Origin: Finegoldia magna ATCC 53516
GTDB lineage: Bacteria; Bacillota; Clostridia; Tissierellales; Peptoniphilaceae
Assembly (NCBI RefSeq): GCF_000159695.1
Contig: NZ_CM000955.1
Location: 501,543 to 565,542 of the forward strand
DNA length: 64,000 nt
Direction of reading: 5' to 3'
Position 1 is the stretch's first letter. Each line of letters begins with the position of its first letter. This document shows, piece after piece, positions 1-64,000 of this stretch. The notes beneath the pieces are model-generated. The model was not told the origin of the DNA, did not search any database, and saw only the letters and a program-made list of their open reading frames with translations. The position numbers and the translations under genes are program-made.

Positions 1-35
1 AATAAAAGAATTAGCGATAAATAAAGGAGACAAAT

Positions 36-473
36 ATGCAAAATGTTTTAATTAGCGCTTGTTTATTGGGAGTTGATTGCAAATACAATGGTTCCAATAA
101 CAAATTAGACGATGAAATTATTCATTCACTCAAAGACAAATACAATTTGATTCCAGTGTGTCCAGAAATTATGGGAGGATTACCAACGCCAAGAAATCCT
201 GTTGAGATTAAGGATGGAAAAGTTTTTGATTATGATGGAGAAGAATTCACAGAAGAATTTGAAAAAGGAAGCGACGAAGTGGTGAAATTAGCAAAATTAT
301 ACAACCCTACAATCGCCATTTTAAAAGAAAATTCTCCATCTTGTGGATCCAATTATATTTACGATGGAACTTTCAATAACAAAAAAATTAAAGGAATGGG
401 AATTGCTGCACGAAAACTTTCAGAAGAATATGTGAGATTATTCAACGAAGAAAATATAAAAATATTACTGTAA
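36..473 (+). CDS. DUF523 family protein
   Basis: This 145-residue protein matches the DUF523 family in length and motifs. SACLLG lies at 7-12 with Cys9 and Cys15, CPE with a following GGLPTPR at 42-53, and KENSPSCG at 98-104, then GMG near 120. The conserved cysteines suggest metal or thiol chemistry, but the family has no firmly assigned reaction. A good AAGGAGA ribosome site precedes the ATG by about 7 bases. The first 24 bases of the window are probably the tail of an upstream gene, too short to identify. The family call is confident; function is unknown. Confidence 0.88.
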   Translation: MQNVLISACLLGVDCKYNGSNNKLDDEIIHSLKDKYNLIPVCPEIMGGLPTPRNPVEIKDGKVFDYDGEEFTEEFEKGSDEVVKLAKLYNPTIAILKENSPSCGSNYIYDGTFNNKKIKGMGIAARKLSEEYVRLFNEENIKILL

Positions 474-527
474 AATATAAAAATATTACTATTTGTTTGA
501 TTTTTTTAATTTGATAATCATTTTTAG

Positions 528-555
528 TTGACAATTAGAAATAACGTAGTATAAT
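528..555 (+). promoter_or_regulatory. Strong sigma-A type promoter for a short transcript
   Basis: Both hexamers are consensus: TTGACA at 528-533 and TATAAT at 550-555, with a 16-base spacer. No open reading frame with a ribosome site follows before the terminator at 615-648, so the promoter appears to serve a short non-coding transcript. Confidence 0.75.
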
Positions 556-561
556 GATAAT

Positions 562-648
562 AGATATCAATTTATATCAAACAAACCCCTTGTAAGATAA
601 AATTGTACTTAAGAAATCGCGGCTCCCCCTAAAGCCGTGATTTTTTTT
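562..648 (+). ncRNA. Candidate small RNA, about 85 nt
   Basis: The segment sits between a consensus promoter and a strong intrinsic terminator and has no plausible coding content. The 5' half is AU-rich and unstructured with an AAACCCC motif. The 3' half is a 10-bp stem (615-624 with 633-642), a C-rich loop (CCCCCUAA) and eight U residues. A C-rich terminator loop is often the pairing site in trans-acting regulatory RNAs, which makes a regulatory sRNA plausible. It could instead be a fragment of a lost leader. No known RNA family is recognised. Confidence 0.5.
615..648 (+). terminator. Intrinsic terminator of the candidate sRNA
   Basis: A ten-pair stem containing one G-U pair joins 615-624 to 633-642, with loop CCCCCTAA, followed by a T run at 641-648. 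Confidence 0.8.
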
Positions 649-651
649 CAT

Positions 652-688
652 GAAAAAAGCTATGCAAAGTTTTTGCATAGCTTTTGTT
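652..688 (-). terminator. Terminator of the YeiH-type gene
   Basis: The inverted repeat AAAAGCTATGCAAA / TTTGCATAGCTTTT lies at 655-668 and 672-685. Six A residues at 653-658 give a U run for minus-strand transcripts. It abuts the stop codon at 689 and may act in both directions. Confidence 0.8.
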
Positions 689-1714
689 TTATATTAGTCC
701 AAGTGCGAATTGCATTGCAATTGAAACTATAGTTATCCCAATCCAGCAACAAAATCCAAGTAAGATTGGTTTGCCGCCTGTTTTTATTAATTTTACAATA
801 TCTGTTTTAAATCCAATTGCAGCCATTGCCATTACTATGAAAAACTTCGACAATTCTTTTAATGGATTGAAAACTTTCGCATCTACTCCCATTTTCAAAG
901 CAACTGTAGTTATAATACTTGCAAGAACGAAATACAAAATAAACATAGGAAATATTTTTTTAAGTTCAACTTTTTCTGATTGTTCTTGTTTTTTAGTTCT
1001 CAAATACGACAACACCAAAGTGATTGGAATAATCGCCAATGTTCTAGTCAATTTTACAGTAACAGCTTTGTCCAATGTTTGTGTTCCCAAATTATATAAT
1101 CCATCCCAAGTTGCAGCGGCTGCCGTTACCGATGATGTATCATTTACCGCAGTTCCTGCAAAAATTCCGAATGCTTCTCCCGAATGAGTTGAAAATCCAA
1201 TAACACTTCCCAATAACGGAAATATCAACGCAGCGATTACATTGAAGAAAAATATTACAGAAATTGCTTGTGCAACATCTTCATCATCAGCTTCTATTAC
1301 TGGAGCAGTCGCTGCAATTGCAGATCCACCGCAAATCGATGATCCAACTCCTACTAATATTGCAATGTTTTTTGCAATATTCATTTTCTTTGCAAGTACA
1401 TAAGAAATTATTAAAGATGTGGAAATAGTTAGTACGATTATTGGCAATGATTGTTTTCCAGTCTCCATAACAACTGCCAAATTCATACCAAATCCAAGTA
1501 AAATTACTGCATATTGCAATATTTTTTTCGATGCAAATTTCATTCCGACTTCAAATTGTGATTTGTCTTTAATAATATATCCCATTACAATTCCAACCAA
1601 AATCGCTAGAACTGCACCACCAATTACAGGGAATTTCTTCCCTAATAAGTGGCAAGGAATTGCTATTAAAAGACACAGTATTAATCCTTTATAATGTTTC
1701 TTTAACCAATTCAT
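689..1714 (-). CDS. YeiH/UPF0324 family putative sulfate exporter
   Basis: This 341-residue integral membrane protein has about ten hydrophobic segments spread over its whole length. The glycine/serine-rich stretch [14 protein letters not shown] near 122-135 is characteristic of the conserved hypothetical family PF03601 (YeiH/YadS), and the length is typical. Family members are annotated as putative sulfate or small-anion exporters, with little direct proof. A GGAGG-type ribosome site precedes the ATG. It is a single gene with its own terminator, and no sulfur genes adjoin it. Confidence 0.85.
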
Positions 1715-1777
1715 AATTCCTCCAAAAATTTAATTACCTATATATTTTAACTCAAAAAATATTAATGTAAAGTTTCA

Positions 1778-1814
1778 CAAAAAAACACCACGATAAATAA
1801 TTTACCGTGATGTT
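1778..1814 (-). terminator. Terminator of the degenerate ABC-like gene
   Basis: On the minus strand the stem CACGGTAAAT / ATTTATCGTG (one G-U pair) is followed by a run of seven T residues. It lies just after the stop codon at 1820. Confidence 0.75.
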
Positions 1815-1819
1815 CGTAT

Positions 1820-3361
1820 TTATTCTTGAACTAACAAATAGTCGCTGTCGATATTTTTCACATATAACACTTCGTCAAATTTTTCTTTGATAAATGGATG
1901 AATGTTCTTTGCGCAGTAGATTGATCCATTGAATCTCAAAATAAAATCTTCCAACAAAATATTGCCAGTATTTTCGTCCAAATTCTCAAACAAATTAACT
2001 ACCATGTTGAATTCAGAATCTTGATTGATTATTCTCTTGTATCTGATCAAATTCTTGTCTCTATCACTGTATTCAGAATATCTTTGTTTTGAAGTCAATT
2101 CTTCATCAAATATTTTTAACAATGGAGGAATTTTCTTATCTGGAAAAGAATTGAACAATGTGACATTGTTTCTGAAATCAGTGTCGAAAATATAACTTTC
2201 ATCGTAAGTTACAAGCATATTAGAAGACAAATCAAACTCTTCTATAGGCTCATTGTTTACCAAAATCATTCCGCTTTGTGGAGACAACGTCTGAATAAAT
2301 GATTTTGCTAGTAAGTTTACAACTTCGTCATTATCGCAAATAATTAAGTATTTTTTGTCAGTGTAAAATGTGTAGTTGATTTTAACTTTAACATTTGAAG
2401 AATATAATTTTACATCTCTGAACTCAATGTCTTTTATATGGTCTACAATTTTATCTGGTTTTTCTTGATTTCCGAAAATTTCTTCCATTTCAAAAACTTT
2501 TTGTTCAGATTGCACAATCATCGAACGTTCTTTTACGATTTTTTTAATCATATGGTGAAGCAACATGATTGAACTGATAAGAATTATAACTTCACCAGTT
2601 TTGATGTTTGGTTGTTTAATAATGTAAATCAAACTGATTATAAAATACACTCCGATAAATAATAATTTTAGGTTGTATTTTGTTAGTTCTTCCTTGTCAA
2701 GTTCGATAACTTTTTCTGATATGTCTTCAATTAATTTACTGTGAACAACTTCAAGTGCTTTGTTAGCCTTTGAGTTGATTACTTTCTTGGAGTTAAGCAT
2801 ATCATCAAGAAAATACACGTATCTTTTTCTCAAATTCGATGTATTTGTTTTCTTTTCTAAAATTGATTTGTCGATTCTCACATTAATTAAACTGAAAATC
2901 AACACTCCCACAGTTATAATTGACACTGGAATGAATGACACGCAATATCCTGCTGTTATAAAGACTACAGCCAATAAAATTGCGTCAGATATCAACTCCA
3001 ATGTCGGAATAACGTAATATTCCTTTAAGTAAAGTGATGTCGATGTTATGTCGTTCGAAAAAGTTTTTTCTTTTTGTTGTATTTCGTAAAAGTTTTGTGA
3101 GATTACGTTGTGAAACAAATCTTGTTTAAATCCTTCTACAAACAAAAGTCCCATGTTGTAAATCGTTCTGTCCTTGAGATAATTTATTCCTGCGAACAAA
3201 ATCAACGACGCACTAATTACAATCAGTGTGAATGTCTTGTTTTGAACTTCAAATAATCTTTTAGTAAATACAATCGCTACCGCTAAAAAACACGACAACA
3301 AAATTGTCAGTAAAATTTGCATCAGCAAATTGATTTTCTCTCTAAAAATGTACTTATTCAT
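1820..3361 (-). CDS. Degenerate ABC exporter-like membrane protein
   Basis: The first 300 or so residues have the six hydrophobic segments of a type-1 ABC exporter membrane domain. The C-terminal 200 residues align in order with an ABC nucleotide-binding domain: a strand-rich start, then TYDESYIFDTDFRNNVTLF, which resembles a Q-loop region. Walker A is replaced by CDNDEVVNLLAKS, and no LSGGQ signature or Walker B with catalytic Glu is visible. It therefore probably cannot hydrolyse ATP. ATG at 3361 is preferred, since AGGG at 3367-3370 serves it; an in-frame start at 3382 is also open. It could be a regulatory or scaffold protein, or a decaying exporter, but the frame is intact over 513 codons. 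Confidence 0.65.
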   Translation of the reverse strand: MNKYIFREKINLLMQILLTILLSCFLAVAIVFTKRLFEVQNKTFTLIVISASLILFAGINYLKDRTIYNMGLLFVEGFKQDLFHNVISQNFYEIQQKEKTFSNDITSTSLYLKEYYVIPTLELISDAILLAVVFITAGYCVSFIPVSIITVGVLIFSLINVRIDKSILEKKTNTSNLRKRYVYFLDDMLNSKKVINSKANKALEVVHSKLIEDISEKVIELDKEELTKYNLKLLFIGVYFIISLIYIIKQPNIKTGEVIILISSIMLLHHMIKKIVKERSMIVQSEQKVFEMEEIFGNQEKPDKIVDHIKDIEFRDVKLYSSNVKVKINYTFYTDKKYLIICDNDEVVNLLAKSFIQTLSPQSGMILVNNEPIEEFDLSSNMLVTYDESYIFDTDFRNNVTLFNSFPDKKIPPLLKIFDEELTSKQRYSEYSDRDKNLIRYKRIINQDSEFNMVVNLFENLDENTGNILLEDFILRFNGSIYCAKNIHPFIKEKFDEVLYVKNIDSDYLLVQE

Positions 3362-3379
3362 ATATTCCCTCATATAATA

Positions 3380-3406
3380 CAAAATAGAGCTTGCGCCCTA
3401 TTTTGC
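3380..3406 (-). terminator. Terminator after lipA
   Basis: AAAATAGAGC and GCCCTATTTT form a stem with one mismatch around TTGC, just after the lipA stop at 3408. The U run is short. The hairpin may allow read-through into the following gene. Confidence 0.6.
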
Positions 3407-3407
3407 A

Positions 3408-4280
3408 TTACTCATTTTCTTTTTGTTCTAATGATTTAAATACATTGCCTGCATTGTAAGAACTTCTTACAAATGGGCCGCTTTCTACGTGTTTGATTCC
3501 GATTGATTCTCCGTATTTTTTGTATTCTTCGAATTCTTCCGGAGTAACATATCTGTCCAACTCTGCATGTTCTAATGTTGGCATCAAATATTGTCCAATT
3601 GTAACTATATCGACTTTTAATTCGTTCAACTTATCTAACATTTGATGAACTTCTTCGTTTGTTTCGCCAAGTCCAACCATAAATCCAGACTTAGTTACAA
3701 GTCCTTTTTCTTTTGCGTATCTTAAAACTTCGAACGAATTGTCCAAGTTACCTTGTGGTCTCATTTCTTTGAAGATAGAACGAACTGTTTCAACATTGTG
3801 ATTTAATACATCTGGTCTTTCATCAAAAACAATATCCAACAATTCATGCTTTGCGTGCATATCAGGAATTAAAACTTCAACCAATGTTCCTTCGTTGTAT
3901 TTTCTAATTTCCTTGATAACATTTTTGAATTGAGTTGCACCTTCATCTTTCAAATCATCTCTGTCAACCGAAGTAATAACTGCGTATTTCAAACCTAGTT
4001 TTTGCACAACTTTTGCAACATTTTCAGGTTCTTTTTCATCAACAGCTCTTCCTCTTCCAGTAGTTACGTTGCAATATCTACAGTTTCTAGTACAAATATC
4101 TCCTAAAATCATAAATGTAGCTGTACGTGATTCGTAGCATTTCATTCTGTTAGGACAATTTGCTTCCTTACAAACTGTGTTCAATTCAAATCCATCTACT
4201 AAACTTTCTACTTCGTGAAGGTTTTGGCTACCTTCTATCTTTACTCTCATCCATTTTGGTTTTCTAATCAAATATATCAC
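3408..4280 (-). CDS. lipA: Lipoyl synthase
   Basis: This radical SAM enzyme inserts two sulfur atoms into protein-bound octanoyl groups to make lipoyl cofactor. The auxiliary cluster motif has cysteines 37, 42 and 48. The radical SAM motif CTRNCRYC has cysteines 63, 67 and 70. The C-terminal RSS motif is at 272-274. The 290-residue length is typical. The frame opens with GTG at 4280, inside the end of lplA. A TTG at 4271 has a better-placed AGGTG and may be the true start, giving 287 residues. Overlap with lplA shows translational coupling, so lipoate attachment and lipoyl synthesis are made together. Confidence 0.95.
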   Translation of the reverse strand: MIYLIRKPKWMRVKIEGSQNLHEVESLVDGFELNTVCKEANCPNRMKCYESRTATFMILGDICTRNCRYCNVTTGRGRAVDEKEPENVAKVVQKLGLKYAVITSVDRDDLKDEGATQFKNVIKEIRKYNEGTLVEVLIPDMHAKHELLDIVFDERPDVLNHNVETVRSIFKEMRPQGNLDNSFEVLRYAKEKGLVTKSGFMVGLGETNEEVHQMLDKLNELKVDIVTIGQYLMPTLEHAELDRYVTPEEFEEYKKYGESIGIKHVESGPFVRSSYNAGNVFKSLEQKENE

Positions 4281-5226
4281 CTAAAAACACTTTCTCATCC
4301 ATTCCCACAATGTATTCACCGATATTTACATCGTTCAAAACATTGTGGAAACCATCTATTGTCATAGCCTTTCCAACAAACATATCGCAAAATTCTGAAA
4401 TATCTTTGTTTGAAAAGAAATCCCCTTCTATTTTGAAACTATCGATCAAATTATCCTTGATGTTGTAGCTGTATTCCACAACTCCAAACTTGTGCTTTCT
4501 TTGATAATTTGCAGTAGTTTCTCCTTTTGAATAAATAAAATCTTCATTTTTAAATAAATCAATGTATTTATTCACTTCTTCTTTTTCAGAATCGTTAAGC
4601 ACGTATTCTTCTAAGTTATTATCTTCAATGATTCCGTTTTTAATTTTATTGAAAAACTCATCGTATTCCATATCAATCATATCATTAATAGTTGTGATTC
4701 TGGATTCTACCGATTTGATGGCTTTTCCTTCGAATTTTATTTTTTGCGGAGTAAGTGAATTCATCATCTTTTCGACACCAATATCGAAAAGAATTGTACC
4801 ATGATGAACAACCATGCTGTTTTTCATATATTGTGCGTTACCACTTATTTTCTTACCATCAATCAAAATATCATTTCTACCGCTGAATTCTGGATTAAGT
4901 CCCATTTTTTTCATTTGATTGATAATCATATTGGCAAAATGTTTGAAGTCATTTGCGTAGTTTTGACTTTCAATGAAAGTGTATTGCATGTTTTTTTCAT
5001 CAGTATATATGCAGCCACCGCCAGACAATCTACGAACTAGATTAATTCCATTTTCTTCTGCGTATTTTAAGTTAATTTCTCTGTAAATGTTCTGATTTTT
5101 GCCTAGTAAGATTGAATCCTTATTTCTCCACAAAATGAACACAGGAATGTTGTGCTTTGCGAAAAAATATTCCACCGCAAAATTATAATACGGATCTACG
5201 CTGTCATTATTAAAATAATATTTCAT
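4264..5226 (-). CDS. lplA: Lipoate-protein ligase
   Basis: The enzyme activates lipoate with ATP and transfers it to lysines of 2-oxoacid dehydrogenase or glycine-cleavage carrier proteins. The substrate motif RRLSGGGCIYTD is at 65-76. The catalytic lysine region DGKKISGNAQY lies at 123-133, with Lys126 the probable catalytic residue. The protein has 320 residues with the usual C-terminal accessory domain. An AAGGAGAT ribosome site precedes the ATG. The gene follows a PPC-domain gene by 9 bases and overlaps lipA, so the three probably form one operon. Confidence 0.93.
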   Translation of the reverse strand: MKYYFNNDSVDPYYNFAVEYFFAKHNIPVFILWRNKDSILLGKNQNIYREINLKYAEENGINLVRRLSGGGCIYTDEKNMQYTFIESQNYANDFKHFANMIINQMKKMGLNPEFSGRNDILIDGKKISGNAQYMKNSMVVHHGTILFDIGVEKMMNSLTPQKIKFEGKAIKSVESRITTINDMIDMEYDEFFNKIKNGIIEDNNLEEYVLNDSEKEEVNKYIDLFKNEDFIYSKGETTANYQRKHKFGVVEYSYNIKDNLIDSFKIEGDFFSNKDISEFCDMFVGKAMTIDGFHNVLNDVNIGEYIVGMDEKVFLGDIFD

Positions 5227-5235
5227 TTATCTCCT

Positions 5236-5655
5236 TTAAATATCGTATAAATTTAAACCTGTTTCAGAATCTTTGAATCTATCAACTTTTTCGTCTATTT
5301 TATTAATTATGATTTCACAAGTTGCCGATATGATAGCCTCGTTCAAATGTCCTCCGTGAACATTCAAATTCTCATCTGCAAATGTAATGTGCATGTGCAA
5401 ATAAGGTTTGTCATTCATAGTAGAGATATTTCCAAGGATGCTCGTGATTTCCATCTCACCTGTGAAATTTTTCTTAGTGTATTCTTGTTTTTCAACACTG
5501 TATAATCCCACAGTTATATTATCGCTAGCACCAATACCAGAAATAGAACCATTTTTTAGTTGAAGTTTTTCAACTAATTCGAATAATTTTTCTACAACGT
5601 CTTCGCCCTTTTCAATTCGGACTAAAACATTATCATAATATTCTCTATATTTCAA
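5236..5655 (-). CDS. PPC (DUF296) domain protein
   Basis: This 139-residue protein is a single PPC/DUF296 domain. It has SGIGASDNITVGLY at 39-52 and the metal-binding pattern HMH at 87-89 with HGGHL at 100-104. Bacterial single-domain members form trimers and are often called DNA-binding proteins, but their role is unknown. The start is TTG at 5655, supported by AGGAGG at 5664-5669; the nearby ATG runs straight into a stop. It is the first gene of the operon with lplA and lipA, which hints at a link to lipoate or acyl metabolism, though this is only positional. Confidence 0.85.
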   Translation of the reverse strand: MKYREYYDNVLVRIEKGEDVVEKLFELVEKLQLKNGSISGIGASDNITVGLYSVEKQEYTKKNFTGEMEITSILGNISTMNDKPYLHMHITFADENLNVHGGHLNEAIISATCEIIINKIDEKVDRFKDSETGLNLYDI

Positions 5656-5800
5656 ATCATTAACCTCCTGTAAAGTTCATACAATCTAATTATACATTTA
5701 ATTTCTTTTTGTTTCAATTTATAAATCGCACGTTTGATTTCATTTTCCCGAAAATAAAATTTTATACTATAATAGAAGTAGCAATTAAAAGGTGGATAAT

Positions 5801-6271
5801 ATGAAAACAAAACAAGATACAAAAACAATTGTAAAATTCAGAGCAAACGGTGATATGGGAAATTTTTATGGGCTTCTTCACGGAGGAGAATTGTTCAAAA
5901 TGATGGACACAATCGCAGGTGTATGTACGAGAAGATTTTGTTCCAATAAAACATTGACCAAGGCCGTAAATAATCTTACATTCAACGCTCCAACAAAGCT
6001 AGGAGAAATCATAAAAATCACAGCGATTATAGATTACGTCGGAAAAACTAGCATGGAATGTTTCGTTCGTGCAAAAGTTGAGGGCACAGATATCATAAAA
6101 GCTTCGGGATATTTCACAATGGTGAGTGTAAATGAAGAAGGCGAATCTGAAATTGTAAATGAAAAAATCGAATACGTAACAGACGAGGATAAAATGTATC
6201 GCGATTTGGCGATTGAAAGAAGGAAAATTTACAAGGAAGTAAATTTGCTTCAACAAAATTATAAACTATGA
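5801..6271 (+). CDS. Acyl-CoA thioesterase, hotdog fold
   Basis: This protein of 156 residues has a single hotdog domain of the YciA/BFIT acyl-CoA thioesterase type. The stretch NFYGLLHGGELFKMMDTIAG contains the conserved HGG and acidic residue of the active-site helix. A GTG at 5792 is also in frame, but it lies inside the Shine-Dalgarno AGGTGG (5789-5794), so ATG at 5801 is the start. A TATAAT-like box lies about 35 bases upstream. Its stop overlaps the start of the next gene (ATGA), so the two are translationally coupled. Confidence 0.85.
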   Translation: MKTKQDTKTIVKFRANGDMGNFYGLLHGGELFKMMDTIAGVCTRRFCSNKTLTKAVNNLTFNAPTKLGEIIKITAIIDYVGKTSMECFVRAKVEGTDIIKASGYFTMVSVNEEGESEIVNEKIEYVTDEDKMYRDLAIERRKIYKEVNLLQQNYKL

Positions 6272-8514
6272 AAAAAGAAATCAAACTTTCTGTCAGAGAT
6301 TTGGTTGAATACACTGAACGAAGTGGCGACATAGACGATAGGTTCAGAAATGTGTTCGACAGAGCAAAAGAAGGACAGAAAATCCACAAAATGATTCAAA
6401 AAGAATACGATATTGGATTTTTGCCGGAAGTTACTCTCAAAAACACTACCCTCTACAAATCGGTAAATTACATCGTAGAAGGAAGAGCTGACGGAATAGG
6501 AATAAAAAATGGGAAAACTTTAATAGATGAAATAAAATCAACTACGCGTGACTTGGAAGAATTGGAATACAATTCGAACAAATATCACTGGGCGCAAGTA
6601 AAATGCTACGGGTATTTTTACGCTTTGGACAACGATTTGGAAGATATTGATTTGCAACTTACTTATTATCAAACTGATACCAAAAAAATCAAATTTATCA
6701 GGCAAAACTTTACTTTTGAAGAATTGAAGGAATTTTATTTTTCGTTGTTAGAAAAATATTCCGTGTTCACAGAATTAATCACACAACACATAAAAAATCG
6801 CGACGAATCCATTCAGAACTTGTCATTTCCATATCCTGCGTTTAGAGCTGGGCAGAAGTATCTTAGCCAAAACGTATACTCTGCAACCAAGCAGGGCGTG
6901 GATTTGATGGTGGAAGCTGCAACTGGTATCGGCAAAACTATTTCTACGCTTTTTCCTTCGATAAAAGCTATGGGAGAAGATTTGACGGACAAGATTTTTT
7001 ATTTGACTGCAAAATCCACTCTCAAAAAAGCCTGCAACGACCAATTATATTTGATGAAACAAAAAGGTTTGATAATAAAATCAGTCGAAATAATCGCAAA
7101 AAACAAAGTCTGCATCAATAATGAAGTGAAATGCAATCCAAATGATTGCGAATTTGCGAAAGGTCACTACGACAGGGTGAACAAATGCATTCTTGATATG
7201 CTTGAGAACGAAGATATTATAGTGGAAGAAATCATCAAAAAATACGCATTCAAATACAGAGTGTGTCCGTTGGAGTTGGAGCTGGATTTGTCCAATTTCT
7301 GTGACATTGTGATTTGCGATTACAATTACGTTTTTGATCCGGTAGTTTATCTGAAAAGATTTTTCGAAGTTCCTTATCTGAGAATGTCGCTATTGGTCGA
7401 TGAAGCGCATAATTTGGTGAGTCGTGGGCGTGATATGTATTCGTATTCATTGAGTTTCAATCAACTTATGGACTGTTGTGATGAGCTTGTAGATGATAAA
7501 AAAGAACTCAAAATCAAACGCAATTTGAAGAAAATCGCTCAGCAAATAAAAGACGAAGCTTTGGGAAAACCAGTCAACACTTACGAGGATTTGTCGGTTG
7601 ATTTGATTGATTATTGCGTCCGATGCAAAGAATCTATGACGAAATTCTTGGTAGAAGATAAGGACAAGCCGTACTACGACAAGGTATTGGATGTGTATTT
7701 TGAAATCAATAAATTTTTGAAGATTTCTGATTACTACGACGATTCTTTCGTCACTCTGATAAAATCAGAAAACGATGATGTCATTTACAACATCATGTGC
7801 TTGAACACGCACAATATTTTCAAAAATATTTTGAAAAAGTGTAAATCAAATGTGTTTTTCTCAGCGACTTTGTCTCCTATGACCTACTTTGCAGATGTAT
7901 TGGGCTTGGAAAAATTCTACAACATAAGATTAGAATCTCCTTTCCCAAAAGAGAATTTGAAAGTAAATCATATCAACATTTCCACAAGATTCAAAGACCG
8001 CGAAGATACGAAATATAAAATTGCAGAAATCCTTCGAAAAATCAACGAAAAGCCTGGAAACAAGCTCATATTCTTCCCTTCTTATTCGTACTTGGAATCT
8101 GTGTATGAGATTTGTGGTTTCGATATTTTAACACAAGAAAGAACGCTTACCGATATGGAAAGGTTGGAATTTTTATCCCAATTTACAACAAGTTCAAACA
8201 TAATGGCGTTTTGTGTTTTAGGTGGAGTTTTCAGTGAGGGCGTTGATTTGAGCGGCGACAGATTGAATACTGTAGGAATAATTTCTGTAGGTCTTCCTGG
8301 AATTAGCGTAGAAAATGATTTGATCAAAAAATATTTCGACGAAAATGGAAAAAACGGATTCGATTACGCTTATGTGTATCCAGGAATGAACAAGGTACAC
8401 CAAGCTGGTGGAAGATTGATTAGAACAGACACAGATACGGGAGAATTATTTTTGATTGACGATAGGTTTGATTCATATCCTTACAAATCACTTCTTCCGA
8501 ATAGCTGGAAATAA
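6268..8514 (+). CDS. PD-(D/E)XK nuclease-like plus DinG/XPD-type helicase fusion
   Basis: Residues 1-130 look like a Cas4/RecB-type nuclease domain: GRADG at 72-76, IDEIK at 86-90 and an AQVKCY helix near 109-114. The rest is a superfamily 2 XPD/DinG helicase. It has a Q-like motif FRAGQ (192-196), Walker A EAATGIGKT (216-224), DEAH (378-381) and HQAGGRLIR near the C-terminus. Cysteines at 282, 289, 294, 307 and 333 are suitable iron-sulfur cluster ligands. It is likely to act in DNA repair or unwinding of branched DNA. The gene is coupled to the thioesterase gene by an overlapping start and stop. Confidence 0.88.
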   Translation: MKKEIKLSVRDLVEYTERSGDIDDRFRNVFDRAKEGQKIHKMIQKEYDIGFLPEVTLKNTTLYKSVNYIVEGRADGIGIKNGKTLIDEIKSTTRDLEELEYNSNKYHWAQVKCYGYFYALDNDLEDIDLQLTYYQTDTKKIKFIRQNFTFEELKEFYFSLLEKYSVFTELITQHIKNRDESIQNLSFPYPAFRAGQKYLSQNVYSATKQGVDLMVEAATGIGKTISTLFPSIKAMGEDLTDKIFYLTAKSTLKKACNDQLYLMKQKGLIIKSVEIIAKNKVCINNEVKCNPNDCEFAKGHYDRVNKCILDMLENEDIIVEEIIKKYAFKYRVCPLELELDLSNFCDIVICDYNYVFDPVVYLKRFFEVPYLRMSLLVDEAHNLVSRGRDMYSYSLSFNQLMDCCDELVDDKKELKIKRNLKKIAQQIKDEALGKPVNTYEDLSVDLIDYCVRCKESMTKFLVEDKDKPYYDKVLDVYFEINKFLKISDYYDDSFVTLIKSENDDVIYNIMCLNTHNIFKNILKKCKSNVFFSATLSPMTYFADVLGLEKFYNIRLESPFPKENLKVNHINISTRFKDREDTKYKIAEILRKINEKPGNKLIFFPSYSYLESVYEICGFDILTQERTLTDMERLEFLSQFTTSSNIMAFCVLGGVFSEGVDLSGDRLNTVGIISVGLPGISVENDLIKKYFDENGKNGFDYAYVYPGMNKVHQAGGRLIRTDTDTGELFLIDDRFDSYPYKSLLPNSWK

Positions 8515-8592
8515 TTTTTTTGAGAAAAAAACAATTCGATATGGTAAAATTAATTTAATCCCAATGGGAAATTTAAAAATGAAGGTGAAATT

Positions 8593-8853
8593 ATGTCAGA
8601 ACAAATAGAATTTAGATTTGATACACAATTATTAATAGCAGGAGAAAACTTATCAAGCGATACAATTAGTGAATATATCACAGAACATTTCAAGGGCGAT
8701 TGCCTTTTGGTTGTAGGTGGCGATGATTTGATTAAAATACACTTCCATACTAATGAACCTTGGCAAGTATTGGAATACGGACAATCAATCGGAGATATTC
8801 ACGATATCGTCGTAGAAAATATGCAAAGACAAGCAGACGGTCTACAAGGATAA
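8593..8853 (+). CDS. Small protein resembling the C-terminal part of FakA/Dak-type kinases
   Basis: This 86-residue protein contains KIHFHTNEPWQVLEYGQSIG followed by an ENMQRQ-type end. The pattern matches the tail of the FakA-type fatty-acid kinase subunit (HxHTNxPxxVLxYG...ENM). It lacks the nucleotide-binding domain, so it is a stand-alone domain rather than an enzyme of that kind. An AAGGTG ribosome site precedes the ATG. The stop overlaps the start of the downstream methyltransferase (TAATG), so the two are co-expressed. Function is not known. Confidence 0.75.
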   Translation: MSEQIEFRFDTQLLIAGENLSSDTISEYITEHFKGDCLLVVGGDDLIKIHFHTNEPWQVLEYGQSIGDIHDIVVENMQRQADGLQG

Positions 8854-10181
8854 TGAAAAAAATTTTAGAGGCAAAAGTAGAATACAATGTATTTCCCAAC
8901 AAGGGAATTTGCAAAATAGACGATAATTTGTATTCTATAAAAAACACAATTCAAGGACAAACAATCTCTTTTCAACGAAAAAGAAAGAAAAAGGGATTTA
9001 TTGAAGGAAAACTAGTTGAAAAATTAGAAAACTCCCCTCTTGAAACTATTGAAGGTTGTCCTGTAAATGAAAGATGCGGCGGTTGTATTTATCAAAAATT
9101 AGAGTATGATGTGGAGTGCGATTTGAAGAAAAAAACACTCACTGAATTGTACAAAGATATTTACGATGAGGATATTACTTTTCATCCATCGCCTATTTTA
9201 CAAGGCTACAGAAACAAAATGGAATACACTTTTGGAGATAGTGTCAAAGGTGGTCCACTTGTTTTGGGACTTCACACTAAAAACAAATTCTACGAAATAA
9301 CAGACACCGTAGATTGCAATATAATAGATGAAGGCTTCAACAAAATCAGACAAGCTGTTCAAGAATATTTTCGCGACAAAAATTACGAATTTTTCAAAAA
9401 AATAAAACATACTGGACTTTTGAGACACTTCATAATCAGAAAAAGTTTCAGTGAAGATGAGTACATGATTAATTTGGTAACCACAAGTGATGAGTTTGAT
9501 GTGAATGATTTCGTCGAATTTGCAAAGCAAATCGACAACAGAATCGTGTCGATTTATCACACAATTAACGATAATATTTCTGATGCGGTAATTGTCGACA
9601 AATTAGAATTGTTGTACGGCAAAGAATATTTGACAGAAAAAATAAACGGATTGGAATTTAGAATATCTCCATTTTCATTCTTTCAGCCAAATCCAGCACA
9701 AGCAGAACAAATTTATAACAGAGCCTTGGAATTGGCCGGAGATTTGTCAGGAAAAAACGTCTACGATTTGTACTGTGGAACAGGAACCATCGCACAAATT
9801 TTTGCAAAAAAAGCTGAAAGCGTAATCGGAGTCGAAATAGTTGCTGAAGCAGTCGAAAAAGCACAAGAAAACGCAGAACTAAACGGATTGACTAACACAG
9901 AGTTCATATGCGATGATTGCTTGAATTTTATGGAAAAAGTTGAGAAAAAAGACGTAGTAGTTCTCGATCCTCCACGAGATGGAATTCATCCAAAAGCAAT
10001 CGATAGATTAATCGACATCAATCCCGATAAATTCATCTACATTTCTTGCAATCCCATAACACAAAGAATGGATTTGGACAAATTTATCGAAAAAGGGTAT
10101 AAAATCAAGTCATTGGAGTTCTTCGATCAGTTCCCAAGAACTTACCACTGCGAAGCTGTTGTGCTGTTGGAGAAAAAGTAG
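8853..10181 (+). CDS. TrmA/RlmD-family 23S rRNA or tRNA uracil-C5 methyltransferase
   Basis: This 442-residue SAM-dependent methyltransferase belongs to the RumA/TrmA family. The N-terminal part carries the iron-sulfur cysteines of CPVNERCGGC (69, 75, 78). The Rossmann core has VYDLYCGTGTIAQ. Motif DPPRDGIHP and the catalytic YISCNP loop follow, ending with an HCE motif. No complete TRAM domain is obvious; the N-terminal 60 residues may be a reduced one. The open frame extends upstream, but ATG at 8853 overlaps the preceding stop and fits the family start. The exact target base cannot be told from sequence. Confidence 0.9.
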   Translation: MKKILEAKVEYNVFPNKGICKIDDNLYSIKNTIQGQTISFQRKRKKKGFIEGKLVEKLENSPLETIEGCPVNERCGGCIYQKLEYDVECDLKKKTLTELYKDIYDEDITFHPSPILQGYRNKMEYTFGDSVKGGPLVLGLHTKNKFYEITDTVDCNIIDEGFNKIRQAVQEYFRDKNYEFFKKIKHTGLLRHFIIRKSFSEDEYMINLVTTSDEFDVNDFVEFAKQIDNRIVSIYHTINDNISDAVIVDKLELLYGKEYLTEKINGLEFRISPFSFFQPNPAQAEQIYNRALELAGDLSGKNVYDLYCGTGTIAQIFAKKAESVIGVEIVAEAVEKAQENAELNGLTNTEFICDDCLNFMEKVEKKDVVVLDPPRDGIHPKAIDRLIDINPDKFIYISCNPITQRMDLDKFIEKGYKIKSLEFFDQFPRTYHCEAVVLLEKK

Positions 10182-10351
10182 AAAAATCTGAGCGCTTGAA
10201 ATCAATATATTATTGATTTTGTGGATTTATTATTAAAAGCTTAGTATTTTGAAATTAGTGGTCGAAAATTTCTTTCAAATTCTTGTTTTTAACTACATTT
10301 TGGATATTTAGTAGGTTGTGTGCATGGTATGGATGGAATTAAGGAAAATAT

Positions 10352-10876
10352 ATGAAACTAAAATTAATTAAACTAACTAAAGAGTATGAATTAAAGCTTG
10401 GTGAGATGATCGATGAATGGAAGATTGACCAAGAAATGAATAACACAAACACTTCTCCGTGGTCAATATTTAAAAATGATTACCATGATTTTGACTATTA
10501 TCTAAATAACTTAGAAATAAAATCTAAAACTGAAAATAAAGTTCCAGATTCAGTTTTCTTCCTTTTAGATGAAGAAAGAGATAGACTTTTAGGAGCTGTA
10601 AATATTCGCCACTATTTAAATGAGTCACTTTTGAAAGAAGGTGGACATATTGGAGATGGAATAAGACCCAGTGAGAGAAGAAAAGGCTATGCCACAGAAA
10701 TGGTAAGACTAGCTTTGATAGAGTGTAAAAATTTGGGAATTGAAAGAGTACTTATGATTTGTGATAAAGAAAATATCGGATCAGCTAAGTCTATTATTAA
10801 AAATTGTGGAGTACTTGAAAATGAGTTTGTTAACTCAGATGGTAAGACAATTCAAAGATATTGGATAGACAATTAA
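10352..10876 (+). CDS. GNAT family N-acetyltransferase
   Basis: This 174-residue GNAT protein has the acetyl-CoA loop as IRPSERRKGYATEMVRLAL around residues 108-126, followed by the ENIGSAKSIIKNCG helix typical of the C-terminal half. It resembles the subgroup of small acetyltransferases with an N-terminal strand KLIKLTKEYE. The substrate is unknown. AAGGAAAA precedes the ATG. It starts the accessory stretch of the window. The 170 bases before it hold no recognisable feature. Confidence 0.85.
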   Translation: MKLKLIKLTKEYELKLGEMIDEWKIDQEMNNTNTSPWSIFKNDYHDFDYYLNNLEIKSKTENKVPDSVFFLLDEERDRLLGAVNIRHYLNESLLKEGGHIGDGIRPSERRKGYATEMVRLALIECKNLGIERVLMICDKENIGSAKSIIKNCGVLENEFVNSDGKTIQRYWIDN

Positions 10877-10941
10877 TTGTGTTTAAAAGTACAGCGTAAA
10901 ACTACAATATAACAATAAAAAATTTATATTTAAATTTAAAA

Positions 10942-10980
10942 CCCGGCTTTATCACAATTGATAATTGTCGGGTTTTTGTA
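10942..10980 (+). terminator. Terminator after the GNAT gene
   Basis: Outer stem AACCCG / CGGGTT encloses an inner stem ACAATT / AATTGT, and a T run follows. The left arm has a bulge, so the hairpin is imperfect. Confidence 0.6.
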
Positions 10981-11051
10981 TAGTAGAACTCTAGTTAATA
11001 TTAAATGCCAAATCCATGAATGAAATTATCATCATCAAATACTATATTTTT

Positions 11052-12006
11052 TTATTTCAAACTATTATCGCTAAATCCTGAAATTCTAAAAAAATAATCA
11101 ACAGATATACTTTTAAATTTTCTCCTGTATTTGCTTTTAATATTTGCTAATGCTGCCACTAAATACTTGTATTCTTCTTTAGGAATTACTAGTTTAAGAA
11201 CTAAAATTAAGTCATGCAAATTTTTACCTGTATATTTCTCATCAAAAAACTTTTCAAAAACAGCCGTTTGCCCCATTTTACTCAAAGAGAAAGAATACAT
11301 TACTTCATCGTGAGCACAAACATTTCTAAAAAAATTGCAGATTTTAATTATTTCTGTAAGTTCTGTCTTACTAATTTTTTCTTTAGATTTATAGCTTTCC
11401 TTGTATCTTTCACCAAAATCTCTAGCAATCATATTTTGAAGTGACTCATCAAGAGAGTTGTAGAAATAAGATATATTTCCTAAAGTAAGGAAGTTTACAA
11501 GTACCCAAAGAGGTATACTGTCATGTTTTTTTATATAATGTTTAATCGGTTTCTTACCGTTTAAATTCTTATTCTCTCTACTTATAGTATTGGACAAATT
11601 TGCTATTGTTTTTAATACATAATTTAATTGGTGTTTTGAGTTTGAATAATTTTCGATTTGTAGGTAAGGATACAATCCATCTCTATGTATATCCGAAAAA
11701 TGATACGCACATGAAGTTTTTAAAAGCTTTTCAAAACGAAGTAATGAAAAAAAAAACTACTTCCTTCAATTCACGATCCATTTCGTGCAGGTAAAAAATT
11801 TCTTGAAAACTACTACCATCCTTATATTTATCTTCATCTTCAGTTGAAACCTTAAGGTCCAAGAATGGAGTTTTATATCCATTAATCAAATTATAGTAAT
11901 TCAATTGTGATAAAATAATTTTAGCATTATCTGGATTATCAATATTTAGACCTCTTGAAGAAAGAATTTCAATTTGCTCATCATAAGTTTTAAATGGCTT
12001 GCTCAT
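11052..12006 (-). pseudogene. Abi_2 (AbiD/AbiF-type) abortive infection gene, frameshifted at a homopolymer
   Basis: Two frames together encode one Abi_2-family protein. The N-terminal 91 codons (12006 to 11731) contain KTYDEQIEILSSRGL and LSQLNYYNLINGY. The C-terminal 207 codons (11675 to 11052) contain IPLWVLVNFLTLGNIS and an FRNVCAHDE motif of the HEPN type. The break lies in a run of ten T on the coding strand (11747-11756). With nine T the frame is continuous, giving a 317-residue protein of normal family length. Such genes act in phage exclusion or as RNase toxins. It may be phase-variable, an inactive allele or a sequencing error. Confidence 0.8.
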
Positions 12007-12017
12007 GTATCCACCTC

Positions 12018-12055
12018 ACAAAAAATGCCCCGCCACGTATGGCAAGGGCTTGTTC
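12018..12055 (-). ncRNA. Hairpin leader RNA/terminator directly upstream of the Abi_2 gene
   Basis: On the minus strand GCCCTTGCCA and TGGCGGGGC pair (one bulge, one G-U) around the tetraloop TACG, followed by six T residues and then the abi ribosome site GAGGTGG. The hairpin starts almost at the predicted transcript start, so a roughly 40-nt structured RNA would be made and mostly terminated. This layout resembles type III toxin-antitoxin loci, where an RNA and terminator precede the toxin gene. Structured RNAs upstream of AbiF-type genes have been reported; membership here needs a covariance search. Confidence 0.6.
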
Positions 12056-12064
12056 CTTATATAT

Positions 12065-12093
12065 ATTATAGTAAAAAATTTACGTATAGTCAA
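12065..12093 (-). promoter_or_regulatory. Promoter of the Abi_2 locus
   Basis: On the minus strand TTGACT (12093-12088) and TATAAT (12070-12065) are separated by 17 bases. Transcription would begin near 12058, just before the hairpin. Confidence 0.7.
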
Positions 12094-12301
12094 TTATAAC
12101 TGGTTAAATAGTTCAATTAAAATCTAATACATTTAAAATGTATTGCCAAACAAGAATAAAAAATTTACAATCAATGAATCAATTGCCTTTAAATACATAA
12201 ATGGAATTATTACCACTAAATATTTATGGTAAAATTAAATTAACTAAAAAATTATTCTATGAATTTAAGGGAACTAATCGAATCTAAAAAAGGAGAAAAA
12301 A

Positions 12302-12694
12302 ATGAATATAACACAAAAAGATATGAAAATACTATTGAAATCTCAACAAGGCGAATTGGATGTTGTGTTAATGTATCGTGCACTTGCAGATACTGTAAAG
12401 GATGCAAATGACCAAGAAACTTTTCGTAAGCTTGCTACAGAAGAAGGTCATCATGCATCGGTATTCCACAAGCTTACAAAAGAAAATTTGAAACCTAAAA
12501 AAACCAAGGCGATAATTATTCCTTTGCTTTATAAGATAATAGGAAAGAAAAAATTATATAAACTAATTGCAAACGGTGAATACAATGCTGCTAATACCTA
12601 TGCACCAGTTGCTGAAAAATTTCCAGAAATAGAAAGTGTCAAAAACGATGAAAAAAGACACGGTGATATTGTAAACTCATTAATTAAGAATTAA
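12302..12694 (+). CDS. Ferritin-like/rubrerythrin-type diiron protein
   Basis: This 130-residue protein is a single ferritin-like helical bundle of the COG1633 type. The pattern QQGELDVVLMYRALAD supplies the first glutamate, EEGHHASVF the ExxH pair and NDEKRHGDIV the last ExxxH ligand set. There is no rubredoxin domain, and a basic stretch KPKKTKAII lies mid-protein. A role in oxidative stress or iron handling is usual for such proteins in anaerobes. AAAGGAG precedes the ATG. The 295 bases upstream include the Abi promoter and otherwise AT-rich sequence. Confidence 0.8.
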   Translation: MNITQKDMKILLKSQQGELDVVLMYRALADTVKDANDQETFRKLATEEGHHASVFHKLTKENLKPKKTKAIIIPLLYKIIGKKKLYKLIANGEYNAANTYAPVAEKFPEIESVKNDEKRHGDIVNSLIKN

Positions 12695-12765
12695 TTTGGA
12701 TTTTGATAAATAATACTATTAGCGTTATAATATATGTAAAAAAAAGTAAAAACAAGGAGCAATTT

Positions 12766-13077
12766 ATGAAAAAAGAAGATTTTACAGAAAAAGAACAAGC
12801 AGAAATTGACAGAGGACTATCTTCAGCAGAAATCACTGACAAAGAAGCTGCAGATAAAATATTAGAATTAGTTCCAGATGGATGGATCAAAAAGATTCCA
12901 TTTTTTGTAAGAAAACACTCAACGACTAAAACAATCGAAAGAATAGCCAATCAATACCCTGAACTTTACGCTGTAGCAAAGAGAGAAGGAGAACTTCCTG
13001 AAAAAGAAAAAGACGAATTGCAAAAAATCATTACAGATATTTTTAAGGAAAAAATGGCAAAACACAATATAAAATAA
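12766..13077 (+). CDS. Hypothetical 103-residue charged protein
   Basis: The protein is small, soluble and strongly charged (about 40% Lys, Glu and Asp), with mostly helical character. It contains VPDGWIKKIPFFVRKHSTTKTIERIANQYPELY in two pieces that look like amphipathic helices. AAGGAG at 12754-12759 places the start at 12766, although the frame is open to 12703. It follows the ferritin-like gene by about 70 bases. I do not recognise a family. Confidence 0.65.
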   Translation: MKKEDFTEKEQAEIDRGLSSAEITDKEAADKILELVPDGWIKKIPFFVRKHSTTKTIERIANQYPELYAVAKREGELPEKEKDELQKIITDIFKEKMAKHNIK

Positions 13078-13091
13078 TTAGAGAATTTCCT

Positions 13092-13235
13092 ATGGAAACT
13101 ATAATAGTCAATGAAGCAATCAAACTTGTTCCCTATTTCGAAAATTATGAGACTACTTTGAAATGGTATGAAGATAAGGATGTGTGCAAACAAGTCGACA
13201 ACATTGATTTCGTATACGATATTGATAGGCTTTAA
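13092..13235 (+). pseudogene. Internally deleted copy of the GNAT gene at 14235
   Basis: Forty-seven codons from ATG at 13092 match the N-terminus of the intact GNAT protein at 14235 almost residue for residue, ending at the same DRL and then a stop. After it, the sequence resumes at the 3' end of the intact gene (TATTTGAA-ACAAA) and continues into the same terminator. About 300 bases of the gene interior have been deleted. Confidence 0.85.
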
Positions 13236-13425
13236 AAAGAGATATTTGAACACAAATTAAAAGCGACGAACTTGTCGCTTTTTTTGTTGCAATAATTTAC
13301 TAAACTATTGCAAAACTTTTCAACTCATTATTATATTGATATTTTTAATGCAACATCGTAATATGCAATATCATAATATTGCATTGTCTGATATGCTTTT
13401 AAATTCTTATACGAACTGAACCTAC
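13092..13425 (+). repeat. Decayed duplicate of the block at 14235-14830
   Basis: The block carries the truncated GNAT, the terminator AAGCGAC/GTCGCTT (13261-13282) and an AT-rich palindromic promoter-like region (ATGCAATAT ... ATATTGCAT near 13366-13385). It matches the region upstream of the DUF234 ATPase. The ATPase copy that should follow is missing. Confidence 0.75.
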
Positions 13426-13450
13426 CGTAAACATAAAGGCAGATAATTGA

Positions 13451-13564
13451 GATTATGTAGAAAAAATAGATGGAGTTATAGATACAATCATGTTTCTTGA
13501 ATTGGCAATGAGATGCGATAATGACATAATTAAGTCCGTATATGATGATATAAGTCTTTTGTAA
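13451..13564 (+). pseudogene. Short coding remnant of unknown origin
   Basis: After an in-frame TGA the sequence reads DYVEKIDGVIDTIMFLELA and ends in DDISLL at a proper stop. It has no start codon or ribosome site. The composition looks like the C-terminus of a real protein. It lies in the gap left beside the duplicated GNAT block. Confidence 0.35.
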
Positions 13565-13709
13565 TTTTTTTATTAAAGCTTGTAATCTGTATAAAATATT
13601 TATTGAATCGGAATTTAAATAATGCTAAAATAAAAATCAAGGAAGATATAATAATAGTTGGAGTTTTTCTTTGCGCCAGAAGTAATACCTGCTATATAAG
13701 GGGTGCTTT

Positions 13710-14171
13710 ATTATAATAGATTATTTCTTAAAATTAGAATATAATGCTAAAAACATTATAGTATTAACATTAGAAAAAGACTCTCAAGATCTTGCAATAA
13801 TAGTTTATGAAGATTTAAATAGAGCAGAAAATATAAATATTGATTTTCCGTATTATAAAGAACAAATAGAAAGTGTTCCTGAATACATTGATAAAAGAAA
13901 TCTTGTTTCTATAATGATATTTCCAATTTTTAATTTAGCTAAAGCTAAAAAGCTAGAAGAAGAAATAGAATCTGTAGCTGATTATTATATCGAACATAGA
14001 GGGAAAATTAATACAAAGATAAATTGGATTTACGAAAAAAAAGTTACAGATTTATACAAGACTATAGATACTAACAAAATAAGTTTATTAAAATATTTAT
14101 TTGAATTTTGTGAGAATAAAACTTTAAAGGATAATATAAAAAGTTGTGATTTTTCTCACTTAAATCAGTGA
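13710..14171 (+). CDS. Hypothetical protein with no ATG start, possibly decayed
   Basis: The frame is open from 13686 to 14171 and has convincing protein composition, including IIVYEDLNRAENINIDFPYY and a helical KLEEEIESVADYYIEHRGKI segment. No ATG or GTG lies at its beginning; an internal ATG at 13914 would give only 85 residues. AAGGGG at 13698-13703 sits at a suitable distance from an ATT at 13710, a rare start codon. Either that start is used or the 5' end has been lost. No family is recognised; small immunity-type proteins have a similar look. Confidence 0.4.
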   Translation: MIIDYFLKLEYNAKNIIVLTLEKDSQDLAIIVYEDLNRAENINIDFPYYKEQIESVPEYIDKRNLVSIMIFPIFNLAKAKKLEEEIESVADYYIEHRGKINTKINWIYEKKVTDLYKTIDTNKISLLKYLFEFCENKTLKDNIKSCDFSHLNQ

Positions 14172-14234
14172 TACAGCATCCACAAAAGTATGTACTTTAT
14201 TTTTTTATATCTACATTAAAAAAGGAAAATTAAC

Positions 14235-14675
14235 ATGAACACAATTACCGTAAATGAAAACATCAAACTTATTCCCTATTTTGAAAATTACGATACTACT
14301 TTGAAATGGTACGAAGATAAGGATGTGTGCAAACAAGTAGACAACATTGATTTCGTATACGATGTTGATAGGCTTCAAAAAATGTACAATTACTTGAATA
14401 CTCATGGAAAGTTGTTCTACATTGAATACAATAACGAATTAGTTGGAGATATTTCCTTGACTGATGACAATGAAATAACAATAGTTGTGTGCAAAGAGTT
14501 TCAAAACAAACACATTGGTAGAAATTGTGTCAAAAAGATTTTGGAATTAGCAAAAGAAAATGGATTAAAATCTGTCACGGCAAATATCTACGCTTTTAAT
14601 CATCAAAGCAGAAAAATGTTTGAAGCTGTAGGTTTTAAGCAAATCGATGAAGAATTATTTGAATACAAATTTTAA
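14235..14675 (+). CDS. GNAT family N-acetyltransferase
   Basis: This 146-residue GNAT protein has the motif VVCKEFQNKHIGRNCVKKIL near 90-109 (acetyl-CoA loop) and ANIYAFNHQSRKMFEAVGFK near the C-terminus. AAAGGAAAA precedes the ATG. It is the intact partner of the truncated copy at 13092. A terminator follows immediately (AAGCGAC / GTCGCTT and seven T). The substrate is unknown. Confidence 0.85.
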   Translation: MNTITVNENIKLIPYFENYDTTLKWYEDKDVCKQVDNIDFVYDVDRLQKMYNYLNTHGKLFYIEYNNELVGDISLTDDNEITIVVCKEFQNKHIGRNCVKKILELAKENGLKSVTANIYAFNHQSRKMFEAVGFKQIDEELFEYKF

Positions 14676-14700
14676 GCGACTAACTTGTCGCTTTTTTTGT
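14673..14700 (+). terminator. Terminator after the GNAT gene
   Basis: AAGCGAC and GTCGCTT form a seven-pair stem with a run of seven T. The same hairpin with small changes is at 13261-13285 in the duplicate. Confidence 0.75.
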
Positions 14701-14760
14701 TGCAAAAAATTACTAAACTATTTCAAAACTTTTCAACTCATTATTATTTTGATTTTTTTA

Positions 14761-14820
14761 ATGCAATATCGTAATATACAATATCGTAATATTGCATTGT
14801 GCGATATTGTGTTTTATAAT
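14761..14820 (+). promoter_or_regulatory. Promoter with iterated operator-like repeats before the DUF234 ATPase
   Basis: TTGCAT at 14792-14797 and TATAAT at 14815-14820 have a 17-base spacer. Over and upstream of the -35 box lie two direct copies of CAATATCGTAATAT (14764-14777 and 14779-14792) and a related GCGATATTG in the spacer. Such repeats around a promoter are typical of repressor sites. The regulator is unknown. Confidence 0.6.
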
Positions 14821-14837
14821 AGAGATGAGGTGAGAGT

Positions 14838-16214
14838 ATGAAATTTATTGGTCGTGATAATGAACTAGAAAAACTAAATACAGAATTTTCTAAGGAAAAT
14901 TTTTCCATGTGTGTAATTTATGGTCGAAGAAGAGTCGGGAAAACTTATTTGATTCAAAAATTTATGGAAGAAAAAGCTGGATCGTATTTTGTCGGTGTAG
15001 AATCTGATAAGTTTATCAACTTGAATCATTTATCACAATCAATTTATAAGGCATGTGATTATGATGAAAATTTACCTGCATTTATTGATATTGATCATGC
15101 TTTTAGATTTTTATTCGAATATTCCGTGAATCACAGAATTGCGTTCGTTATTGATGAATATCCATACATTGCTGAGTCCTTCCCATCAATTTCCTCAGTT
15201 CTTCAAAATTTGATTGATGAATATAAAACTACAAGCAAATTGTTTTTGATATTATGTGGTTCATCTATGAGTTTTATGGAAAACCAAGTTTTAGGATATA
15301 AAAGCCCTCTTTATGGAAGAAGATCAATTCAACTTAAAATCAATCCTTTTTCATATAAAGAATCTGCAAAATTTGTAGAGAATTATTCTAATAATGACAA
15401 GGCAATTGTTTTTGGATTAACTGGCGGAGTTGCTGAATATCTAGTTTTTTTTGATGATTCCATTAGTTTACAAGAAAATATAATCAATAATTTTCTGTCT
15501 GTTCAAGGTAGATTATACGAAGAACCTTCTAATTTATTGAAACAAGAACTCAGGGACCCAAAAAGATACAACGATATTTTGTATTTGATTTCCCATGGAC
15601 ATAACAAAGTATCTGAAATATCTAATAAATTAGGTGTGCAATCTGGCTCAATCAGTCCTTATCTTGAAAGTTTGATAGAACTTGGAATTATTGAAAGAAA
15701 AACTCCTGTAACTAATCGCAAATCCAATCGCCCTATTTATTTGATTAAAGACACGATGTTTAATTTCTGGTACAAATTTGTACAACCTAATCTCAATTTG
15801 ATCAACCTTGAATTAGGTCACAGAGTATACTCAGAAAAAATAGAAAATTGCATAAATGATTATATGGGTAAAATTTTCGAAAAAATCTCAATAGAATACT
15901 TGGAATACAGAATAATATCTGGAGATTTGAGCTTCTTACCTACCGATTATGGAAATTGGTGGGGTAATGATTCTCTTCGTAAAAAACAATCGGAGATTGA
16001 TATATTAGCTTATGACAGTGAAAATTATCTGTTCGTGGAATGCAAATGGAGAAATGGACTTTGTCCGAAATCTGTACTCAATGAACTAATTGAAAAATCG
16101 AAAATATTTAACAGCAACCAAAAATATTACTGGATAGTTAGCATGTCTGGTTTTGAAGATTTTTCGTACGATGACAATGTTGAGCTTATTACGTTAGATG
16201 ATCTGTACGCTTAG
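14838..16214 (+). CDS. Archaeal-type AAA ATPase with DUF234 domain
   Basis: Residues 1-210 form a STAND-like archaeal ATPase domain (ATPase_2). IGRDNELEKL is at 4-13, Walker A YGRRRVGKT at 28-36, Walker B FVIDEYPY near 107, and a sensor-like LILCGSSMSFM follows. A winged helix lies around 250-295. The C-terminal DUF234 region contains EIDILA and FVECKWR, a PD-(D/E)XK nuclease-like pattern. The 458-residue length is normal. The family is widespread in anaerobes and its role is unproven; a defence or plasmid-related function has been suggested. GAGGTGAG precedes the ATG. Confidence 0.85.
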   Translation: MKFIGRDNELEKLNTEFSKENFSMCVIYGRRRVGKTYLIQKFMEEKAGSYFVGVESDKFINLNHLSQSIYKACDYDENLPAFIDIDHAFRFLFEYSVNHRIAFVIDEYPYIAESFPSISSVLQNLIDEYKTTSKLFLILCGSSMSFMENQVLGYKSPLYGRRSIQLKINPFSYKESAKFVENYSNNDKAIVFGLTGGVAEYLVFFDDSISLQENIINNFLSVQGRLYEEPSNLLKQELRDPKRYNDILYLISHGHNKVSEISNKLGVQSGSISPYLESLIELGIIERKTPVTNRKSNRPIYLIKDTMFNFWYKFVQPNLNLINLELGHRVYSEKIENCINDYMGKIFEKISIEYLEYRIISGDLSFLPTDYGNWWGNDSLRKKQSEIDILAYDSENYLFVECKWRNGLCPKSVLNELIEKSKIFNSNQKYYWIVSMSGFEDFSYDDNVELITLDDLYA

Positions 16215-16307
16215 TTTTATGTGATAATGTACAGGCTAAATTACCGTAATTTATTTGATTTGTGGTATCATTAATGTATGACAGAAATCTTTTTAAGGGA
16301 GATTATG

Positions 16308-16715
16308 ATGAATAATAGAGAATTAATTATAAAATTGTGGTTTAAAATGTGGCTAGAACAAAAAGACTTTGGAATAGATAACATTTTTGCTGATAATGTT
16401 GTCTACACAGAATGTTGGGGTCCAAGGTACTCAGATAAAAAAACTATAAAGATATGGTTTGATGAATGGAATACTCGCGGTAAGGTTATAAAATGGGATA
16501 TTTTACAAATATTTCATCATGAAAACCAATCAGTTGTTCAGTGGATTTTTGAATGTAAAATGAGTAACGGTGACATTTCAAGTTTTGAAGGAATTTCGCT
16601 TATTTTATGGAATGATTCAGACAAAATTATTGAACTAAAAGAATTTCAATGTGATATCAACACCTACAATCCTTATGAAAATGGAAAAACACCTAAATTC
16701 AGGGATGATTTCTAA
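16308..16715 (+). CDS. SnoaL-like/NTF2-fold protein
   Basis: This protein of 135 residues resembles the SnoaL-like NTF2-fold family. Its N-terminal helix ELIIKLWFKMWLEQ is followed by an IFADNVVYTECWGPRYSDKKTI segment and several beta strands with the WIFECKMSNGD pattern. Members are small binding proteins or enzymes of varied function. Two ATG codons lie side by side at 16305 and 16308; AAGGGAG at 16295-16301 is better spaced for 16308. Its stop is 9 bases before the next gene. Confidence 0.7.
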   Translation: MNNRELIIKLWFKMWLEQKDFGIDNIFADNVVYTECWGPRYSDKKTIKIWFDEWNTRGKVIKWDILQIFHHENQSVVQWIFECKMSNGDISSFEGISLILWNDSDKIIELKEFQCDINTYNPYENGKTPKFRDDF

Positions 16716-16724
16716 TGATAGTAT

Positions 16725-17591
16725 ATGTTAAGAGAAGCGACTTTAAAAGATATAGAAAAGTATTTGAACTTTTCATATAATTTATCACAAGATTTGACAA
16801 CTTCAGCATTTCCAACTTATTTGGATGGTATCAAGACTAAAAATGATTTTTACAAATCAGCATATTCATCATTTTCGAAATCAAATTCAAAAATACTCTT
16901 ATTTATAAATAATGATGAAGTGTTAGGTTGGATTGATTTTTATTGGATTGAACAAGACCATTATTTAGGTTTTAATGTATTTAATATTCAAAATAATCAA
17001 CAAGAAGCTATTGAAGAATTTATTGAATTTTCAAAATCCAGATATCCAAACTATACGATTTATTTTGGTTTCCCTTCAGATAATGCACTAAGTATTGAGT
17101 ATTTAAAAAGTATAGACTCGGAAAGAATTGACGAAAACTACGTATACACTTTAAATTTTGAAAAATATTCTCCTTTAGAATATGATGGAGACATAGTTAG
17201 TATTAATATTGAGAATTGGAATGATTTTCGAGATTTACATGATAAAACAAGTGATATTTACTGGAATTCCGATAGGCTTTTCAACGCTTTAAATTCAAAG
17301 TCAAATAAGAAATGGAATATTTTTTTATATTACGAAAAAAACATTTTAAAAGGATGTATTTATTTTGTGTACACGCCTTTACTAATGGAAATTTTTGGGA
17401 TTGATTATAAGGATGATTTTGACGAAAATATCATGCGAAGTTTATTGATTAATTGCTTGAACGTATCAAAATCAGATAATCAAAAACATACTACGTTTTT
17501 TGTTGAAGAAAAAGAAAGAAAAATAGTTGAAAGTGTTGGTTTTAATTTCGTAGCAAAGTATGAATTATATACTATTAATTTAAGCGATTAA
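16725..17591 (+). CDS. Tandem GNAT-like protein
   Basis: The 288 residues look like two GNAT-fold halves. The first opens MLREATLKDIEKYLNFSYNL and has a strand LLFINNDEVLGWIDFYWIE. The second has WNIFLYYEKNILKGCIYFVY and ends with a VESVGFNFVAKYELY strand typical of acetyltransferase C-termini. A clear acetyl-CoA loop (Q/RxxGxG/A) is missing from both, so catalysis is doubtful. The spacing from the upstream gene is 9 bases, suggesting co-transcription. Confidence 0.6.
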   Translation: MLREATLKDIEKYLNFSYNLSQDLTTSAFPTYLDGIKTKNDFYKSAYSSFSKSNSKILLFINNDEVLGWIDFYWIEQDHYLGFNVFNIQNNQQEAIEEFIEFSKSRYPNYTIYFGFPSDNALSIEYLKSIDSERIDENYVYTLNFEKYSPLEYDGDIVSINIENWNDFRDLHDKTSDIYWNSDRLFNALNSKSNKKWNIFLYYEKNILKGCIYFVYTPLLMEIFGIDYKDDFDENIMRSLLINCLNVSKSDNQKHTTFFVEEKERKIVESVGFNFVAKYELYTINLSD

Positions 17592-17615
17592 ATGTATAAT
17601 TTTAAGGAGGTTTTT

Positions 17616-18032
17616 ATGCTTGAGTTTTTGAAAAAAGGAGTTTTTAAGGGAACTGATGAGTTTTTGGAACAAAAGAGTAAATTGATTTTAAAAACTTCGG
17701 AAAAAACATTCGACTCTCCCCCTTTTGATAAGGTTATAGATGAGATAGACAAGATTTCAGAGGATGCGCTTAGAAATTACAAGGAAGTGAGATCTGGTAA
17801 GAAGACTTACTTTTTCTCGTTGGAATTTGTGGGTAAAAGTTTCATTCAAGCGACTTTTATTCCTGCAGCAGATGAATGTGTCTATCATATTGAATATATG
17901 AAGGATATCACTGATAATTTGGTGAAGTGTGTCGATGATGTGAGTGTCGAAGACACTAAGGATTTGTTCAAGGACTTTTATGATGAAAAGCCTTTGAGTG
18001 ATGATTTTGATTGGGAAGATATGAATATTTAA
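17616..18032 (+). CDS. Hypothetical 138-residue acidic protein
   Basis: The protein has a helical N-terminus (LEFLKKGVFKGTDEFLEQKSK), a central beta-rich section KKTYFFSLEFVGKSFIQATF and an acidic tail ending in DDFDWEDMNI. AAGGAGG at 17604-17610 fixes the start at 17616 instead of an upstream in-frame codon at 17592. It is followed after 9 bases, with another AAGGAGG, by a DUF3783 gene, so the two form an operon. No family is recognised. Confidence 0.7.
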   Translation: MLEFLKKGVFKGTDEFLEQKSKLILKTSEKTFDSPPFDKVIDEIDKISEDALRNYKEVRSGKKTYFFSLEFVGKSFIQATFIPAADECVYHIEYMKDITDNLVKCVDDVSVEDTKDLFKDFYDEKPLSDDFDWEDMNI

Positions 18033-18041
18033 GGAGGTTTT

Positions 18042-18581
18042 ATGGCTAGATCGATTTTAATTTACAATATGCCTGAAAATATTAAAGAATTTTTGAAGAT
18101 TGAATCTGAAAAACACGATTTTGAAATAATTGAATGTGACGATTCTGATTTGTGCACTAAAATATCTGTGCTTTTAAAAGAAGAAGACGGTGACAAAATT
18201 GAGTGTGCTGAAGAAGGTGTGGATATTAATTTTCTAATGATTAATAAGTTCAACAATCAAATTTTGAATAGATTTTTGAAGGATATGCAACGTGAAAATG
18301 TCTACATTCCAAACAAATGCGTGACAACTGAGCACAATATTAATTGGCCACTTAAACAACTTCTTTTGGAAAATAAAGAAGAACACGAAGTGATGATGAT
18401 TTACAAGGAACTTGCAGCTCTTAGGTCACAAGCTATCCAATTGTACAAAGAAAATGACGATGATGAACTTTACGAAACTATCACCGAAGTCACTGAGTAT
18501 ATGCAACCAAAAGAATTTGAAAAGGATGAACTTATCAGAAGATTCAACCACTTAAAATCAGTTATAGAAAGAATTGGCTAG
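18042..18581 (+). CDS. DUF3783 family protein
   Basis: This 179-residue protein begins ARSILIYNMPENIKEFLKIE and has the central conserved block LMINKFNNQILNRFLKDM followed by a threonine-rich section TTEHNINWPLKQLLLENKEEH, as in DUF3783 proteins of anaerobic Firmicutes. The C-terminal third is an acidic helical extension. The function is unknown. It follows the 138-residue acidic protein gene in an operon and ends at a clear terminator. Confidence 0.7.
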   Translation: MARSILIYNMPENIKEFLKIESEKHDFEIIECDDSDLCTKISVLLKEEDGDKIECAEEGVDINFLMINKFNNQILNRFLKDMQRENVYIPNKCVTTEHNINWPLKQLLLENKEEHEVMMIYKELAALRSQAIQLYKENDDDELYETITEVTEYMQPKEFEKDELIRRFNHLKSVIERIG

Positions 18582-18609
18582 ATTTATTTAACTCATAGTC
18601 AAAGTAACA

Positions 18610-18637
18610 AACCCTCATGCTGTGAGGGTTTTTTTAC
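18610..18637 (+). terminator. Terminator after the DUF3783 gene
   Basis: AACCCTCA (18610-18617) pairs with TGAGGGTT (18623-18630), followed by seven T residues. Confidence 0.85.
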
Positions 18638-18671
18638 GTATTAGAATTAGCAATAGCTAATTCTTTTTTAT

Positions 18672-18700
18672 TTGACAGGATATCTATAGTGTGTTACGAT
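18672..18700 (+). promoter_or_regulatory. Promoter of the ABC exporter operon
   Basis: TTGACA at 18672-18677 and TACGAT at 18695-18700 have a 17-base spacer. The first gene starts 33 bases downstream with a strong GAGGAGG ribosome site. Confidence 0.6.
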
Positions 18701-18732
18701 TATGATACAGTATGATACAAGAGGAGGTATTT

Positions 18733-19473
18733 ATGATTACTTTTGAGAATGTGACAAAAAAATACGACAGAAAAATTGCTTTGGACAATTTGAATCTTAC
18801 AATTAACAGCGGAGAAATCTTCGGTCTTATCGGCCATAACGGAGCTGGTAAATCAACTACGATAAAATCTTTGGTTGGTGTTATAAAACCTGAAGAAGGT
18901 ACTATCAAGATCGATGGCGTCGATGTAAGAGAAAATCCAATGGAAGCTAAGAAAAAAATCGGATACGTGTCTGACAGTCCTGATATGTTTTTGAAGATGA
19001 CTCCTTACGAATTTTGGAGATTTGTCGGAACGATTTATGAAATTGAAGAAAACAAATTCAACGCTACTTGCAAGATGCTTTCTGAAAAATTTGATTTGAC
19101 AGAATTTTTCCAACCTATCGAGTCTTTTTCACATGGTATGAGACAAAAAGTTTTCGTAATAGCTGCTCTATTATCTGATCCAGACGTGTGGGTATTGGAC
19201 GAGCCGTTGACTGGACTTGACCCACAAAGCTCTTACAATTTGAAAGAAATGATGAGAGAACACGCCAACAAAGGAAATACTGTTTTGTTCTCCACTCATA
19301 TTTTGGAAATTGCAGAAAAACTTTGCGACAGAATCGGAATTTTGCAAAAAGGAAAACTTATATTCTTGGGTACTGTTCAAGAATTAAAAGACTTGCATCC
19401 AAATCAATCCTTGGAAGAAATTTATCTTGAAATGATAAAATCACACGATGAGGTTCCAAATGAACAAGACTAA
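18733..19473 (+). CDS. ABC transporter ATP-binding protein
   Basis: This is a 246-residue ABC ATPase of the ABC-2 exporter type. Walker A GHNGAGKST lies at 34-42, the signature region reads FSHGMRQKVFV, and Walker B is VWVLDEP followed by STHILEIAEKLCDRI with the switch histidine. It pairs with the membrane protein whose start overlaps its end by 14 bases. Such pairs export peptides, drugs or other small molecules; no substrate clue is present. The GAGGAGG site supports the start at 18733; the frame extends upstream but has no ribosome site there. Confidence 0.92.
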   Translation: MITFENVTKKYDRKIALDNLNLTINSGEIFGLIGHNGAGKSTTIKSLVGVIKPEEGTIKIDGVDVRENPMEAKKKIGYVSDSPDMFLKMTPYEFWRFVGTIYEIEENKFNATCKMLSEKFDLTEFFQPIESFSHGMRQKVFVIAALLSDPDVWVLDEPLTGLDPQSSYNLKEMMREHANKGNTVLFSTHILEIAEKLCDRIGILQKGKLIFLGTVQELKDLHPNQSLEEIYLEMIKSHDEVPNEQD

Positions 19474-21034
19474 ATTAAAAGAATTGATGAAAATCGACTT
19501 GCTGAATATCAATCCTATGCTCACAGGCCAAATCAGACAGAAGACCAAGCCTGCGGATAACAAAAGTATTTACAAGAAAATTATCAGGCAATATATAATG
19601 TCCGCTGTGATGATGATTGTAATTTACGGCCTTATGTTCGGACTTATATTTGATTACAGCAAAGCACCTAAGATGTACGATTTGTTCGTATTTTACTTGG
19701 TGATTTTGGGAACTTTGCAAAACTTCATCAGCGTATTCAATCTGTTTTATGAAAACAAGGATTCGTTGAAGATGTCCTACTTCCCAATCAGCCAAAAGGA
19801 AATGTTCATATCCAAAACTTTCTTGACGATGTTAAGTTCATTGACAGTACTAAGTCCGATTTTGTTGTTGTCGATAAAATTTTTCATTGATTTCAAATTC
19901 AATATATTCTTGGCGATTTTGTACGGAATTTTGAATTTCGTAGTTTTATTTGTTTTTACAATAATTTTGAATATTGTCGTTGCAGAACTTTTGGTGAGAA
20001 CATCCGCATTGTACAAATTCAACACGCAAATAATGGTTGGACTTAATATCTTTATTCAAGTCGTTGCCGTAGTATTTGTGATTTTTATTCAAAACTCAAA
20101 CATCATGAAAAATGCCACAGGGCTTGGACCTATTTCAGGATTACTTCACAAACCAGTTTCGGCGATTATTTTTATCGCTATATTGGCAGTTGTTGAGATG
20201 ATTCTAGGGAAGGCAATCTTAGAGTTTGCATCTAAGAACTTGTACGAACACATGAGCGACATTCAAAACAGGAAAAATTCAGTTAGAAGAACAAAAGTTG
20301 ACAAAGAACCAAGCAATATCGGCAAAGAAATGTTCAAATACAACAAAATGCTTTTGAATGATGCTACAACTATCACATCTTGTATTTTATTCCCAGTAAT
20401 GTTTCCAATAATAATGACATTTACTAGCGCAACTAATATGAGAAGTGAAATTGGGACGAATTTTTCCGATTTGCAATCACTTGCAGTAGCACTTAGCATT
20501 TCATTTATGTACAGTGTGTTTATTGGACTATTTCCTATGAACCTACAATCGATAATAGTTTCATTAGACGGACAAAATCACGATTATTTGATGAGCCTAC
20601 CAATGAGCAAGAAAACTTATTTGAATGAAAAAGTAAAATTCTCATTTATAATAATGGGCGTGTTGTCTGCCCTTGCAATATTAGGATTTTCGATATTCTT
20701 CAGAGTAAAAGTTTATTTCATAATACTTGCAATCTTGTTGAATTTATTATCGATATTCGTATTTTGTAGATTCAAAGTCGCAGGAGACTACAAACACAAA
20801 TACGTGAATTGGTCGAGCATTTCAGATATAATGAACAGACAATCCAAATTCGCCTACGTTATTAAAATGATGGGACTTTCATTTTTGACAATAGCAATAT
20901 TCTCATTTGTAATGTTTAGCATACAATCAGCTCCTATTAAATGGATTCTTATGGGAATATTAATTCCATGGGCATTAATATTAGTAGGAATTGAACTTTA
21001 CAATCAAATCAGTTTTTGGAGAAAAATAAAATAG
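19460..21034 (+). CDS. ABC exporter permease, ABC-2 like
   Basis: This 524-residue membrane protein has about twelve hydrophobic segments grouped as two halves joined by a basic stretch near 280 (RKNSVRRTKVDKEPSNIGKEM). Membrane proteins of this length and layout occur next to ABC-2 type ATPases in Firmicutes. It overlaps the ATPase gene, and GATGAGG precedes the ATG at 19460. It probably dimerises with the ATPase to form an exporter. A bidirectional terminator follows. Confidence 0.8.
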   Translation: MNKTKLKELMKIDLLNINPMLTGQIRQKTKPADNKSIYKKIIRQYIMSAVMMIVIYGLMFGLIFDYSKAPKMYDLFVFYLVILGTLQNFISVFNLFYENKDSLKMSYFPISQKEMFISKTFLTMLSSLTVLSPILLLSIKFFIDFKFNIFLAILYGILNFVVLFVFTIILNIVVAELLVRTSALYKFNTQIMVGLNIFIQVVAVVFVIFIQNSNIMKNATGLGPISGLLHKPVSAIIFIAILAVVEMILGKAILEFASKNLYEHMSDIQNRKNSVRRTKVDKEPSNIGKEMFKYNKMLLNDATTITSCILFPVMFPIIMTFTSATNMRSEIGTNFSDLQSLAVALSISFMYSVFIGLFPMNLQSIIVSLDGQNHDYLMSLPMSKKTYLNEKVKFSFIIMGVLSALAILGFSIFFRVKVYFIILAILLNLLSIFVFCRFKVAGDYKHKYVNWSSISDIMNRQSKFAYVIKMMGLSFLTIAIFSFVMFSIQSAPIKWILMGILIPWALILVGIELYNQISFWRKIK

Positions 21035-21038
21035 ACTC

Positions 21039-21077
21039 AAAAAATCATCCTCTTTTTAAATTTGAGGATGATTTTTT
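21039..21077. terminator. Bidirectional terminator between the permease gene and gldA
   Basis: AAAAATCATCCTC pairs with GAGGATGATTTTT. The arms carry A and T runs on both sides, so it can end transcription from both convergent genes. Confidence 0.85.
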
Positions 21078-21093
21078 AGTGTGCTATTTATTT

Positions 21094-22194
21094 CTAGAAT
21101 CTTTTGTGTTCTTCGTAGTATCTTGTACCCAAAACATCAGCTGTCAATACGAAATCTCTTAATCTTTCTGGATTGATTTCTCCAACTACGTTGTGAATAG
21201 TTTCTCCTTCAACACAGGCTTTTTCGCAACCTACCATAATATTTTCGGCTTTTATATTCATATCATTCAAAGTGATTGGAAGTCCAACTTTGTAGCAGAA
21301 ATCCATTACCTTCATCAACTCATCTTTTGGAGCTGATTCCATCAACAATTGCACAATCGTACCAAAAGCTACGATTTCTCCGTGCATTGCAGAAACGCCT
21401 TCTATTTCAGTAAATCCGTTGTAGATAGAATGTGCCGCTGCAAGTCCGCCATTGTCTGCCCCAACACCACTTAGATAAGTTGCTGCTTCAATAACTTTTT
21501 CAACAGATTCGTTCAACAAATGATTTTCCACAGATTTCTTGGCGATTTCTCCATGTTCAAACAAAATCTCATTGCACAATTTACAAAGAGCCATCGCTGA
21601 TTCACTAATTCCACCATTTTCAAGTGAAGGCGCATCAACTTTTTTGCAACTTCTAGCTTCGTAGTAAGTTCCCAAAGCATCTCCCATTCCTGCAACCAAA
21701 AATCTAACAGGAGCGTTGGCAATTATTGTAGTATCCACGATTACCATGTTAGGATTATCTGGATAGAAAATATATCTGTCAAATGTGTGATCGTCATTGT
21801 AAATAACTGAAAGTCCAGTACATGGAGCGTCAGTCGCTACAACTGTAGGAACTACCAAAACTGGTTTGTTTTCATAAAACGCCGTAGCCTTTGCAGTATC
21901 AATAGCAGATCCTCCACCAATTCCAACAACCGCATCGATTTTTTCATCAACGACGATTTTTCTCATTCTCTCGATTTCTCCATTAGAAGAAATTCCAGAG
22001 AAAATTTCATATTTTCTGAAAGCGTCAGTTCCTTCAAAACTTTTTTCTATTTTTTCTTGGCAATCATTCAATCCTCTTTTTGAAGATACGAACAAAAACC
22101 TGTTTCCATAATCTCTTGCATATTTGGCAAATTCGTTCAAAGCGTCTTTGCCTTGAACGTATTTTTGAGGTGTTCTAATTAATTTTAGCATCAT
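21094..22194 (-). CDS. gldA: Glycerol dehydrogenase, iron-containing alcohol dehydrogenase family
   Basis: This 366-residue enzyme belongs to the glycerol dehydrogenase branch of the zinc/iron alcohol dehydrogenases and would convert glycerol to dihydroxyacetone with NAD. The NAD motif VGIGGGSAIDTAKA lies near 91-104, followed by VPTVVATDAPCTGLSVIY. Metal ligands fit MGDALGTYYEA (Asp), AAHSIYNGF and SAMHGEIVAFG (His). Two ATG codons at 22194 and 22191 are both possible; the second has the better distance from GGAG. The gene stands alone beside the IS element. Confidence 0.9.
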   Translation of the reverse strand: MMLKLIRTPQKYVQGKDALNEFAKYARDYGNRFLFVSSKRGLNDCQEKIEKSFEGTDAFRKYEIFSGISSNGEIERMRKIVVDEKIDAVVGIGGGSAIDTAKATAFYENKPVLVVPTVVATDAPCTGLSVIYNDDHTFDRYIFYPDNPNMVIVDTTIIANAPVRFLVAGMGDALGTYYEARSCKKVDAPSLENGGISESAMALCKLCNEILFEHGEIAKKSVENHLLNESVEKVIEAATYLSGVGADNGGLAAAHSIYNGFTEIEGVSAMHGEIVAFGTIVQLLMESAPKDELMKVMDFCYKVGLPITLNDMNIKAENIMVGCEKACVEGETIHNVVGEINPERLRDFVLTADVLGTRYYEEHKRF

Positions 22195-22351
22195 ATTCTC
22201 CTTTCGTGATTTTGATAAACAAGGTTATTTATTTAACATTTATGTCCAAATAACCTCTAAAATATTTATACCCAAATAGAAAAAACAAAAACAGCGACAA
22301 ACTTTTGATATGTACCCTCTTTACTGGACATCCAGTAAGGAGGGTATTTTT

Positions 22352-22918
22352 ATGAAATATAGTTATGAATTTAAAAGAGAATGTGTGCAGTTGTATAGAG
22401 AAGGTAAATGGCCTAATACACCTGAAGGAGTTAAAGAAAAGAGATTTCATGACACAATTAAAGAATGGTTTAAGTTAGAAGAAAAGCATGGTCCAGAAAT
22501 TTTAAAACATGGAAATAATATCGAGTGGACAACTGATGAAAAGCTAGAAGTGGTCAGCAAAGTATTAGCTGGAAACACAATAGGTTCTGTAGCAATTGAA
22601 ATCGGAATTAATCGTGGACAACTTTATTCATGGGTTAACAAGTATAAAAATTATGGATATAATGGTCTTGTAAATAGAAAGAGAGGTTGTAAATCTAAAA
22701 ATACAAGCATGAAAAAGAAAAATATCCATAAGCCAAGGAAACTTAATGAATCTGAAAGAGAAGAGCTCATAAGACTTAGAGCGGAAAATGAATATATAAA
22801 AGCAGAAAACGAAATAATAAAAAAAGAGATCGCCTTGAGAGAAGAACGTTACGCTGCGCAACTCAAGGCGAAAAAGCAGCGATTGTCAAAGAACTTAAAG
22901 AAAAAGGATACAGACTAA
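22352..22918 (+). CDS. IS3-family transposase OrfA
   Basis: This 188-residue protein opens with a helix-turn-helix (YSYEFKRECVQLYREGKWP) and has a second HTH region IGSVAIEIGINRGQLYSWVN near 86-105. A leucine-zipper-like helix follows (LRAENEYIKAENEIIKKEIA). It binds the element ends. AAGGAGG precedes the ATG at 22352. The open frame extends to 22310 but that part is in the inverted repeat. The OrfB frame continues upstream of its own first ATG and overlaps the end of OrfA. Confidence 0.88.
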   Translation: MKYSYEFKRECVQLYREGKWPNTPEGVKEKRFHDTIKEWFKLEEKHGPEILKHGNNIEWTTDEKLEVVSKVLAGNTIGSVAIEIGINRGQLYSWVNKYKNYGYNGLVNRKRGCKSKNTSMKKKNIHKPRKLNESEREELIRLRAENEYIKAENEIIKKEIALREERYAAQLKAKKQRLSKNLKKKDTD

Positions 22919-22941
22919 ACTATCTTTTAATAGCGATTGAT

Positions 22942-23736
22942 TTGCCAAAATCAACATACTACTTTGAACTGAATAAAGTGGATAAGATAAAAGTTAAGAA
23001 TCGCCCTATCGCAGATAAAATAACCGAAATATTTAACTTGCACAAAGGAAGATATGGTGTAAGAAGAGTGTATATGGAGTTAATAAATCAAGGGTATGTA
23101 ATAAATCATAAAAAAGTTCAAAAGATCATGCATGAGCTAAAACTATTTGGGAAAAGGTCTAAAGAGAAATATCACTCATATAAGGGAAAGATAGGTAAAG
23201 TTGCAGATAATATCATCAATAGAGAGTTCAAAGCAGACAGACCTTTACAAAAATGGACCACGGATGTATCTGAATTTAAATTTTCTTGGGGTAAATGCTA
23301 CATATCTCCAATACTTGATATGTATAGCAATGAGATTATCTCATATGACTTATCTCTAAGTCCTAATTTAAAACAAATATCGAATATGTTAAGAAAAGCA
23401 TTTAGCAAATTTCCAAAATTAAATAACTTGATACTACACTCAGATCAAGGTTGGCAATACCAACATAAATATTATGTTAATGAACTAAAAAAACATGGTA
23501 TAAGACAATCAATGTCAAGAAAAGGGAATTGTTACGATAATTCTATTATGGAAACATTCTTTGGAAGATTAAAAAATGAAGTTTATTATGGCTGTGAAAA
23601 GAGCTATAGCTCCTATGAAGAATTTTCTAAAGCAATAGAAGAATACATCTATTATTACAATAACGAAAGAATTCAATCAAAAACAAAATGGATGCCACCT
23701 ACAAAATATAGGTTAGCATCCACTACAACTAATTAA
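22942..23736 (+). CDS. IS3-family transposase OrfB (DDE catalytic subunit)
   Basis: This protein carries the rve-type DDE integrase core. WTTDVSEF provides the first Asp, ILHSDQGWQY the second, and METFFGRLKNE the Glu, with the YYNNERIQSKTKWMPPTKYR ending typical of IS3 OrfB. An HTH_21-like region (HKGRYGVRRVYMELINQG) precedes the core. The in-frame sequence extends upstream to about 22870 (IVKELKEKGYRLNYLL), so a minus-one frameshift from OrfA probably yields the true OrfAB transposase. The frame is intact. Confidence 0.9.
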   Translation: MPKSTYYFELNKVDKIKVKNRPIADKITEIFNLHKGRYGVRRVYMELINQGYVINHKKVQKIMHELKLFGKRSKEKYHSYKGKIGKVADNIINREFKADRPLQKWTTDVSEFKFSWGKCYISPILDMYSNEIISYDLSLSPNLKQISNMLRKAFSKFPKLNNLILHSDQGWQYQHKYYVNELKKHGIRQSMSRKGNCYDNSIMETFFGRLKNEVYYGCEKSYSSYEEFSKAIEEYIYYYNNERIQSKTKWMPPTKYRLASTTTN

Positions 23737-23799
23737 TTAAATATTGTGTCCAGTTTTATGGGTACACATCACTTTTCTCGTTCATCGCTATTTGTTAAT

Positions 23800-24801
23800 T
23801 TATTTTGGTTGAATGTAGTCTACTAAGAAAAGTTTTTCTGTTCCATCACTTGTAACTCTTACAACTACATCTTCTTGATCTTTATCATTGTATTGTCTAG
23901 TTAATATGATGTCTCCTTTTTTAAAGCTAAAATTATACGGAAAGTATTGATTGTAACCTGTTGTCGTAAAATTTTTGAAGTATTCCGTATCTTTAATTCG
24001 GTATAATTTTTCGTGAGAATATCGAGAGTACTTGTGGCTTATAATTCCATAATAATCCGCTTCAAATTCTCTTCCATTGTATGTGATTTTTTCTGTTGAG
24101 ATTGGTTTAAGGTTTTTACTTTTCAACAAATTAACTATGTGAAGATTTTTAATTTTATCTTGTATAATCTTCGTCATATAATCGTTAACATAACCTACCC
24201 CGTCTATATGTGCCAATCCAAAAAATCCAATAACATCTCCTTTTGTCCTATTATATGTATCCATAAAATTTTCAGCCATCATTTTATCTCTGTACTCACT
24301 AGCTTTTAAATGATCAACTTTTTCTTTGCCATAGAAATTCTTGCCTTGTTCTATCGCCCTCTCAGTAAGTTCGATGTCTTCTTTGTCGCCCTTTTCTTTT
24401 GCTAATTTTAGGTAATCCTTACCTATGCTATCATAAGCATGTCCCACATCGACACCGTAGAATATAATATCATTCATTTCTTTCTTAATAGTTTTATAAA
24501 ATTCAATATTGTAATCATAATCATAATTTCCGTATTTTTTAAAAAAATCAAACATTTTGTTTAAATACTCATCATTGTCTGATTTCATCCACAAATTAAG
24601 ATATTGTGCACAATAATGAGGAGACTCTAGAAAATAATTCCTGCCACCTTTTTTGTAGTAATCTCTCAAAATGTTTAACTCTTCGTTATAAATAGGTTTT
24701 ATATCGTGATCTTCTCCATACAAATACACTTCTCTTTTTCCAATGCTGCATGAGCACAACATTAAAAGCACCATTACAATTGCAAATATTTTCTTTTTCA
24801 T
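23800..24801 (-). CDS. Lipoprotein with a TraB/EreA-like GEDHD motif
   Basis: A signal peptide with lipobox LMLC or LCSC places the lipidated cysteine at 16 or 18. The mature part starts with YLYGEDHDIKPIYNEEL (GEDHD at 29-33) and has NYFLESPHYC with Glu59, plus FFGLAHIDG further on. The order of a GExH motif, an acidic residue and a late GxxH resembles erythromycin-esterase and TraB-type metal-dependent hydrolases. I propose that fold with low certainty. AGGAGG precedes the ATG. It is a single gene with the protein anchored outside the membrane. Confidence 0.6.
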   Translation of the reverse strand: MKKKIFAIVMVLLMLCSCSIGKREVYLYGEDHDIKPIYNEELNILRDYYKKGGRNYFLESPHYCAQYLNLWMKSDNDEYLNKMFDFFKKYGNYDYDYNIEFYKTIKKEMNDIIFYGVDVGHAYDSIGKDYLKLAKEKGDKEDIELTERAIEQGKNFYGKEKVDHLKASEYRDKMMAENFMDTYNRTKGDVIGFFGLAHIDGVGYVNDYMTKIIQDKIKNLHIVNLLKSKNLKPISTEKITYNGREFEADYYGIISHKYSRYSHEKLYRIKDTEYFKNFTTTGYNQYFPYNFSFKKGDIILTRQYNDKDQEDVVVRVTSDGTEKLFLVDYIQPK

Positions 24802-24842
24802 AAATTCCTCCTGCTTGCTTATACATCCATTTTATCACAAAA

Positions 24843-24883
24843 CAAAAAATCTCCTCAGCAAATTTTGTTTGCCGAAGAGATTT
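24843..24883 (-). terminator. Terminator of the cysK-cysE operon
   Basis: AAATCTC and GAGATTT with an inner GCAAA / TTTGC stem form a long hairpin. A run of six A on the plus strand gives the U tract for minus-strand transcripts. Confidence 0.75.
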
Positions 24884-24892
24884 GTATTCATA

Positions 24893-25417
24893 TTAATGGT
24901 GTCTTATTATTTTTGCAGGCATTCCAACTGCTGTGCAATCACTTGGAACATCACTCAAAACAACTGCACCTGCGCCGATTTTCGCACGATCTCCAATTTT
25001 AATCGGCCCTAAAACAGTCGCTCCAGTTCCAATTACAACATTATCACCTACAATCGGATGACGTTGGTGCTCCTTTTCGTTGCCAGTACCACCAAGCGTT
25101 ACATTATGGTAGAAGTGGCAATTATCACCAACAATCGCAGTCTCACCAATCACAACTGCCATCGCATGATCTATGAACAGATTCTTGCCGATTGTCGCTC
25201 CTGGATGAATTTCAATTCCTGTTTTGCGCCTCGCTCTTTGTGAGAAAAACCTCGCTAGAGTTGTGTGCTTTTTTCTGTAAAAATAATTTGCAATTCTGTG
25301 ATAAATCAATGCCCTCACGATTGGATACATAAATATCGCTTCAAATTTCGTGCGACATGCAGGATCTTCTTGTAAAATAAAATCACCGTATTCAGATAAT
25401 CTTTTAATTAGCCTCAT
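24893..25417 (-). CDS. cysE: Serine O-acetyltransferase
   Basis: This enzyme acetylates serine with acetyl-CoA to form the substrate for cysteine synthase. At 174 residues it is the short form found in many Firmicutes. The left-handed beta-helix has [23 protein letters not shown] and [22 protein letters not shown], with the catalytic Asp-His pair. It ends KIIRHH and lacks the usual longer tail with terminal Ile that binds cysteine synthase. The start overlaps the cysK stop by 14 bases. The pair makes cysteine from serine and sulfide. Confidence 0.93.
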
Positions 25418-26300
25418 TTTTAAATAATTCAGTCGACAAGTACCTTTCTCCAGTGTCTGGAAGAACAGTAACTATCGGACCATCAACTTTCTCTAACATT
25501 TTTAAAGCGCCAAATACATTTGCGCCCGAAGAAATCCCCACCAAAAGTCCTTCTTCTTTTGCAAGTCTCCTTGCCATATCCAAAGCATCGTCACCCTTAA
25601 CAGTGATTACTTCGTCTAACATATCCCTATCCAAAATTTCTGGAACAAAGTTTGCTCCAATTCCTTGGATTTTGTGTCCACCAGCCTTTCCAGTGCTCAA
25701 CAACGCTGATTCTTCTGGTTCAATTGCCCATACAGCTACATTTTCATTCTTTTCCTTTAAGAAATGACCAACACCTGTTACAGTTCCACCTGTTCCTACA
25801 CCAGCAATAAATCCTTTAACTTCTGGCAATTCGGAATAGATTTCAGGACCTGTGTATTTTTCGTGAGCCAAAGTATTATAAGGATTTGCAAATTGATTTA
25901 GCATAAAATATTCGCCAGTAGCTTCCAATTCCTTCGCCTTATCAACAGCTGTTTGCATACCACCTTCGCCAGTCAAAATAATTGTAGCACCATAAGCTTG
26001 CATCAATTTGCGTCTTTCGATAGACATCGATTCTGGCATCACAATTGTAACATCGTATCCAAGATTTTGACCAATCATTGCAATAGCAATACCAGTATTA
26101 CCACTTGTTGGTTCAACAATCTTCATTCCTGGTTTTAATGAGCCATCATCAATAGCTCCTCTAATCATTTCAAGAGCTGCTCTGTCCTTGATTGAACCAG
26201 TTGCATTTTCCTTTTCAACCTTAACATAAATGTTTCCATTTCCTATGTTTTTCAATCTAACAAGTCTTGTATCTCCAATAGTATCTAAAATATTTTTCAT
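25404..26300 (-). CDS. cysK: Cysteine synthase A
   Basis: This PLP enzyme forms cysteine from O-acetylserine and sulfide. The Schiff-base lysine is in [11 protein letters not shown], the PLP phosphate loop is [11 protein letters not shown], and substrate binding uses EPTSGNTG. The 298-residue length is standard. The frame is open to 26321, but AAAGGAG sits just upstream of the ATG at 26300, so that start is used. It is the first gene of the pair with cysE, divergent from a Crp/Fnr-type regulator whose promoter region is shared. Confidence 0.95.
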
Positions 26301-26381
26301 TTTTCTCTCCTTTGTTTCCATATATCATAAACCACATTTGATTTTATGTCTATAGTTTAATATAATTTAATAAAAAAGTAC

Positions 26382-26395
26382 GTTGTTATAACAAC
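26382..26395. promoter_or_regulatory. Perfect palindrome between cysK and the Crp/Fnr-type gene
   Basis: GTTGTTATAACAAC is a perfect 14-bp palindrome 13 bases before the regulator start codon, in the divergent intergenic region. It is a plausible operator for the adjacent regulator, suggesting autoregulation. TATAAT-like sequences lie at 26355-26375. Confidence 0.5.
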
Positions 26396-26408
26396 ACAAG
26401 AGGTAGAA

Positions 26409-27074
26409 ATGGAAATATTAAAATCAGAATTATTCAAAAACTTCTCACAACAAGAGATCAATCAACTATTAAACTCAAATTTTATTTACCAAAAATCCTA
26501 CAAAAAACACCAATACATTTACAAATCTGGAAACACAACAGACACATTTGGACTAATACTCAAAGGAAAAGTTAGATTAGAAATCACAAATTATTGGGGA
26601 AGTAGAATGATACTTTCAAACAGAAACAAATTCCAAATAATCGCAGAATCCTACGCAATCAGTGGCGAAAAATTAATCATAGACGTTGTCGCAAGTGAAG
26701 ACTGTGAAATCCTGTTTATAAACACAAACCAAATTTTCGCAAATCACAACGACTACAACCACAAATTAATCAAAAATCTGCTACTCATACTATCAAACGA
26801 TAACTATTCACTATCACAAAAACTTTGCCAATCCTCCTTCAAAAAAATTCGACAAAAACTATCCGTCTATCTAAGCTCAGTCGCACTAAAAAAAGAAACC
26901 AACCAATTCGACATACCATTTAATAGACAAGAACTTGCAGATTACCTAAACGTCGACAGAAGCGCACTATCAAAGGAACTAATGGAAATGAAAAAAGAAG
27001 GACTACTAGACTACAACAAAAACCACTTCTCACTCTATAAAAACTTCAACGAAGAATACTTTTACGTAATCTAG
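26409..27074 (+). CDS. Crp/Fnr family transcriptional regulator
   Basis: This 221-residue protein has an N-terminal cyclic-nucleotide-binding-like beta barrel (IYKSGNTTDTFGLILKGKVR) and a C-terminal winged helix with recognition segment FNRQELADYLNVDRSALSKE. There are no Fnr-type cysteines, so oxygen sensing by an iron-sulfur cluster is unlikely. Position and the palindrome in the shared intergenic region suggest control of itself and perhaps of cysK-cysE. The AGAGGT ribosome site is adequate. Confidence 0.88.
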   Translation: MEILKSELFKNFSQQEINQLLNSNFIYQKSYKKHQYIYKSGNTTDTFGLILKGKVRLEITNYWGSRMILSNRNKFQIIAESYAISGEKLIIDVVASEDCEILFINTNQIFANHNDYNHKLIKNLLLILSNDNYSLSQKLCQSSFKKIRQKLSVYLSSVALKKETNQFDIPFNRQELADYLNVDRSALSKELMEMKKEGLLDYNKNHFSLYKNFNEEYFYVI

Positions 27075-27228
27075 TCCCGTCTACTCTCCCTGAATCTGAT
27101 TAAGCGGATTTTTTCTAATTTGTAATTCAGCTATCCCTCAGCTAACTCTACCAATCTGACGAAATCTCTTAGCAAAAACTCGTATGTAAGCAAGTCTCCC
27201 CATTCTCACGAAATCTCTTAGCACTTCG

Positions 27229-27400
27229 GCAAACTATCGAAGCTTAAGAATATCATACGAAAAAAATTTTGCTGATTTCAAATCGAAGGGCTCCGGCTAA
27301 AATTTAACCGCTTGAGCGCCAGCGAGCTTTAAATTTTAGGAGACCGAGATTTAGAAATCACAAATTTTTGTAGTCAGATATTCGATAGCGAGATGTTTGC
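27229..27400. repeat. Palindromic element, core type A, copy 1
   Basis: The 172-bp element has ends GCAAAC ... GTTTGC and inner GAATATC ... GATATTC. The core stem pairs GATTTC..AAATC with GATTT..GAAATC and CTAAAATTTAA with TTTAAATTTTAG around a CCGCTTGAGCG loop. Copy 2 lies 97 bp further on. Confidence 0.8.
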
Positions 27401-27497
27401 TCGTACGTTAGCAAGCCCTTCCCATCTGACGAAAGCTCTTAGCAAAATCATCAATGTAAGCAAGTCTCCCATTCACGCGAAAACTCTCAGCACTCCG

Positions 27498-27669
27498 GCA
27501 AACAATCGAAGCTTAAGAATATCATACGGAGAAAATTTTGCTGATTTCAAATCGAAGGGCTCCGACTAAAATTTAACCGCTTGAGCGCAATCGAGCTTTA
27601 AATTTTAGGAGACCAAGATTTAGAAATCACAAATTTTAGTAGTCAGATATTCGATAGCTAGATGTTTGC
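27498..27669. repeat. Palindromic element, core type A, copy 2
   Basis: This is the same length and core as copy 1 with about 10% differences, mostly in the loop and in unpaired positions. The ends GCAAAC and GTTTGC are conserved. Confidence 0.8.
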
Positions 27670-27765
27670 TCGTATCTCAGCAAGCCTACCAATCTGACGA
27701 AATCTCTTAGCAAAAATTCGTATGTAAGCAAGTTTCTTATTTTCGCGAAATCTCTTAGCACTCTA

Positions 27766-27940
27766 GCAAACTATCGAAGCTTGAGAATATCCTCTGGAGA
27801 AAATAATCATAAATTCAAGTGAAGTTAGCCGTTAAAAAATTGTGCTGTCTGAGTGCGCAGCACGAGTTCACAATTTTAGGCTAACGAGCTTAGAATTTAT
27901 TTATTTTCGTAAGCGAGATATTCGATAGCGAGATGTTTGC
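27766..27940. repeat. Palindromic element, core type B, copy 1
   Basis: The ends are those of type A (GCAAAC, GAATATC / GATATTC, GTTTGC) but the core differs. AAATAATCATAAATTC pairs with GAATTTATTTATTT, GTTAGCC with GGCTAAC, and AAATTGTGCTG with CAGCAC...CACAATTT. Confidence 0.8.
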
Positions 27941-28015
27941 TTGTATCTAAGCAAGCCCTTCCCATCTGACGAAAACTCTTAGCACAAGCTCGTAAGTCAG
28001 CAAGCTTTTTGCCAC

Positions 28016-28047
28016 GAAAAAATGCCCCTATCACACGATAAGGGCAT
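28016..28047 (-). terminator. Terminator of the EF-G-like gene
   Basis: ATGCCC-CTATC pairs with GATA-GGGCAT around ACAC. The A run at 28017-28021 supplies the U tract on the minus strand. Confidence 0.8.
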
Positions 28048-28055
28048 CTCCAAAT

Positions 28056-30113
28056 TTATTGTTCTTTAATTATTTCTTCTGTAACATTTGAAGGAACTTC
28101 TTCATATCTTACGAATTCCATTTCAAATTCTCCCCTTGCTTGAGTCATTGATCTCAAATCAATTGAGTATTCGAACAATTCTTTGTGAGGAGCTTCTGCG
28201 ATTACGATTTGGTTACCGTCTTCGTCAGATTCCATTCCCAAGATCTTACCACGGCGTTTGTTCATATCTCCCATTACATCTCCCATGTATTCTTCAGGGA
28301 TTTTGATTGTAACCTTCATAATAGGTTCCAACAAAATTGGCTTCGCTTCTTCGATACCTTTTTTGAATGCGATTTGAGCTGCGATTTTGAATGCCATTTC
28401 GTTCGAATCTACTGGGTGATATTTTCCATCGTAAAGTATAGCTTTGACACCAACTACAGGATATCCTGCCAAAGGTCCCTTTTCCAAGGATTCTTCCAAG
28501 CCTTTTTCAACTGCTGGGAAGAAGTTTTTAGGAACAGCTCCACCGAATACTTCTTCTTCAAATACGAATGTTTCTTCGGAATCTGTCAACGGTTCAAATC
28601 TGATAAATACATCAGCAAATTGTCCTGCACCACCAGATTGTTTCTTGTGTTTTCCTTCGACATCTGATTTTGCCTTGATAGTTTCACGATATGCAATTCT
28701 CAATGGAACAACTTCTGTTTCTACTTGGTATTCGTCTTTTAATCTGTCCATCATTACTTGAAGTTGAACATTGCCACGTCCACCGATTAATAATTGCTTA
28801 GTTTCATTATTTCTTTCAGATACAAATGACAAATCTTCAGTTTGCAATTTAGTTAATGCTGTTGAAATCTTATCATCATCTGATTTTGATTTTGGTTGAA
28901 TAGCAAAGAATAATGTTGCAGGTTTTAATTTCAAACGTTTGTAAACAGTTGGATCATTCTTATCAGAAATAGTGTCTCCTGTTTCTGTTTCAACTAATTT
29001 ACTAATCGCACCGATGTCACCTGCGTGAACTTCATCAGTCTTGATTTGTTCCTTACCACGCAAGAAGAATAAATCACCAATCTTTTCTTCAACTTCCTTG
29101 CTTGAATTGTATAATAAAGTATCTTTGGTAATTTTACCTGAAATTACCTTGAAAATCGAAATCTTTCCAACAAAAGGATCCACAATTGTCTTGAATACAA
29201 CTGCACTCATTGGTTCATCAACAGAGAATTTACGTTGCTTGTCGTCAGCATGTCTGAAGCCGTATTTTGCTCTTTCGTCATCTGGTGTTGGCATGTATTT
29301 TTCGATGATTTCTAATAAAACATCAACCCCAACTCCTGTAAGCGCACTTCCTGCGATAAGTGGTACACAAGTACCTTCAAGTAAAGCTGATACCAAAGCT
29401 TTTTTGAATTCTTCGTGTGTAAATTCTTCTCCGTTGAAATATTTTTCCATCAATTCGTCGTCTGTTTGAGCGACAACTTCACAAATTTCATCGAATACAA
29501 CATTAACTTCGTCCACTCTGTCTTCTGGAATAGGAACTTCCTTGAATTCGAAACCATTGTACTCAAAAGCTTTTTTGTCGATAACATCGATAACTCCCTT
29601 GAAATCTTCGCCTTCACCAAGAGTCAAAGTAAATGGAATGATGTTATTGCCAAACTTAACGTGCAAATCACTAACGCATTTGTTAAAATTAGCATTTTCT
29701 TTTTCCATTTTATTTACGAAAATAATTCTTGGAAGATCGATTGATTGAGTGTAGCGAAGAACTTTTTCTGTTCCTACTTCTATACCGTTAACAGCATCGA
29801 TAACAATAAGCGCTGCTTCTGATGCTCTTAGTGATTGATACACTTCTCTTTCGAAATCAAAATAGCCCGGAGTGTCTATGAAATTGATTTTTATGTCGTT
29901 GTGTTCGATTGGAATAACAGAGCTGGATATAGAAATACCCCTCTTCATTTCTTGCTTAGAATAGTCAGAAACTGTGTTTTTGTCCTCAACTTTTCCGACT
30001 CTGTTAATCACATTGGTTAAGTATAGGCATGCTTCAGTGAGTTGAGTTTTTCCACTTCCGCTATGCCCAACCAAGCTAAGATTTCTAATTTTGTTTGTTG
30101 GATAAGATTTCAT
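28056..30113 (-). CDS. Elongation factor G-like GTPase (FusA2 subfamily)
   Basis: This 685-residue translational GTPase has the EF-G domain order. G1 is GHSGSGKT (16-23) rather than the EF-G consensus with DAGKT. It also has DTPGYFDFE, FVNKMEKENANF and a C-terminal EF-G IV/V region with EEYMGDVMGDMNKRRGKILGM. The altered G1 and a modified switch region are typical of EF-G-like paralogues (FusA2/EF-G-2), whose role differs from main elongation and is not settled. TAGGAGG precedes the ATG. It is a single gene with its own terminator. The 230 bases upstream repeat a TTTTGCAAA motif but hold no gene. Confidence 0.85.
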   Translation of the reverse strand: MKSYPTNKIRNLSLVGHSGSGKTQLTEACLYLTNVINRVGKVEDKNTVSDYSKQEMKRGISISSSVIPIEHNDIKINFIDTPGYFDFEREVYQSLRASEAALIVIDAVNGIEVGTEKVLRYTQSIDLPRIIFVNKMEKENANFNKCVSDLHVKFGNNIIPFTLTLGEGEDFKGVIDVIDKKAFEYNGFEFKEVPIPEDRVDEVNVVFDEICEVVAQTDDELMEKYFNGEEFTHEEFKKALVSALLEGTCVPLIAGSALTGVGVDVLLEIIEKYMPTPDDERAKYGFRHADDKQRKFSVDEPMSAVVFKTIVDPFVGKISIFKVISGKITKDTLLYNSSKEVEEKIGDLFFLRGKEQIKTDEVHAGDIGAISKLVETETGDTISDKNDPTVYKRLKLKPATLFFAIQPKSKSDDDKISTALTKLQTEDLSFVSERNNETKQLLIGGRGNVQLQVMMDRLKDEYQVETEVVPLRIAYRETIKAKSDVEGKHKKQSGGAGQFADVFIRFEPLTDSEETFVFEEEVFGGAVPKNFFPAVEKGLEESLEKGPLAGYPVVGVKAILYDGKYHPVDSNEMAFKIAAQIAFKKGIEEAKPILLEPIMKVTIKIPEEYMGDVMGDMNKRRGKILGMESDEDGNQIVIAEAPHKELFEYSIDLRSMTQARGEFEMEFVRYEEVPSNVTEEIIKEQ

Positions 30114-30349
30114 AATTGTGCCTCCTATTATTTATAAGAAAACATTTGCATTTTTGTTACATAGTTTATTAAACAAATTTGATAAGTAAATTTGCAAAAC
30201 AACATTTATAATATCGTTTGCAAAATGACCGCAACGTTTCTCTTATATTATTAAAATATATATACCCAAAAATCAAAAATCCTAACAATTTTTACAAATA
30301 TTATTAAATCCCAGAAAACTATTCCCAAAGTTATGATGTCTAAATGCGC

Positions 30350-30384
30350 AAAAAATTACAGGCAACTTTCATTGCCTGCAATTT
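30350..30384 (-). terminator. Terminator of the met operon
   Basis: AAATTACAGGCAA pairs with TTGCCTGCAATTT. The A run at 30350-30356 provides the U tract. It ends the metN-metI-metQ-metE-like operon. Confidence 0.8.
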
Positions 30385-30409
30385 ATAAAAATGAGATAGA
30401 TATGATTAC

Positions 30410-31525
30410 TTATTTTCCCCAAACTTTTTCAGCTATTTTCTTAATGAGTTTTAGTTTTTCCCATTGTTGTTCAATCGTCAATATGTTTCCATTTTCGTTA
30501 GATGAGAATCCGCATTGTGGGCTCAAACACAATCTATCAAGAGAAATGAACTCTGCTGCTTTGTGAATTCTAGCAATTATTTCTTCTTCGTCTTCTAGCT
30601 CTCCTCTTTTTGATGTGATAAGTCCAAGAACAACTTTTTTATCTCCAGAAACGTATTTTAATGGTTCAAATCCACCGGATCTTTCGTCATCGTATTCAAG
30701 ATAGAATGCATCTACATTTTCTTGTGCAAATAATATTTGTGCTATTTTGTCGTAAGCACCACTTGCTGCGTAAGTTGATTCGTAATTTCCTCTGCAAACA
30801 TGTGTTGTTATTGTCAAATCTTGAGGTCTATCTTCAAGTGCTAAGTTGTTGATTCTCAAATATCTGTTAGCTTCATCATCCAATGAAACTGATTCACCGT
30901 ATTTTCTGTTGATATAATCAGAATCTACTAACATTCCCCATGTGCAATCGTCAAATTGTATATTTCTGCATCCTGCATCGTACAAATCCTTGATAACTTG
31001 TTTGTAAGCCCTCGCAATATCTTGTTCCAACTTTTCGTAATCTGGATAGATTTTGTTAGTTATCTTTGCATTATCTTCTCTAAATAATTCTACAAGTAAT
31101 TGCGCTGGTGCAGGTATTGTTTGTTTCGCAATTGTATTGTCGTCTTCAAATTGTTTTACGAATTTAAAATGTTCTACGAATGGATGATTTTCGCCTGTGA
31201 TTTTTCCTTCAACTTGTACTGATGTGTGATAAGTTTCCTTTCCGTGGAAGTAGTATCCATGATCAAGCTCAACTCTTTTTATTCCGTTAAGTCCCCAGAA
31301 GAAGTCTAAATGCCAACTTTTTCTTCGAAACTCTCCATCAGTTATTACGTGATAGCCCAATTCCTTTTGTTTATCGATTAATTTTTTGATGCATTCATCT
31401 TCTATTTCTTTTAATTCTTTTTTTGTGATTATTTCTTTTTCAAAGTCTGATCTAGCTTTTAGTAATTTTTCATCTCTCAAGAAACTTCCTACATAATCAT
31501 ATCTAAATGGTACGTGTAAACTCAT
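30410..31525 (-). CDS. MetE C-terminal-like methyltransferase (YxjG/YxjH type)
   Basis: This 371-residue protein corresponds to the catalytic domain of cobalamin-independent methionine synthase, as in Bacillus YxjG/YxjH. Zinc ligands fit THVCRGNY (His, Cys) and the late SPQCGFSSNENG (Cys). GEFRRKSWHLDFFWGL is a characteristic block. It probably makes methionine from homocysteine with a small methyl donor. An in-frame TTG at 31531 precedes the ATG at 31525, which is better placed after GGGGGAG. It is the last gene of the T-box-controlled methionine operon, which supports a methionine role. Confidence 0.85.
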   Translation of the reverse strand: MSLHVPFRYDYVGSFLRDEKLLKARSDFEKEIITKKELKEIEDECIKKLIDKQKELGYHVITDGEFRRKSWHLDFFWGLNGIKRVELDHGYYFHGKETYHTSVQVEGKITGENHPFVEHFKFVKQFEDDNTIAKQTIPAPAQLLVELFREDNAKITNKIYPDYEKLEQDIARAYKQVIKDLYDAGCRNIQFDDCTWGMLVDSDYINRKYGESVSLDDEANRYLRINNLALEDRPQDLTITTHVCRGNYESTYAASGAYDKIAQILFAQENVDAFYLEYDDERSGGFEPLKYVSGDKKVVLGLITSKRGELEDEEEIIARIHKAAEFISLDRLCLSPQCGFSSNENGNILTIEQQWEKLKLIKKIAEKVWGK

Positions 31526-31549
31526 TTTCAATCTCCCCCTTAATATTTC

Positions 31550-32392
31550 CTATTTTGCTGGTATTATTTCTCCATCGAATTTTTCTTCGATATATTTTCT
31601 AACTTCGTCTGATTCAAAAGCTTGTAATACTTTCTTGTAAGTTTCGTTGTCTTTGTCTTCTTCTCTTGCAACTATAATATTTGCAAATGGGTTTCCTTCT
31701 GATTTTTCGATTGCAATTGCATCTTTCTTTGGTGATAATTTTGCTTCTAGCGCAAAGTTTGAATTGATTACAGCAATCGCAGCGTCTTCGTATGCTCTTG
31801 GAATTGTTGCTGCTTCAACGGCTGTGAATTTCAAGTTCTTTGGATTTTCTGCAATATCTTTTTCAGTAGCTTCTAATCCTGCGTTTTCTTTTAATTTGAT
31901 TACTTTGTTATCTTCTAATATTTTTAATGCTCTTGCTCCATTTGTAGCATCGTTTGGAATTATAACTTCGTCTCCGTCTTTTAATTCATCTAAAGATTTG
32001 TATTTTTTAGAATATATTCCCATTGGTTCCAAGTGAACTGCTCCCAATGATACTAATTTTGTTCCTCTTTCTTTGTTGAAGTTTTCCAAGTAAGGAACGT
32101 GTTGGTAGAAGTTCAAGTCGATATCTTTTTCTTGAAGTGATGTGTTAGGTGTTACATAATCATCAAATTCTTTAATTTCTAGTTCAATCCCATCTTTTGC
32201 CAAGATTTCTTTTGCTTTTTCTGCAATTTCTTTGTGAGGTGCTGGAGATACTCCAATTACAACCTTCTTGTTTTCTGTAGTTTGTGATTCTTGTTTTGCA
32301 CTTTGTCCGTCTTCTTTTTTGCTTTCTTTTTTAGCACATGATGTTAATACCAATGCTAATGCCAATACTACTAATAAAATTTTCTTTTTCAT
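31550..32392 (-). CDS. metQ: Methionine ABC transporter substrate-binding lipoprotein
   Basis: This protein of 280 residues has a lipoprotein signal ending LTSCAKK and belongs to the NlpA/MetQ family: VVIGVSPAPHKEIAE, then NFYQHVPYLENFN and VAEATIP-like ligand residues (FTAVEAATIPRAYED). It captures methionine outside the cell for the MetI-MetN transporter. ATG at 32392 follows GGAG at the right distance; an in-frame GTG at 32401 is less likely. Confidence 0.93.
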   Translation of the reverse strand: MKKKILLVVLALALVLTSCAKKESKKEDGQSAKQESQTTENKKVVIGVSPAPHKEIAEKAKEILAKDGIELEIKEFDDYVTPNTSLQEKDIDLNFYQHVPYLENFNKERGTKLVSLGAVHLEPMGIYSKKYKSLDELKDGDEVIIPNDATNGARALKILEDNKVIKLKENAGLEATEKDIAENPKNLKFTAVEAATIPRAYEDAAIAVINSNFALEAKLSPKKDAIAIEKSEGNPFANIIVAREEDKDNETYKKVLQAFESDEVRKYIEEKFDGEIIPAK

Positions 32393-32403
32393 TTTTACCA
32401 CTC

Positions 32404-33060
32404 CTATATGTTTTTTTTGTTTAATTTATTTGAAATTTTTGTACCTGATATTTGTACAATTTCAACCAAGATTATAATTACAACTACTGCCCACAATAAT
32501 ACTTCTGTGTTAAATCTGTCGTAGCCGTATCGTTTTGCCAAGGCTCCCAAGCCTCCTCCACCGATTGTTCCTGCCATTGCAGAATATCCAATCAATGTGA
32601 TCATTAAGTTTGTTATCGCCAACACCAATTGCGGCAATGATTCTGGAATCAAAACTTTTGTCAATATGTTAAAATTACTTGCCCCCATTGATTTGGATGC
32701 TTCGATGATTCCTCTGTCCACATTCAAGAATTCTTGTTCAAATAATCTCGCCAAAAATGGAATTGCACCGACTGTCAATGGCACGATAGATGCAGATGTT
32801 CCTATTTTGGTTCCGACGATTAACTTGGATAGTGGAAGTAATACTATCATCAATATGATGAATGGAAATGATCTTGTAATGTTAACTATAACATCCAACA
32901 CCGCGTATAGTTTTGGTTTTGGATTAAGTCCCGATTGTCCAGTTGTATATAAAATAAGTGCCAATGGAAGGCCAAATAAAATTGTGAAAAACGTGCTTAC
33001 TAAAATCATATACAACGTCTCGCCTGTTGCTTCAAGCACCAAATTTAGTAAATCATCCAT
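32404..33060 (-). CDS. metI: Methionine ABC transporter permease
   Basis: This 218-residue inner membrane permease has five or six hydrophobic segments. The family EAA-like coupling loop ASKSMGASNFNILTKVLIPES lies near 120-140. It forms the channel of the MetNIQ methionine importer. The ATG overlaps the metN stop by one base, so translation is coupled. Confidence 0.93.
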   Translation of the reverse strand: MDDLLNLVLEATGETLYMILVSTFFTILFGLPLALILYTTGQSGLNPKPKLYAVLDVIVNITRSFPFIILMIVLLPLSKLIVGTKIGTSASIVPLTVGAIPFLARLFEQEFLNVDRGIIEASKSMGASNFNILTKVLIPESLPQLVLAITNLMITLIGYSAMAGTIGGGGLGALAKRYGYDRFNTEVLLWAVVVIIILVEIVQISGTKISNKLNKKNI

Positions 33061-34064
33061 TATTTAACCTCCTCTACTCTAATATCATTTTCTGTCAAAA
33101 AGTCTTTTGCTTTTTGTATATTTTCCTTCTGTCCGATAAGTTCAACAACTGTGTATCCAACTCCTGTGGATTGAAGTTTGTTGATATTTCCAGATATAAT
33201 GCTGAAATCTATCCCAGAGATTCTCGCTGCTTGTGATAATATCGGTTTGTTGTAAGACTTCTTGGAATAAGTTAATCTAACGACATCTCCCTTAAAATCG
33301 TCAGTTATTATCTCTTCTTCATCCTCTTCGACAAGCTTTCTGATGAAGTTTCTAGTAACATCTGTTTTTGGGTTTTTGAATAATTCTTCGACAGAATTTT
33401 CTTCGATGATTTTTCCATTTTCCATCACTGCTATTCTGTCACAGATGTCTTTTGCAACTTCCATTTGATGAGTTATCATTATTATCGTCGTTTTGTATTT
33501 GTCTACTGATTTTCTCAATATTTCCAAAACTTGTTGTGTGTTTTGTGGATCAAGTGCGCTTGTAGATTCATCTGATAAAATCACCTTAGGATTTGTGGAT
33601 AATGCTCTTGCAATCGCTACTCTTTGTTTTTGTCCACCGGATAATTGGCTAGGATAGCTTTTTGCTCTGTCTCTAAGTCCAATGAAATCCAGTAATTCGT
33701 TAACTCTTTTTTCTATTTCATTCTTTGGAATGTTTTGAAGCTTCAAAGGATATGCAATGTTTTCGTAGACGTTTTTTTGATTAAATAAATTAAAATGTTG
33801 GAAAATCATGCTGATTTCTTTTCTTGCTTCCAATAATTCCTTTTGCTTTAATGATGTTATGTCAACATCATCTATTATTACCTTTCCACTTGTTGGTTCT
33901 TCCAATCTGTTTAGAAGTCTTACAAGTGTTGATTTACCAGCTCCTGACAAACCAATTATTCCGTAAATTTCACCCTTATTTACTTTGAAACTTACATCAT
34001 CAACTGCATTAAATTCTTTCTCACTTGTATTAAAAGTTTTTTTCAAATTTAATACTTCAATCAT
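33060..34064 (-). CDS. metN: Methionine ABC transporter ATP-binding protein
   Basis: This 334-residue ABC ATPase has Walker A GLSGAGKST, signature LSGGQKQR, and Walker B VILSDESTSALDP. It ends with a C-terminal NIL domain (about 255-334), which in MetN proteins binds methionine and inhibits transport. It is the first gene of the operon, directly behind a T-box leader, so expression should rise when the cognate tRNA is uncharged. Confidence 0.95.
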   Translation of the reverse strand: MIEVLNLKKTFNTSEKEFNAVDDVSFKVNKGEIYGIIGLSGAGKSTLVRLLNRLEEPTSGKVIIDDVDITSLKQKELLEARKEISMIFQHFNLFNQKNVYENIAYPLKLQNIPKNEIEKRVNELLDFIGLRDRAKSYPSQLSGGQKQRVAIARALSTNPKVILSDESTSALDPQNTQQVLEILRKSVDKYKTTIIMITHQMEVAKDICDRIAVMENGKIIEENSVEELFKNPKTDVTRNFIRKLVEEDEEEIITDDFKGDVVRLTYSKKSYNKPILSQAARISGIDFSIISGNINKLQSTGVGYTVVELIGQKENIQKAKDFLTENDIRVEEVK

Positions 34065-34084
34065 AATCTCACCTCATTTTTGTA

Positions 34085-34392
34085 ATAAAAAAAGCCCTTA
34101 TGTGACATTCATCACATAAGGGCGAATATATCCGCGTTACCACCTTATTTTTAAATACATATATGCAAATATACAAATATGCATTTTCTCATTGTTCAGT
34201 ACGTATTCATACCTAGCACAAGATATCGGATGCAACCGGAAAAGTTTAAAAGCAAATGCTATTCGACTTTTCTAACTCCAAGACCATTTTCAACAACTAT
34301 TCTTTATCTCATTTCACCAAACTGAGACTCTCTGTAAAAGCATTCATCGTTTACTCTTCTTATCAACGTTAATGTTTATTTGTTTTGCTTAT
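34085..34392 (-). promoter_or_regulatory. T-box leader of the methionine operon
   Basis: On the minus strand the conserved T-box sequence AAGGTGGTAACGCGG (34146-34132) is followed by a strong terminator stem GCCCTTATGTGA / TCACATAAGGGC (34123-34094) and seven T. About 200 bases upstream form the stem I region with an AGAGAGTC and GGTGAAA-type loop. Binding of uncharged tRNA would stabilise the antiterminator. The specifier codon should be ATG by context, but I could not place it with certainty by eye. Confidence 0.9.
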
Positions 34393-34398
34393 GGATAT

Positions 34399-34427
34399 AT
34401 AATACAAGCTCAAAAATCTTTTGTCAA
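34399..34427 (-). promoter_or_regulatory. Promoter of the T-box/met operon
   Basis: On the minus strand TTGACA (34427-34422) and TATTAT (34404-34399) have a 17-base spacer. The transcript would begin at the 5' end of the T-box leader. Confidence 0.8.
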
Positions 34428-34476
34428 GCTTTTTTTGAAATTATTTTGAAAAAATTTTTACAAACTTTGTTTATTA

Positions 34477-35544
34477 CTACTTAAAGTATGGATTTTTGCG
34501 TAAATTATCCAATAATTTATCGTAAGTTGTCCAACCCAATCCTAGGTCAGAATATTTTGCGTAAGGGTTGTCTATGCTGTAATGTCCATCGCAGAATCCT
34601 TTGTTAACCAAAATCGGTTCACGAACTTTTGAATATCCAGTGTATAGTTGGTTTTTGCCACGTTCTACTTCTGGTAATTTCTCCATTATAAGTTTCGGTC
34701 TGTTTTCAAATCCGTAGTCTTTTGCGTTCTTGTGTGAAATCGTAGAGTGAGTAAAATCCAAGAAATACATCTTGCCATTTAATCTTGCTCTGTCGATCGA
34801 ATGGTTACGATATGGATTGGAATTTTTGTCCAATTCATCGTCAGGCAATGAATCTACCCACCAAATTTCAGAATAAATTCCACAATTATTTAGCACATCA
34901 TTGGCAAGTTCGCTGAACGAATTGCAAGTTCCCTCTTTGTTTAACAACAAATCACAACCAAATGTCGATGAAAGTTGTGGATCGTATCTGTAATCGTCAA
35001 TCAAAACTTTTGCCAAATTTTTCACCGTTTCAAAATCATCCTTGCCTTTTACTTTTTCTGACAATTCGTTTAGTTTGTCGATATATTTGTAAGTGAATTC
35101 CAAGCTATAAGGCTCATCTCTGAAATCTTCGTTCAACACCGATTTTAATTTCATGGAGAAAATCGGCTTACCGATTGAAGACTCCTTCACAAATTTCATA
35201 TCTCCAACCACCAAATTATCTTCGGCAGTTTTCTTGTCGTTCTTGTCGTATTCATTCATAAAATTTTCGACTTGCGATTTGTCATTGCCCAAGAACACAA
35301 GCTCTTGTTTGCCACGTGTTTCGTGCAATTTTTTGATAACCTTGATTAATTTGTCCTTCGAGTCCACATACTCATCGTAATTTATCGAAGAATCAATCTC
35401 ACTTGGCTTTTTGCCATTCAAATCGTCTTTTAGTTGAACTTGCTCTACGGGTGGTTTTTCTTCCACTTTTTCTTGTTTTTTGTTACAACTTGTAACTCCA
35501 AGTACAAGCGCTAAGCTCAACATCACTGATAATAATTTTTTCAT
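34477..35544 (-). CDS. Lipoprotein with transglutaminase-like fold
   Basis: This 355-residue protein has a signal peptide and lipobox LGVTSC with Cys20, then an acidic linker. The C-terminal half is a transglutaminase-like cysteine peptidase fold. EGTCNSFSELANDVL holds Cys207, YRNHSIDRARL holds His248, and MYFLDFTHS holds Asp263, in the Cys-His-Asp order. It may act on cell-wall or surface proteins. It lies 5 bases after nrdA on the same strand and may be co-transcribed by read-through, with no obvious functional link. Confidence 0.75.
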   Translation of the reverse strand: MKKLLSVMLSLALVLGVTSCNKKQEKVEEKPPVEQVQLKDDLNGKKPSEIDSSINYDEYVDSKDKLIKVIKKLHETRGKQELVFLGNDKSQVENFMNEYDKNDKKTAEDNLVVGDMKFVKESSIGKPIFSMKLKSVLNEDFRDEPYSLEFTYKYIDKLNELSEKVKGKDDFETVKNLAKVLIDDYRYDPQLSSTFGCDLLLNKEGTCNSFSELANDVLNNCGIYSEIWWVDSLPDDELDKNSNPYRNHSIDRARLNGKMYFLDFTHSTISHKNAKDYGFENRPKLIMEKLPEVERGKNQLYTGYSKVREPILVNKGFCDGHYSIDNPYAKYSDLGLGWTTYDKLLDNLRKNPYFK

Positions 35545-35549
35545 AAAAA

Positions 35550-38078
35550 TTATGCACTGCAGCTATCGCAGTCCTCCACTTCTAATGATTTACTTCTAAC
35601 ATAATAGATGGATTTGATGCCTTTTTCCCAAGCTCTGATGTAGATGTTTAGTATTGTTCTCATCGTGTAATCAGTCGTGATATAAATGTTGACCGATTGT
35701 CCTTGGTCGATGTGGCGTTGTCTGATACTTGTCGCATCTACAGTTATATTTTGATCCAATTCGTGTGCATTTTCGTACAACCAGAATGTTTGTGGACTAA
35801 GTCCTGGTGCAACACGTGGGACAATTGTACCCTTCTTTTCTTCAAGGAAATATCTACTCATAACTGGATCCACTGCTGCAGTAGTTCCTGCGATTATCGA
35901 AGTTGAACCAGTTGGTGCCACTGCCATCAAGTAACCATTTCTCATTCCGTTTTTCTTGATATCGTGATACAATTCGTTCCATTTTTCAGAATTGTAATCT
36001 CTTAATTTGAAATATTCACCATTTTCCCAATCAGAACCTTCAAAATATTCGTAAGATCCCTTTTCCTTGGCGATTTTATTACTTGCTTTGATAGCGTAGT
36101 AATTGATTTTTTCGTACAATTTATCTGCAAATTCCAAATGCTTTTCAACATCTGAATACATAATATTATTTTTTACCAAACAGTGATGATAACCACTTGT
36201 TCCAAGTCCGATTGGACGGTATTTTTTGTTAGTGTACTTTGCGTATTCCAATGGATAGAAGTTCAAATCAATAACATTGTCAAGTCCTCTAACTGCTGTT
36301 TCCACAACTTCCTCTAATTCTTCGTCGTTGTTCACGTCGATATTTCCCAAAACAAGAGAAGCAAGATTACACACAACAAAATCTCCCGGTTTTGTTTTCG
36401 TAACGATAATATCGTCTCCGTCTTCTGTTTCGATAGTTTCACTGATAGAATGAATTTCGCTCATATTTTGCATAATTTCTGTACACAAATTAGAAGAATA
36501 AATCATTCCCTTGTGTTTGTTAGGATTCATTCTGTTTACAGTATCACGGTTGAATGTGAACGGAGTTCCTGTTTCTGTCCAGGATTTTATGATAAGTCTA
36601 ACCAAATCTTTTACTTTTATGCTACGTCTGGAAATACTTTCGTCAAGCACACATTCGTTGTATCTTTTTTCCCATTCGTCCCCGTAATAATCTTCCAAAT
36701 TATATCCTTTTTTCACAGAGATTTCGTGTGGGTCGAACATATACCAAGTTCCGTCGATATCGTCACGAACCATCTTCCAGAACAAATCAGGATAGCAAAC
36801 AGAAGGGAACACATCGTGTGCTTTCATTCTGTCATCACCGTTGTTTGTTCTAAGTTGCAAAAATTCCAATATATCCTTGTGCCATACATCCAAGTACACA
36901 GCTACAGAACCTTGGCGCACTCCCAATTGATCCACTGCAACAGCTGTATCATTTGCAAGTTTAATCCATCTGATAACTCCACCTGCAACACCTTGGAAAC
37001 CACGAATGTCGGATCCATTTGCACGAACTTTTCCGAAATACAATCCCATTCCACCACCATGCTTAGAAACTTGTGCGAAATTATTTATCGAACGATAAAT
37101 TCCTTCCAAAGTATCAGGAACAGTGTCTATAAAACAGCTTGACAATTGATTGAATGGTTTTCTGGCGTTACTCATCGTAGGAGTTGCCACAGTCACTTTC
37201 AATGTGGACAAATTATCGTAGATCTTCTTTGCCCAATGAATTCTATCCTTTTCTTTAAGTGCCAAATGCATCGCAATCCCCATGAACATTTCTTGTGCAG
37301 ATTCCATCACTCTGTTGTCATGAGTTTTAATCAAATATCTCTTTATAATCAAATCCAAAGCACTGAATGTGAATAACTTATCCCTATCGTCATCAATGTA
37401 TTTTTCCAATTCGTCAATATCATCATCAGTATACACTTCTCTGATGTATGAACCATACAATCCTCTCTCATCCAAAAACTTAATCTTTGATTTAAAATCT
37501 TGAAGATCGTATTGAACTTCTAACTTCTTAATATTTTGTTTCAAATTATAATTCATAAACAACGATGCAATATATTCCCAATTTGGAGCTTCCTTACTAA
37601 CAAGTTCCCCAGAAGCTTTGGACAATAAATTCACCATATCGTATTGTGACAGATTAGGCTTAACAAATGATTCGAACTTCAAATACAAATTCTCAATCGA
37701 ATACCTAGTAGAATCGTAATGTTCTTGAATATATCTAATGATTTCGATGACATCTTCATCTGTGATAAATCTTTCGAACTCTTCGATAACTTTTCTGTCT
37801 GTGGTATGTTTTGCACGATACAAAATAAAAGATTTTACAACCTTGTATTGACCGTGATCAATCAAAGTCAATTCCACCAAGTCTTGGATTTCTTCCACAG
37901 TGACCACATGATTTTTCGGATACTTGTTCACAATAGTGTTTTCAATTTCTTGTGCCATAGCTTCCAGTTCATTTTCCTCTGCGTAAATTCCTACAGAAGC
38001 ATAAGCTTTTTTCATGGCTAATTTTATCTTCGACCTATCAAAATCGACAATATTGCCATCTCTCTTTTTTATTTCCAT
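35550..38078 (-). CDS. nrdA: Ribonucleoside-diphosphate reductase large subunit, class I
   Basis: This 842-residue enzyme reduces ribonucleotides to deoxyribonucleotides. An N-terminal ATP-cone (IKKRDGNIVDFDRSKIKLAM) precedes the barrel with TPTMSNARKPFNQLSSCF and NLCTEIM. The C-terminal tail DCDSCSA carries the redox cysteine pair. No small subunit gene is next to it: the downstream neighbour is a lipoprotein and the upstream one an ABC-like gene, so nrdB must lie elsewhere or be lost. GGGAG precedes the ATG. Confidence 0.93.
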   Translation of the reverse strand: MEIKKRDGNIVDFDRSKIKLAMKKAYASVGIYAEENELEAMAQEIENTIVNKYPKNHVVTVEEIQDLVELTLIDHGQYKVVKSFILYRAKHTTDRKVIEEFERFITDEDVIEIIRYIQEHYDSTRYSIENLYLKFESFVKPNLSQYDMVNLLSKASGELVSKEAPNWEYIASLFMNYNLKQNIKKLEVQYDLQDFKSKIKFLDERGLYGSYIREVYTDDDIDELEKYIDDDRDKLFTFSALDLIIKRYLIKTHDNRVMESAQEMFMGIAMHLALKEKDRIHWAKKIYDNLSTLKVTVATPTMSNARKPFNQLSSCFIDTVPDTLEGIYRSINNFAQVSKHGGGMGLYFGKVRANGSDIRGFQGVAGGVIRWIKLANDTAVAVDQLGVRQGSVAVYLDVWHKDILEFLQLRTNNGDDRMKAHDVFPSVCYPDLFWKMVRDDIDGTWYMFDPHEISVKKGYNLEDYYGDEWEKRYNECVLDESISRRSIKVKDLVRLIIKSWTETGTPFTFNRDTVNRMNPNKHKGMIYSSNLCTEIMQNMSEIHSISETIETEDGDDIIVTKTKPGDFVVCNLASLVLGNIDVNNDEELEEVVETAVRGLDNVIDLNFYPLEYAKYTNKKYRPIGLGTSGYHHCLVKNNIMYSDVEKHLEFADKLYEKINYYAIKASNKIAKEKGSYEYFEGSDWENGEYFKLRDYNSEKWNELYHDIKKNGMRNGYLMAVAPTGSTSIIAGTTAAVDPVMSRYFLEEKKGTIVPRVAPGLSPQTFWLYENAHELDQNITVDATSIRQRHIDQGQSVNIYITTDYTMRTILNIYIRAWEKGIKSIYYVRSKSLEVEDCDSCSA

Positions 38079-38246
38079 TATTACTCCCTTTTATCGTGTA
38101 TATAGTGGATTATAAAAACCCAACTACAATTTATAGTATTAATTCCTATTAAATATTACCACAAATCTAAGTGAAATAACACTGAAAATATAGTATTAAA
38201 ATTTTTCAAAAAGCTAAAAATATATAATTTTAATAAAATGTTCAAA

Positions 38247-38852
38247 TCATTTTACATCAGAAATGGTACTCTTGCCTAGCTTTAAAATCGGTAAATCATC
38301 AACTAATTTTTTCTTCTTGTCACACAAAATAATATAGTTGATATTCTTCTCATCAAACATTTGAGTAAGTTTTCTCATGTTTTTCTTAGCAAAAATTTTT
38401 GTGTAATTATTGTAATTTTTTATAATCACAAACTGACTCTGCGCCAACACAACCTTCGCATAAAAAAGTTTGATGATAGTATCATTATCACATTCTTTTA
38501 ACTTATTATCCAAATCCACATTCAGACTTTCATTCAAGCTCTGAATTTTTCTGTAAATTGTCACAGGAGACATCTTCATTGAACGCAACACCAACGACAA
38601 ATTATCGTACACATTCAAATGAGGATACAACATAAACTCATCCACAACATAAAATCCACGGTACTTCGATATCACATTGTTTGAAATCTTTCCATCTATT
38701 AACATCTTCCCATTTGCGTATTTTACATTCATTAATACAGCTATGAACTTATCCAAAGTTATTTTATTTGAAAAAATCTGACAATTCTGAGAGATTTTCC
38801 CTGTCAAATTTTCAAAATAATTCGTACTATAATTTTCAAATACAATATCCAT
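38247..38852 (-). CDS. Degenerate ABC ATPase-like protein
   Basis: This 201-residue protein aligns in order with an ABC nucleotide-binding domain. FYVVDEFMLYPHLNVYDNLSL resembles the Q-loop to signature stretch, and LFYAKVVLAQSQFVIIKNY resembles the Walker B strand. The P-loop is replaced by GKISQNCQIFSNKITLDKF, there is no LSGGQ, and the catalytic Glu is missing. It probably does not hydrolyse ATP. The start lies 2 bases after the stop of a large membrane protein gene, so the pair resembles an ABC transporter whose motor has lost its catalytic residues. Confidence 0.6.
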   Translation of the reverse strand: MDIVFENYSTNYFENLTGKISQNCQIFSNKITLDKFIAVLMNVKYANGKMLIDGKISNNVISKYRGFYVVDEFMLYPHLNVYDNLSLVLRSMKMSPVTIYRKIQSLNESLNVDLDNKLKECDNDTIIKLFYAKVVLAQSQFVIIKNYNNYTKIFAKKNMRKLTQMFDEKNINYIILCDKKKKLVDDLPILKLGKSTISDVK

Positions 38853-38854
38853 AA

Positions 38855-40540
38855 CTACCTTCTAACCCTAATCTTAGTTATAATATCCCAACACAAATTG
38901 ACAACAGAAAATATCGCCACAATTATAAAACCTATCAAGTAATAATAATTACTGTTAAGCTTTCTTACAAAAAATATGAGAATATCCATAGCGCCTTCAT
39001 TGTAAATATCGATCATGTGAGAAAAATACACTCCAGTGAAACAAAACATCACATAAAAAGCCATAAAATTCAACAAAATCGTAATCAAATTAACCTTATT
39101 AGAATAAATCGGAAAAACAACCCATCTATAATACTCAAACTTGTTCATATCGTCATTGTGCATCAAATAATTGATATTATTAGAGAAAAATCCTATTCTT
39201 TGCATAGAATACACGTTATAAGCTGTTAGCGCACCTATAAGTAACCAAAAAGTCAACCAGAAAATTAGCATCAAACTTTGATCGTGAAGTACGTATTGGT
39301 TGAAAATTCCAAATATTTTCGTAAACACAAAATCATTTGGAAACATCAGCAATACAAACAGTGATGCAATTGACAATATACACATGAAAAGATTCAATTC
39401 CTTGTCAACTCTGGAGAAAATCCTCCACACAATCAAAGATACAATCTCTCCAATCGAAAACACCATCACACTAAGTAGAGCACACGCACACACTATCTTC
39501 AAATCAAACTGAATATAAAATCGGTCGTTATTTTTCAGAACAAATGTCAAATCCTCTCCCAAAACAGTTGCAATCACAACAAAAATATTAAAAACGGCAA
39601 CTATTCCACATATTACCCAGTAAATAAGTTTAATATTATTAATGAAAAATCCTTTAACCTGTAATTTAATGTTTATAATCGACTCTCTAAAATTATTCGG
39701 ACGAATTCCTTTATTAATATCTCTGACGATTTTTTTATAATTTACTATATTGATAATTTCCAAAACCACCAATATGCCAATCATAAGCTCATCCAGTTTA
39801 TCGATATGCGTATCTCCAATGAGAATGAACACACTCGCCAAAAAAATTGCAATCATAATCAAAAACTTATACAGTTGGTTGAACTGAAGCTGACCCACAC
39901 CAGGAATTAAATATAAAGCCTTGAATTTTGTATCGTAATCTTTGGAATCAACCTTCATATTTTTTCTCAAATCGTACAAATCACGCCTAAGCTTGTTCAC
40001 CTCAGTATTTATTCTCTTTTTGTACACTTGCTTCAGACTTCTCTTAACACTGTACAAATACACGCTATCCTTTGAATACTCACTTATTATGAACTCCCTT
40101 TTATTCTTAGATTTAAGATGAGCTCTTTTGCTTTTCTTATCCTTGTCTTTTGAATTATCGCGTGAAAATTTATAACTCTCTACAATTTTCTTCAAATAAA
40201 ACCTAAAATTAAATCCTTTTTCTATATCTCCAGAATTTTTGATAGCATCGTCCAAAAAACTCATATCATTTTCCATATCTTGAAAAATCTGAATGATTTC
40301 ATCGTATCTTTCTTCTACAAGTTTATTTTTAGTGTATATGTAATTATATTGGGAAGATACATCCTTATATTCCTCATAAAAATCAATCTTAGATTGAGAT
40401 ATGAATTTTTCCACAAGAACCCTATTTAACAAACTGTCATTGTGATGAGGAAGACTGTGCTTAAATCTAATGACAGAATTATCCAGTTCTTTGAGGAAAT
40501 TTATCTCTTTAGTTTTGATTAATTCGATTTTTTCGTTCAT
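38855..40540 (-). CDS. Large hypothetical membrane protein with cytoplasmic coiled-coil N-terminus
   Basis: The first 210 or so residues are charged and helical (NKLVEERYDEIIQIFQDMEN, KRAHLKSKNKREF). The rest has about nine hydrophobic segments, starting with FLIMIAIFLASVFILIG near 230 and ending near 550. No known family is recognised. Its tight coupling to the degenerate ABC-like gene suggests that the two proteins work together. The 150-base region upstream is AT-rich and divergent from the DUF554 gene. Confidence 0.65.
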   Translation of the reverse strand: MNEKIELIKTKEINFLKELDNSVIRFKHSLPHHNDSLLNRVLVEKFISQSKIDFYEEYKDVSSQYNYIYTKNKLVEERYDEIIQIFQDMENDMSFLDDAIKNSGDIEKGFNFRFYLKKIVESYKFSRDNSKDKDKKSKRAHLKSKNKREFIISEYSKDSVYLYSVKRSLKQVYKKRINTEVNKLRRDLYDLRKNMKVDSKDYDTKFKALYLIPGVGQLQFNQLYKFLIMIAIFLASVFILIGDTHIDKLDELMIGILVVLEIINIVNYKKIVRDINKGIRPNNFRESIINIKLQVKGFFINNIKLIYWVICGIVAVFNIFVVIATVLGEDLTFVLKNNDRFYIQFDLKIVCACALLSVMVFSIGEIVSLIVWRIFSRVDKELNLFMCILSIASLFVLLMFPNDFVFTKIFGIFNQYVLHDQSLMLIFWLTFWLLIGALTAYNVYSMQRIGFFSNNINYLMHNDDMNKFEYYRWVVFPIYSNKVNLITILLNFMAFYVMFCFTGVYFSHMIDIYNEGAMDILIFFVRKLNSNYYYLIGFIIVAIFSVVNLCWDIITKIRVRR

Positions 40541-40731
40541 ATCGAACTCCTAAATTTTACAAATTATTGATATATTTTTGCTCATTTGATATGTAGCTTT
40601 TATGTGTATTATCTTTTTGTGATATTATATTTACATATTTTTACCACTTTCAAATATTACATTGTTAATTAATAAAAATATTACTTTACAAATTGAATAA
40701 AATATATTATCATATTTCGTGGAGGATTATG

Positions 40732-41421
40732 ATGTTTTACATATTAATAAATGTTGTAGCGGTTGCAGTCGCAGCCCTTTTGGGAAGACTTTTGAAATCT
40801 TTCCTGCCTAAAAAACTAATAAAAAGTATAATGGACGTTGTCGCCGTTTGTATATTAATAATGGGAATACAAGGAAGTGTCAAAACAAATAATTTTATTT
40901 TTATGTTGATTTCCTTAGTTATCGGTGCTATAATAGGTAACGGTCTTGATTTGGACAAGAAATTAGCCAACCTTGTAGAGTATTTACAAAACAAAGTTCC
41001 AGACTCATCTGGCTCGTCCATGAAAGGCGCCATTGCATTAATAATGCTACAAAATATCGGATCATTGGCAATCCTTGCTCCATTGAATTTAGGATTAAGT
41101 GGATCCGCCGACATAATGCAATTTAAAATAATATTAGACAGTATAACAACATTTTTGTTCTCAGCAACATACGGATTCACAGTAGCACTGTCCGGAGTTG
41201 TAGGACTTGTGATGAACACACTAATATTCTTATTATCAACATCACTAAGCAAAGTCTTAGTACCAGAAGTAATTGATAACATTTCAGTAGTAGGATCATT
41301 GTTGATAGTCCTACTTGGTATAGATATGCTAGAAATCAAAAAATTCAAAATCATGGATTACATTCCAGCAATATTTATTCCAATATTTTGGTTCATCATC
41401 AAACAATTACTTCACATCTAA
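40732..41421 (+). CDS. DUF554 family membrane protein
   Basis: This 229-residue protein has about seven hydrophobic segments and the DUF554 (YdfK/YqgA-type) pattern of an N-terminal NVVAVAVAALLGRLLKSFLP and a glycine-rich IGAIIGNGLDLDKKL. The substrate or role is unknown. Two adjacent ATG codons are at 40729 and 40732; GGAGG at 40721-40725 favours 40732. Confidence 0.85.
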   Translation: MFYILINVVAVAVAALLGRLLKSFLPKKLIKSIMDVVAVCILIMGIQGSVKTNNFIFMLISLVIGAIIGNGLDLDKKLANLVEYLQNKVPDSSGSSMKGAIALIMLQNIGSLAILAPLNLGLSGSADIMQFKIILDSITTFLFSATYGFTVALSGVVGLVMNTLIFLLSTSLSKVLVPEVIDNISVVGSLLIVLLGIDMLEIKKFKIMDYIPAIFIPIFWFIIKQLLHI

Positions 41422-41441
41422 ATTAGTTAACAAGTTAGAGG

Positions 41442-41535
41442 GGAAAACTCTCATGCCTTCAAAATTTTCCAGAGTTGACTCCCCTTACTCCTTTCTTATA
41501 TGGCGCATGATTTTAAATCATGTGTTTTTTTTATT
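41442..41535 (+). terminator. Tandem hairpins and terminator after the DUF554 gene
   Basis: The first hairpin pairs GGGG..ACTCT with AGAGT..CCCC (41440-41486). The second, CATGATTT / AAATCATG (41504-41522), is followed by eight T and is a good terminator. The first hairpin is unusually large for a 3' region and could be a separate RNA element. Confidence 0.7.
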
Positions 41536-41654
41536 ATACCTCATTTCAAGAAATTTCAAACAAAATCAATTTTTTTCAAATTTTTTTTAATTTTTTTCAA
41601 AAAAACTTCAAAAAAGTGTTTAAAACATTTTTCAGTGGGTATATATATACTACA

Positions 41655-42016
41655 ATAAAAGATATCTAAATTGTAGAGCACAACTGTTACTTTAGTTTAT
41701 TGATTCCGATGAAAAGGATATATAAACAAAAATCGCAGGAATACTACCCGTTTTATTTGAAGACAAATAAAACTAGAACCTTTAAACATTTAAACTTAAA
41801 ACATTTAAATTTAAAATTTTATCCTAAGTATCGAAAACTTTAGTTAATTAAAGATTTAAAGATTGATTCGTTATATCTTGAAAAGCAAGTTTATCTGATA
41901 GATTACTATTAAGGAGTGGATAAGGAAATGATCGAACCAAAATTTCAGTTTAAGTGCAGTTTGCTCGGAAAATAAGAGTTGTTTCAGAAGATGGAAAATG
42001 ACTCTTATTTTTTTGT
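41655..42016 (+). ncRNA. Candidate structured RNA, roughly 360 nt, with a mini-ORF
   Basis: This gene-free stretch contains a perfect hairpin GTTTTATTTG / CAAATAAAAC, several shorter stems, a segment AAGGAGTGGATAAGGAAATG, and a final terminator hairpin AATAAGAGT / ACTCTTATT with seven T (41971-42014). A 15-residue frame from ATG at 41928 to 41975 lies just before the terminator. It looks like a stand-alone structured RNA or a leader with an attenuation peptide, but no gene follows in that direction. I do not recognise an Rfam family; raiA-type RNAs of clostridia would be worth testing. Confidence 0.45.
41928..41975 (+). CDS. Possible 15-residue peptide
   Basis: The frame MIEPKFQFKCSLLGK starts at an ATG close after AAGGA and ends at the foot of the terminator hairpin. 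The spacing of the ribosome sites is not ideal (AAGGAG is 11 bases away). It may be chance. Confidence 0.25.
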   Translation: MIEPKFQFKCSLLGK

Positions 42017-42024
42017 GTCCATTT

Positions 42025-42182
42025 CTCCCCCCTGAGTTTAAACAGGCTATCTGTTTTGGATAATTTCAGCTTCTTCTCGCCATCACCTCACGGTGATAGC
42101 CTTGCAAGTTGTTATGAAGTTCGTCGCAAACTACGCCCTACGTGAACTTTCACCACAGACTAACGACATGCCCGTCATAATA
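42025..42182 (-). mobile_element. Probable group II intron 5' fragment
   Basis: On the minus strand the sequence reads GACGGGCATGTCGTTAGTC, then GTGGTGAAAGTTCAC, TTGCGACGAAC, TTCATAACAACTTGCAAGGC and a hairpin CTATCACCGTGAGGTGATGG. This run of motifs resembles domain I at the 5' end of bacterial group II introns. The canonical GUGCG start and any intron-encoded reverse transcriptase are missing, so it is a remnant if the call is right. Confidence 0.45.
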
Positions 42183-42220
42183 AAAAAAGAGTCAGGGTTT
42201 TAGATTCACCCTAACTCATA
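42183..42220 (-). terminator. Terminator of the 67-residue protein gene
   Basis: On the minus strand GAGTTAGGGT pairs with ACCCTGACTC (one mismatch), followed by seven T. Confidence 0.75.
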
Positions 42221-42247
42221 TTTTATACAATCTTCAACGAAGACTAT

Positions 42248-42451
42248 CTATTTTCTATTTTCATATCCTATAGAGAAAAATAGAATTGATATAGCTACTA
42301 ATGTTATTGATAAAGGCAGCGCCCTAGCAATTAATGCTTCTGCAATATAATTACCAAATACAACTTCTTTTATTGTATACATGAGGATTAATGCAAAAAT
42401 TACTCCCAAACAGCATTTACAAATATAAACAATGTTTCTCTTATTTAACAT
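42248..42451 (-). CDS. Small hypothetical membrane protein
   Basis: This 67-residue protein has two hydrophobic segments: IVYICKCCLGVIFALILMYT and a second around ALPLSITLVAISILFFSIGY, with a short charged tail ENRK. A strong AAAGGGAGGT site precedes the ATG and a terminator follows, so it is probably expressed. No family is recognised. Upstream lie a possible 13-residue peptide, a palindrome and a remnant of a helix-turn-helix regulator. Confidence 0.65.
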   Translation of the reverse strand: MLNKRNIVYICKCCLGVIFALILMYTIKEVVFGNYIAEALIARALPLSITLVAISILFFSIGYENRK

Positions 42452-42500
42452 TTTACTTACCTCCCTTTCGATTTTATTAAACCTGTCTATCGAAAAGTAA

Positions 42501-42542
42501 TTAGTCTCCGTTTTTATACCTCTGAGGATTATTATAGTTCAT
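42501..42542 (-). CDS. Possible 13-residue peptide upstream of the small membrane protein
   Basis: ATG at 42542 follows AAAGGGGG and encodes MNYNNPQRYKNGD before a stop. The ribosome site is strong. It could be a leader peptide that tunes the following membrane protein gene, or an independent short peptide. There is no direct evidence of translation. Confidence 0.35.
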   Translation of the reverse strand: MNYNNPQRYKNGD

Positions 42543-42570
42543 AAATACCCCCTTTACACAATGTAATCAT

Positions 42571-42591
42571 ATAATTGTTAACAACAATTAT
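42571..42591. promoter_or_regulatory. Perfect inverted repeat, operator candidate
   Basis: ATAATTGTT and AACAATTAT are separated by AAC. The site lies 29 bases upstream of the 13-residue frame, where a repressor could block transcription. Confidence 0.45.
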
Positions 42592-42616
42592 GGTCATGAC
42601 ACTTATATGTTTCTTC

Positions 42617-42688
42617 TCAGTCCAAATCGAAAACCTGATACATACAAACTCCTAAAGGTTTCCTATATTCTTCAATTCTGTTATTCAA
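42617..42688 (-). pseudogene. Possible XRE-type regulator remnant
   Basis: From TTG at 42688 the minus strand encodes MNNRIEEYRKPLGVCMYQVF and a stop after DLD. The beginning resembles XRE-family regulators (NRIxExRKxxG). The rest of the helix-turn-helix is gone. Confidence 0.35.
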
Positions 42689-42875
42689 AATACCGTCCTG
42701 TTTCTTTTGGTTAATTTAAGTTTACCATAATTATTTTTATTGTCAATAAATTAATGTTTAATGACTTTTTTGTCGGTTACACCTCATATAGTTCCTACCC
42801 CTGAATCTCACAGCTAATTTATTCTTATCATTTTCTATCCTTGTCCAGCAATCTCAAAATCAGCGAAACCTTCTA

Positions 42876-43047
42876 GCAAACAATCGAAGCTAAGAATATC
42901 ATACGGAGTAAATAATCATAAATTCAAGTGAAGTGAACCGTTAAAAAATTGTGCTGTTTGAGTGGGTAGCACGAGTTCACAATTTTAGGTTCACAAGCTT
43001 AGAATTTATTTATTTTCGTAGTCTAGATATTCGTGCGAGATGTTTGC
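42876..43047. repeat. Palindromic element, core type B, copy 2
   Basis: The ends GCAAAC/GAATATC and GATATTC/GTTTGC are conserved. The core matches copy 1 at 27766 except for paired changes: GTGAACC with GGTTCAC replaces GTTAGCC with GGCTAAC. That keeps the stem. Confidence 0.85.
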
Positions 43048-43149
43048 TATTAGTCTGACCCTTGCGTGTCTTGCAACTGTCTTCTAGCGAAATCTTTGCA
43101 CCATTTTTTATTCTTGTCTTGCAATCCCCAACACACGCGAAACCTTAGA

Positions 43150-43318
43150 GCAAACGATCGAAGCTAAGAATATCATCATATAAAATTTAATGCTTCTTAT
43201 GAGCGACGCTTCGAACGATGAAATCTTCATTTCATCTTATTAAAAGAAGATTTCTGAAGTGAGGCTGAGCGAGTGAGAACATTAAATTTTACCCAGGATA
43301 TTCGTGCGAGGTGTTTGC
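43150..43318. repeat. Palindromic element, core type C, copy 1
   Basis: The 169-bp element has the common ends but a third core: AAATTTAATG pairs with CATTAAATTT and GAAATCTTC with GAAGATTTC. A linker of about 100 bp with a repeated CTTGCGTGTCTTGCAACTGT precedes it, and the same sequence follows it. Confidence 0.8.
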
Positions 43319-43401
43319 TATGGTCTCAACCCTTGCGTGTCTTGCAACTGTCTTCTAGCGAAATCTTTACACCATTTTCTATCCTTGTCCTGCAATCCCC
43401 A

Positions 43402-43433
43402 TAAAAAAGAAGCCTTATTCAGACTTCTTTTTG
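43402..43433 (-). terminator. Terminator of the OPT-PqqD operon
   Basis: AAAAAGAAG and CTTCTTTTT pair around an 11-base loop. The hairpin overlaps the last codons of the PqqD-like gene, whose stop is at 43415. Confidence 0.65.
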
Positions 43434-43759
43434 AGTTTAACAATATCATTGTTGTATAAAATTTGTATGAATTGAGATAGTCTCTCATATAGAGGTTCTA
43501 CCTCATCTCCGTATTGTTCTTTTAATTTATTCCCAATCTCTATGATGTTTGCTTTGCCATCAATCATTCTGAAAACATCACTGCCGTAACCTTCAAGCTT
43601 GATGTTGGATTCTTTTGGCGTAAAGAACATCTTTTGAGCAATCTTATCAAAAATATGATTGTGTTTCTTTTTCAAGTACACTAGATCATTTTTCTCATAA
43701 AACTCTATTTTTTCGTTGACCTCAGGAATAAATTCTAGAAAATTTTTATTTCGCTTCAT
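43415..43759 (-). CDS. PqqD-like protein
   Basis: This 114-residue protein ends with a PqqD fold: GYGSDVFRMIDGKANIIEIGNKL matches the conserved DG-T/NI block, followed by the C-terminal helix-turn-helix-like portion ILYNNDIVKL. PqqD proteins bind precursor peptides for radical SAM or related modifying enzymes, but none is present nearby. The start overlaps the OPT transporter gene by 14 bases, so the two are co-expressed. A role in peptide handling with the oligopeptide transporter is a positional guess. Confidence 0.75.
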   Translation of the reverse strand: MKRNKNFLEFIPEVNEKIEFYEKNDLVYLKKKHNHIFDKIAQKMFFTPKESNIKLEGYGSDVFRMIDGKANIIEIGNKLKEQYGDEVEPLYERLSQFIQILYNNDIVKLKKKSE

Positions 43760-45674
43760 TAGTATTTACGTTCTTGATACAAGTTCTAACTAAAACTGCT
43801 AATAATAACAAGAATACTATGATTGATCCAATTGTACCAATGTTGAATTTTGAAGATAAATCAAGAACTTCAGCTAATGTCTTGTCGCCAACTTTGATGA
43901 TAGCAAATGCAGCAAGTAAAATACCTACAACACCTTCACCTGCGATAAATCCAGATGTGAACAATACACCATTTTCTTCTTGTTCTTTTCTTAATTCTTC
44001 GTTTTTAACTTTTCTCTTGTCAACAAATAATCTGATTAAACCACCAGTCATGATAGCTGTAGAAGTATTGATTGGTAAATACAAACCTACTGCAAATGGT
44101 AATACTGGAATTCCTAAAATTTCAACAACAACTGCAATGAATGCTCCTGCGAAAACTAATCCCCAAGGAAGCGATCCACCCATTACACCTTCGATTATAA
44201 GTTTCATCAACATACCTTGTGGTGCAGGAAGTTCGTCTGTTCCATATCCCCAAGATGAATCTAATAACCATAAAATAGCTCCGATTACAAGTGCAGATAC
44301 AGTAACACCGATTAATTCACCGATTTGTTGTTTGTATGGAGTAGCTCCAACCAAGAAACCAGTCTTTAAGTCTTGTGAAGTATCCCCTGAAATAGCAGCG
44401 ATAACACAGATTACAGTACCAATTGAAATAGCCATCATCATACCATCATGACCAGTATTTCCCATAGCCTTGATCAACAATGAAGTTATCAATAAAGCAG
44501 CAATAGTCATACCAGAAACTGGGTTGTTAGAAGATCCAATAAGACCAACCAAACGAGATGATACAGTTGCAAAGAAGAAACCAAATACAACGATAATAAT
44601 TGATCCAATAGGACCAACTGGAATAATTGGTAAAATAGCCATTACAACTGCGATAGCAAGAATAGATATTCCTATGAATTTCATACTCAAATCTTTTTCA
44701 GTACGAAGAACTGAATCTGTACCCAAACCTTGTGATTTGTAGTCTTTCATAGCATCTCTGAAAGTTCTAATAATTAGTGGCAATGATTTAATTAAAGATA
44801 TAATACCACCAGTAGCTACAGCACCAGCTCCTATATATCTTAAATAAGTACCCCAAATATCTTTTACAGTCATAGCAGAAATAGCCTTATCTGCAGCACC
44901 GATTATGTTGTCTCCACCGAATAATTTCATAAGTGGCATAATAACTAACCAACCTAAAGTTGCACCACTTAGCATATATCCAGAAATCTTAGGACCACAA
45001 ATATAACCAACACCTACCAAAGATGGAAGTGGGTCGATACCGATACCAGCACCTGAGAAAGATTTAACTGTAATTTCTTTTGATAATGAAGATGGGAAAA
45101 TCTTCAAACCATCAGCAAAGAATTTGTATACAGCAGCCAAACCTAAACCCTTGAATACAAGCTTAGCCTTGGATCCACCTTCTTCACCTGCTAATAAAAC
45201 CTCTGCACAAGCAGTTCCTTCTGGATATGGAATAACCCCGTGTTCCTTAACTATTAAAGCATTTCTCAATGGAACCATGAATAAAACCCCTAGTAAACCA
45301 CCAATAAGAGTAATAACCCCTATTTCGATTAATGATGGAGCTGGTTCATTCCATTCCTTCATCCAAATAAATAATGCTGGCATTGTAAAGATAGCACCTG
45401 CGGCAACTGATTCCCCTGCGGAACCTATAGTTTGAACGATGTTGTTTTCCAAAATAGAATCCCTCTTGAAAATCAATCTGATAACTCCCATTGAAATAAC
45501 TGCAGCAGGAATTGATGCAGATACTGTCAAGCCAACTCTAAGACCTAAATATGCATTAGCTCCACCAAATACAATTGCCATGATAATACCGAAAATAATA
45601 GAGAATGGTGTAAGCTCTGGCAAGACCTTATCGGCCGAAATAAAAGGCTTAAAGTCATTATTATTGTTACTCAT
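43746..45674 (-). CDS. OPT family oligopeptide transporter
   Basis: This 642-residue membrane protein of the OPT family has about fifteen hydrophobic segments. It has the N-terminal SIIFGIIMAIVFGGANAYLGLR block and GGDNIIGAADK and SGDTSQDLKTGFLVGATPYK further on, which are family signatures. It is a proton-linked importer of peptides or of metal chelates. AAAGGAGGG precedes the ATG at 45674; a longer open frame to 45716 lacks a ribosome site. Confidence 0.92.
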   Translation of the reverse strand: MSNNNNDFKPFISADKVLPELTPFSIIFGIIMAIVFGGANAYLGLRVGLTVSASIPAAVISMGVIRLIFKRDSILENNIVQTIGSAGESVAAGAIFTMPALFIWMKEWNEPAPSLIEIGVITLIGGLLGVLFMVPLRNALIVKEHGVIPYPEGTACAEVLLAGEEGGSKAKLVFKGLGLAAVYKFFADGLKIFPSSLSKEITVKSFSGAGIGIDPLPSLVGVGYICGPKISGYMLSGATLGWLVIMPLMKLFGGDNIIGAADKAISAMTVKDIWGTYLRYIGAGAVATGGIISLIKSLPLIIRTFRDAMKDYKSQGLGTDSVLRTEKDLSMKFIGISILAIAVVMAILPIIPVGPIGSIIIVVFGFFFATVSSRLVGLIGSSNNPVSGMTIAALLITSLLIKAMGNTGHDGMMMAISIGTVICVIAAISGDTSQDLKTGFLVGATPYKQQIGELIGVTVSALVIGAILWLLDSSWGYGTDELPAPQGMLMKLIIEGVMGGSLPWGLVFAGAFIAVVVEILGIPVLPFAVGLYLPINTSTAIMTGGLIRLFVDKRKVKNEELRKEQEENGVLFTSGFIAGEGVVGILLAAFAIIKVGDKTLAEVLDLSSKFNIGTIGSIIVFLLLLAVLVRTCIKNVNTNEAK

Positions 45675-45829
45675 AAATATACCCTCCTTTTTATATATAT
45701 AAATTAACAAAATCATTATACCAAATTGAATTTATTTTGTCAATAATATTTATTGCTTTACACTTAAATACTCAAAGAATTATAAAAATATTTAAGAAAC
45801 AAATATCTGAACTTTTCTACTAAAATAGT

Positions 45830-45857
45830 TTGAATTTTCCCAAATTAATAGTATAAT
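45830..45857 (+). promoter_or_regulatory. Promoter of the coiled-coil lipoprotein gene
   Basis: TTGAAT at 45830-45835 and TATAAT at 45852-45857 are separated by 16 bases. Confidence 0.65.
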
Positions 45858-45890
45858 AAAAGAGTTGGAATAAATTAATTGGAGGGAATT

Positions 45891-46496
45891 ATGAAAAAGA
45901 AATTTTTAACAGTATTATTAGTATTATCAATGGTTGTATTAGCCTCATGTTCTAATCAAAAAGGATCAGAATTAGAAAGCAAATTAAAAGAAGTTGAAAC
46001 TGACAAGAAATTTGCATTAGAAAACTTAAACGATGCTAACAACAAAATCAAAGAATTGAATGCAAAAATTCAAGAACAAGAACAAGGTTATAGCTCAAAA
46101 GTATTAGTAAATGATCTAACAGCAGAAATGAGCAATGAACAATTACAAAAAGTATTGCAAAACACAATCGCTTACAAATTGACAGCTGATGATCAAGAAT
46201 TAGCACAAGAAACAACAGTTGAAGTAGCAGAAATGCCTAAAACATTAAACTTCATCGTACAAATTCCAGAAGACTTAAAATCATCAGAAAAAGCAAAAAC
46301 AATCTTGAACTTACAAGCACCAAAAATCAATGTAAATGGTAAAGCAGCACAAGTTGAAGAACAAGAAGAACACGACGCAATAAAATACGTAGTAAACTTA
46401 GAATCTGCAGGAAAAGAAGCAAAAATCGATCTACCACAAGACATAAACGCAAAATTACAAAGACCAAACCAACAACTTGTAATCAAAGCAAAATAA
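45891..46496 (+). CDS. Lipoprotein with coiled coil, hypothetical
   Basis: This 201-residue protein has lipobox VLASCS with the modified Cys near 20. A coiled coil follows at about 25-62 (SELESKLKEVETDKKFALEN). The C-terminal portion is beta-rich (TTVEVAEMPKTLNFIVQIPE) and ends KLQRPNQQLVIKAK. GGAGGGAATT precedes the ATG at 45891. It is probably surface-anchored. No family is recognised. Confidence 0.75.
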   Translation: MKKKFLTVLLVLSMVVLASCSNQKGSELESKLKEVETDKKFALENLNDANNKIKELNAKIQEQEQGYSSKVLVNDLTAEMSNEQLQKVLQNTIAYKLTADDQELAQETTVEVAEMPKTLNFIVQIPEDLKSSEKAKTILNLQAPKINVNGKAAQVEEQEEHDAIKYVVNLESAGKEAKIDLPQDINAKLQRPNQQLVIKAK

Positions 46497-46520
46497 AACA
46501 ATTAGCCACTAGATATGAAC

Positions 46521-46560
46521 TGACCCACAAAAGTTAGACATAAAAACTAACTTAAGGAGA
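46521..46560 (+). mobile_element. IS3/IS150-type left end remnant
   Basis: TGACCCACAAAAGTTAGACA resembles the terminal repeat of IS150-group IS3 elements, and a related end (TGACCCCAAAAAGTTGGAC) lies at 62868. No transposase follows: the IS256-type element begins 13 bases later and may have inserted into it. Confidence 0.5.
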
Positions 46561-46572
46561 TCAGTTTGGGTA

Positions 46573-48132
46573 TGTGAAAAGTTTTGTGTATCGGCTCCTC
46601 CTGATAGGTTGTGAGCTGATATTTTTTTGATTTTAAAAAAATATACTTTTATTACTAAAATCTGAAAGTTCAGATATTTGTAACCTAATTTTGGCACAAT
46701 TAAACTAAAAGGTCAAGATTTTTATAAAAATCTCCATTTTTGCCTAATTATATTTCTTAAAAATTTGAAGATTTCTGTCAAGAGCTGGTCGTCAGACCAG
46801 GGCTATGTCTTTACTCTTGATTGAATGATTCAAATTTTTTATTATTTTTATGGCAAAATTTAGATTCTGCCTTCAAAAAATATTGATAGTTGTGACAGTA
46901 TTTGATCCCATCCTCTTATTTTACTTGTCCATTTACTTGAAGCATCTACCATCGCTAGATACAAGCTTTTTTGTAGGGCGTAGTCGCTTGGAAATATTGT
47001 TTTGTTTTTTGTTACTTTTCTAAGTTGTCTATTAAAGTTTTCTATGCTATTTGTTGTATATATTAGTTTTCTTATTCCTTCTGGATATTTAAAATATGTT
47101 GATAATTCAGCCCAGTTATTTCTCCATGAATTTACACACATTTGGTATTTTTTGCCCCATTTTTCTTCAAATATATCTAGGTTACTTAGTATTAGTTTTT
47201 CTGTTGATGCTTTGTATACTGTTTTTAAGTCTTTCATTAACTCTTTTATATCTCTATATGATACGAATTTTGTTGAATTTCTTATTTGATGAATTACGCA
47301 TTTCTGAATTTCTGTTTTTGGATATACACTTTCTATTGCTTGGCTAAATCCTGATAAATTATCTGTTGAAACTATTAATATATCTTCTAATCCTCGTTCT
47401 TTTAATTGATTTAATACCAATAGCCAGTATTTACTTGATTCATTTTCTCCTACCCACATTCCAAGGATTTCTTTGTATCCTTCGGTATTATATCCTAGTG
47501 CTATATATACTGCTTTTTTTACTACTATGTTATTTTCCCTTACATGATAGTGTATTGCATCTAAAAATACAAATGGATATACTTTTTCTAAGGGTCTATT
47601 TTGCCATTCTTCAATAGTTGGTAGTATTTTATTTGTTATTTTGCTTACCATGGATTCTGATATTCCAAATCCATAGATTTCTTTTATGTGTGTTGATATG
47701 TCCCTTGTTGTCATTCCTTTTGCATACATAGATATTATTTGGTTTTCTATGTTTAATATGTCTTTTTGATATTTTTTCAATGCTTGTGGCTCAAAGGATC
47801 CTTCTCTGTCTCGTGGTATGTTTAGGTCTATGTTTGCGTATGATGATTTAACTGTTTTTTACTTGATCCATTTCTTGTGTTTAATGACAGTGGGTTTTCA
47901 CCATATTCATAATCTAGATGTTCATCTAACTCTGCTTTTAACATTTGTTCCATTTTGTCTCCTAGAAAATCTTTTAAGGCTTCTTGAATATCTCGTACTG
48001 TTTCTGGTTGATACTCTTCAATTAACATCTTGGATATTTTGTTGAGTCTTGTTTCTGGTCTTTTTCTTCGCATTTTAAAATCCTCCTGATTATTATTATA
48101 TCAGGAGGATTCTATACACAAACTATTTCACA
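46573..48132 (-). mobile_element. IS256-family insertion sequence, transposase frameshifted
   Basis: The ends are related inverted repeats: left TGTGAAAAGTTTTGTGTATC with CTCCTCCTGATA, right (reverse complement) TGTGAAATAGTTTGTGTATA with ATCCTCCTGATA. It is about 1560 bp long and contains one Mutator-type transposase gene broken by a one-base deletion. Its right end abuts a 540-bp gene-free stretch before the TerY-P-like operon. Confidence 0.85.
46860..48073 (-). pseudogene. IS256/Mutator-type transposase, one-base frameshift
   Basis: The N-terminal 81 residues (48073-47828) and the C-terminal 306 residues (47780-46860) belong to one IS256 transposase. DAIHYHVRENN, STDNLSGFSQAI and TTNSIENFNRQLRK carry the expected acidic residues. 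The break lies in a run of six A on the coding strand near 47860. With seven A the frame runs on as SSKKTVKSSYANIDLNIPRD. The phase does not fit a normal minus-one slippery site, so the gene is probably inactive. Confidence 0.85.
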
Positions 48133-48671
48133 GTCTCTGTAAATAAAAAAATAAAATTAGTACGAAATCGATTAAATTCATAACTTCCTATCTGTTAATT
48201 TAGTATTTATAATAGATTTAATCTAAATTTACTATAATCTTTGTCTTTTGTTAAATATAAATAAACAAATTCAATTTTTCATTGCTATGTTAATATCCTT
48301 GACCTTGAATAACTTGAATAATAACTAAGTAATATATCCAATACATCCAAATTTTATGGCATTTTAATAGAATCTTCATTAAAATTTACAGAAAATTCTA
48401 ATAAAATTTATTTACTATACTAATTTTTTTGTTACTAATGATTTACTAAAAAACTCACTAAATATATTATAATACTATCTACTCATTTTAACATCAGCAA
48501 CTTGCATTTAGAATTCACTATAGATTTATTCTATATTTTAAAATAAATCTTATAAATCTCTACTAATTGTACGAATATTTGTATAGTAACATTTATATTT
48601 ATCGAAAATATTTTAAAAATAATGGATAATATCTCCTTCTCTACCTAATAATTTGTTTACTTAATTGCAGC
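48133..48671. other. Gene-free AT-rich stretch
   Basis: About 540 bases without a convincing open frame, RNA gene or repeat. It separates the IS256-type element from the 3' end of the TerY-P-like operon. No clear terminator hairpin was seen directly after the stop codon at 48672. Confidence 0.5.
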
Positions 48672-49955
48672 TCAAACTGTTTGATGAGGAATAATGTTAG
48701 CTGCACACCCCTTTACTAATCTGGATTTATAACCATCAAAAAAATAGAATTCTCCTCTATTTAATTTTTTTATATCTTCTGGACTTAGAATATAATCCTT
48801 ATCTTCTGAATAAGTAAAAGTATTTGTGCTATTAAAACCTGGTATTATTTGTGACCATTTATGGATATTGTGTCCTGATGAACTGGATTCTGAAATCTTT
48901 GTTTTATCATATTTTCCGAAAAACTCTGCCCATTTTGTTCTTGATATTCCTGAAGAATGGTTGAATAGTAGGTAATTATGACAAAGTCCTAATACGGATT
49001 CATATATTTGGACATCATTAGCGCAAGCTGAAAAGAAATCAGATTCTCCAATCATAAAACTTGTATTAGGCTTTGGTTTTGATAATATTTCTGTAAGAAC
49101 TTCACCTTTTGTAAGTGATATATCATCAATTACAACAGCAAAGCCTCCATACTTATAAAGTTCATTTAGTTCTGATAACAAAAGCCTTGTATAAAGAGAT
49201 TCTGATGAGCTTAGCAAATCTACACTTATAACTTCGTATCCTTTGTTATATGCAGATCTTAGAGACTCTTGCTTTTTTGATAAACGATTGCTCAGTATAG
49301 GACTCATTTCAATTGAAAGATTATTTAAAAATATTTTAATATTTCCAAGTTCTTTTCCTCCAGATGCTAAATAAAATTGGAGATCTTGTCCTACTTGTGG
49401 ACTTATTTGACCTTGGTTAACCGCTGATTGAACTTTAGAAACCAAACTACCATGGGGGCATTTAAAAAAGGCTGGCAAGGACGGATTTCTCTTTGCTATC
49501 ATTAAATACTTCGCCATTCCCTCGAAGTATAGACTTATAGAGCTAGACAAATTAAAATCTTTTTTGCCTACATCTGATAAAATTTTTGATATTACACTGG
49601 AGTCATTTTCTATAAAAGGATCATAATTAGCTTGATTTTGAATTTGTCCTAGATTTCTCCTTGAAAATAAAATTGAATTGCTATAATTAGCTAGAATCTC
49701 ATCTTCCAATTCTAAATTATAATTGTGTAATAAAATAACAGGGATATTATATTTTTTAATCATGGTAATATAGGCCATTATAGCTGCGTTTCTTTCGTCT
49801 TTGCTAGCACCAGATACAACAAAATTGCTTGCACTAGAGCTGTTTTCGAAAAGCTCGTCAAAAGAAATAGACCTATAATTTTTAATGTTTTTCTTCCTAT
49901 TATTTTTGAAGTCTATGTTTTTTTTCTTTAAATAATTAATTAATTTCCAAATCAT
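48672..49955 (-). CDS. VirD4/HerA-like ATPase homologue without a P-loop
   Basis: This 427-residue protein has the outline of a VirD4/TraD-type motor but lacks its catalytic motifs. NFVVSGASKDERNAAIMAYI sits where Walker A should be and has no GKS/T. The strand FAVVIDDISLT stands in for Walker B, and the end LNRGEFYFFDGYKSRLVKG resembles the C-terminal segment of TraG/TraD proteins. It starts 2 bases after the intact ATPase gene. A hetero-oligomer with one active and one inactive subunit is plausible. It is the last gene of the operon. Confidence 0.6.
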   Translation of the reverse strand: MIWKLINYLKKKNIDFKNNRKKNIKNYRSISFDELFENSSSASNFVVSGASKDERNAAIMAYITMIKKYNIPVILLHNYNLELEDEILANYSNSILFSRRNLGQIQNQANYDPFIENDSSVISKILSDVGKKDFNLSSSISLYFEGMAKYLMIAKRNPSLPAFFKCPHGSLVSKVQSAVNQGQISPQVGQDLQFYLASGGKELGNIKIFLNNLSIEMSPILSNRLSKKQESLRSAYNKGYEVISVDLLSSSESLYTRLLLSELNELYKYGGFAVVIDDISLTKGEVLTEILSKPKPNTSFMIGESDFFSACANDVQIYESVLGLCHNYLLFNHSSGISRTKWAEFFGKYDKTKISESSSSGHNIHKWSQIIPGFNSTNTFTYSEDKDYILSPEDIKKLNRGEFYFFDGYKSRLVKGCAANIIPHQTV

Positions 49956-49957
49956 TT

Positions 49958-51259
49958 TTACCTAAAATCATCAAACTTAAATATAAAAGGTTGGCTAAAG
50001 GGTAGCCCAACTATTGCTTGGCCTACAGGAAGAGAGTTTTGATGCCAGTCTTCTACTGTTTGCCCCAATCTTTTTTCCTCTACCATAGTAAGGTCAGACT
50101 TCTGGTAGTCTTCTATAATGAGATTTTTGCCATAAAGGTTGCTAACATATTCCCTTGAGGCCATATCATTTGTCCTGAAAGAGATAAGCGTTGAAAAACC
50201 AGCCATTATATTCATAGCCCTAGATTCTCCATATATATCTACCAACTGTTCTATGCTTTGAATTCCTGCCAAGATTTTTAGACCCATGCTTCTGCCGAAG
50301 TTGACACCGTCTTCTATATGTTCTAGTAAAGGTATAAGCTTAAATTCGTCACAAATCAAATAAACATTTCCAGTTTTTTGATTTCTGGACATGGCTTCTT
50401 TGAGAGCTTGGTCAAAACATAGCCTATATATAGGCGTCAAAGAGTTGCCCTTGGCTAAATCATATTCTATAAATAAAGTTTTTCCGCCCTTGTTTCTGAC
50501 AAAATTTCTTATAGAAAAATTTCCTTTTTTTGCAAAATTGCCAACAAAAATATCTCTAACAACAGAAAACATTTCTGAAAGAACACCCTGACTTTGCGGA
50601 CCAGGGTAGGAAATATAAGAATTGACTGCTACCAAGTCTTTGTGACTAGCCAGCATGGCTTTGACCTTATTTTCATCACAAGAATCTAGGAGGCTTCTCA
50701 GTTCATTATTATAAAACATCTTTTTTCTGACATTTTTATCTTGGACACCTGCTCTGGTAAGGGATAAGAGTATGGACGATAAAACATCACTAGCAGCATT
50801 TGGGAAAAAGGCATTGGTTGTGTTCTTTACCCTCTCTTTAAATAATGACTTGCAAATCTCATTGCAATTTTGCTTTATGTGTTCATCATCAGTCCCGTCT
50901 GCTAGGATATCCCTAAAAATATTCCATTTTGATGATGTGTCTGTAATATTATCTATAAACAAATCACCATTTTCAAAAAACCTTTGGATATAATCTCCCT
51001 TGGTGTCAAAAATTATCATTACATCTTCATTTGTCATTTGTGCTTTTAATTGTTTTATAATATGGAAAAAAAGGGTGGACTTGCCAGATCCAGTTGAGCC
51101 AAGCATCAATAAATGCTTGGATAATTGGTCTTCAGACATAGTAAAACTAGCCATCTTTCCATCCTTTTCTCCCTCAAATTTTAGAAAATTCGAACTATTA
51201 TTTGTTACAATCTTATTATAGGCAACACTAGATCCGTATAAAATTTTAAAAGACATCAC
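49958..51259 (-). CDS. VirD4/TraG-like motor ATPase
   Basis: This 433-residue ATPase resembles type IV coupling proteins. Walker A GSTGSGKS is at 54-61, IIFDTKGDY at 82-90 matches the conserved DxKG element, Walker B NVYLICDEF is at 298-306, and GLKILAGIQSIEQL is the sensor-type glutamine motif. It has no N-terminal membrane helices, unlike conjugative VirD4, so it is soluble. No other conjugation genes remain in the window. It lies between a metallopeptidase-like gene and its P-loop-less homologue, in the operon with the TerY-P-like triad. Confidence 0.8.
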   Translation of the reverse strand: MMSFKILYGSSVAYNKIVTNNSSNFLKFEGEKDGKMASFTMSEDQLSKHLLMLGSTGSGKSTLFFHIIKQLKAQMTNEDVMIIFDTKGDYIQRFFENGDLFIDNITDTSSKWNIFRDILADGTDDEHIKQNCNEICKSLFKERVKNTTNAFFPNAASDVLSSILLSLTRAGVQDKNVRKKMFYNNELRSLLDSCDENKVKAMLASHKDLVAVNSYISYPGPQSQGVLSEMFSVVRDIFVGNFAKKGNFSIRNFVRNKGGKTLFIEYDLAKGNSLTPIYRLCFDQALKEAMSRNQKTGNVYLICDEFKLIPLLEHIEDGVNFGRSMGLKILAGIQSIEQLVDIYGESRAMNIMAGFSTLISFRTNDMASREYVSNLYGKNLIIEDYQKSDLTMVEEKRLGQTVEDWHQNSLPVGQAIVGLPFSQPFIFKFDDFR

Positions 51260-51268
51260 ATGCTCCTA

Positions 51269-52018
51269 TTATAAACCATAAGATTGGCCAATACCTATAT
51301 CCTGTCCCTTGTCCTGGTCATTAGCCTTAGGTTGTATATTACTATTCCTACTTTCCCTATCAGCTAAAAAATCAAAGCCCTGATCTTTTTTATAGTTATT
51401 TCCATATTTTTGCTCATAGGAAGAGTTTATTTCATTTTTAATCTTCTCTTCATAGTTTTTTCCATATACCTGCTCTGCCTTTAGCTTATAATAATTGTTT
51501 TCTATGTCCCTAGTATGTTTATAATCGTATAGGTCCCTGTCTTTGACATTTGCGGTCATCTTGTCAAACTTGCTGTTGGCATATTCATAGGCATCTTTTT
51601 CTACTGGCTGAAACCTATATTTGACATCAGAATTCATACCATTAGGCTCTTGATATTGGTCAAAATTCCTTCGCCAATCACCTATTTTATTTACATCATC
51701 AATATTTCCTATATTGGCCCTGCCAACTATACAGTCATCTTGGAAAGCATGCCTACCCTCATGGATTATCGTATCGCAGTTGTCATAGCGCCTATCATCT
51801 TGCATGATCAGTCTTTTATTGATGGCGATTTTGCTAGGATCATAAGCTGAGTAATATCCAGCTATATTTTTTTTAGGCATATTTTCTGGTGTAACAATCC
51901 TTGCTGGCCTATTTTGACTGGCAGCCATTGTATTTTCCAATTTTTGATAGAAATCAAGCCTCTGGTCATAGGTCATATTTTGCCAATTTTGTTTGCGAAG
52001 AGTATTAAAATCAATCAT
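51269..52018 (-). CDS. Protein with HEGRH metallopeptidase-like motif
   Basis: This 249-residue soluble protein contains CDTIIHEGRHAFQDD with His86, Glu87 and His90, a variant of the zinc HExxH motif. A possible third ligand lies in the helical stretch PVEKDAYEYANSKFD. The C-terminal third is polar and low in complexity. It begins inside the end of the 103-residue gene (8-base overlap) and ends 9 bases before the VirD4-like gene. A proteolytic effector or processing role is possible but unproven. No family is recognised. Confidence 0.6.
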   Translation of the reverse strand: MIDFNTLRKQNWQNMTYDQRLDFYQKLENTMAASQNRPARIVTPENMPKKNIAGYYSAYDPSKIAINKRLIMQDDRRYDNCDTIIHEGRHAFQDDCIVGRANIGNIDDVNKIGDWRRNFDQYQEPNGMNSDVKYRFQPVEKDAYEYANSKFDKMTANVKDRDLYDYKHTRDIENNYYKLKAEQVYGKNYEEKIKNEINSSYEQKYGNNYKKDQGFDFLADRESRNSNIQPKANDQDKGQDIGIGQSYGL

Positions 52019-52322
52019 TTTTTCCTATGACCCTATCTTTTTTGAAAGTAAACTTATCATAAAATTGTAGTATTTCTGGATTTTTCATAAGTAAGTCCAT
52101 TGAGAAAATCGCATTGAGATAGGATGCGTTTTCTTTTTCCATAATATCCTTGATGGATACACCTTTGTAACTATAGTTTTTTCTTTCTCCATTAAAATAG
52201 CCCACAACAGCTTTTTTTAATATATCAGAGAAGCTTCCTATATTTTCATACATCCTTTGTGCATCTTCTTTGCTTATTGACATGTCTTTTGCAATGATGT
52301 CAATGGTTTTTTCCTTATCCAT
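52011..52322 (-). CDS. Hypothetical 103-residue protein of the TerY-P-like operon
   Basis: The protein is small, helical and charged, beginning MDKEKTIDIIAKDMSISKED and ending KKDRVIGKND. AGAGGT precedes the ATG. It overlaps the metallopeptidase-like gene by 8 bases and follows the phosphatase gene by 16, so it is a true operon member. It might be an adaptor or an inhibitor of its neighbour. No family is recognised. Confidence 0.6.
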   Translation of the reverse strand: MDKEKTIDIIAKDMSISKEDAQRMYENIGSFSDILKKAVVGYFNGERKNYSYKGVSIKDIMEKENASYLNAIFSMDLLMKNPEILQFYDKFTFKKDRVIGKND

Positions 52323-52338
52323 AAATTACCTCTGTTTT

Positions 52339-54126
52339 CTAGTTTTCTGTATCTGATTTAAGACTAGCTATTTCCTCTTTCAGCATGTTTATTTTTTTGC
52401 CAAGAGCCTCTATCTCCTTGGCTTCATTTTCCATTAGTAAGCTCAGTTTTTCCTTTGCCCTATCTTTTTCTTCTTTTAAGGTCAAAATTTTTTCTTCTGA
52501 TTTTTTTAGAAAAGTATTTTCTTTTTCGTCCATTTCTTTTAATCTAGCATTATAGGCTTCTTGATTCTTTCTTATTTTTTCGTAGTAATCAGAAATAGCC
52601 TTTCGATTTTTATTATATCTCTTTTCGTCCTGAGAAATATACAGCAAATTAGAACTTTTAAACTTGCTCAGAACAGCTAGTACCTTTAGGATTGGATTGT
52701 CCTCTCCGTCAAAATATTTAATCTCTAAGTCTTTTTGATAATCATCTGCTTCTAGATTTTTTTCTAGTTCATATTTTTCTATCTCTTGATTTTTTTCTTT
52801 TATTTTATCAGAAATCTTTAAAAGAAAATTATTGTATTCTTCCCAATCCTGGGCCTTTGCTTTTTGATTTTCTTTGTCAAAGTTCCTATAATCCTCTTTT
52901 ATTTCTCTGATTTTTCTTGTGTTATCATTGATAATCCTTTCTGATGCTACTTTATTTTTGATAAAAGCTGTATTTTTCTCATCATAGATGACTTGTAATT
53001 GTGATAGATGATAAGATTTTTCTTCGATCTGTTCTTGTTTTTTCTCTAATTCCTTTGCTTTTTCCGCCTCTAAGTATTGGTTATGAAAAAGATCTATCAA
53101 TTCATCATTTTTTTCAACTCTGACTAAGCCAGCCATAGACACATCATCTTGGCTACCTAATTCTGCAAATTTATCAGCTTGTAGTTCTATAGATTTTTTT
53201 GCCTCATCGATATGCTCTTTTTTCATTAAAATTAAATAGGTATTCCTATAGAGATTCATTAAGCTTTCCTCGTTATCTCCAACCCTATAAGAGTCATCAA
53301 CTCCATCAGAGCCCATGAAGATCGCCATGACTTTTGCTTTTATATATTCAGTTTCTTTCCTGCTTTTATCTTCTAGAGTATCTTCTATAGCTTCTTTACT
53401 TTGAATTTCATTTGAAAGCAAATTATCACTTTCACATTGTTTTTTTGTAATTTTTGTGTTTTTTTCTACGCCAACTTCTACAAATCTTTCATCATCAGTC
53501 TTATACCCGTAGCAATACCTGAAATTATCTACGGCATTTGTATCTGATAAAGATGTGGTTACATTTATATAGCAAGCCTCATCCCAAGGTATAGACTGTT
53601 CTATTTTTCCATCTTCATATAAAAATACAGCTTTGCCATCGCCTATATGAAAAGCAAAGTAATAATCCTCTGCCATTACCCCTACCATAAGGGTCGCACC
53701 ATAGGCTGATATATAATAGTATGGATAGAGGGTCCCAAAAAACTTTTCTTTAGTAGCCTCATCCAAGTCCTCTGGTATCTCCTCTTCAGTAAAAGGATTT
53801 TCTGTCATATGGTTTGATATATCATTTTTCCATCTTTTATAGACATTTTCTATGAGGTTTTCAATTATCTTTCTTGGATTTTCTTTGAAATTTACAAGGT
53901 CAAAATCATTTTCAATTACTTTCCTTACTTCCTCTATACTTCCCTGGGCGGCAAGCTTAGATCCTACATCTGACCTAAAATGCTTGGATGATCCATGACC
54001 ATCAGATACAGCTATTATAGAAAAGTCATCACATGTATAATCAGATGAAAAGTCTTGGCACGGTTTGTTTCTTTTCTTGTGACTGCCTCCTAAGGTTGTA
54101 TAGGAGTATGAATATAACCCAGCCAT
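52339..54126 (-). CDS. PP2C-type protein phosphatase with C-terminal coiled coil
   Basis: This 595-residue protein begins with a PP2C domain: SHKKRNKPCQD (15-25), VSDGHGSSKH (40-49), FHIGDGKAVF and FMGSDGVDD supply the metal-binding aspartates. Residues from about 350 on are a long coiled coil (KELEKKQEQIEEKSYHL, KEKNQEIEKYELEKN) that may tie it to partners. A GTG at 54144 would overlap the vWA gene, but the ATG at 54126 just after its stop fits better. It would reverse the phosphorylation by the kinase of the same operon. It is one arm of a TerY-P-like triad. Confidence 0.85.
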   Translation of the reverse strand: MAGLYSYSYTTLGGSHKKRNKPCQDFSSDYTCDDFSIIAVSDGHGSSKHFRSDVGSKLAAQGSIEEVRKVIENDFDLVNFKENPRKIIENLIENVYKRWKNDISNHMTENPFTEEEIPEDLDEATKEKFFGTLYPYYYISAYGATLMVGVMAEDYYFAFHIGDGKAVFLYEDGKIEQSIPWDEACYINVTTSLSDTNAVDNFRYCYGYKTDDERFVEVGVEKNTKITKKQCESDNLLSNEIQSKEAIEDTLEDKSRKETEYIKAKVMAIFMGSDGVDDSYRVGDNEESLMNLYRNTYLILMKKEHIDEAKKSIELQADKFAELGSQDDVSMAGLVRVEKNDELIDLFHNQYLEAEKAKELEKKQEQIEEKSYHLSQLQVIYDEKNTAFIKNKVASERIINDNTRKIREIKEDYRNFDKENQKAKAQDWEEYNNFLLKISDKIKEKNQEIEKYELEKNLEADDYQKDLEIKYFDGEDNPILKVLAVLSKFKSSNLLYISQDEKRYNKNRKAISDYYEKIRKNQEAYNARLKEMDEKENTFLKKSEEKILTLKEEKDRAKEKLSLLMENEAKEIEALGKKINMLKEEIASLKSDTEN

Positions 54127-54131
54127 AGCTT

Positions 54132-54881
54132 TTAGATATCCCACTCATCATCATCTAGGTCATCTAGGCTATCTGTCACGAAATTTTTTATTTGCTCTTC
54201 TACTTGTTCTTGTTTGGTTTTTACACTACCATCATCCTTTATACCACCAGATACAGATTGGCTAGCTATTTGTGATGAAGTTACTGATACGAATTGTATC
54301 ATAGCCTTTAGTTTTTTAACGTTATTTGTCTGAAGTACAGCTTCTTTGGTACCCGTAAAGGCTTCTAAGACATCAAGGTCCGCATCTTGTCCTATACCAA
54401 GTGCTACTTTGATACCTGATTTGAACCATTTATTAGCCTTTAATTTGTTTAAGCCAGATTGGAATTGTTCTTCTGTTTCTGTAGGCATACCATCAGACAT
54501 CAAAAATATTACTGGTGCATAAGAGGATGTTGCTGATTTCATAAACTTATCTCCGTGTAGTTTTGATTCTAGCTCCTCAAAGGCTGCCCCCATCCTTGTC
54601 GTGCCGTTAGCATTTAAGTCTCTCCATAGATAGACGCCTGGATCTACTGGACCTGTTTTAGGGGTTATCCATTGTATTTCACTATTAAATGATAGAATAG
54701 CCATCTTGACTTCAGCGTCAGGATTTGAGTTAGATATATCTGACAACTCAGGAAGGATTTCCTCAATTGCAGAGTTAACCTCCCCTATCTTTGTGCCTTT
54801 CATTGAACCTGAGGTATCAATTACAAAAAATAAAACCATCATCTTTCTAGGTATTTCATCAATAATTAAAAAATCATCCAT
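54132..54881 (-). CDS. TerY-like von Willebrand A domain protein
   Basis: This 249-residue protein is one vWA domain with an intact metal-ion-dependent adhesion site: DTSGS at 22-26, Thr94 in NGTTRMG, and Asp130 in FLMSDG. The acidic tail ends DDLDDDEWDI. It resembles TerY proteins of tellurite-resistance-type gene clusters. Known TerY-P triads join such a vWA protein with a PP2C phosphatase and a kinase with a zinc ribbon, exactly the neighbours here. It may serve as the scaffold or substrate of that switch. Confidence 0.85.
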   Translation of the reverse strand: MDDFLIIDEIPRKMMVLFFVIDTSGSMKGTKIGEVNSAIEEILPELSDISNSNPDAEVKMAILSFNSEIQWITPKTGPVDPGVYLWRDLNANGTTRMGAAFEELESKLHGDKFMKSATSSYAPVIFLMSDGMPTETEEQFQSGLNKLKANKWFKSGIKVALGIGQDADLDVLEAFTGTKEAVLQTNNVKKLKAMIQFVSVTSSQIASQSVSGGIKDDGSVKTKQEQVEEQIKNFVTDSLDDLDDDEWDI

Positions 54882-54906
54882 ATTTGTCTCCTTATTTTTA
54901 TTTTAT

Positions 54907-56208
54907 TTATTTTTTAAATTTTCCATTTCTACCATTTCCAAAGTCAACCTCAAGATTGGTCACAATCCTTGTAGCTTTACCATCTTCTAGAGACCTTTGG
55001 TCCATGCCTTCATAGTTTAGATACCAGACTGTGCCAGACTTATTATAAAGGCCAAGTTGTTTTGGATTATTTTTGGCCCTAACAACTGCACCAGTAACTG
55101 TGTTATAATCCTCGCTGGTATCGCTTGTATGGTATTTATAAAGCTTTACACCTGGGTATACAGGGACTTTTATATTGTTAATATCTAATATGAGTGGGAC
55201 CCTGAGTTGCTTGCCACAAGAGCAAACCCCATTACCACTATAATCAACAAATGAATCCCTACCACATGAGCAGGTGATAAGGTCAGTTCTTAATCTCATA
55301 AGTATATCCAGCCACTCGCTCTCAAGCCTTCTATTAGCCTTCATCAACAACTTATCTTGTGAAAACTCATCTATGAAAGCTTGCCTAAAATATTCTGGGT
55401 AGGCTCCCCATTTCTTTCCTACATTTTTGTGGATAGCAGGGTCTGGCCTATTTGAGAAATTTTTAGGATCCATTATAAAAATCGGATTTTTTCCATAAAT
55501 ATTAAACTCATCTTCTTCTGTGACTAAATCTAACATAGTGGCCTGTCCTTCTAGTGGGTGGTTTGCAAAAAATAGCAAAAACAAAATTACTGATAGGGAA
55601 TACCTATCTGTTTGTTTATCTGGTGATTTTTTACTAACTACAACTTCTGGTGCCATATATCTTGGCTTACCCTTGACCCCTGAGTTGAAACCATGACCCA
55701 TAACATTGTCATTATCACAAATCAAAACCTCTCCAGTAGAAAAGTTTATAAAAAAGTTTCCATCATTTAGGTCTTGGTAGTTATAACCTGCCCTATGCAA
55801 AAGCATAAAACTATTGGTAATATTTAAACCAGCATTGATAAGTGCTTCTATCGATGTAAAAGTCTTCTTGCCCAAGAGATACTTAGAAAAATCATCATAG
55901 GAATCAGGTTTTAGATCCATGATGTATCCAAAACTAGCTTCTTTGTCTTTTGTATCATACTGAGTTATATCTTTTGGCCACAAGAAGCCCTCACCAGGAC
56001 TAGGATTTTTAATATTGTTTTGTAGGTTGTCATAAAATTTTGTTCCATTTGAAATGGTAGATTTCTTGAACCATTTTAGGGCCATATCCTTACCATTATA
56101 ATCAACCAGATATACAGTACCCTGGCCACCAGAACCCAGCTCTTTTTTGACCGTCACATTGACATTTTTGTCAGTAAGGAGCGTCTGTCCTTCTTTTAAT
56201 TTATCCAT
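54907..56208 (-). CDS. Serine/threonine kinase-like protein with C-terminal zinc ribbon
   Basis: This 433-residue protein has a kinase fold. The glycine loop GSGGQG is at 25-30, Lys45 in MALKWF, and the catalytic loop YQDLNDGN near 144-151 has Asp146 and Asn151. DND at 165-167 replaces DFG, and APE is at 186-188. A zinc ribbon follows at about 305-330 (CSCGRDSF...GVCSCG), then a beta-rich C-terminal domain that may be an SH3- or FHA-like binding module. ATG at 56208 has GGAGGAG upstream; a TTG at 56223 is less likely. It is the first gene of the operon. Confidence 0.85.
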   Translation of the reverse strand: MDKLKEGQTLLTDKNVNVTVKKELGSGGQGTVYLVDYNGKDMALKWFKKSTISNGTKFYDNLQNNIKNPSPGEGFLWPKDITQYDTKDKEASFGYIMDLKPDSYDDFSKYLLGKKTFTSIEALINAGLNITNSFMLLHRAGYNYQDLNDGNFFINFSTGEVLICDNDNVMGHGFNSGVKGKPRYMAPEVVVSKKSPDKQTDRYSLSVILFLLFFANHPLEGQATMLDLVTEEDEFNIYGKNPIFIMDPKNFSNRPDPAIHKNVGKKWGAYPEYFRQAFIDEFSQDKLLMKANRRLESEWLDILMRLRTDLITCSCGRDSFVDYSGNGVCSCGKQLRVPLILDINNIKVPVYPGVKLYKYHTSDTSEDYNTVTGAVVRAKNNPKQLGLYNKSGTVWYLNYEGMDQRSLEDGKATRIVTNLEVDFGNGRNGKFKK

Positions 56209-56223
56209 TTCTCCTCCTAGCAA

Positions 56224-56518
56224 TAAATTTTTATAAGATATTAATAAAAAATATCCACTATATAATATATTATATAGGTTAAATGATTTTATAATTCACA
56301 AATTATTATGATCAGATACCTAACTATATTACAGTCATTATATAACATTTTATAATTTTAATCAATTAATCTTTCGTATGATAACTAAAAATTTTATATG
56401 TAAACTAATTTTAATACCCAGAAAACTTAGCAAATTACTTAACTATCTGATATAATAAAACTAATGCAAGGCTAAGATAAGAAACTAGTTTTTATTCAAT
56501 AAATAAGGAGCAAATAAA
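56224..56518. promoter_or_regulatory. Divergent control region between kinase and LRR genes
   Basis: This 295-bp AT-rich region must hold the promoters of the minus-strand operon and the plus-strand LRR cluster. A TATAAT at 56451-56456 suits the LRR gene, without a clear -35 box. A palindromic TATATAATATATTATATA at about 56258-56275 may serve the kinase side. Confidence 0.45.
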
Positions 56519-58555
56519 ATGAAATCAAATGAATTTACGGACCTAAGACCATGCCTAGAATATATCTACAAAAACTTTGGAAAAGAGGTTTTTTTCTCAG
56601 GTAGGCTATCTGCCTATGTCAAAGACCTAGGTCCAAGTATTGAAGAGTCTTCTGTAATAAGAATTTTAGAAAGAGAAACTAACCTAACTCAAATCGAGTC
56701 CATAAGCTCTATCGATATAAATGATAGAAATTTCCTTGTAAATGATATAATTTACAAGCTTCCAAATCACCTAAATAAGGCTGTCTTTAGAAACACATTA
56801 GAGATTGTTATATTGAGCCTTGGTGTAGATCTTGAAGAAAAGAAAACTCAAATTCAAGAAAATATTTCTATAAATACCAATACTATAAACACAAAAATCT
56901 CAAGTGAATCTTCTGAATTTGAATTTGATAAAAGTAATGGCACTATAAAAAAATATTTAGGTACTAGCAAAGAAATAACAATACCTCAAAAAATCAATGG
57001 AGTACCAGTCAAGATTATTGGCTCCTTTTCATTTAAAGATATTGGTATTGAGAAAGTGGATATCCCTATAGGGATTGAAGAAATTAAAGACTATGCCTTT
57101 GAGAAAAATAAAATTGAAATTTTACATCTACCTGAAAGTTTAAGGTCTATTGGTTGCTCAGCTTTTGCTGAGAATAATATTTCAAAATTAATCCTTCCGA
57201 ATAATATCGAAAATATAGATGAATTCGCTTTTATAGGCAATAATTTAGAAAAGTTAGCAATACCCCTTAATTTAAACTCTATAAAAGCTAGCGTTTTCTC
57301 TAACAATAAAATCAAAGATTTAACTTTACATGATTATGTTGAAAACATAGATAAATATGCATTCTACAATAATAAAATTGAAGATTTGACTTTACCTGAA
57401 AATTTAAGGTCTATTGGTTACGCAGCTTTTGCTAATAATAATATTTCAAAATTAATCCTTCCGAATAGTATAGAAAATATAGATGAATTTGCTTTTAAAA
57501 GCAATAATTTAGAAAAGTTAGTCATACCATTTAATTTAAAGTCTATTAAATCTAATGTTTTCTCTAATAATAAAATCAAGGATTTAACTTTACATGACTA
57601 TATTGAAAACATAGATAAATATGCATTCTACAATAATAAAATTGAAGATTTGACTTTACCTGAAAATTTAAGGTCTATTGGTTGCGAAGCTTTTGCTGAT
57701 AATAATATATCAAAACTAACTCTTTATAGTGAAATAGAAATGTTTGATAAGTATGCTTTTGATGAAGATATAATAAAATTTTGTATAAGCAATATAATGA
57801 ATTTAATTGAAAATAAATCCCTGAATAATAATAAAGTAATAAAAATAATCAGAAAGCTTGTAGAAATAGAGCAAGATATTGTGGAAATAGGTGGACCAGT
57901 GTTTATTCCAACAGATAATCCAAATGTCATGAATTGTTACTATGGAAACAGTACTAAAGTGAAGAGTTGTTACTATAATAACGCCTTTCTATTTGATAAA
58001 TCTACAGGAACAATTAATAAATATCTTGGTGGTAGTAATATGGTTTTAATACCAAACAAAATTGACGGAGTCGAAGTTAAACATATTGATGATTTTTGTT
58101 TCAAAGCAACAAAAAATATTGAAACTGTAGAAGATTTTGATAAATATTTTTGGGACGATTTTACAATTAAACAATTGCCTAAACACTATGACTTTTCAAA
58201 TAATGCAATCGAATATCTAGTTTTACCAAGCACTTTGAAAACGATAGGTAAATGTGCATTTATAAATAATAATCTCAAGGAATTAACCTTGCCTGAAAGC
58301 ATTGAAATCATTGAAAAGTCTGCTTTTATGCATAATCAGATAGAAGAATTAACTATACCTGAAGGTATTGAAGTAATTGGCGAATCTGCTTTTTATGATA
58401 ACAAGATTGAGACCCTTCATATACCAGCAAGTCTAAAATCTATAGAATCCGATGCTTTTGCCTATAATAATATTAAAGAAATTTATTTACCTCATGGAAT
58501 TGAATATGTTGATGAAAGAGCCTTTGATAGAAAAGTAATCATTCATAGAAGATAA
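56519..58555 (+). CDS. BspA-type leucine-rich-repeat protein with conserved N-terminal domain
   Basis: This 678-residue protein has no signal peptide. Residues 4-105 form a helical domain (NEFTDLRPCLEYIYKNFG, FSGRLSAYVKDLGPSIEES, IYKLPNHLNKAVFRNTLEI) shared with the next genes. After a linker, a FEFDKSNGTIKKYLG strand unit opens each of two LRR_5 arrays (about 140-410 and 490-675) with 22-23-residue repeats of the form LxLPExLxxIGxxAFxxNxI. AAGGAG precedes the ATG. Such repeats usually mediate protein binding. Its cytoplasmic location, inferred from the lack of a signal, is unusual for BspA-like proteins. Confidence 0.85.
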   Translation: MKSNEFTDLRPCLEYIYKNFGKEVFFSGRLSAYVKDLGPSIEESSVIRILERETNLTQIESISSIDINDRNFLVNDIIYKLPNHLNKAVFRNTLEIVILSLGVDLEEKKTQIQENISINTNTINTKISSESSEFEFDKSNGTIKKYLGTSKEITIPQKINGVPVKIIGSFSFKDIGIEKVDIPIGIEEIKDYAFEKNKIEILHLPESLRSIGCSAFAENNISKLILPNNIENIDEFAFIGNNLEKLAIPLNLNSIKASVFSNNKIKDLTLHDYVENIDKYAFYNNKIEDLTLPENLRSIGYAAFANNNISKLILPNSIENIDEFAFKSNNLEKLVIPFNLKSIKSNVFSNNKIKDLTLHDYIENIDKYAFYNNKIEDLTLPENLRSIGCEAFADNNISKLTLYSEIEMFDKYAFDEDIIKFCISNIMNLIENKSLNNNKVIKIIRKLVEIEQDIVEIGGPVFIPTDNPNVMNCYYGNSTKVKSCYYNNAFLFDKSTGTINKYLGGSNMVLIPNKIDGVEVKHIDDFCFKATKNIETVEDFDKYFWDDFTIKQLPKHYDFSNNAIEYLVLPSTLKTIGKCAFINNNLKELTLPESIEIIEKSAFMHNQIEELTIPEGIEVIGESAFYDNKIETLHIPASLKSIESDAFAYNNIKEIYLPHGIEYVDERAFDRKVIIHRR

Positions 58556-58633
58556 ATACTTGCGCTAAATATTCTAAGTATTATCTTGTAAAGCTAAAAA
58601 TAAATACTATTTAAAATAAAAATGGATGTTAAT

Positions 58634-60307
58634 ATGAATAAAAAATACACACATACAAATGAATTTACGGACCTAAGACCATGCCTAGAATATATTTACA
58701 AAAATTTTGGGAAAGAGATTTTTTTCTCAGGCAGGCTAACTGCCTATGTCAAAGACTTAGGACCAAGTATTGCAGAGTGTTCTGTAATTGGAATTTTAGA
58801 AAAAGAAAATATACTAAATCAAATAGAGTCAATATGCTCAATTGATATAAATGATAGAAATATACTTATAGATGATATTATTTACAAGCTACCTATACAC
58901 CTAAATAAGGAAGCATTTAGAAATACTTTGGAGATTGTCATATTGTCCATGGGCGTGGAACTTGAAGAAAAGAAAATTCAAATCCAAGAAAATTCTCCTG
59001 TAAGTTCTAATACAAACGATTTTAAAATCATGGCTTTAGAAGATGATCGAGACGAAGATAATAACAATGTTCAAAAGGATTTAATAATATATCAAGATGA
59101 CGAAGGTCAAACACCTGCCAATCCTCCTTCTGACTTTGAATTTGATAGGAGTACTGGCACTATAGTAAAATATTTAGGCCAAAGCAAGAATGTAATAATA
59201 CCAGCAAAAATCGATGGGGTCCAAGTTAAAAAAATAGAGGATTTTTGTTTTGCTTATGGTAATAATCAGAATTTTGAAGTAGCTAAAGTACGTGGCTTAT
59301 TACCTAAAATGTGGTCCTTCCGTGATTACATTAGAATTGAAAATGTAGAAATACCTCAAGGGGTTGAAACAATAGGTTGTGCAGCATTCTATAATAATAG
59401 AATAAAGTTACTAAAATTACCTAATAGTATAAAATATATTCAAATTAGTGCTTTTGAGCATAATATAATTGAAACCCTTAATATACCTGATAGTGTACAA
59501 TCTATAGGCAATTATGCATTTACTAATAATCAAATTGAAGACTTGACACTTGGAGAAAGCTTACATTCTATTGGAGAGGGTGCTTTTGAGTATAACAAAA
59601 TTAAAATCCTTAATATACCAGCAAGTGTATCAGTAATTCAATATTCAGCATTTAGGAGAAATCAAATTAAAGACTTGACACTGGGAGAAAACTTATGGTC
59701 TGTTGATTACTATGCTTTTGAGGATAATAACATTGAGACCCTTAATATACCAGCAAGTTTAGTATTTATTTTCGATTCAGCATTTAGAGGTAATCAAATT
59801 AAAGACTTGACACTAGGAGAAAGCTTACATTCTATTGGAGAGGGTGCTTTTGAGGGTAATAAAATTGAGACCCTTAATATACCTGCAAGTGTAAAATCTA
59901 TTGGCGGTTATGCATTTTACGATAATGAAATTAAAGAATTGACACTGGGTGAAAACTTAGAGGCTATTGGAGAGTTTGCTTTTTCGTTTAATAAAATTAA
60001 AACCCTTAATATAACTGCAAGTGTAAAATCTATTGGCGATTATGCATTTTACGATAATGAAATTAAAGAATTGACATTGGGTGAAAACTTAGAGGCTATT
60101 GGAGAGTTTACTTTCAGTAATAATAAAGATGACGAAGGTCAAACACCAGCCAATCCTCCTTCTGACTTTGAATTTGATAGGAGTACTGGCACTATAGTAA
60201 GATATTTAGGACAAAGAAAGAATGTAAGAATACCAGAAATAATCGATGGGGTTAAAGTAAAAAGAATTGGTGATTCTGCATTTAAAAAAATCAAATTAAA
60301 AAATTGA
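58634..60307 (+). CDS. LRR protein, N-terminal part of a frameshifted gene
   Basis: This 557-residue frame begins with the shared N-terminal domain (NEFTDLRPCLEYIYKNFG at 9-26), then an acidic linker, a FEFDRSTGTIVKYLG unit and an LRR_5 array. A second copy of DDEGQTPANPPSDFEFDRST lies near 500, so a segment has been duplicated. The frame is lost at a run of seven A (60284-60290), where other repeats read AAAAATAAT. One added base would join it to the frame that follows, for a protein of roughly 918 residues. ATG at 58622 is also in frame, but the homologous gene at 61438 supports 58634. Confidence 0.75.
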   Translation: MNKKYTHTNEFTDLRPCLEYIYKNFGKEIFFSGRLTAYVKDLGPSIAECSVIGILEKENILNQIESICSIDINDRNILIDDIIYKLPIHLNKEAFRNTLEIVILSMGVELEEKKIQIQENSPVSSNTNDFKIMALEDDRDEDNNNVQKDLIIYQDDEGQTPANPPSDFEFDRSTGTIVKYLGQSKNVIIPAKIDGVQVKKIEDFCFAYGNNQNFEVAKVRGLLPKMWSFRDYIRIENVEIPQGVETIGCAAFYNNRIKLLKLPNSIKYIQISAFEHNIIETLNIPDSVQSIGNYAFTNNQIEDLTLGESLHSIGEGAFEYNKIKILNIPASVSVIQYSAFRRNQIKDLTLGENLWSVDYYAFEDNNIETLNIPASLVFIFDSAFRGNQIKDLTLGESLHSIGEGAFEGNKIETLNIPASVKSIGGYAFYDNEIKELTLGENLEAIGEFAFSFNKIKTLNITASVKSIGDYAFYDNEIKELTLGENLEAIGEFTFSNNKDDEGQTPANPPSDFEFDRSTGTIVRYLGQRKNVRIPEIIDGVKVKRIGDSAFKKIKLKN

Positions 60308-61389
60308 CACTGGGTGAAAACTTAGAGGCTATTAAATATGGTGCTTTTCAGGATAATCAAATTGAAACCCTTAATATACCTGCAAGTGTAAAATCTATTG
60401 GCGATTCTGCATTTGAAAATAATCTAATTAAAGAATTGACACTGGGTGAAAACTTAGAGTCTATTGGTAAGAGTGTTTTTAGAAGTAATAAAATTGAAAC
60501 CCTTAATATACCCGCAAGTGTAAAATTTATTGGCGATTCTGCATTTTACAATAATCTAATTAAAGAATTGACACTGGGTGAAAGCTTAGAGTCTATTGGA
60601 AATGATGTTGATAATTATGGAATTATGGAATTGACACTAAGAGTAAGCTTTGAGTCTTCTGGAATAGGTGCTTTTGAGAATAATAAAATTGAAACCCTTA
60701 ATATACCTGCAAGTGTAAAATCTATTGGATTTTCCGCATTTGAAAATAATCTAATTAAAGAATTGACACTTGGAGAAAACTTAGAGGATATTGGAAAATA
60801 TGCTTTTGATGATAATAAAATTGAAACCCTTAATATACCTGCTAGTGTGAAATCTATTGGCGATTCTGCATTTAAAAATAATCAAATTAAAAAATTGACA
60901 CTAGGTGAAAGCTTAGAGAATATTAGAAAAGGTGTTTTTTCGTGTAATAAAATTGAAAACCTTAATATACCTGCTAGTGTAAAATCTATTCACGATTCTG
61001 CATTTAAAAATAATCAGATTAAAAAATTGACACTAGGTGAAAGCTTAGTATCTATTTGGGAAAATGCTTTTTTGGAAAACAGAATTGAAAACCTTAATAT
61101 ACCTGCAAGTGTAAAATCTATTGGCGATTCTGCATTTAAAAATAATCAAATTAAAAAATTGACACTAGGTAAAAACTTAGAGTCTATTGGAAAAGGTGCT
61201 TTTAAGGATAATAAGATAGAGAGACTTCAACTACCAAAGAGTATAAAATCTATAGAAGCAGATGCTTTTACCTCTAATAATATCAAAAAAACTATTGTTC
61301 CTAATGAGATTGAAAACATTGAAAAGGATATCTTTGATAAAAATGTAACAATTAGAAAAAAATCATTTTTTAATAGATTTGGATTTTAA
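60304..61389 (+). CDS. LRR protein, C-terminal part of the frameshifted gene
   Basis: This frame of 361 codons is made of LRR_5 repeats only (IETLNIPASVKSIGDSAF alternating with IKELTLGENLESIGKG). It ends with a VTIRKKSFFNRFGF tail. It has no ribosome site; its apparent start is a TTG inside a repeat, so it is the downstream piece of the preceding gene. The repeats are nearly identical at DNA level, which favours recombination and slippage. Confidence 0.7.
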   Translation: MTLGENLEAIKYGAFQDNQIETLNIPASVKSIGDSAFENNLIKELTLGENLESIGKSVFRSNKIETLNIPASVKFIGDSAFYNNLIKELTLGESLESIGNDVDNYGIMELTLRVSFESSGIGAFENNKIETLNIPASVKSIGFSAFENNLIKELTLGENLEDIGKYAFDDNKIETLNIPASVKSIGDSAFKNNQIKKLTLGESLENIRKGVFSCNKIENLNIPASVKSIHDSAFKNNQIKKLTLGESLVSIWENAFLENRIENLNIPASVKSIGDSAFKNNQIKKLTLGKNLESIGKGAFKDNKIERLQLPKSIKSIEADAFTSNNIKKTIVPNEIENIEKDIFDKNVTIRKKSFFNRFGF

Positions 61390-61437
61390 TATTTTTATAA
61401 ATACAAGTTATTATTAATTTGAAAGGTGAAAGATACA

Positions 61438-62007
61438 ATGAATAAAAAATACACACATACAAATGAGTTTACAGAACTTGGGCCATGCCTAGAATATATC
61501 TACAAAAACTTTGGAAAAGATGTGTTTTTCTCAGGTAGGCTATCTGCCTATGTCAAAGACCTAGGTCCAAGTATTGAAGAGTCTTCTGTAATAAGAATTT
61601 TAGAAAAAGAAAATATACTAAATCAAATAGAGTCAATATGCTTAATTGATGTAAATGAAAGAAATATATTAATAGATGATATTATTTACAAGCTACCTAT
61701 ACACCTAAATAAGGAAGCTTTTAGAAATACTTTGGAGATTATTATATTGAGCCTAGATATTGATTCTAGATACAATAAAAATAATATTCAAGAAAATAAT
61801 AATATAAATACTGGCAAAAAAAAATCTAATGTCATACAATCAAAAGATAGTATTGACAAGAATTTAAATTCTTCAGATACAAGTTTAAAAAAATCTTTAA
61901 GTCTCATAGGTGACTTTATAATAGACGCAACAAAAGGAATGGATTCGCAAACAAGAGAAGAATTTATAGATAAATTTTTTAGGCAAAGCAGAAAGGAATA
62001 CAAATAA
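61438..62007 (+). CDS. Short protein with the shared N-terminal domain but no LRRs
   Basis: This 189-residue protein has the same N-terminal domain as the two LRR proteins (NEFTELGPCLEYIYKNFG, FSGRLSAYVKDLGPSIEES), followed by a polar linker and a short helical tail ATKGMDSQTREEFIDKFFRQ. LRRs are missing. AAAGGTGA supports ATG at 61438, with an in-frame GTG at 61426. It shows that the N-terminal domain can stand alone or with other tails, perhaps as a partner-binding domain. Confidence 0.75.
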   Translation: MNKKYTHTNEFTELGPCLEYIYKNFGKDVFFSGRLSAYVKDLGPSIEESSVIRILEKENILNQIESICLIDVNERNILIDDIIYKLPIHLNKEAFRNTLEIIILSLDIDSRYNKNNIQENNNINTGKKKSNVIQSKDSIDKNLNSSDTSLKKSLSLIGDFIIDATKGMDSQTREEFIDKFFRQSRKEYK

Positions 62008-62029
62008 ATTTGCAGATTTTATAAAGCAA

Positions 62030-62135
62030 GCCTAAACCACAGTTATAAAAACTTTAGGATCTGGTGTTTTTATCAATTAAACTTTCAGCTTATGTAAAGA
62101 ACTAGGCCCAAACTTAGATTAGTATGCTATTTTCC
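62030..62135 (+). pseudogene. Degenerate fourth copy of the shared N-terminal domain
   Basis: TATAAAAACTTTAGGATCTG and TTTCAGCTTATGTAAAGAAC are recognisable as the YKNFG and LSAYVKDLGP region of the intact copies, with indels and stops. It is a dead copy. Confidence 0.7.
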
Positions 62136-62247
62136 ATGATTATCGAAAAATAGAATTAATTTTAATAATTACTATAATAATAGAAAATCAAAAAATAAAT
62201 ATTATGAATAAAATACGTAGATTTAAAAATTAAATTATTTACAGATT

Positions 62248-62282
62248 GCACAAAAAGACGATAGATTGTCTATCGTCTAATA
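62248..62282. terminator. Hairpin between LRR cluster and mobile remnants
   Basis: AGACGATAGA pairs with TCTATCGTCT around TTG. An A run to the left gives a possible U tract on the minus strand. Confidence 0.6.
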
Positions 62283-62292
62283 AAATCTTTAT

Positions 62293-62485
62293 TTAGTATA
62301 GTTTTGCTCCTGCAGGAATCCTATTTAAAAGCATGATTAGGTTTAATCTTTCCTCGTCGTCTTCTTAATGAATTGCTGATAGTAGCATTCCTTGACTTTT
62401 TACTCCCATCATTTTTCTTGCTGGTAGATTTACTAAGGCAAGGAGGGTTTTTCCTACTAGCTCAGATGTATCATAATAGTCTTTG
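62293..62485 (-). pseudogene. tRNA-binding domain remnant (MetRS C-terminus/CsaA type)
   Basis: The minus strand reads ITKDYYDTSELVGKTLLALV then NLPARKMMGVKSQGMLLSAI, which matches the tRNA-binding fold at the C-terminus of methionyl-tRNA synthetase or CsaA. A stop codon interrupts it after H, then the frame goes on to LNRIPAGAKLY. It has no start and is a fragment. Confidence 0.65.
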
Positions 62486-62865
62486 GTTATTTGTCTTTTT
62501 TTATTAAAACTATCACTTCTTTTATCTTTTCTGACTCTGTATTTAATTTACTGATTTCATCTTCTAAGTTTTTGATTTCTTCTAACCATTCTTTTTCTCT
62601 TAAATTTTTCTTTCCACTGATTTTTTCAATTTAGTTTCTTGCTCTTATATGTTGGCCTATTTCCTTTTGATTATTCTTGTAGAAGCTTTCTTTGAATATT
62701 TTATTGTTTTCATATTCTTGGTAGGTTGCTTTTGTTTTTCTTACAGTCTTTGCATAGGCTAAACATTTGTTTAAGGTCTTCTATCTTTTGACTATTTTCT
62801 TTTATGGTCTTATATATTTCAGAGTTTTTACTTCTTAGGTTATTTATATGCCCTTGTAGATCTAA
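62486..62865 (-). pseudogene. Relaxase/mobilization protein C-terminal remnant
   Basis: The minus strand reads TVRKTKATYQEYENNKIFKE and YKNNQKEIGQHIRARN, then a stop and a helical tail ending VIVLIKKDK. The pattern resembles the C-terminal helical part of MobA/relaxase proteins from integrative elements. A frameshift and a stop show that it is dead. Confidence 0.5.
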
Positions 62866-62867
62866 GG

Positions 62868-63012
62868 TGACCCCAAAAAGTTGGACTTTGTACCAGAGAC
62901 ATTTAGAAATATTTGTCTCTGGTTTTCTTTTGTCCTATCCTACCCATAGGGTTAGAATTTTTTATGCTACATTTTTCTTTCTATATTCTACTGGTGATAA
63001 GTATCCTAATTT
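62868..63012 (-). mobile_element. IS3-family remnant: transposase C-terminus and inverted repeat
   Basis: The minus strand encodes LGYLSPVEYRKKNVA and a stop at 62962, the usual end of IS3 OrfB (xxSPVEYR). The element end TGACCCCAAAAAGTTGGAC is at 62868-62886. The rest of the element is missing. Confidence 0.75.
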
Positions 63013-63095
63013 TTATTTTTTCCTCTCGTCTAACGAAATCTTCTAAATTATTTTTATCCCTTATCCTGCAATCATCAACACCACAAAACCTTAAA

Positions 63096-63266
63096 GCAAA
63101 CATTCGAAGCTAAGAATATCATCATATAAAATTTAATGCTTCTTATGAGCGACGCTTCGAACGAGGAAATCTTCATTTTGCTTTTTTAAAAAAGAAGATT
63201 TCTGAAGTGAGGCTGAGCAAATGAGAACATTAAATTTTAACTAAGATATTCGTGCAAGATGTTTGC
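63096..63266. repeat. Palindromic element, core type C, copy 2
   Basis: It has the same ends and core as the element at 43150 with changes mostly in the terminal loop (TTTTGCTTTTTTAAAAA). It sits between the mobile remnants and the rRNA operon terminator. Confidence 0.8.
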
Positions 63267-63321
63267 TTATTTTTTGACCTACATGTGACCTGCAACTGTT
63301 GTCTAGCGTAATCCTTGTAAA

Positions 63322-63359
63322 CAAAAAAAGATCTAACGGATTAAATCACGTTAGACCTT
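63322..63359 (-). terminator. Terminator of the rRNA operon
   Basis: On the minus strand TCTAACG pairs with CGTTAGA around TGATTTAATC, followed by seven T. Confidence 0.8.
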
Positions 63360-63365
63360 AATTGT

Positions 63366-63481
63366 TTGGCGACTACCTACTCTCCCACGACGTTTCCATC
63401 GTAGTACCATCGGCGTTAAGAGGCTTAACTTCTGTGTTCGGCATGGGTACAGGTGTATCCCTCTTGCTTTTATCACCATAC
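63366..63481 (-). rRNA. rrf: 5S ribosomal RNA
   Basis: The minus strand carries the conserved 5S segments CCGAACACAGAAGTTAAG and GCCGATGGTACTAC, plus closing helices at both ends. It lies 45 bases after the 23S gene. No tRNA gene occurs between 23S and 5S. Ends are placed within a few bases. Confidence 0.95.
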
Positions 63482-63526
63482 TTGTATTTACTTTTACATT
63501 TCAATCAATAACAGTATATATTTCCA

Positions 63527-64000
<474 letters not shown>

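Follow-up and report, generated by a model that had tools for sequence, protein, structure and literature searches.

A kinase/vWA/PP2C-linked pair of soluble active and dead TrwB/VirD4-type ATPases in an accessory operon of Finegoldia magna, a possible conflict machine

The 64,000-nucleotide stretch of Finegoldia magna ATCC 53516 DNA analysed here (the window) carries an accessory seven-gene operon in which a TerY-P-like set of kinase, vWA protein and PP2C phosphatase stands beside two soluble TrwB/VirD4-type ATPases, one active and one lacking Walker A, and a probable metallopeptidase with a small partner (Table 1). Our preferred reading, held tentatively and with something short of even confidence, is that this is an accessory conflict operon encoding a phosphorylation-gated translocase that would hold and release a cognate effector in the cytoplasm.

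Table 1 Features of the operon and of the accessory segment around it
Feature	Position	Strand	Description
Ser/Thr protein kinase	54907..56208	-	433 aa; C-terminal CxC...CxC (possible zinc ribbon) plus another C-terminal region; PF00069
vWA protein, stand-alone	54132..54881	-	249 aa; MIDAS residues kept; acidic C-terminal tail; PF13519
PP2C phosphatase	52339..54144	-	601 aa; N-terminal catalytic domain, long and charged C-terminal part (putative coiled coil); PF13672
103-aa protein	52011..52322	-	candidate effector chaperone or immunity protein; similarity to L001 95-aa protein
HEGRH protein	51269..52018	-	249 aa; probable zincin metallopeptidase, candidate effector; HExxH at 86-90, invariant Glu140
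Active TrwB/TraD/VirD4-type ATPase	49958..51259	-	433 aa; clear membrane segment absent; PF10412, Walker A and B
Dead motor (TrwB-fold ATPase relative without Walker A)	48672..49955	-	427 aa; clear membrane segment absent
Accessory segment with the operon	46517..63243 (borders approximate)	.	16.7 kb; blastn to L040 (G002) and L041 (G001)
Broken IS256/Mutator-type transposase	46860-48073		Pfam
Three BspA-type LRR genes	56519-61389		Pfam

An ORF check of the window verified seven minus-strand reading frames at 48672..56208, tightly spaced or overlapping as the earlier note had described them, with intergenic gaps, in transcription order, of 25, -13, 16, -8, 9 and 2 nt; the vWA and PP2C genes overlap by 13 nt and the 103-aa and HEGRH genes by 8 nt. 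In a site scan, 9 terminator-like sites were counted against 3.9 expected and 45 promoter-like sites against 40.2 expected, and the scan found no terminator-like site at the operon end. Clear membrane segments are absent from all seven proteins (top 19-residue hydropathy 1.35), indicating that the operon has no channel of its own, and Pfam detected no relaxase, channel or WXG family among 17 proteins (7 from the operon and 10 neighbours). No defence system was named by PADLOC for the operon proteins. The operon is accessory, lying in a segment absent at this place in two congeners: the window matches L040 and L041 by blastn up to 46516 and 46513, respectively, and again from 63318 and 63244, and between these flanks the relatives hold 1.0 and 0.86 kb compared to 16.7 kb in the window. 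Relatives of the HEGRH protein and of the active motor were found in neither congener, the HEGRH search having had no genome known to match; the DNA search over G001 and G002 scored 40 of 213 and 40 of 194 candidates, so that its evidence of absence away from the aligned place is incomplete. One 58-bp match at 80% was seen inside the dead-motor gene in the same DNA comparison.

The kinase, vWA and PP2C genes were compared with the TerY-P triad as defined in an excerpt of PMC11090510. The kinase has the Ser/Thr kinase domain of that triad (PF00069, 1.4e-17, Pfam), with the catalytic motifs MALK and YQDLNDGN by pattern, and its possible zinc ribbon is seen as a CxC motif, CSC at 313 and 329 of the tail by motif scan, where Pfam gives no ribbon at E 0.1. 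Its start is most likely the ATG at 56208, which has GGAGGAG in front; a longer reading frame from a TTG, to 56223, was set aside as superfluous given this start. The vWA protein matches PF13519 at 2.4e-9 (Pfam), and the MIDAS residues of the metal site that the earlier note called intact are present by pattern (DTSGS, later T and SDG). The phosphatase, correctly named from the start, matches PF13672 (PP2C_2) at 4e-29 over residues 19-310, has Asp motifs by pattern at Asp48, Asp169, Asp280 and Asp333/334, and shares its operon with the kinase and the vWA gene, as in the triad. The label 'TerY-P-like' is a fair one for these genes; the TerY model of PADLOC matches the vWA protein weakly (E 0.017).

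The proposed pairing of an active with an inactive VirD4-like ATPase was borne out. The active motor matches TrwB_AAD_bind (PF10412) at 2.6e-44 in Pfam and the solved TrwB structure, by sequence, at 1e-21, carries Walker A (GSTGSGKS) and Walker B (LICDE), has a hydropathy maximum of 1.18, and matches a terminase family of PHROGs at 5.1e-9. The second motor is free of a P-loop and has a sub-threshold Pfam match (TraG-D_C, 0.0065); an hhalign profile comparison of the two motors was uninformative (probability 0.7%), and the predicted model of the dead motor (pLDDT 80.5) matches TrwB over nearly its full length, so that for this subunit the fold common to both motors is a predicted one. Since 52 proteins score at E <= 0.001 among the 7995 candidates scored, the P-loop (G-x4-GK[ST]) is present in 0 of 29 alignment rows, SG-x5-R is invariant and the model is TrwB-like, the dead subunit is a family rather than a single decayed copy. 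A single row of the 29 shows GK where the P-loop would lie, without G-x4-GK[ST]. Both window motors resemble TrwB/VirD4 type IV coupling proteins in ATPase core and fold; unlike them, they lack the N-terminal membrane domain of VirD4, include a separate dead partner, and are not accompanied by T4SS genes in the protein set scanned. A conjugative T4SS, with its membrane-domain coupling protein, relaxase and mating channel, was not found in the 17 proteins scanned.

Neither the HEGRH protein nor the 103-aa protein, the latter already listed as an unknown, falls into a family at E 0.1 in Pfam, PADLOC or NCBIfam; PHROGs gave no match for the 103-aa protein and one weak match for the HEGRH protein (phrog_16003, function not assigned, 0.0015, residues 49-122). 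The analysis collected 21 HEGRH proteins. The HEGRH protein of the window is probably a zincin metallopeptidase, as in its family alignment the HExxH and a distant Glu are invariant, and the structure model places HEGRH in helix 74-98 and the invariant Glu140 in helix 138-154. The zincin fold match itself stayed weak, with 0 Foldseek rows at E <= 0.001, and the HEGRH profile gave 3 rows against solved structures, all irrelevant (E 0.28 or worse); the C-terminal tail is of low confidence in the model. The 103-aa protein resembles the 95-aa protein of L001, which lies upstream of two HEGxH genes, with a local score of 52 against 26.3 +/- 4.6 that 0 of 2000 shuffles reached; BLASTP between the two gave nothing (E 8.6). 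We propose that it is an effector chaperone or immunity protein. A known toxin domain with a known immunity family was not found in the window operon by Pfam, PADLOC or NCBIfam at E 0.1.

Support for the operon as a unit comes from a second locus (L014) in G472, a genome of another genus in the same family as the window genome. Its order is SUKH immunity gene, Tox-GHH toxin, active motor, dead motor, vWA, a second and weak vWA, and PP2C, with the two motors adjacent and 50% (active) and 25% (dead) identical to those of the window. At 149 aa the first vWA frame is short, the second extends across two frames as a split gene that scores below the Pfam cut-off, a transglutaminase follows, and the dead motor has a hydropathy peak of 1.92. 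Tox-GHH (3.3e-24) lies directly behind SUKH-1 (3.4e-10, Pfam), a toxin with an adjacent immunity gene as in polymorphic toxin systems, indicating that the slot upstream of the motors can hold a toxin. Of the window operon, the motor pair and vWA/PP2C genes return, the HEGRH gene is replaced, and a window-like kinase was not found (0 of 139 G472 relatives at 1e-8, in a search without positive control whose empty answer shows little). Between the two loci the motor pair with vWA/PP2C recurs and its immediate upstream neighbour is exchanged; because the Tox-GHH nuclease toxin takes its place in G472, the HEGRH gene is not part of the recurring core. A post hoc lead is a tail motif, GxG[ILMVF]: among 304 stop-to-stop frames of at least 150 aa from the window and seven loci, 5 carry it within their final 12 residues, and 2 of these 5 are proposed cargos (L014, L015). 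The end of the window effector, GIGQSYGL, is similar to this motif without matching it, and the ISR with which the L014 and L016 cargos end may simply mirror a ribosome-binding site.

The motor pair together with switch genes was seen at two loci alone, the window and G472. The soluble active motor occurs at five other bacterial loci (G014, G465, two Paenibacillus plasmids and one Curtobacterium plasmid), at none of which ORFs or annotation reveal a dead partner or a switch; it matches 1935 plasmid records, 5 of which were inspected. At 1e-25 it was found in 1 of 398 genomes of the phylum sample (G252), and in the genus of G014 in 2 of 4, these being G014 and G465 themselves. The HEGRH protein was found in 1 of 398 of the phylum sample (G216), in 1 of 100 G216 relatives, again G216, and in 0 of 61 relatives of the window genome, where no genome is known to match and an empty answer shows little. 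The dead motor was found in 1 of 149 G472 relatives, G472 itself, and in 0 of 196 in the class sample, again with no genome known to match and an empty answer that shows little. Its 2 matches among 398 in the phylum sample were both set aside after ORF reading, one being VirD4-like, with a P-loop of its own as well as membrane segments, and the other an unrelated-looking frame. Genome contigs gave 41 and 97 pattern matches to the active motor and the HEGRH alignment and no relative by tblastn; viral contigs gave no match to the HEGRH, active-motor or dead-motor alignments, phage records none to the active motor or P0070, and plasmid records none to P0034.

The idea that the arrangement has no precedent was too strong, as excerpts of PMC11090510 and PMC4978471 describe EssC/FtsK-like or VirB4/HerA-like ATPases beside TerY-P triads, and triads adjoining FtsK/HerA-type ATPases, nucleases and restriction systems, the mechanism beside these many ATPases and nucleases being given there as hypothetical only. 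The closest known systems in these excerpts are the triads with FtsK/HerA-type ATPases of CoCoNuT and Helicobacter clusters. CoCoNuT, as described there, combines a TerY-like vWA protein, PP2C and zinc-ribbon kinase with an FtsK/HerA-superfamily ATPase, a set that the window operon resembles; its vWA genes are duplicated, apparently as in G472, and it also shows inactive ATPase domains, a small helical protein in one subtype, and effector nucleases near some ATPases. In contrast, the window ATPase is TrwB/VirD4-type and comes as two soluble proteins from separate genes, one of them dead, the effector is the HEGRH protein or, in G472, Tox-GHH, and no McrB-like GTPase or McrC-like nuclease, by which CoCoNuT is recognised, was found among the 7 operon and 10 neighbour proteins. 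The Helicobacter/Sulfurimonas/Vibrio cluster, in the part of PMC4978471 concerned, shares the triad, an FtsK gene, an LHH nuclease and a genomic-island setting, and differs in WxG, AAA+ helicase, ParA-like and McrC-type genes unseen here. The stand-alone TerY-P-like defence modules of Gao et al. 2020, as related in PMC11090510, also form an accessory unit of kinase, vWA and PP2C, but their kinase has an OB fold, and the passage on them mentions neither a motor pair nor an HEGRH protein. In the literature searched, TerY-P and VirD4 occur together in PMC4978471 alone, in different gene clusters. PADLOC related the kinase to mad6 (1.1e-12) and the active ATPase to mad8 (3.9e-13) and mad3 (0.021) of MADS; the full set of Mad proteins was not found, the other five operon proteins having no Mad match, and the kinase scored 33 bits against the NCBIfam MAD6 cut-off of 460.

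Under the preferred reading, the kinase with its possible zinc ribbon, the MIDAS-bearing vWA protein and PP2C would act as a switch that sets a phosphorylation state, and the active and Walker-less subunits would form a soluble TrwB-like translocase, probably one ring. The effector would be the product encoded just upstream of the motor, here the HEGRH protein with its 103-aa partner and in G472 Tox-GHH with SUKH. The motor pair may bind its cognate effector, perhaps through a disordered C-terminal tail, and keep it inactive or off target; stress or invading DNA sensed by the switch would lead to phosphorylation and ATP hydrolysis by the active subunit, upon which the effector would be released or threaded onto a target in the same cell and harm the invader or the infected cell. 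The ring, the peptidase activity, the recognition of cargo, and the trigger and target are our inferences, as is a function in defence or processing; gene order, domains, the conserved P-loop loss, the one recurrence with a swapped effector and the accessory segment were observed. It is possible, if doubtful, that the operon encodes a modular conflict machine of a new kind, in which active and obligately dead VirD4/TrwB subunits make up a soluble hetero-ring without a type IV secretion channel, gated by kinase, vWA protein and phosphatase and served by interchangeable tail-recognised effectors, a zinc protease here and a nuclease toxin elsewhere.

TrwB/VirD4 proteins couple secretion substrates, and threonine phosphorylation controls the firing of type VI secretion. 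Antibacterial toxin export, in which the motor pair, as a coupling protein, would deliver its neighbouring effector to an envelope channel from another locus under the control of kinase and phosphatase, would fit this background, and excerpts of PMC11090510 and PMC4978471 interpret as secretion modules those TerY-P clusters that also contain WXG100 and FtsK genes. The Tox-GHH and SUKH families in the G472 slot are those of polymorphic toxin systems in the part of PMC3482391 consulted, in whose main text the words VirD4, vWA and phosphatase were not found, and neither effector has a trafficking domain by Pfam. However, the missing VirD4 membrane domain, the seven proteins free of clear membrane segments and the lack of channel, relaxase or WXG families in operon and neighbours make export unlikely. 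Quite unlikely, too, is a DNA-centred machine whose motor pair would pump or scan DNA like HerA/FtsK defence translocases while the HEGRH protein acts as a protease on proteins bound to DNA, in the manner of SprT/Wss1-type crosslink or ImmA/IrrE proteases. A chance junction, in which an ICE fragment with coupling-protein genes was inserted beside a TerY-P-like triad, would suit the accessory segment with its broken transposase, the five soluble-motor loci without a switch and the kinase not found in G472, but it is very improbable because G472, which bears on the test that the earlier note had set for it, keeps the motor pair beside vWA and PP2C in a different order, and the overlapping or 2-nt gene junctions and the absence of relaxase and channel families from the 17 proteins scanned also speak against it.

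If the cytoplasmic translocase reading is true, it would show that the VirD4-type couplers familiar from secretion can act with no channel and beside a dead subunit. The operon also draws attention to a conserved family of HEGRH proteins that matches nothing in Pfam. It offers a compact version of a TerY-P system, in which a single motor pair stands with one small partner and with one effector whose slot is swapped between two genera, and this reduces the matter to a testable question, namely whether phosphorylation state decides if the motor binds or releases its effector.

All seven genes proposed in the earlier note were recovered: each is an open reading frame on the minus strand, and in transcription order they encode a kinase, a vWA protein, a PP2C phosphatase, a 103-aa protein, the HEGRH protein, an active motor and a Walker-less, dead motor. 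The genes look like a single operon, a reading based on minus-strand frames joined at 25, -13, 16, -8, 9 and 2 nt, and GGAGGAG precedes the kinase start at 56208. Strong Pfam scores were obtained for the kinase, vWA, PP2C and active motor (a TrwB/TraD-type ATPase), while the last protein, the dead motor, had a sub-threshold Pfam match only, and the two middle ones, the 103-aa and HEGRH proteins, were without any Pfam match. Among the matches listed, none reached the NCBIfam cut-off for the operon proteins. PADLOC returned weak likeness to mad6/mad8 and HerA, and a TerY match at 0.017. On a short stretch of genome G216, tandem HEGxH genes are preceded by the gene for a 95-aa protein related to the 103-aa one.

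Comparison with two congeners, G001 and G002, placed the operon in an accessory segment, with 16.7 kb in the window where these genomes have 0.86 and 1.0 kb, respectively. G001 matches the window up to 46513 (97%) and again from 63244, its contig stopping just past the right-hand match, and G002 matches up to 46516 (92%) and again from 63318. No relative of the HEGRH protein or of the active motor was found in either genome. By eye, the left border of the segment lies within a stem-loop that follows a lipoprotein-like gene. On the right is a stretch present in multiple copies; in G002 it continues into a region poor in long ORFs that is probably rRNA. Besides the operon, the segment contains a broken IS256-type transposase and three BspA-type leucine-rich-repeat (LRR) genes. 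By eye, the first two of these LRR genes have in common an N-terminal stretch of ~100 residues, NEFTDLRPCLEYIYKNFGKE..., that is not part of the LRR stretch best matched by Pfam.

Coordinates of features in the window and in loci of other genomes and plasmids
Sequence	Feature	Position	Remark
Window	IS256/Mutator-type transposase	46860-48073	split over two frames, near segment edge
Window	Seven-gene operon	48672-56208	minus strand
Window	Three BspA-type LRR genes	56519-61389	divergent from operon, same segment
L001 (G216)	95-aa protein and tandem HEGxH genes	20-2428	
L015	Different soluble-VirD4 cluster	8122-13488	same genus as L016
L016	Different soluble-VirD4 cluster	9614-14194	same genus as L015
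L021	Zinc-ribbon protein, soluble VirD4-type ATPase	10950-13179	large Paenibacillus plasmid
L022	Zinc-ribbon protein, soluble VirD4-type ATPase	10950-13179	large Paenibacillus plasmid

Relatives of the active motor were present in 12 of 149 related genomes and were strong in three (G472, G014 and G465). The locus of G472, a genome of another genus in the same family, carries, in this order, genes for a SUKH-1 immunity protein, a Tox-GHH toxin, the active and then the dead motor, two vWA proteins, PP2C and a transglutaminase, with transposase-like ORFs upstream (by eye). Identity between the window and G472 is 50% for the active motors and 25% for the dead motors, and resemblance of the vWA and PP2C proteins to those of the window was equaled by none of 500 and none of 200 shuffles, respectively. 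Besides the transposase-like ORFs, three points speak against G472 being a complete counterpart. Its first vWA ORF is short (149 aa), its second is broken across two frames, with a piece falling under the Pfam cut-off, and a search at 1e-8 that lacked a positive control found no window-like kinase in G472 or any other of 139 relatives. The comparison with G472 also shows that the position immediately upstream of the motors is an exchangeable slot.

The most likely reading, and a tentative one, is that the motor pair would hold its cognate effector, the product of this slot, and that phosphorylation would decide release of the effector inside the cell. Export of the effector and a DNA-centred role of the motor pair are less likely alternatives, at similar odds. 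A chance junction of motors and triad, which the earlier note had expected if the ATPases rarely stood beside the triad elsewhere, is very improbable because the G472 ATPases also adjoin vWA and PP2C in a different arrangement.

Among the loci examined, the switch (kinase, vWA and PP2C in the window) goes with the dead motor, in the window and G472 only. Neither a dead partner nor a switch was visible from ORFs or annotation beside the active motors of G014 and G465, two genomes of one genus, or of two Paenibacillus plasmids and one Curtobacterium plasmid, nor was either found on two haloarchaeal plasmids with weaker motor matches, these plasmids being 5 of the 1935 plasmid records matching the active motor. 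Zinc-ribbon proteins lie near the active motor in G014 and G465 (by eye) and, as annotated, in Paenibacillus. A different soluble-VirD4 cluster, seen in two genomes of one genus, begins with proteins that have hydrophobic segments and, by eye, zinc ribbons, continues with a variable acidic-tailed protein and ends in a VirD4 ATPase, and the Paenibacillus pair of a zinc-ribbon protein followed by a soluble VirD4-type ATPase keeps its position between two plasmids. The homologues P0002 (HEGRH) and P0022 (dead motor) both have a longest contig of 10708, which suggests that they are on the same contig, and the protein name of a homologue at 87% identity points to Lagierella, Peptoniphilaceae.

The published TerY-P triad comprises vWA, PP2C and a zinc-ribbon kinase and very often accompanies Type II and III-A CoCoNuTs, and extended TerY-P operons with duplicated vWA genes have an inserted EssC-like, SpoVK-like or VirB4/HerA-like ATPase, some domains of these ATPases being inactive (PMC11090510). 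Helicobacter TerY-P clusters add WxG, FtsK and an LHH nuclease (PMC4978471), and GAP1-N2 systems also contain a zinc-ribbon kinase, PP2C and vWA (PMC7159879). In contrast to CoCoNuTs, no McrBC genes were found in the window among the proteins scanned. No description of an active/dead motor pair with a triad was recognised among the open-access papers searched. Given that published triads accompany ATPases and nucleases, the operon is a variant that belongs with the known triad-plus-ATPase clusters and differs from them by its TrwB-type active/dead pair and its swappable protein effector.
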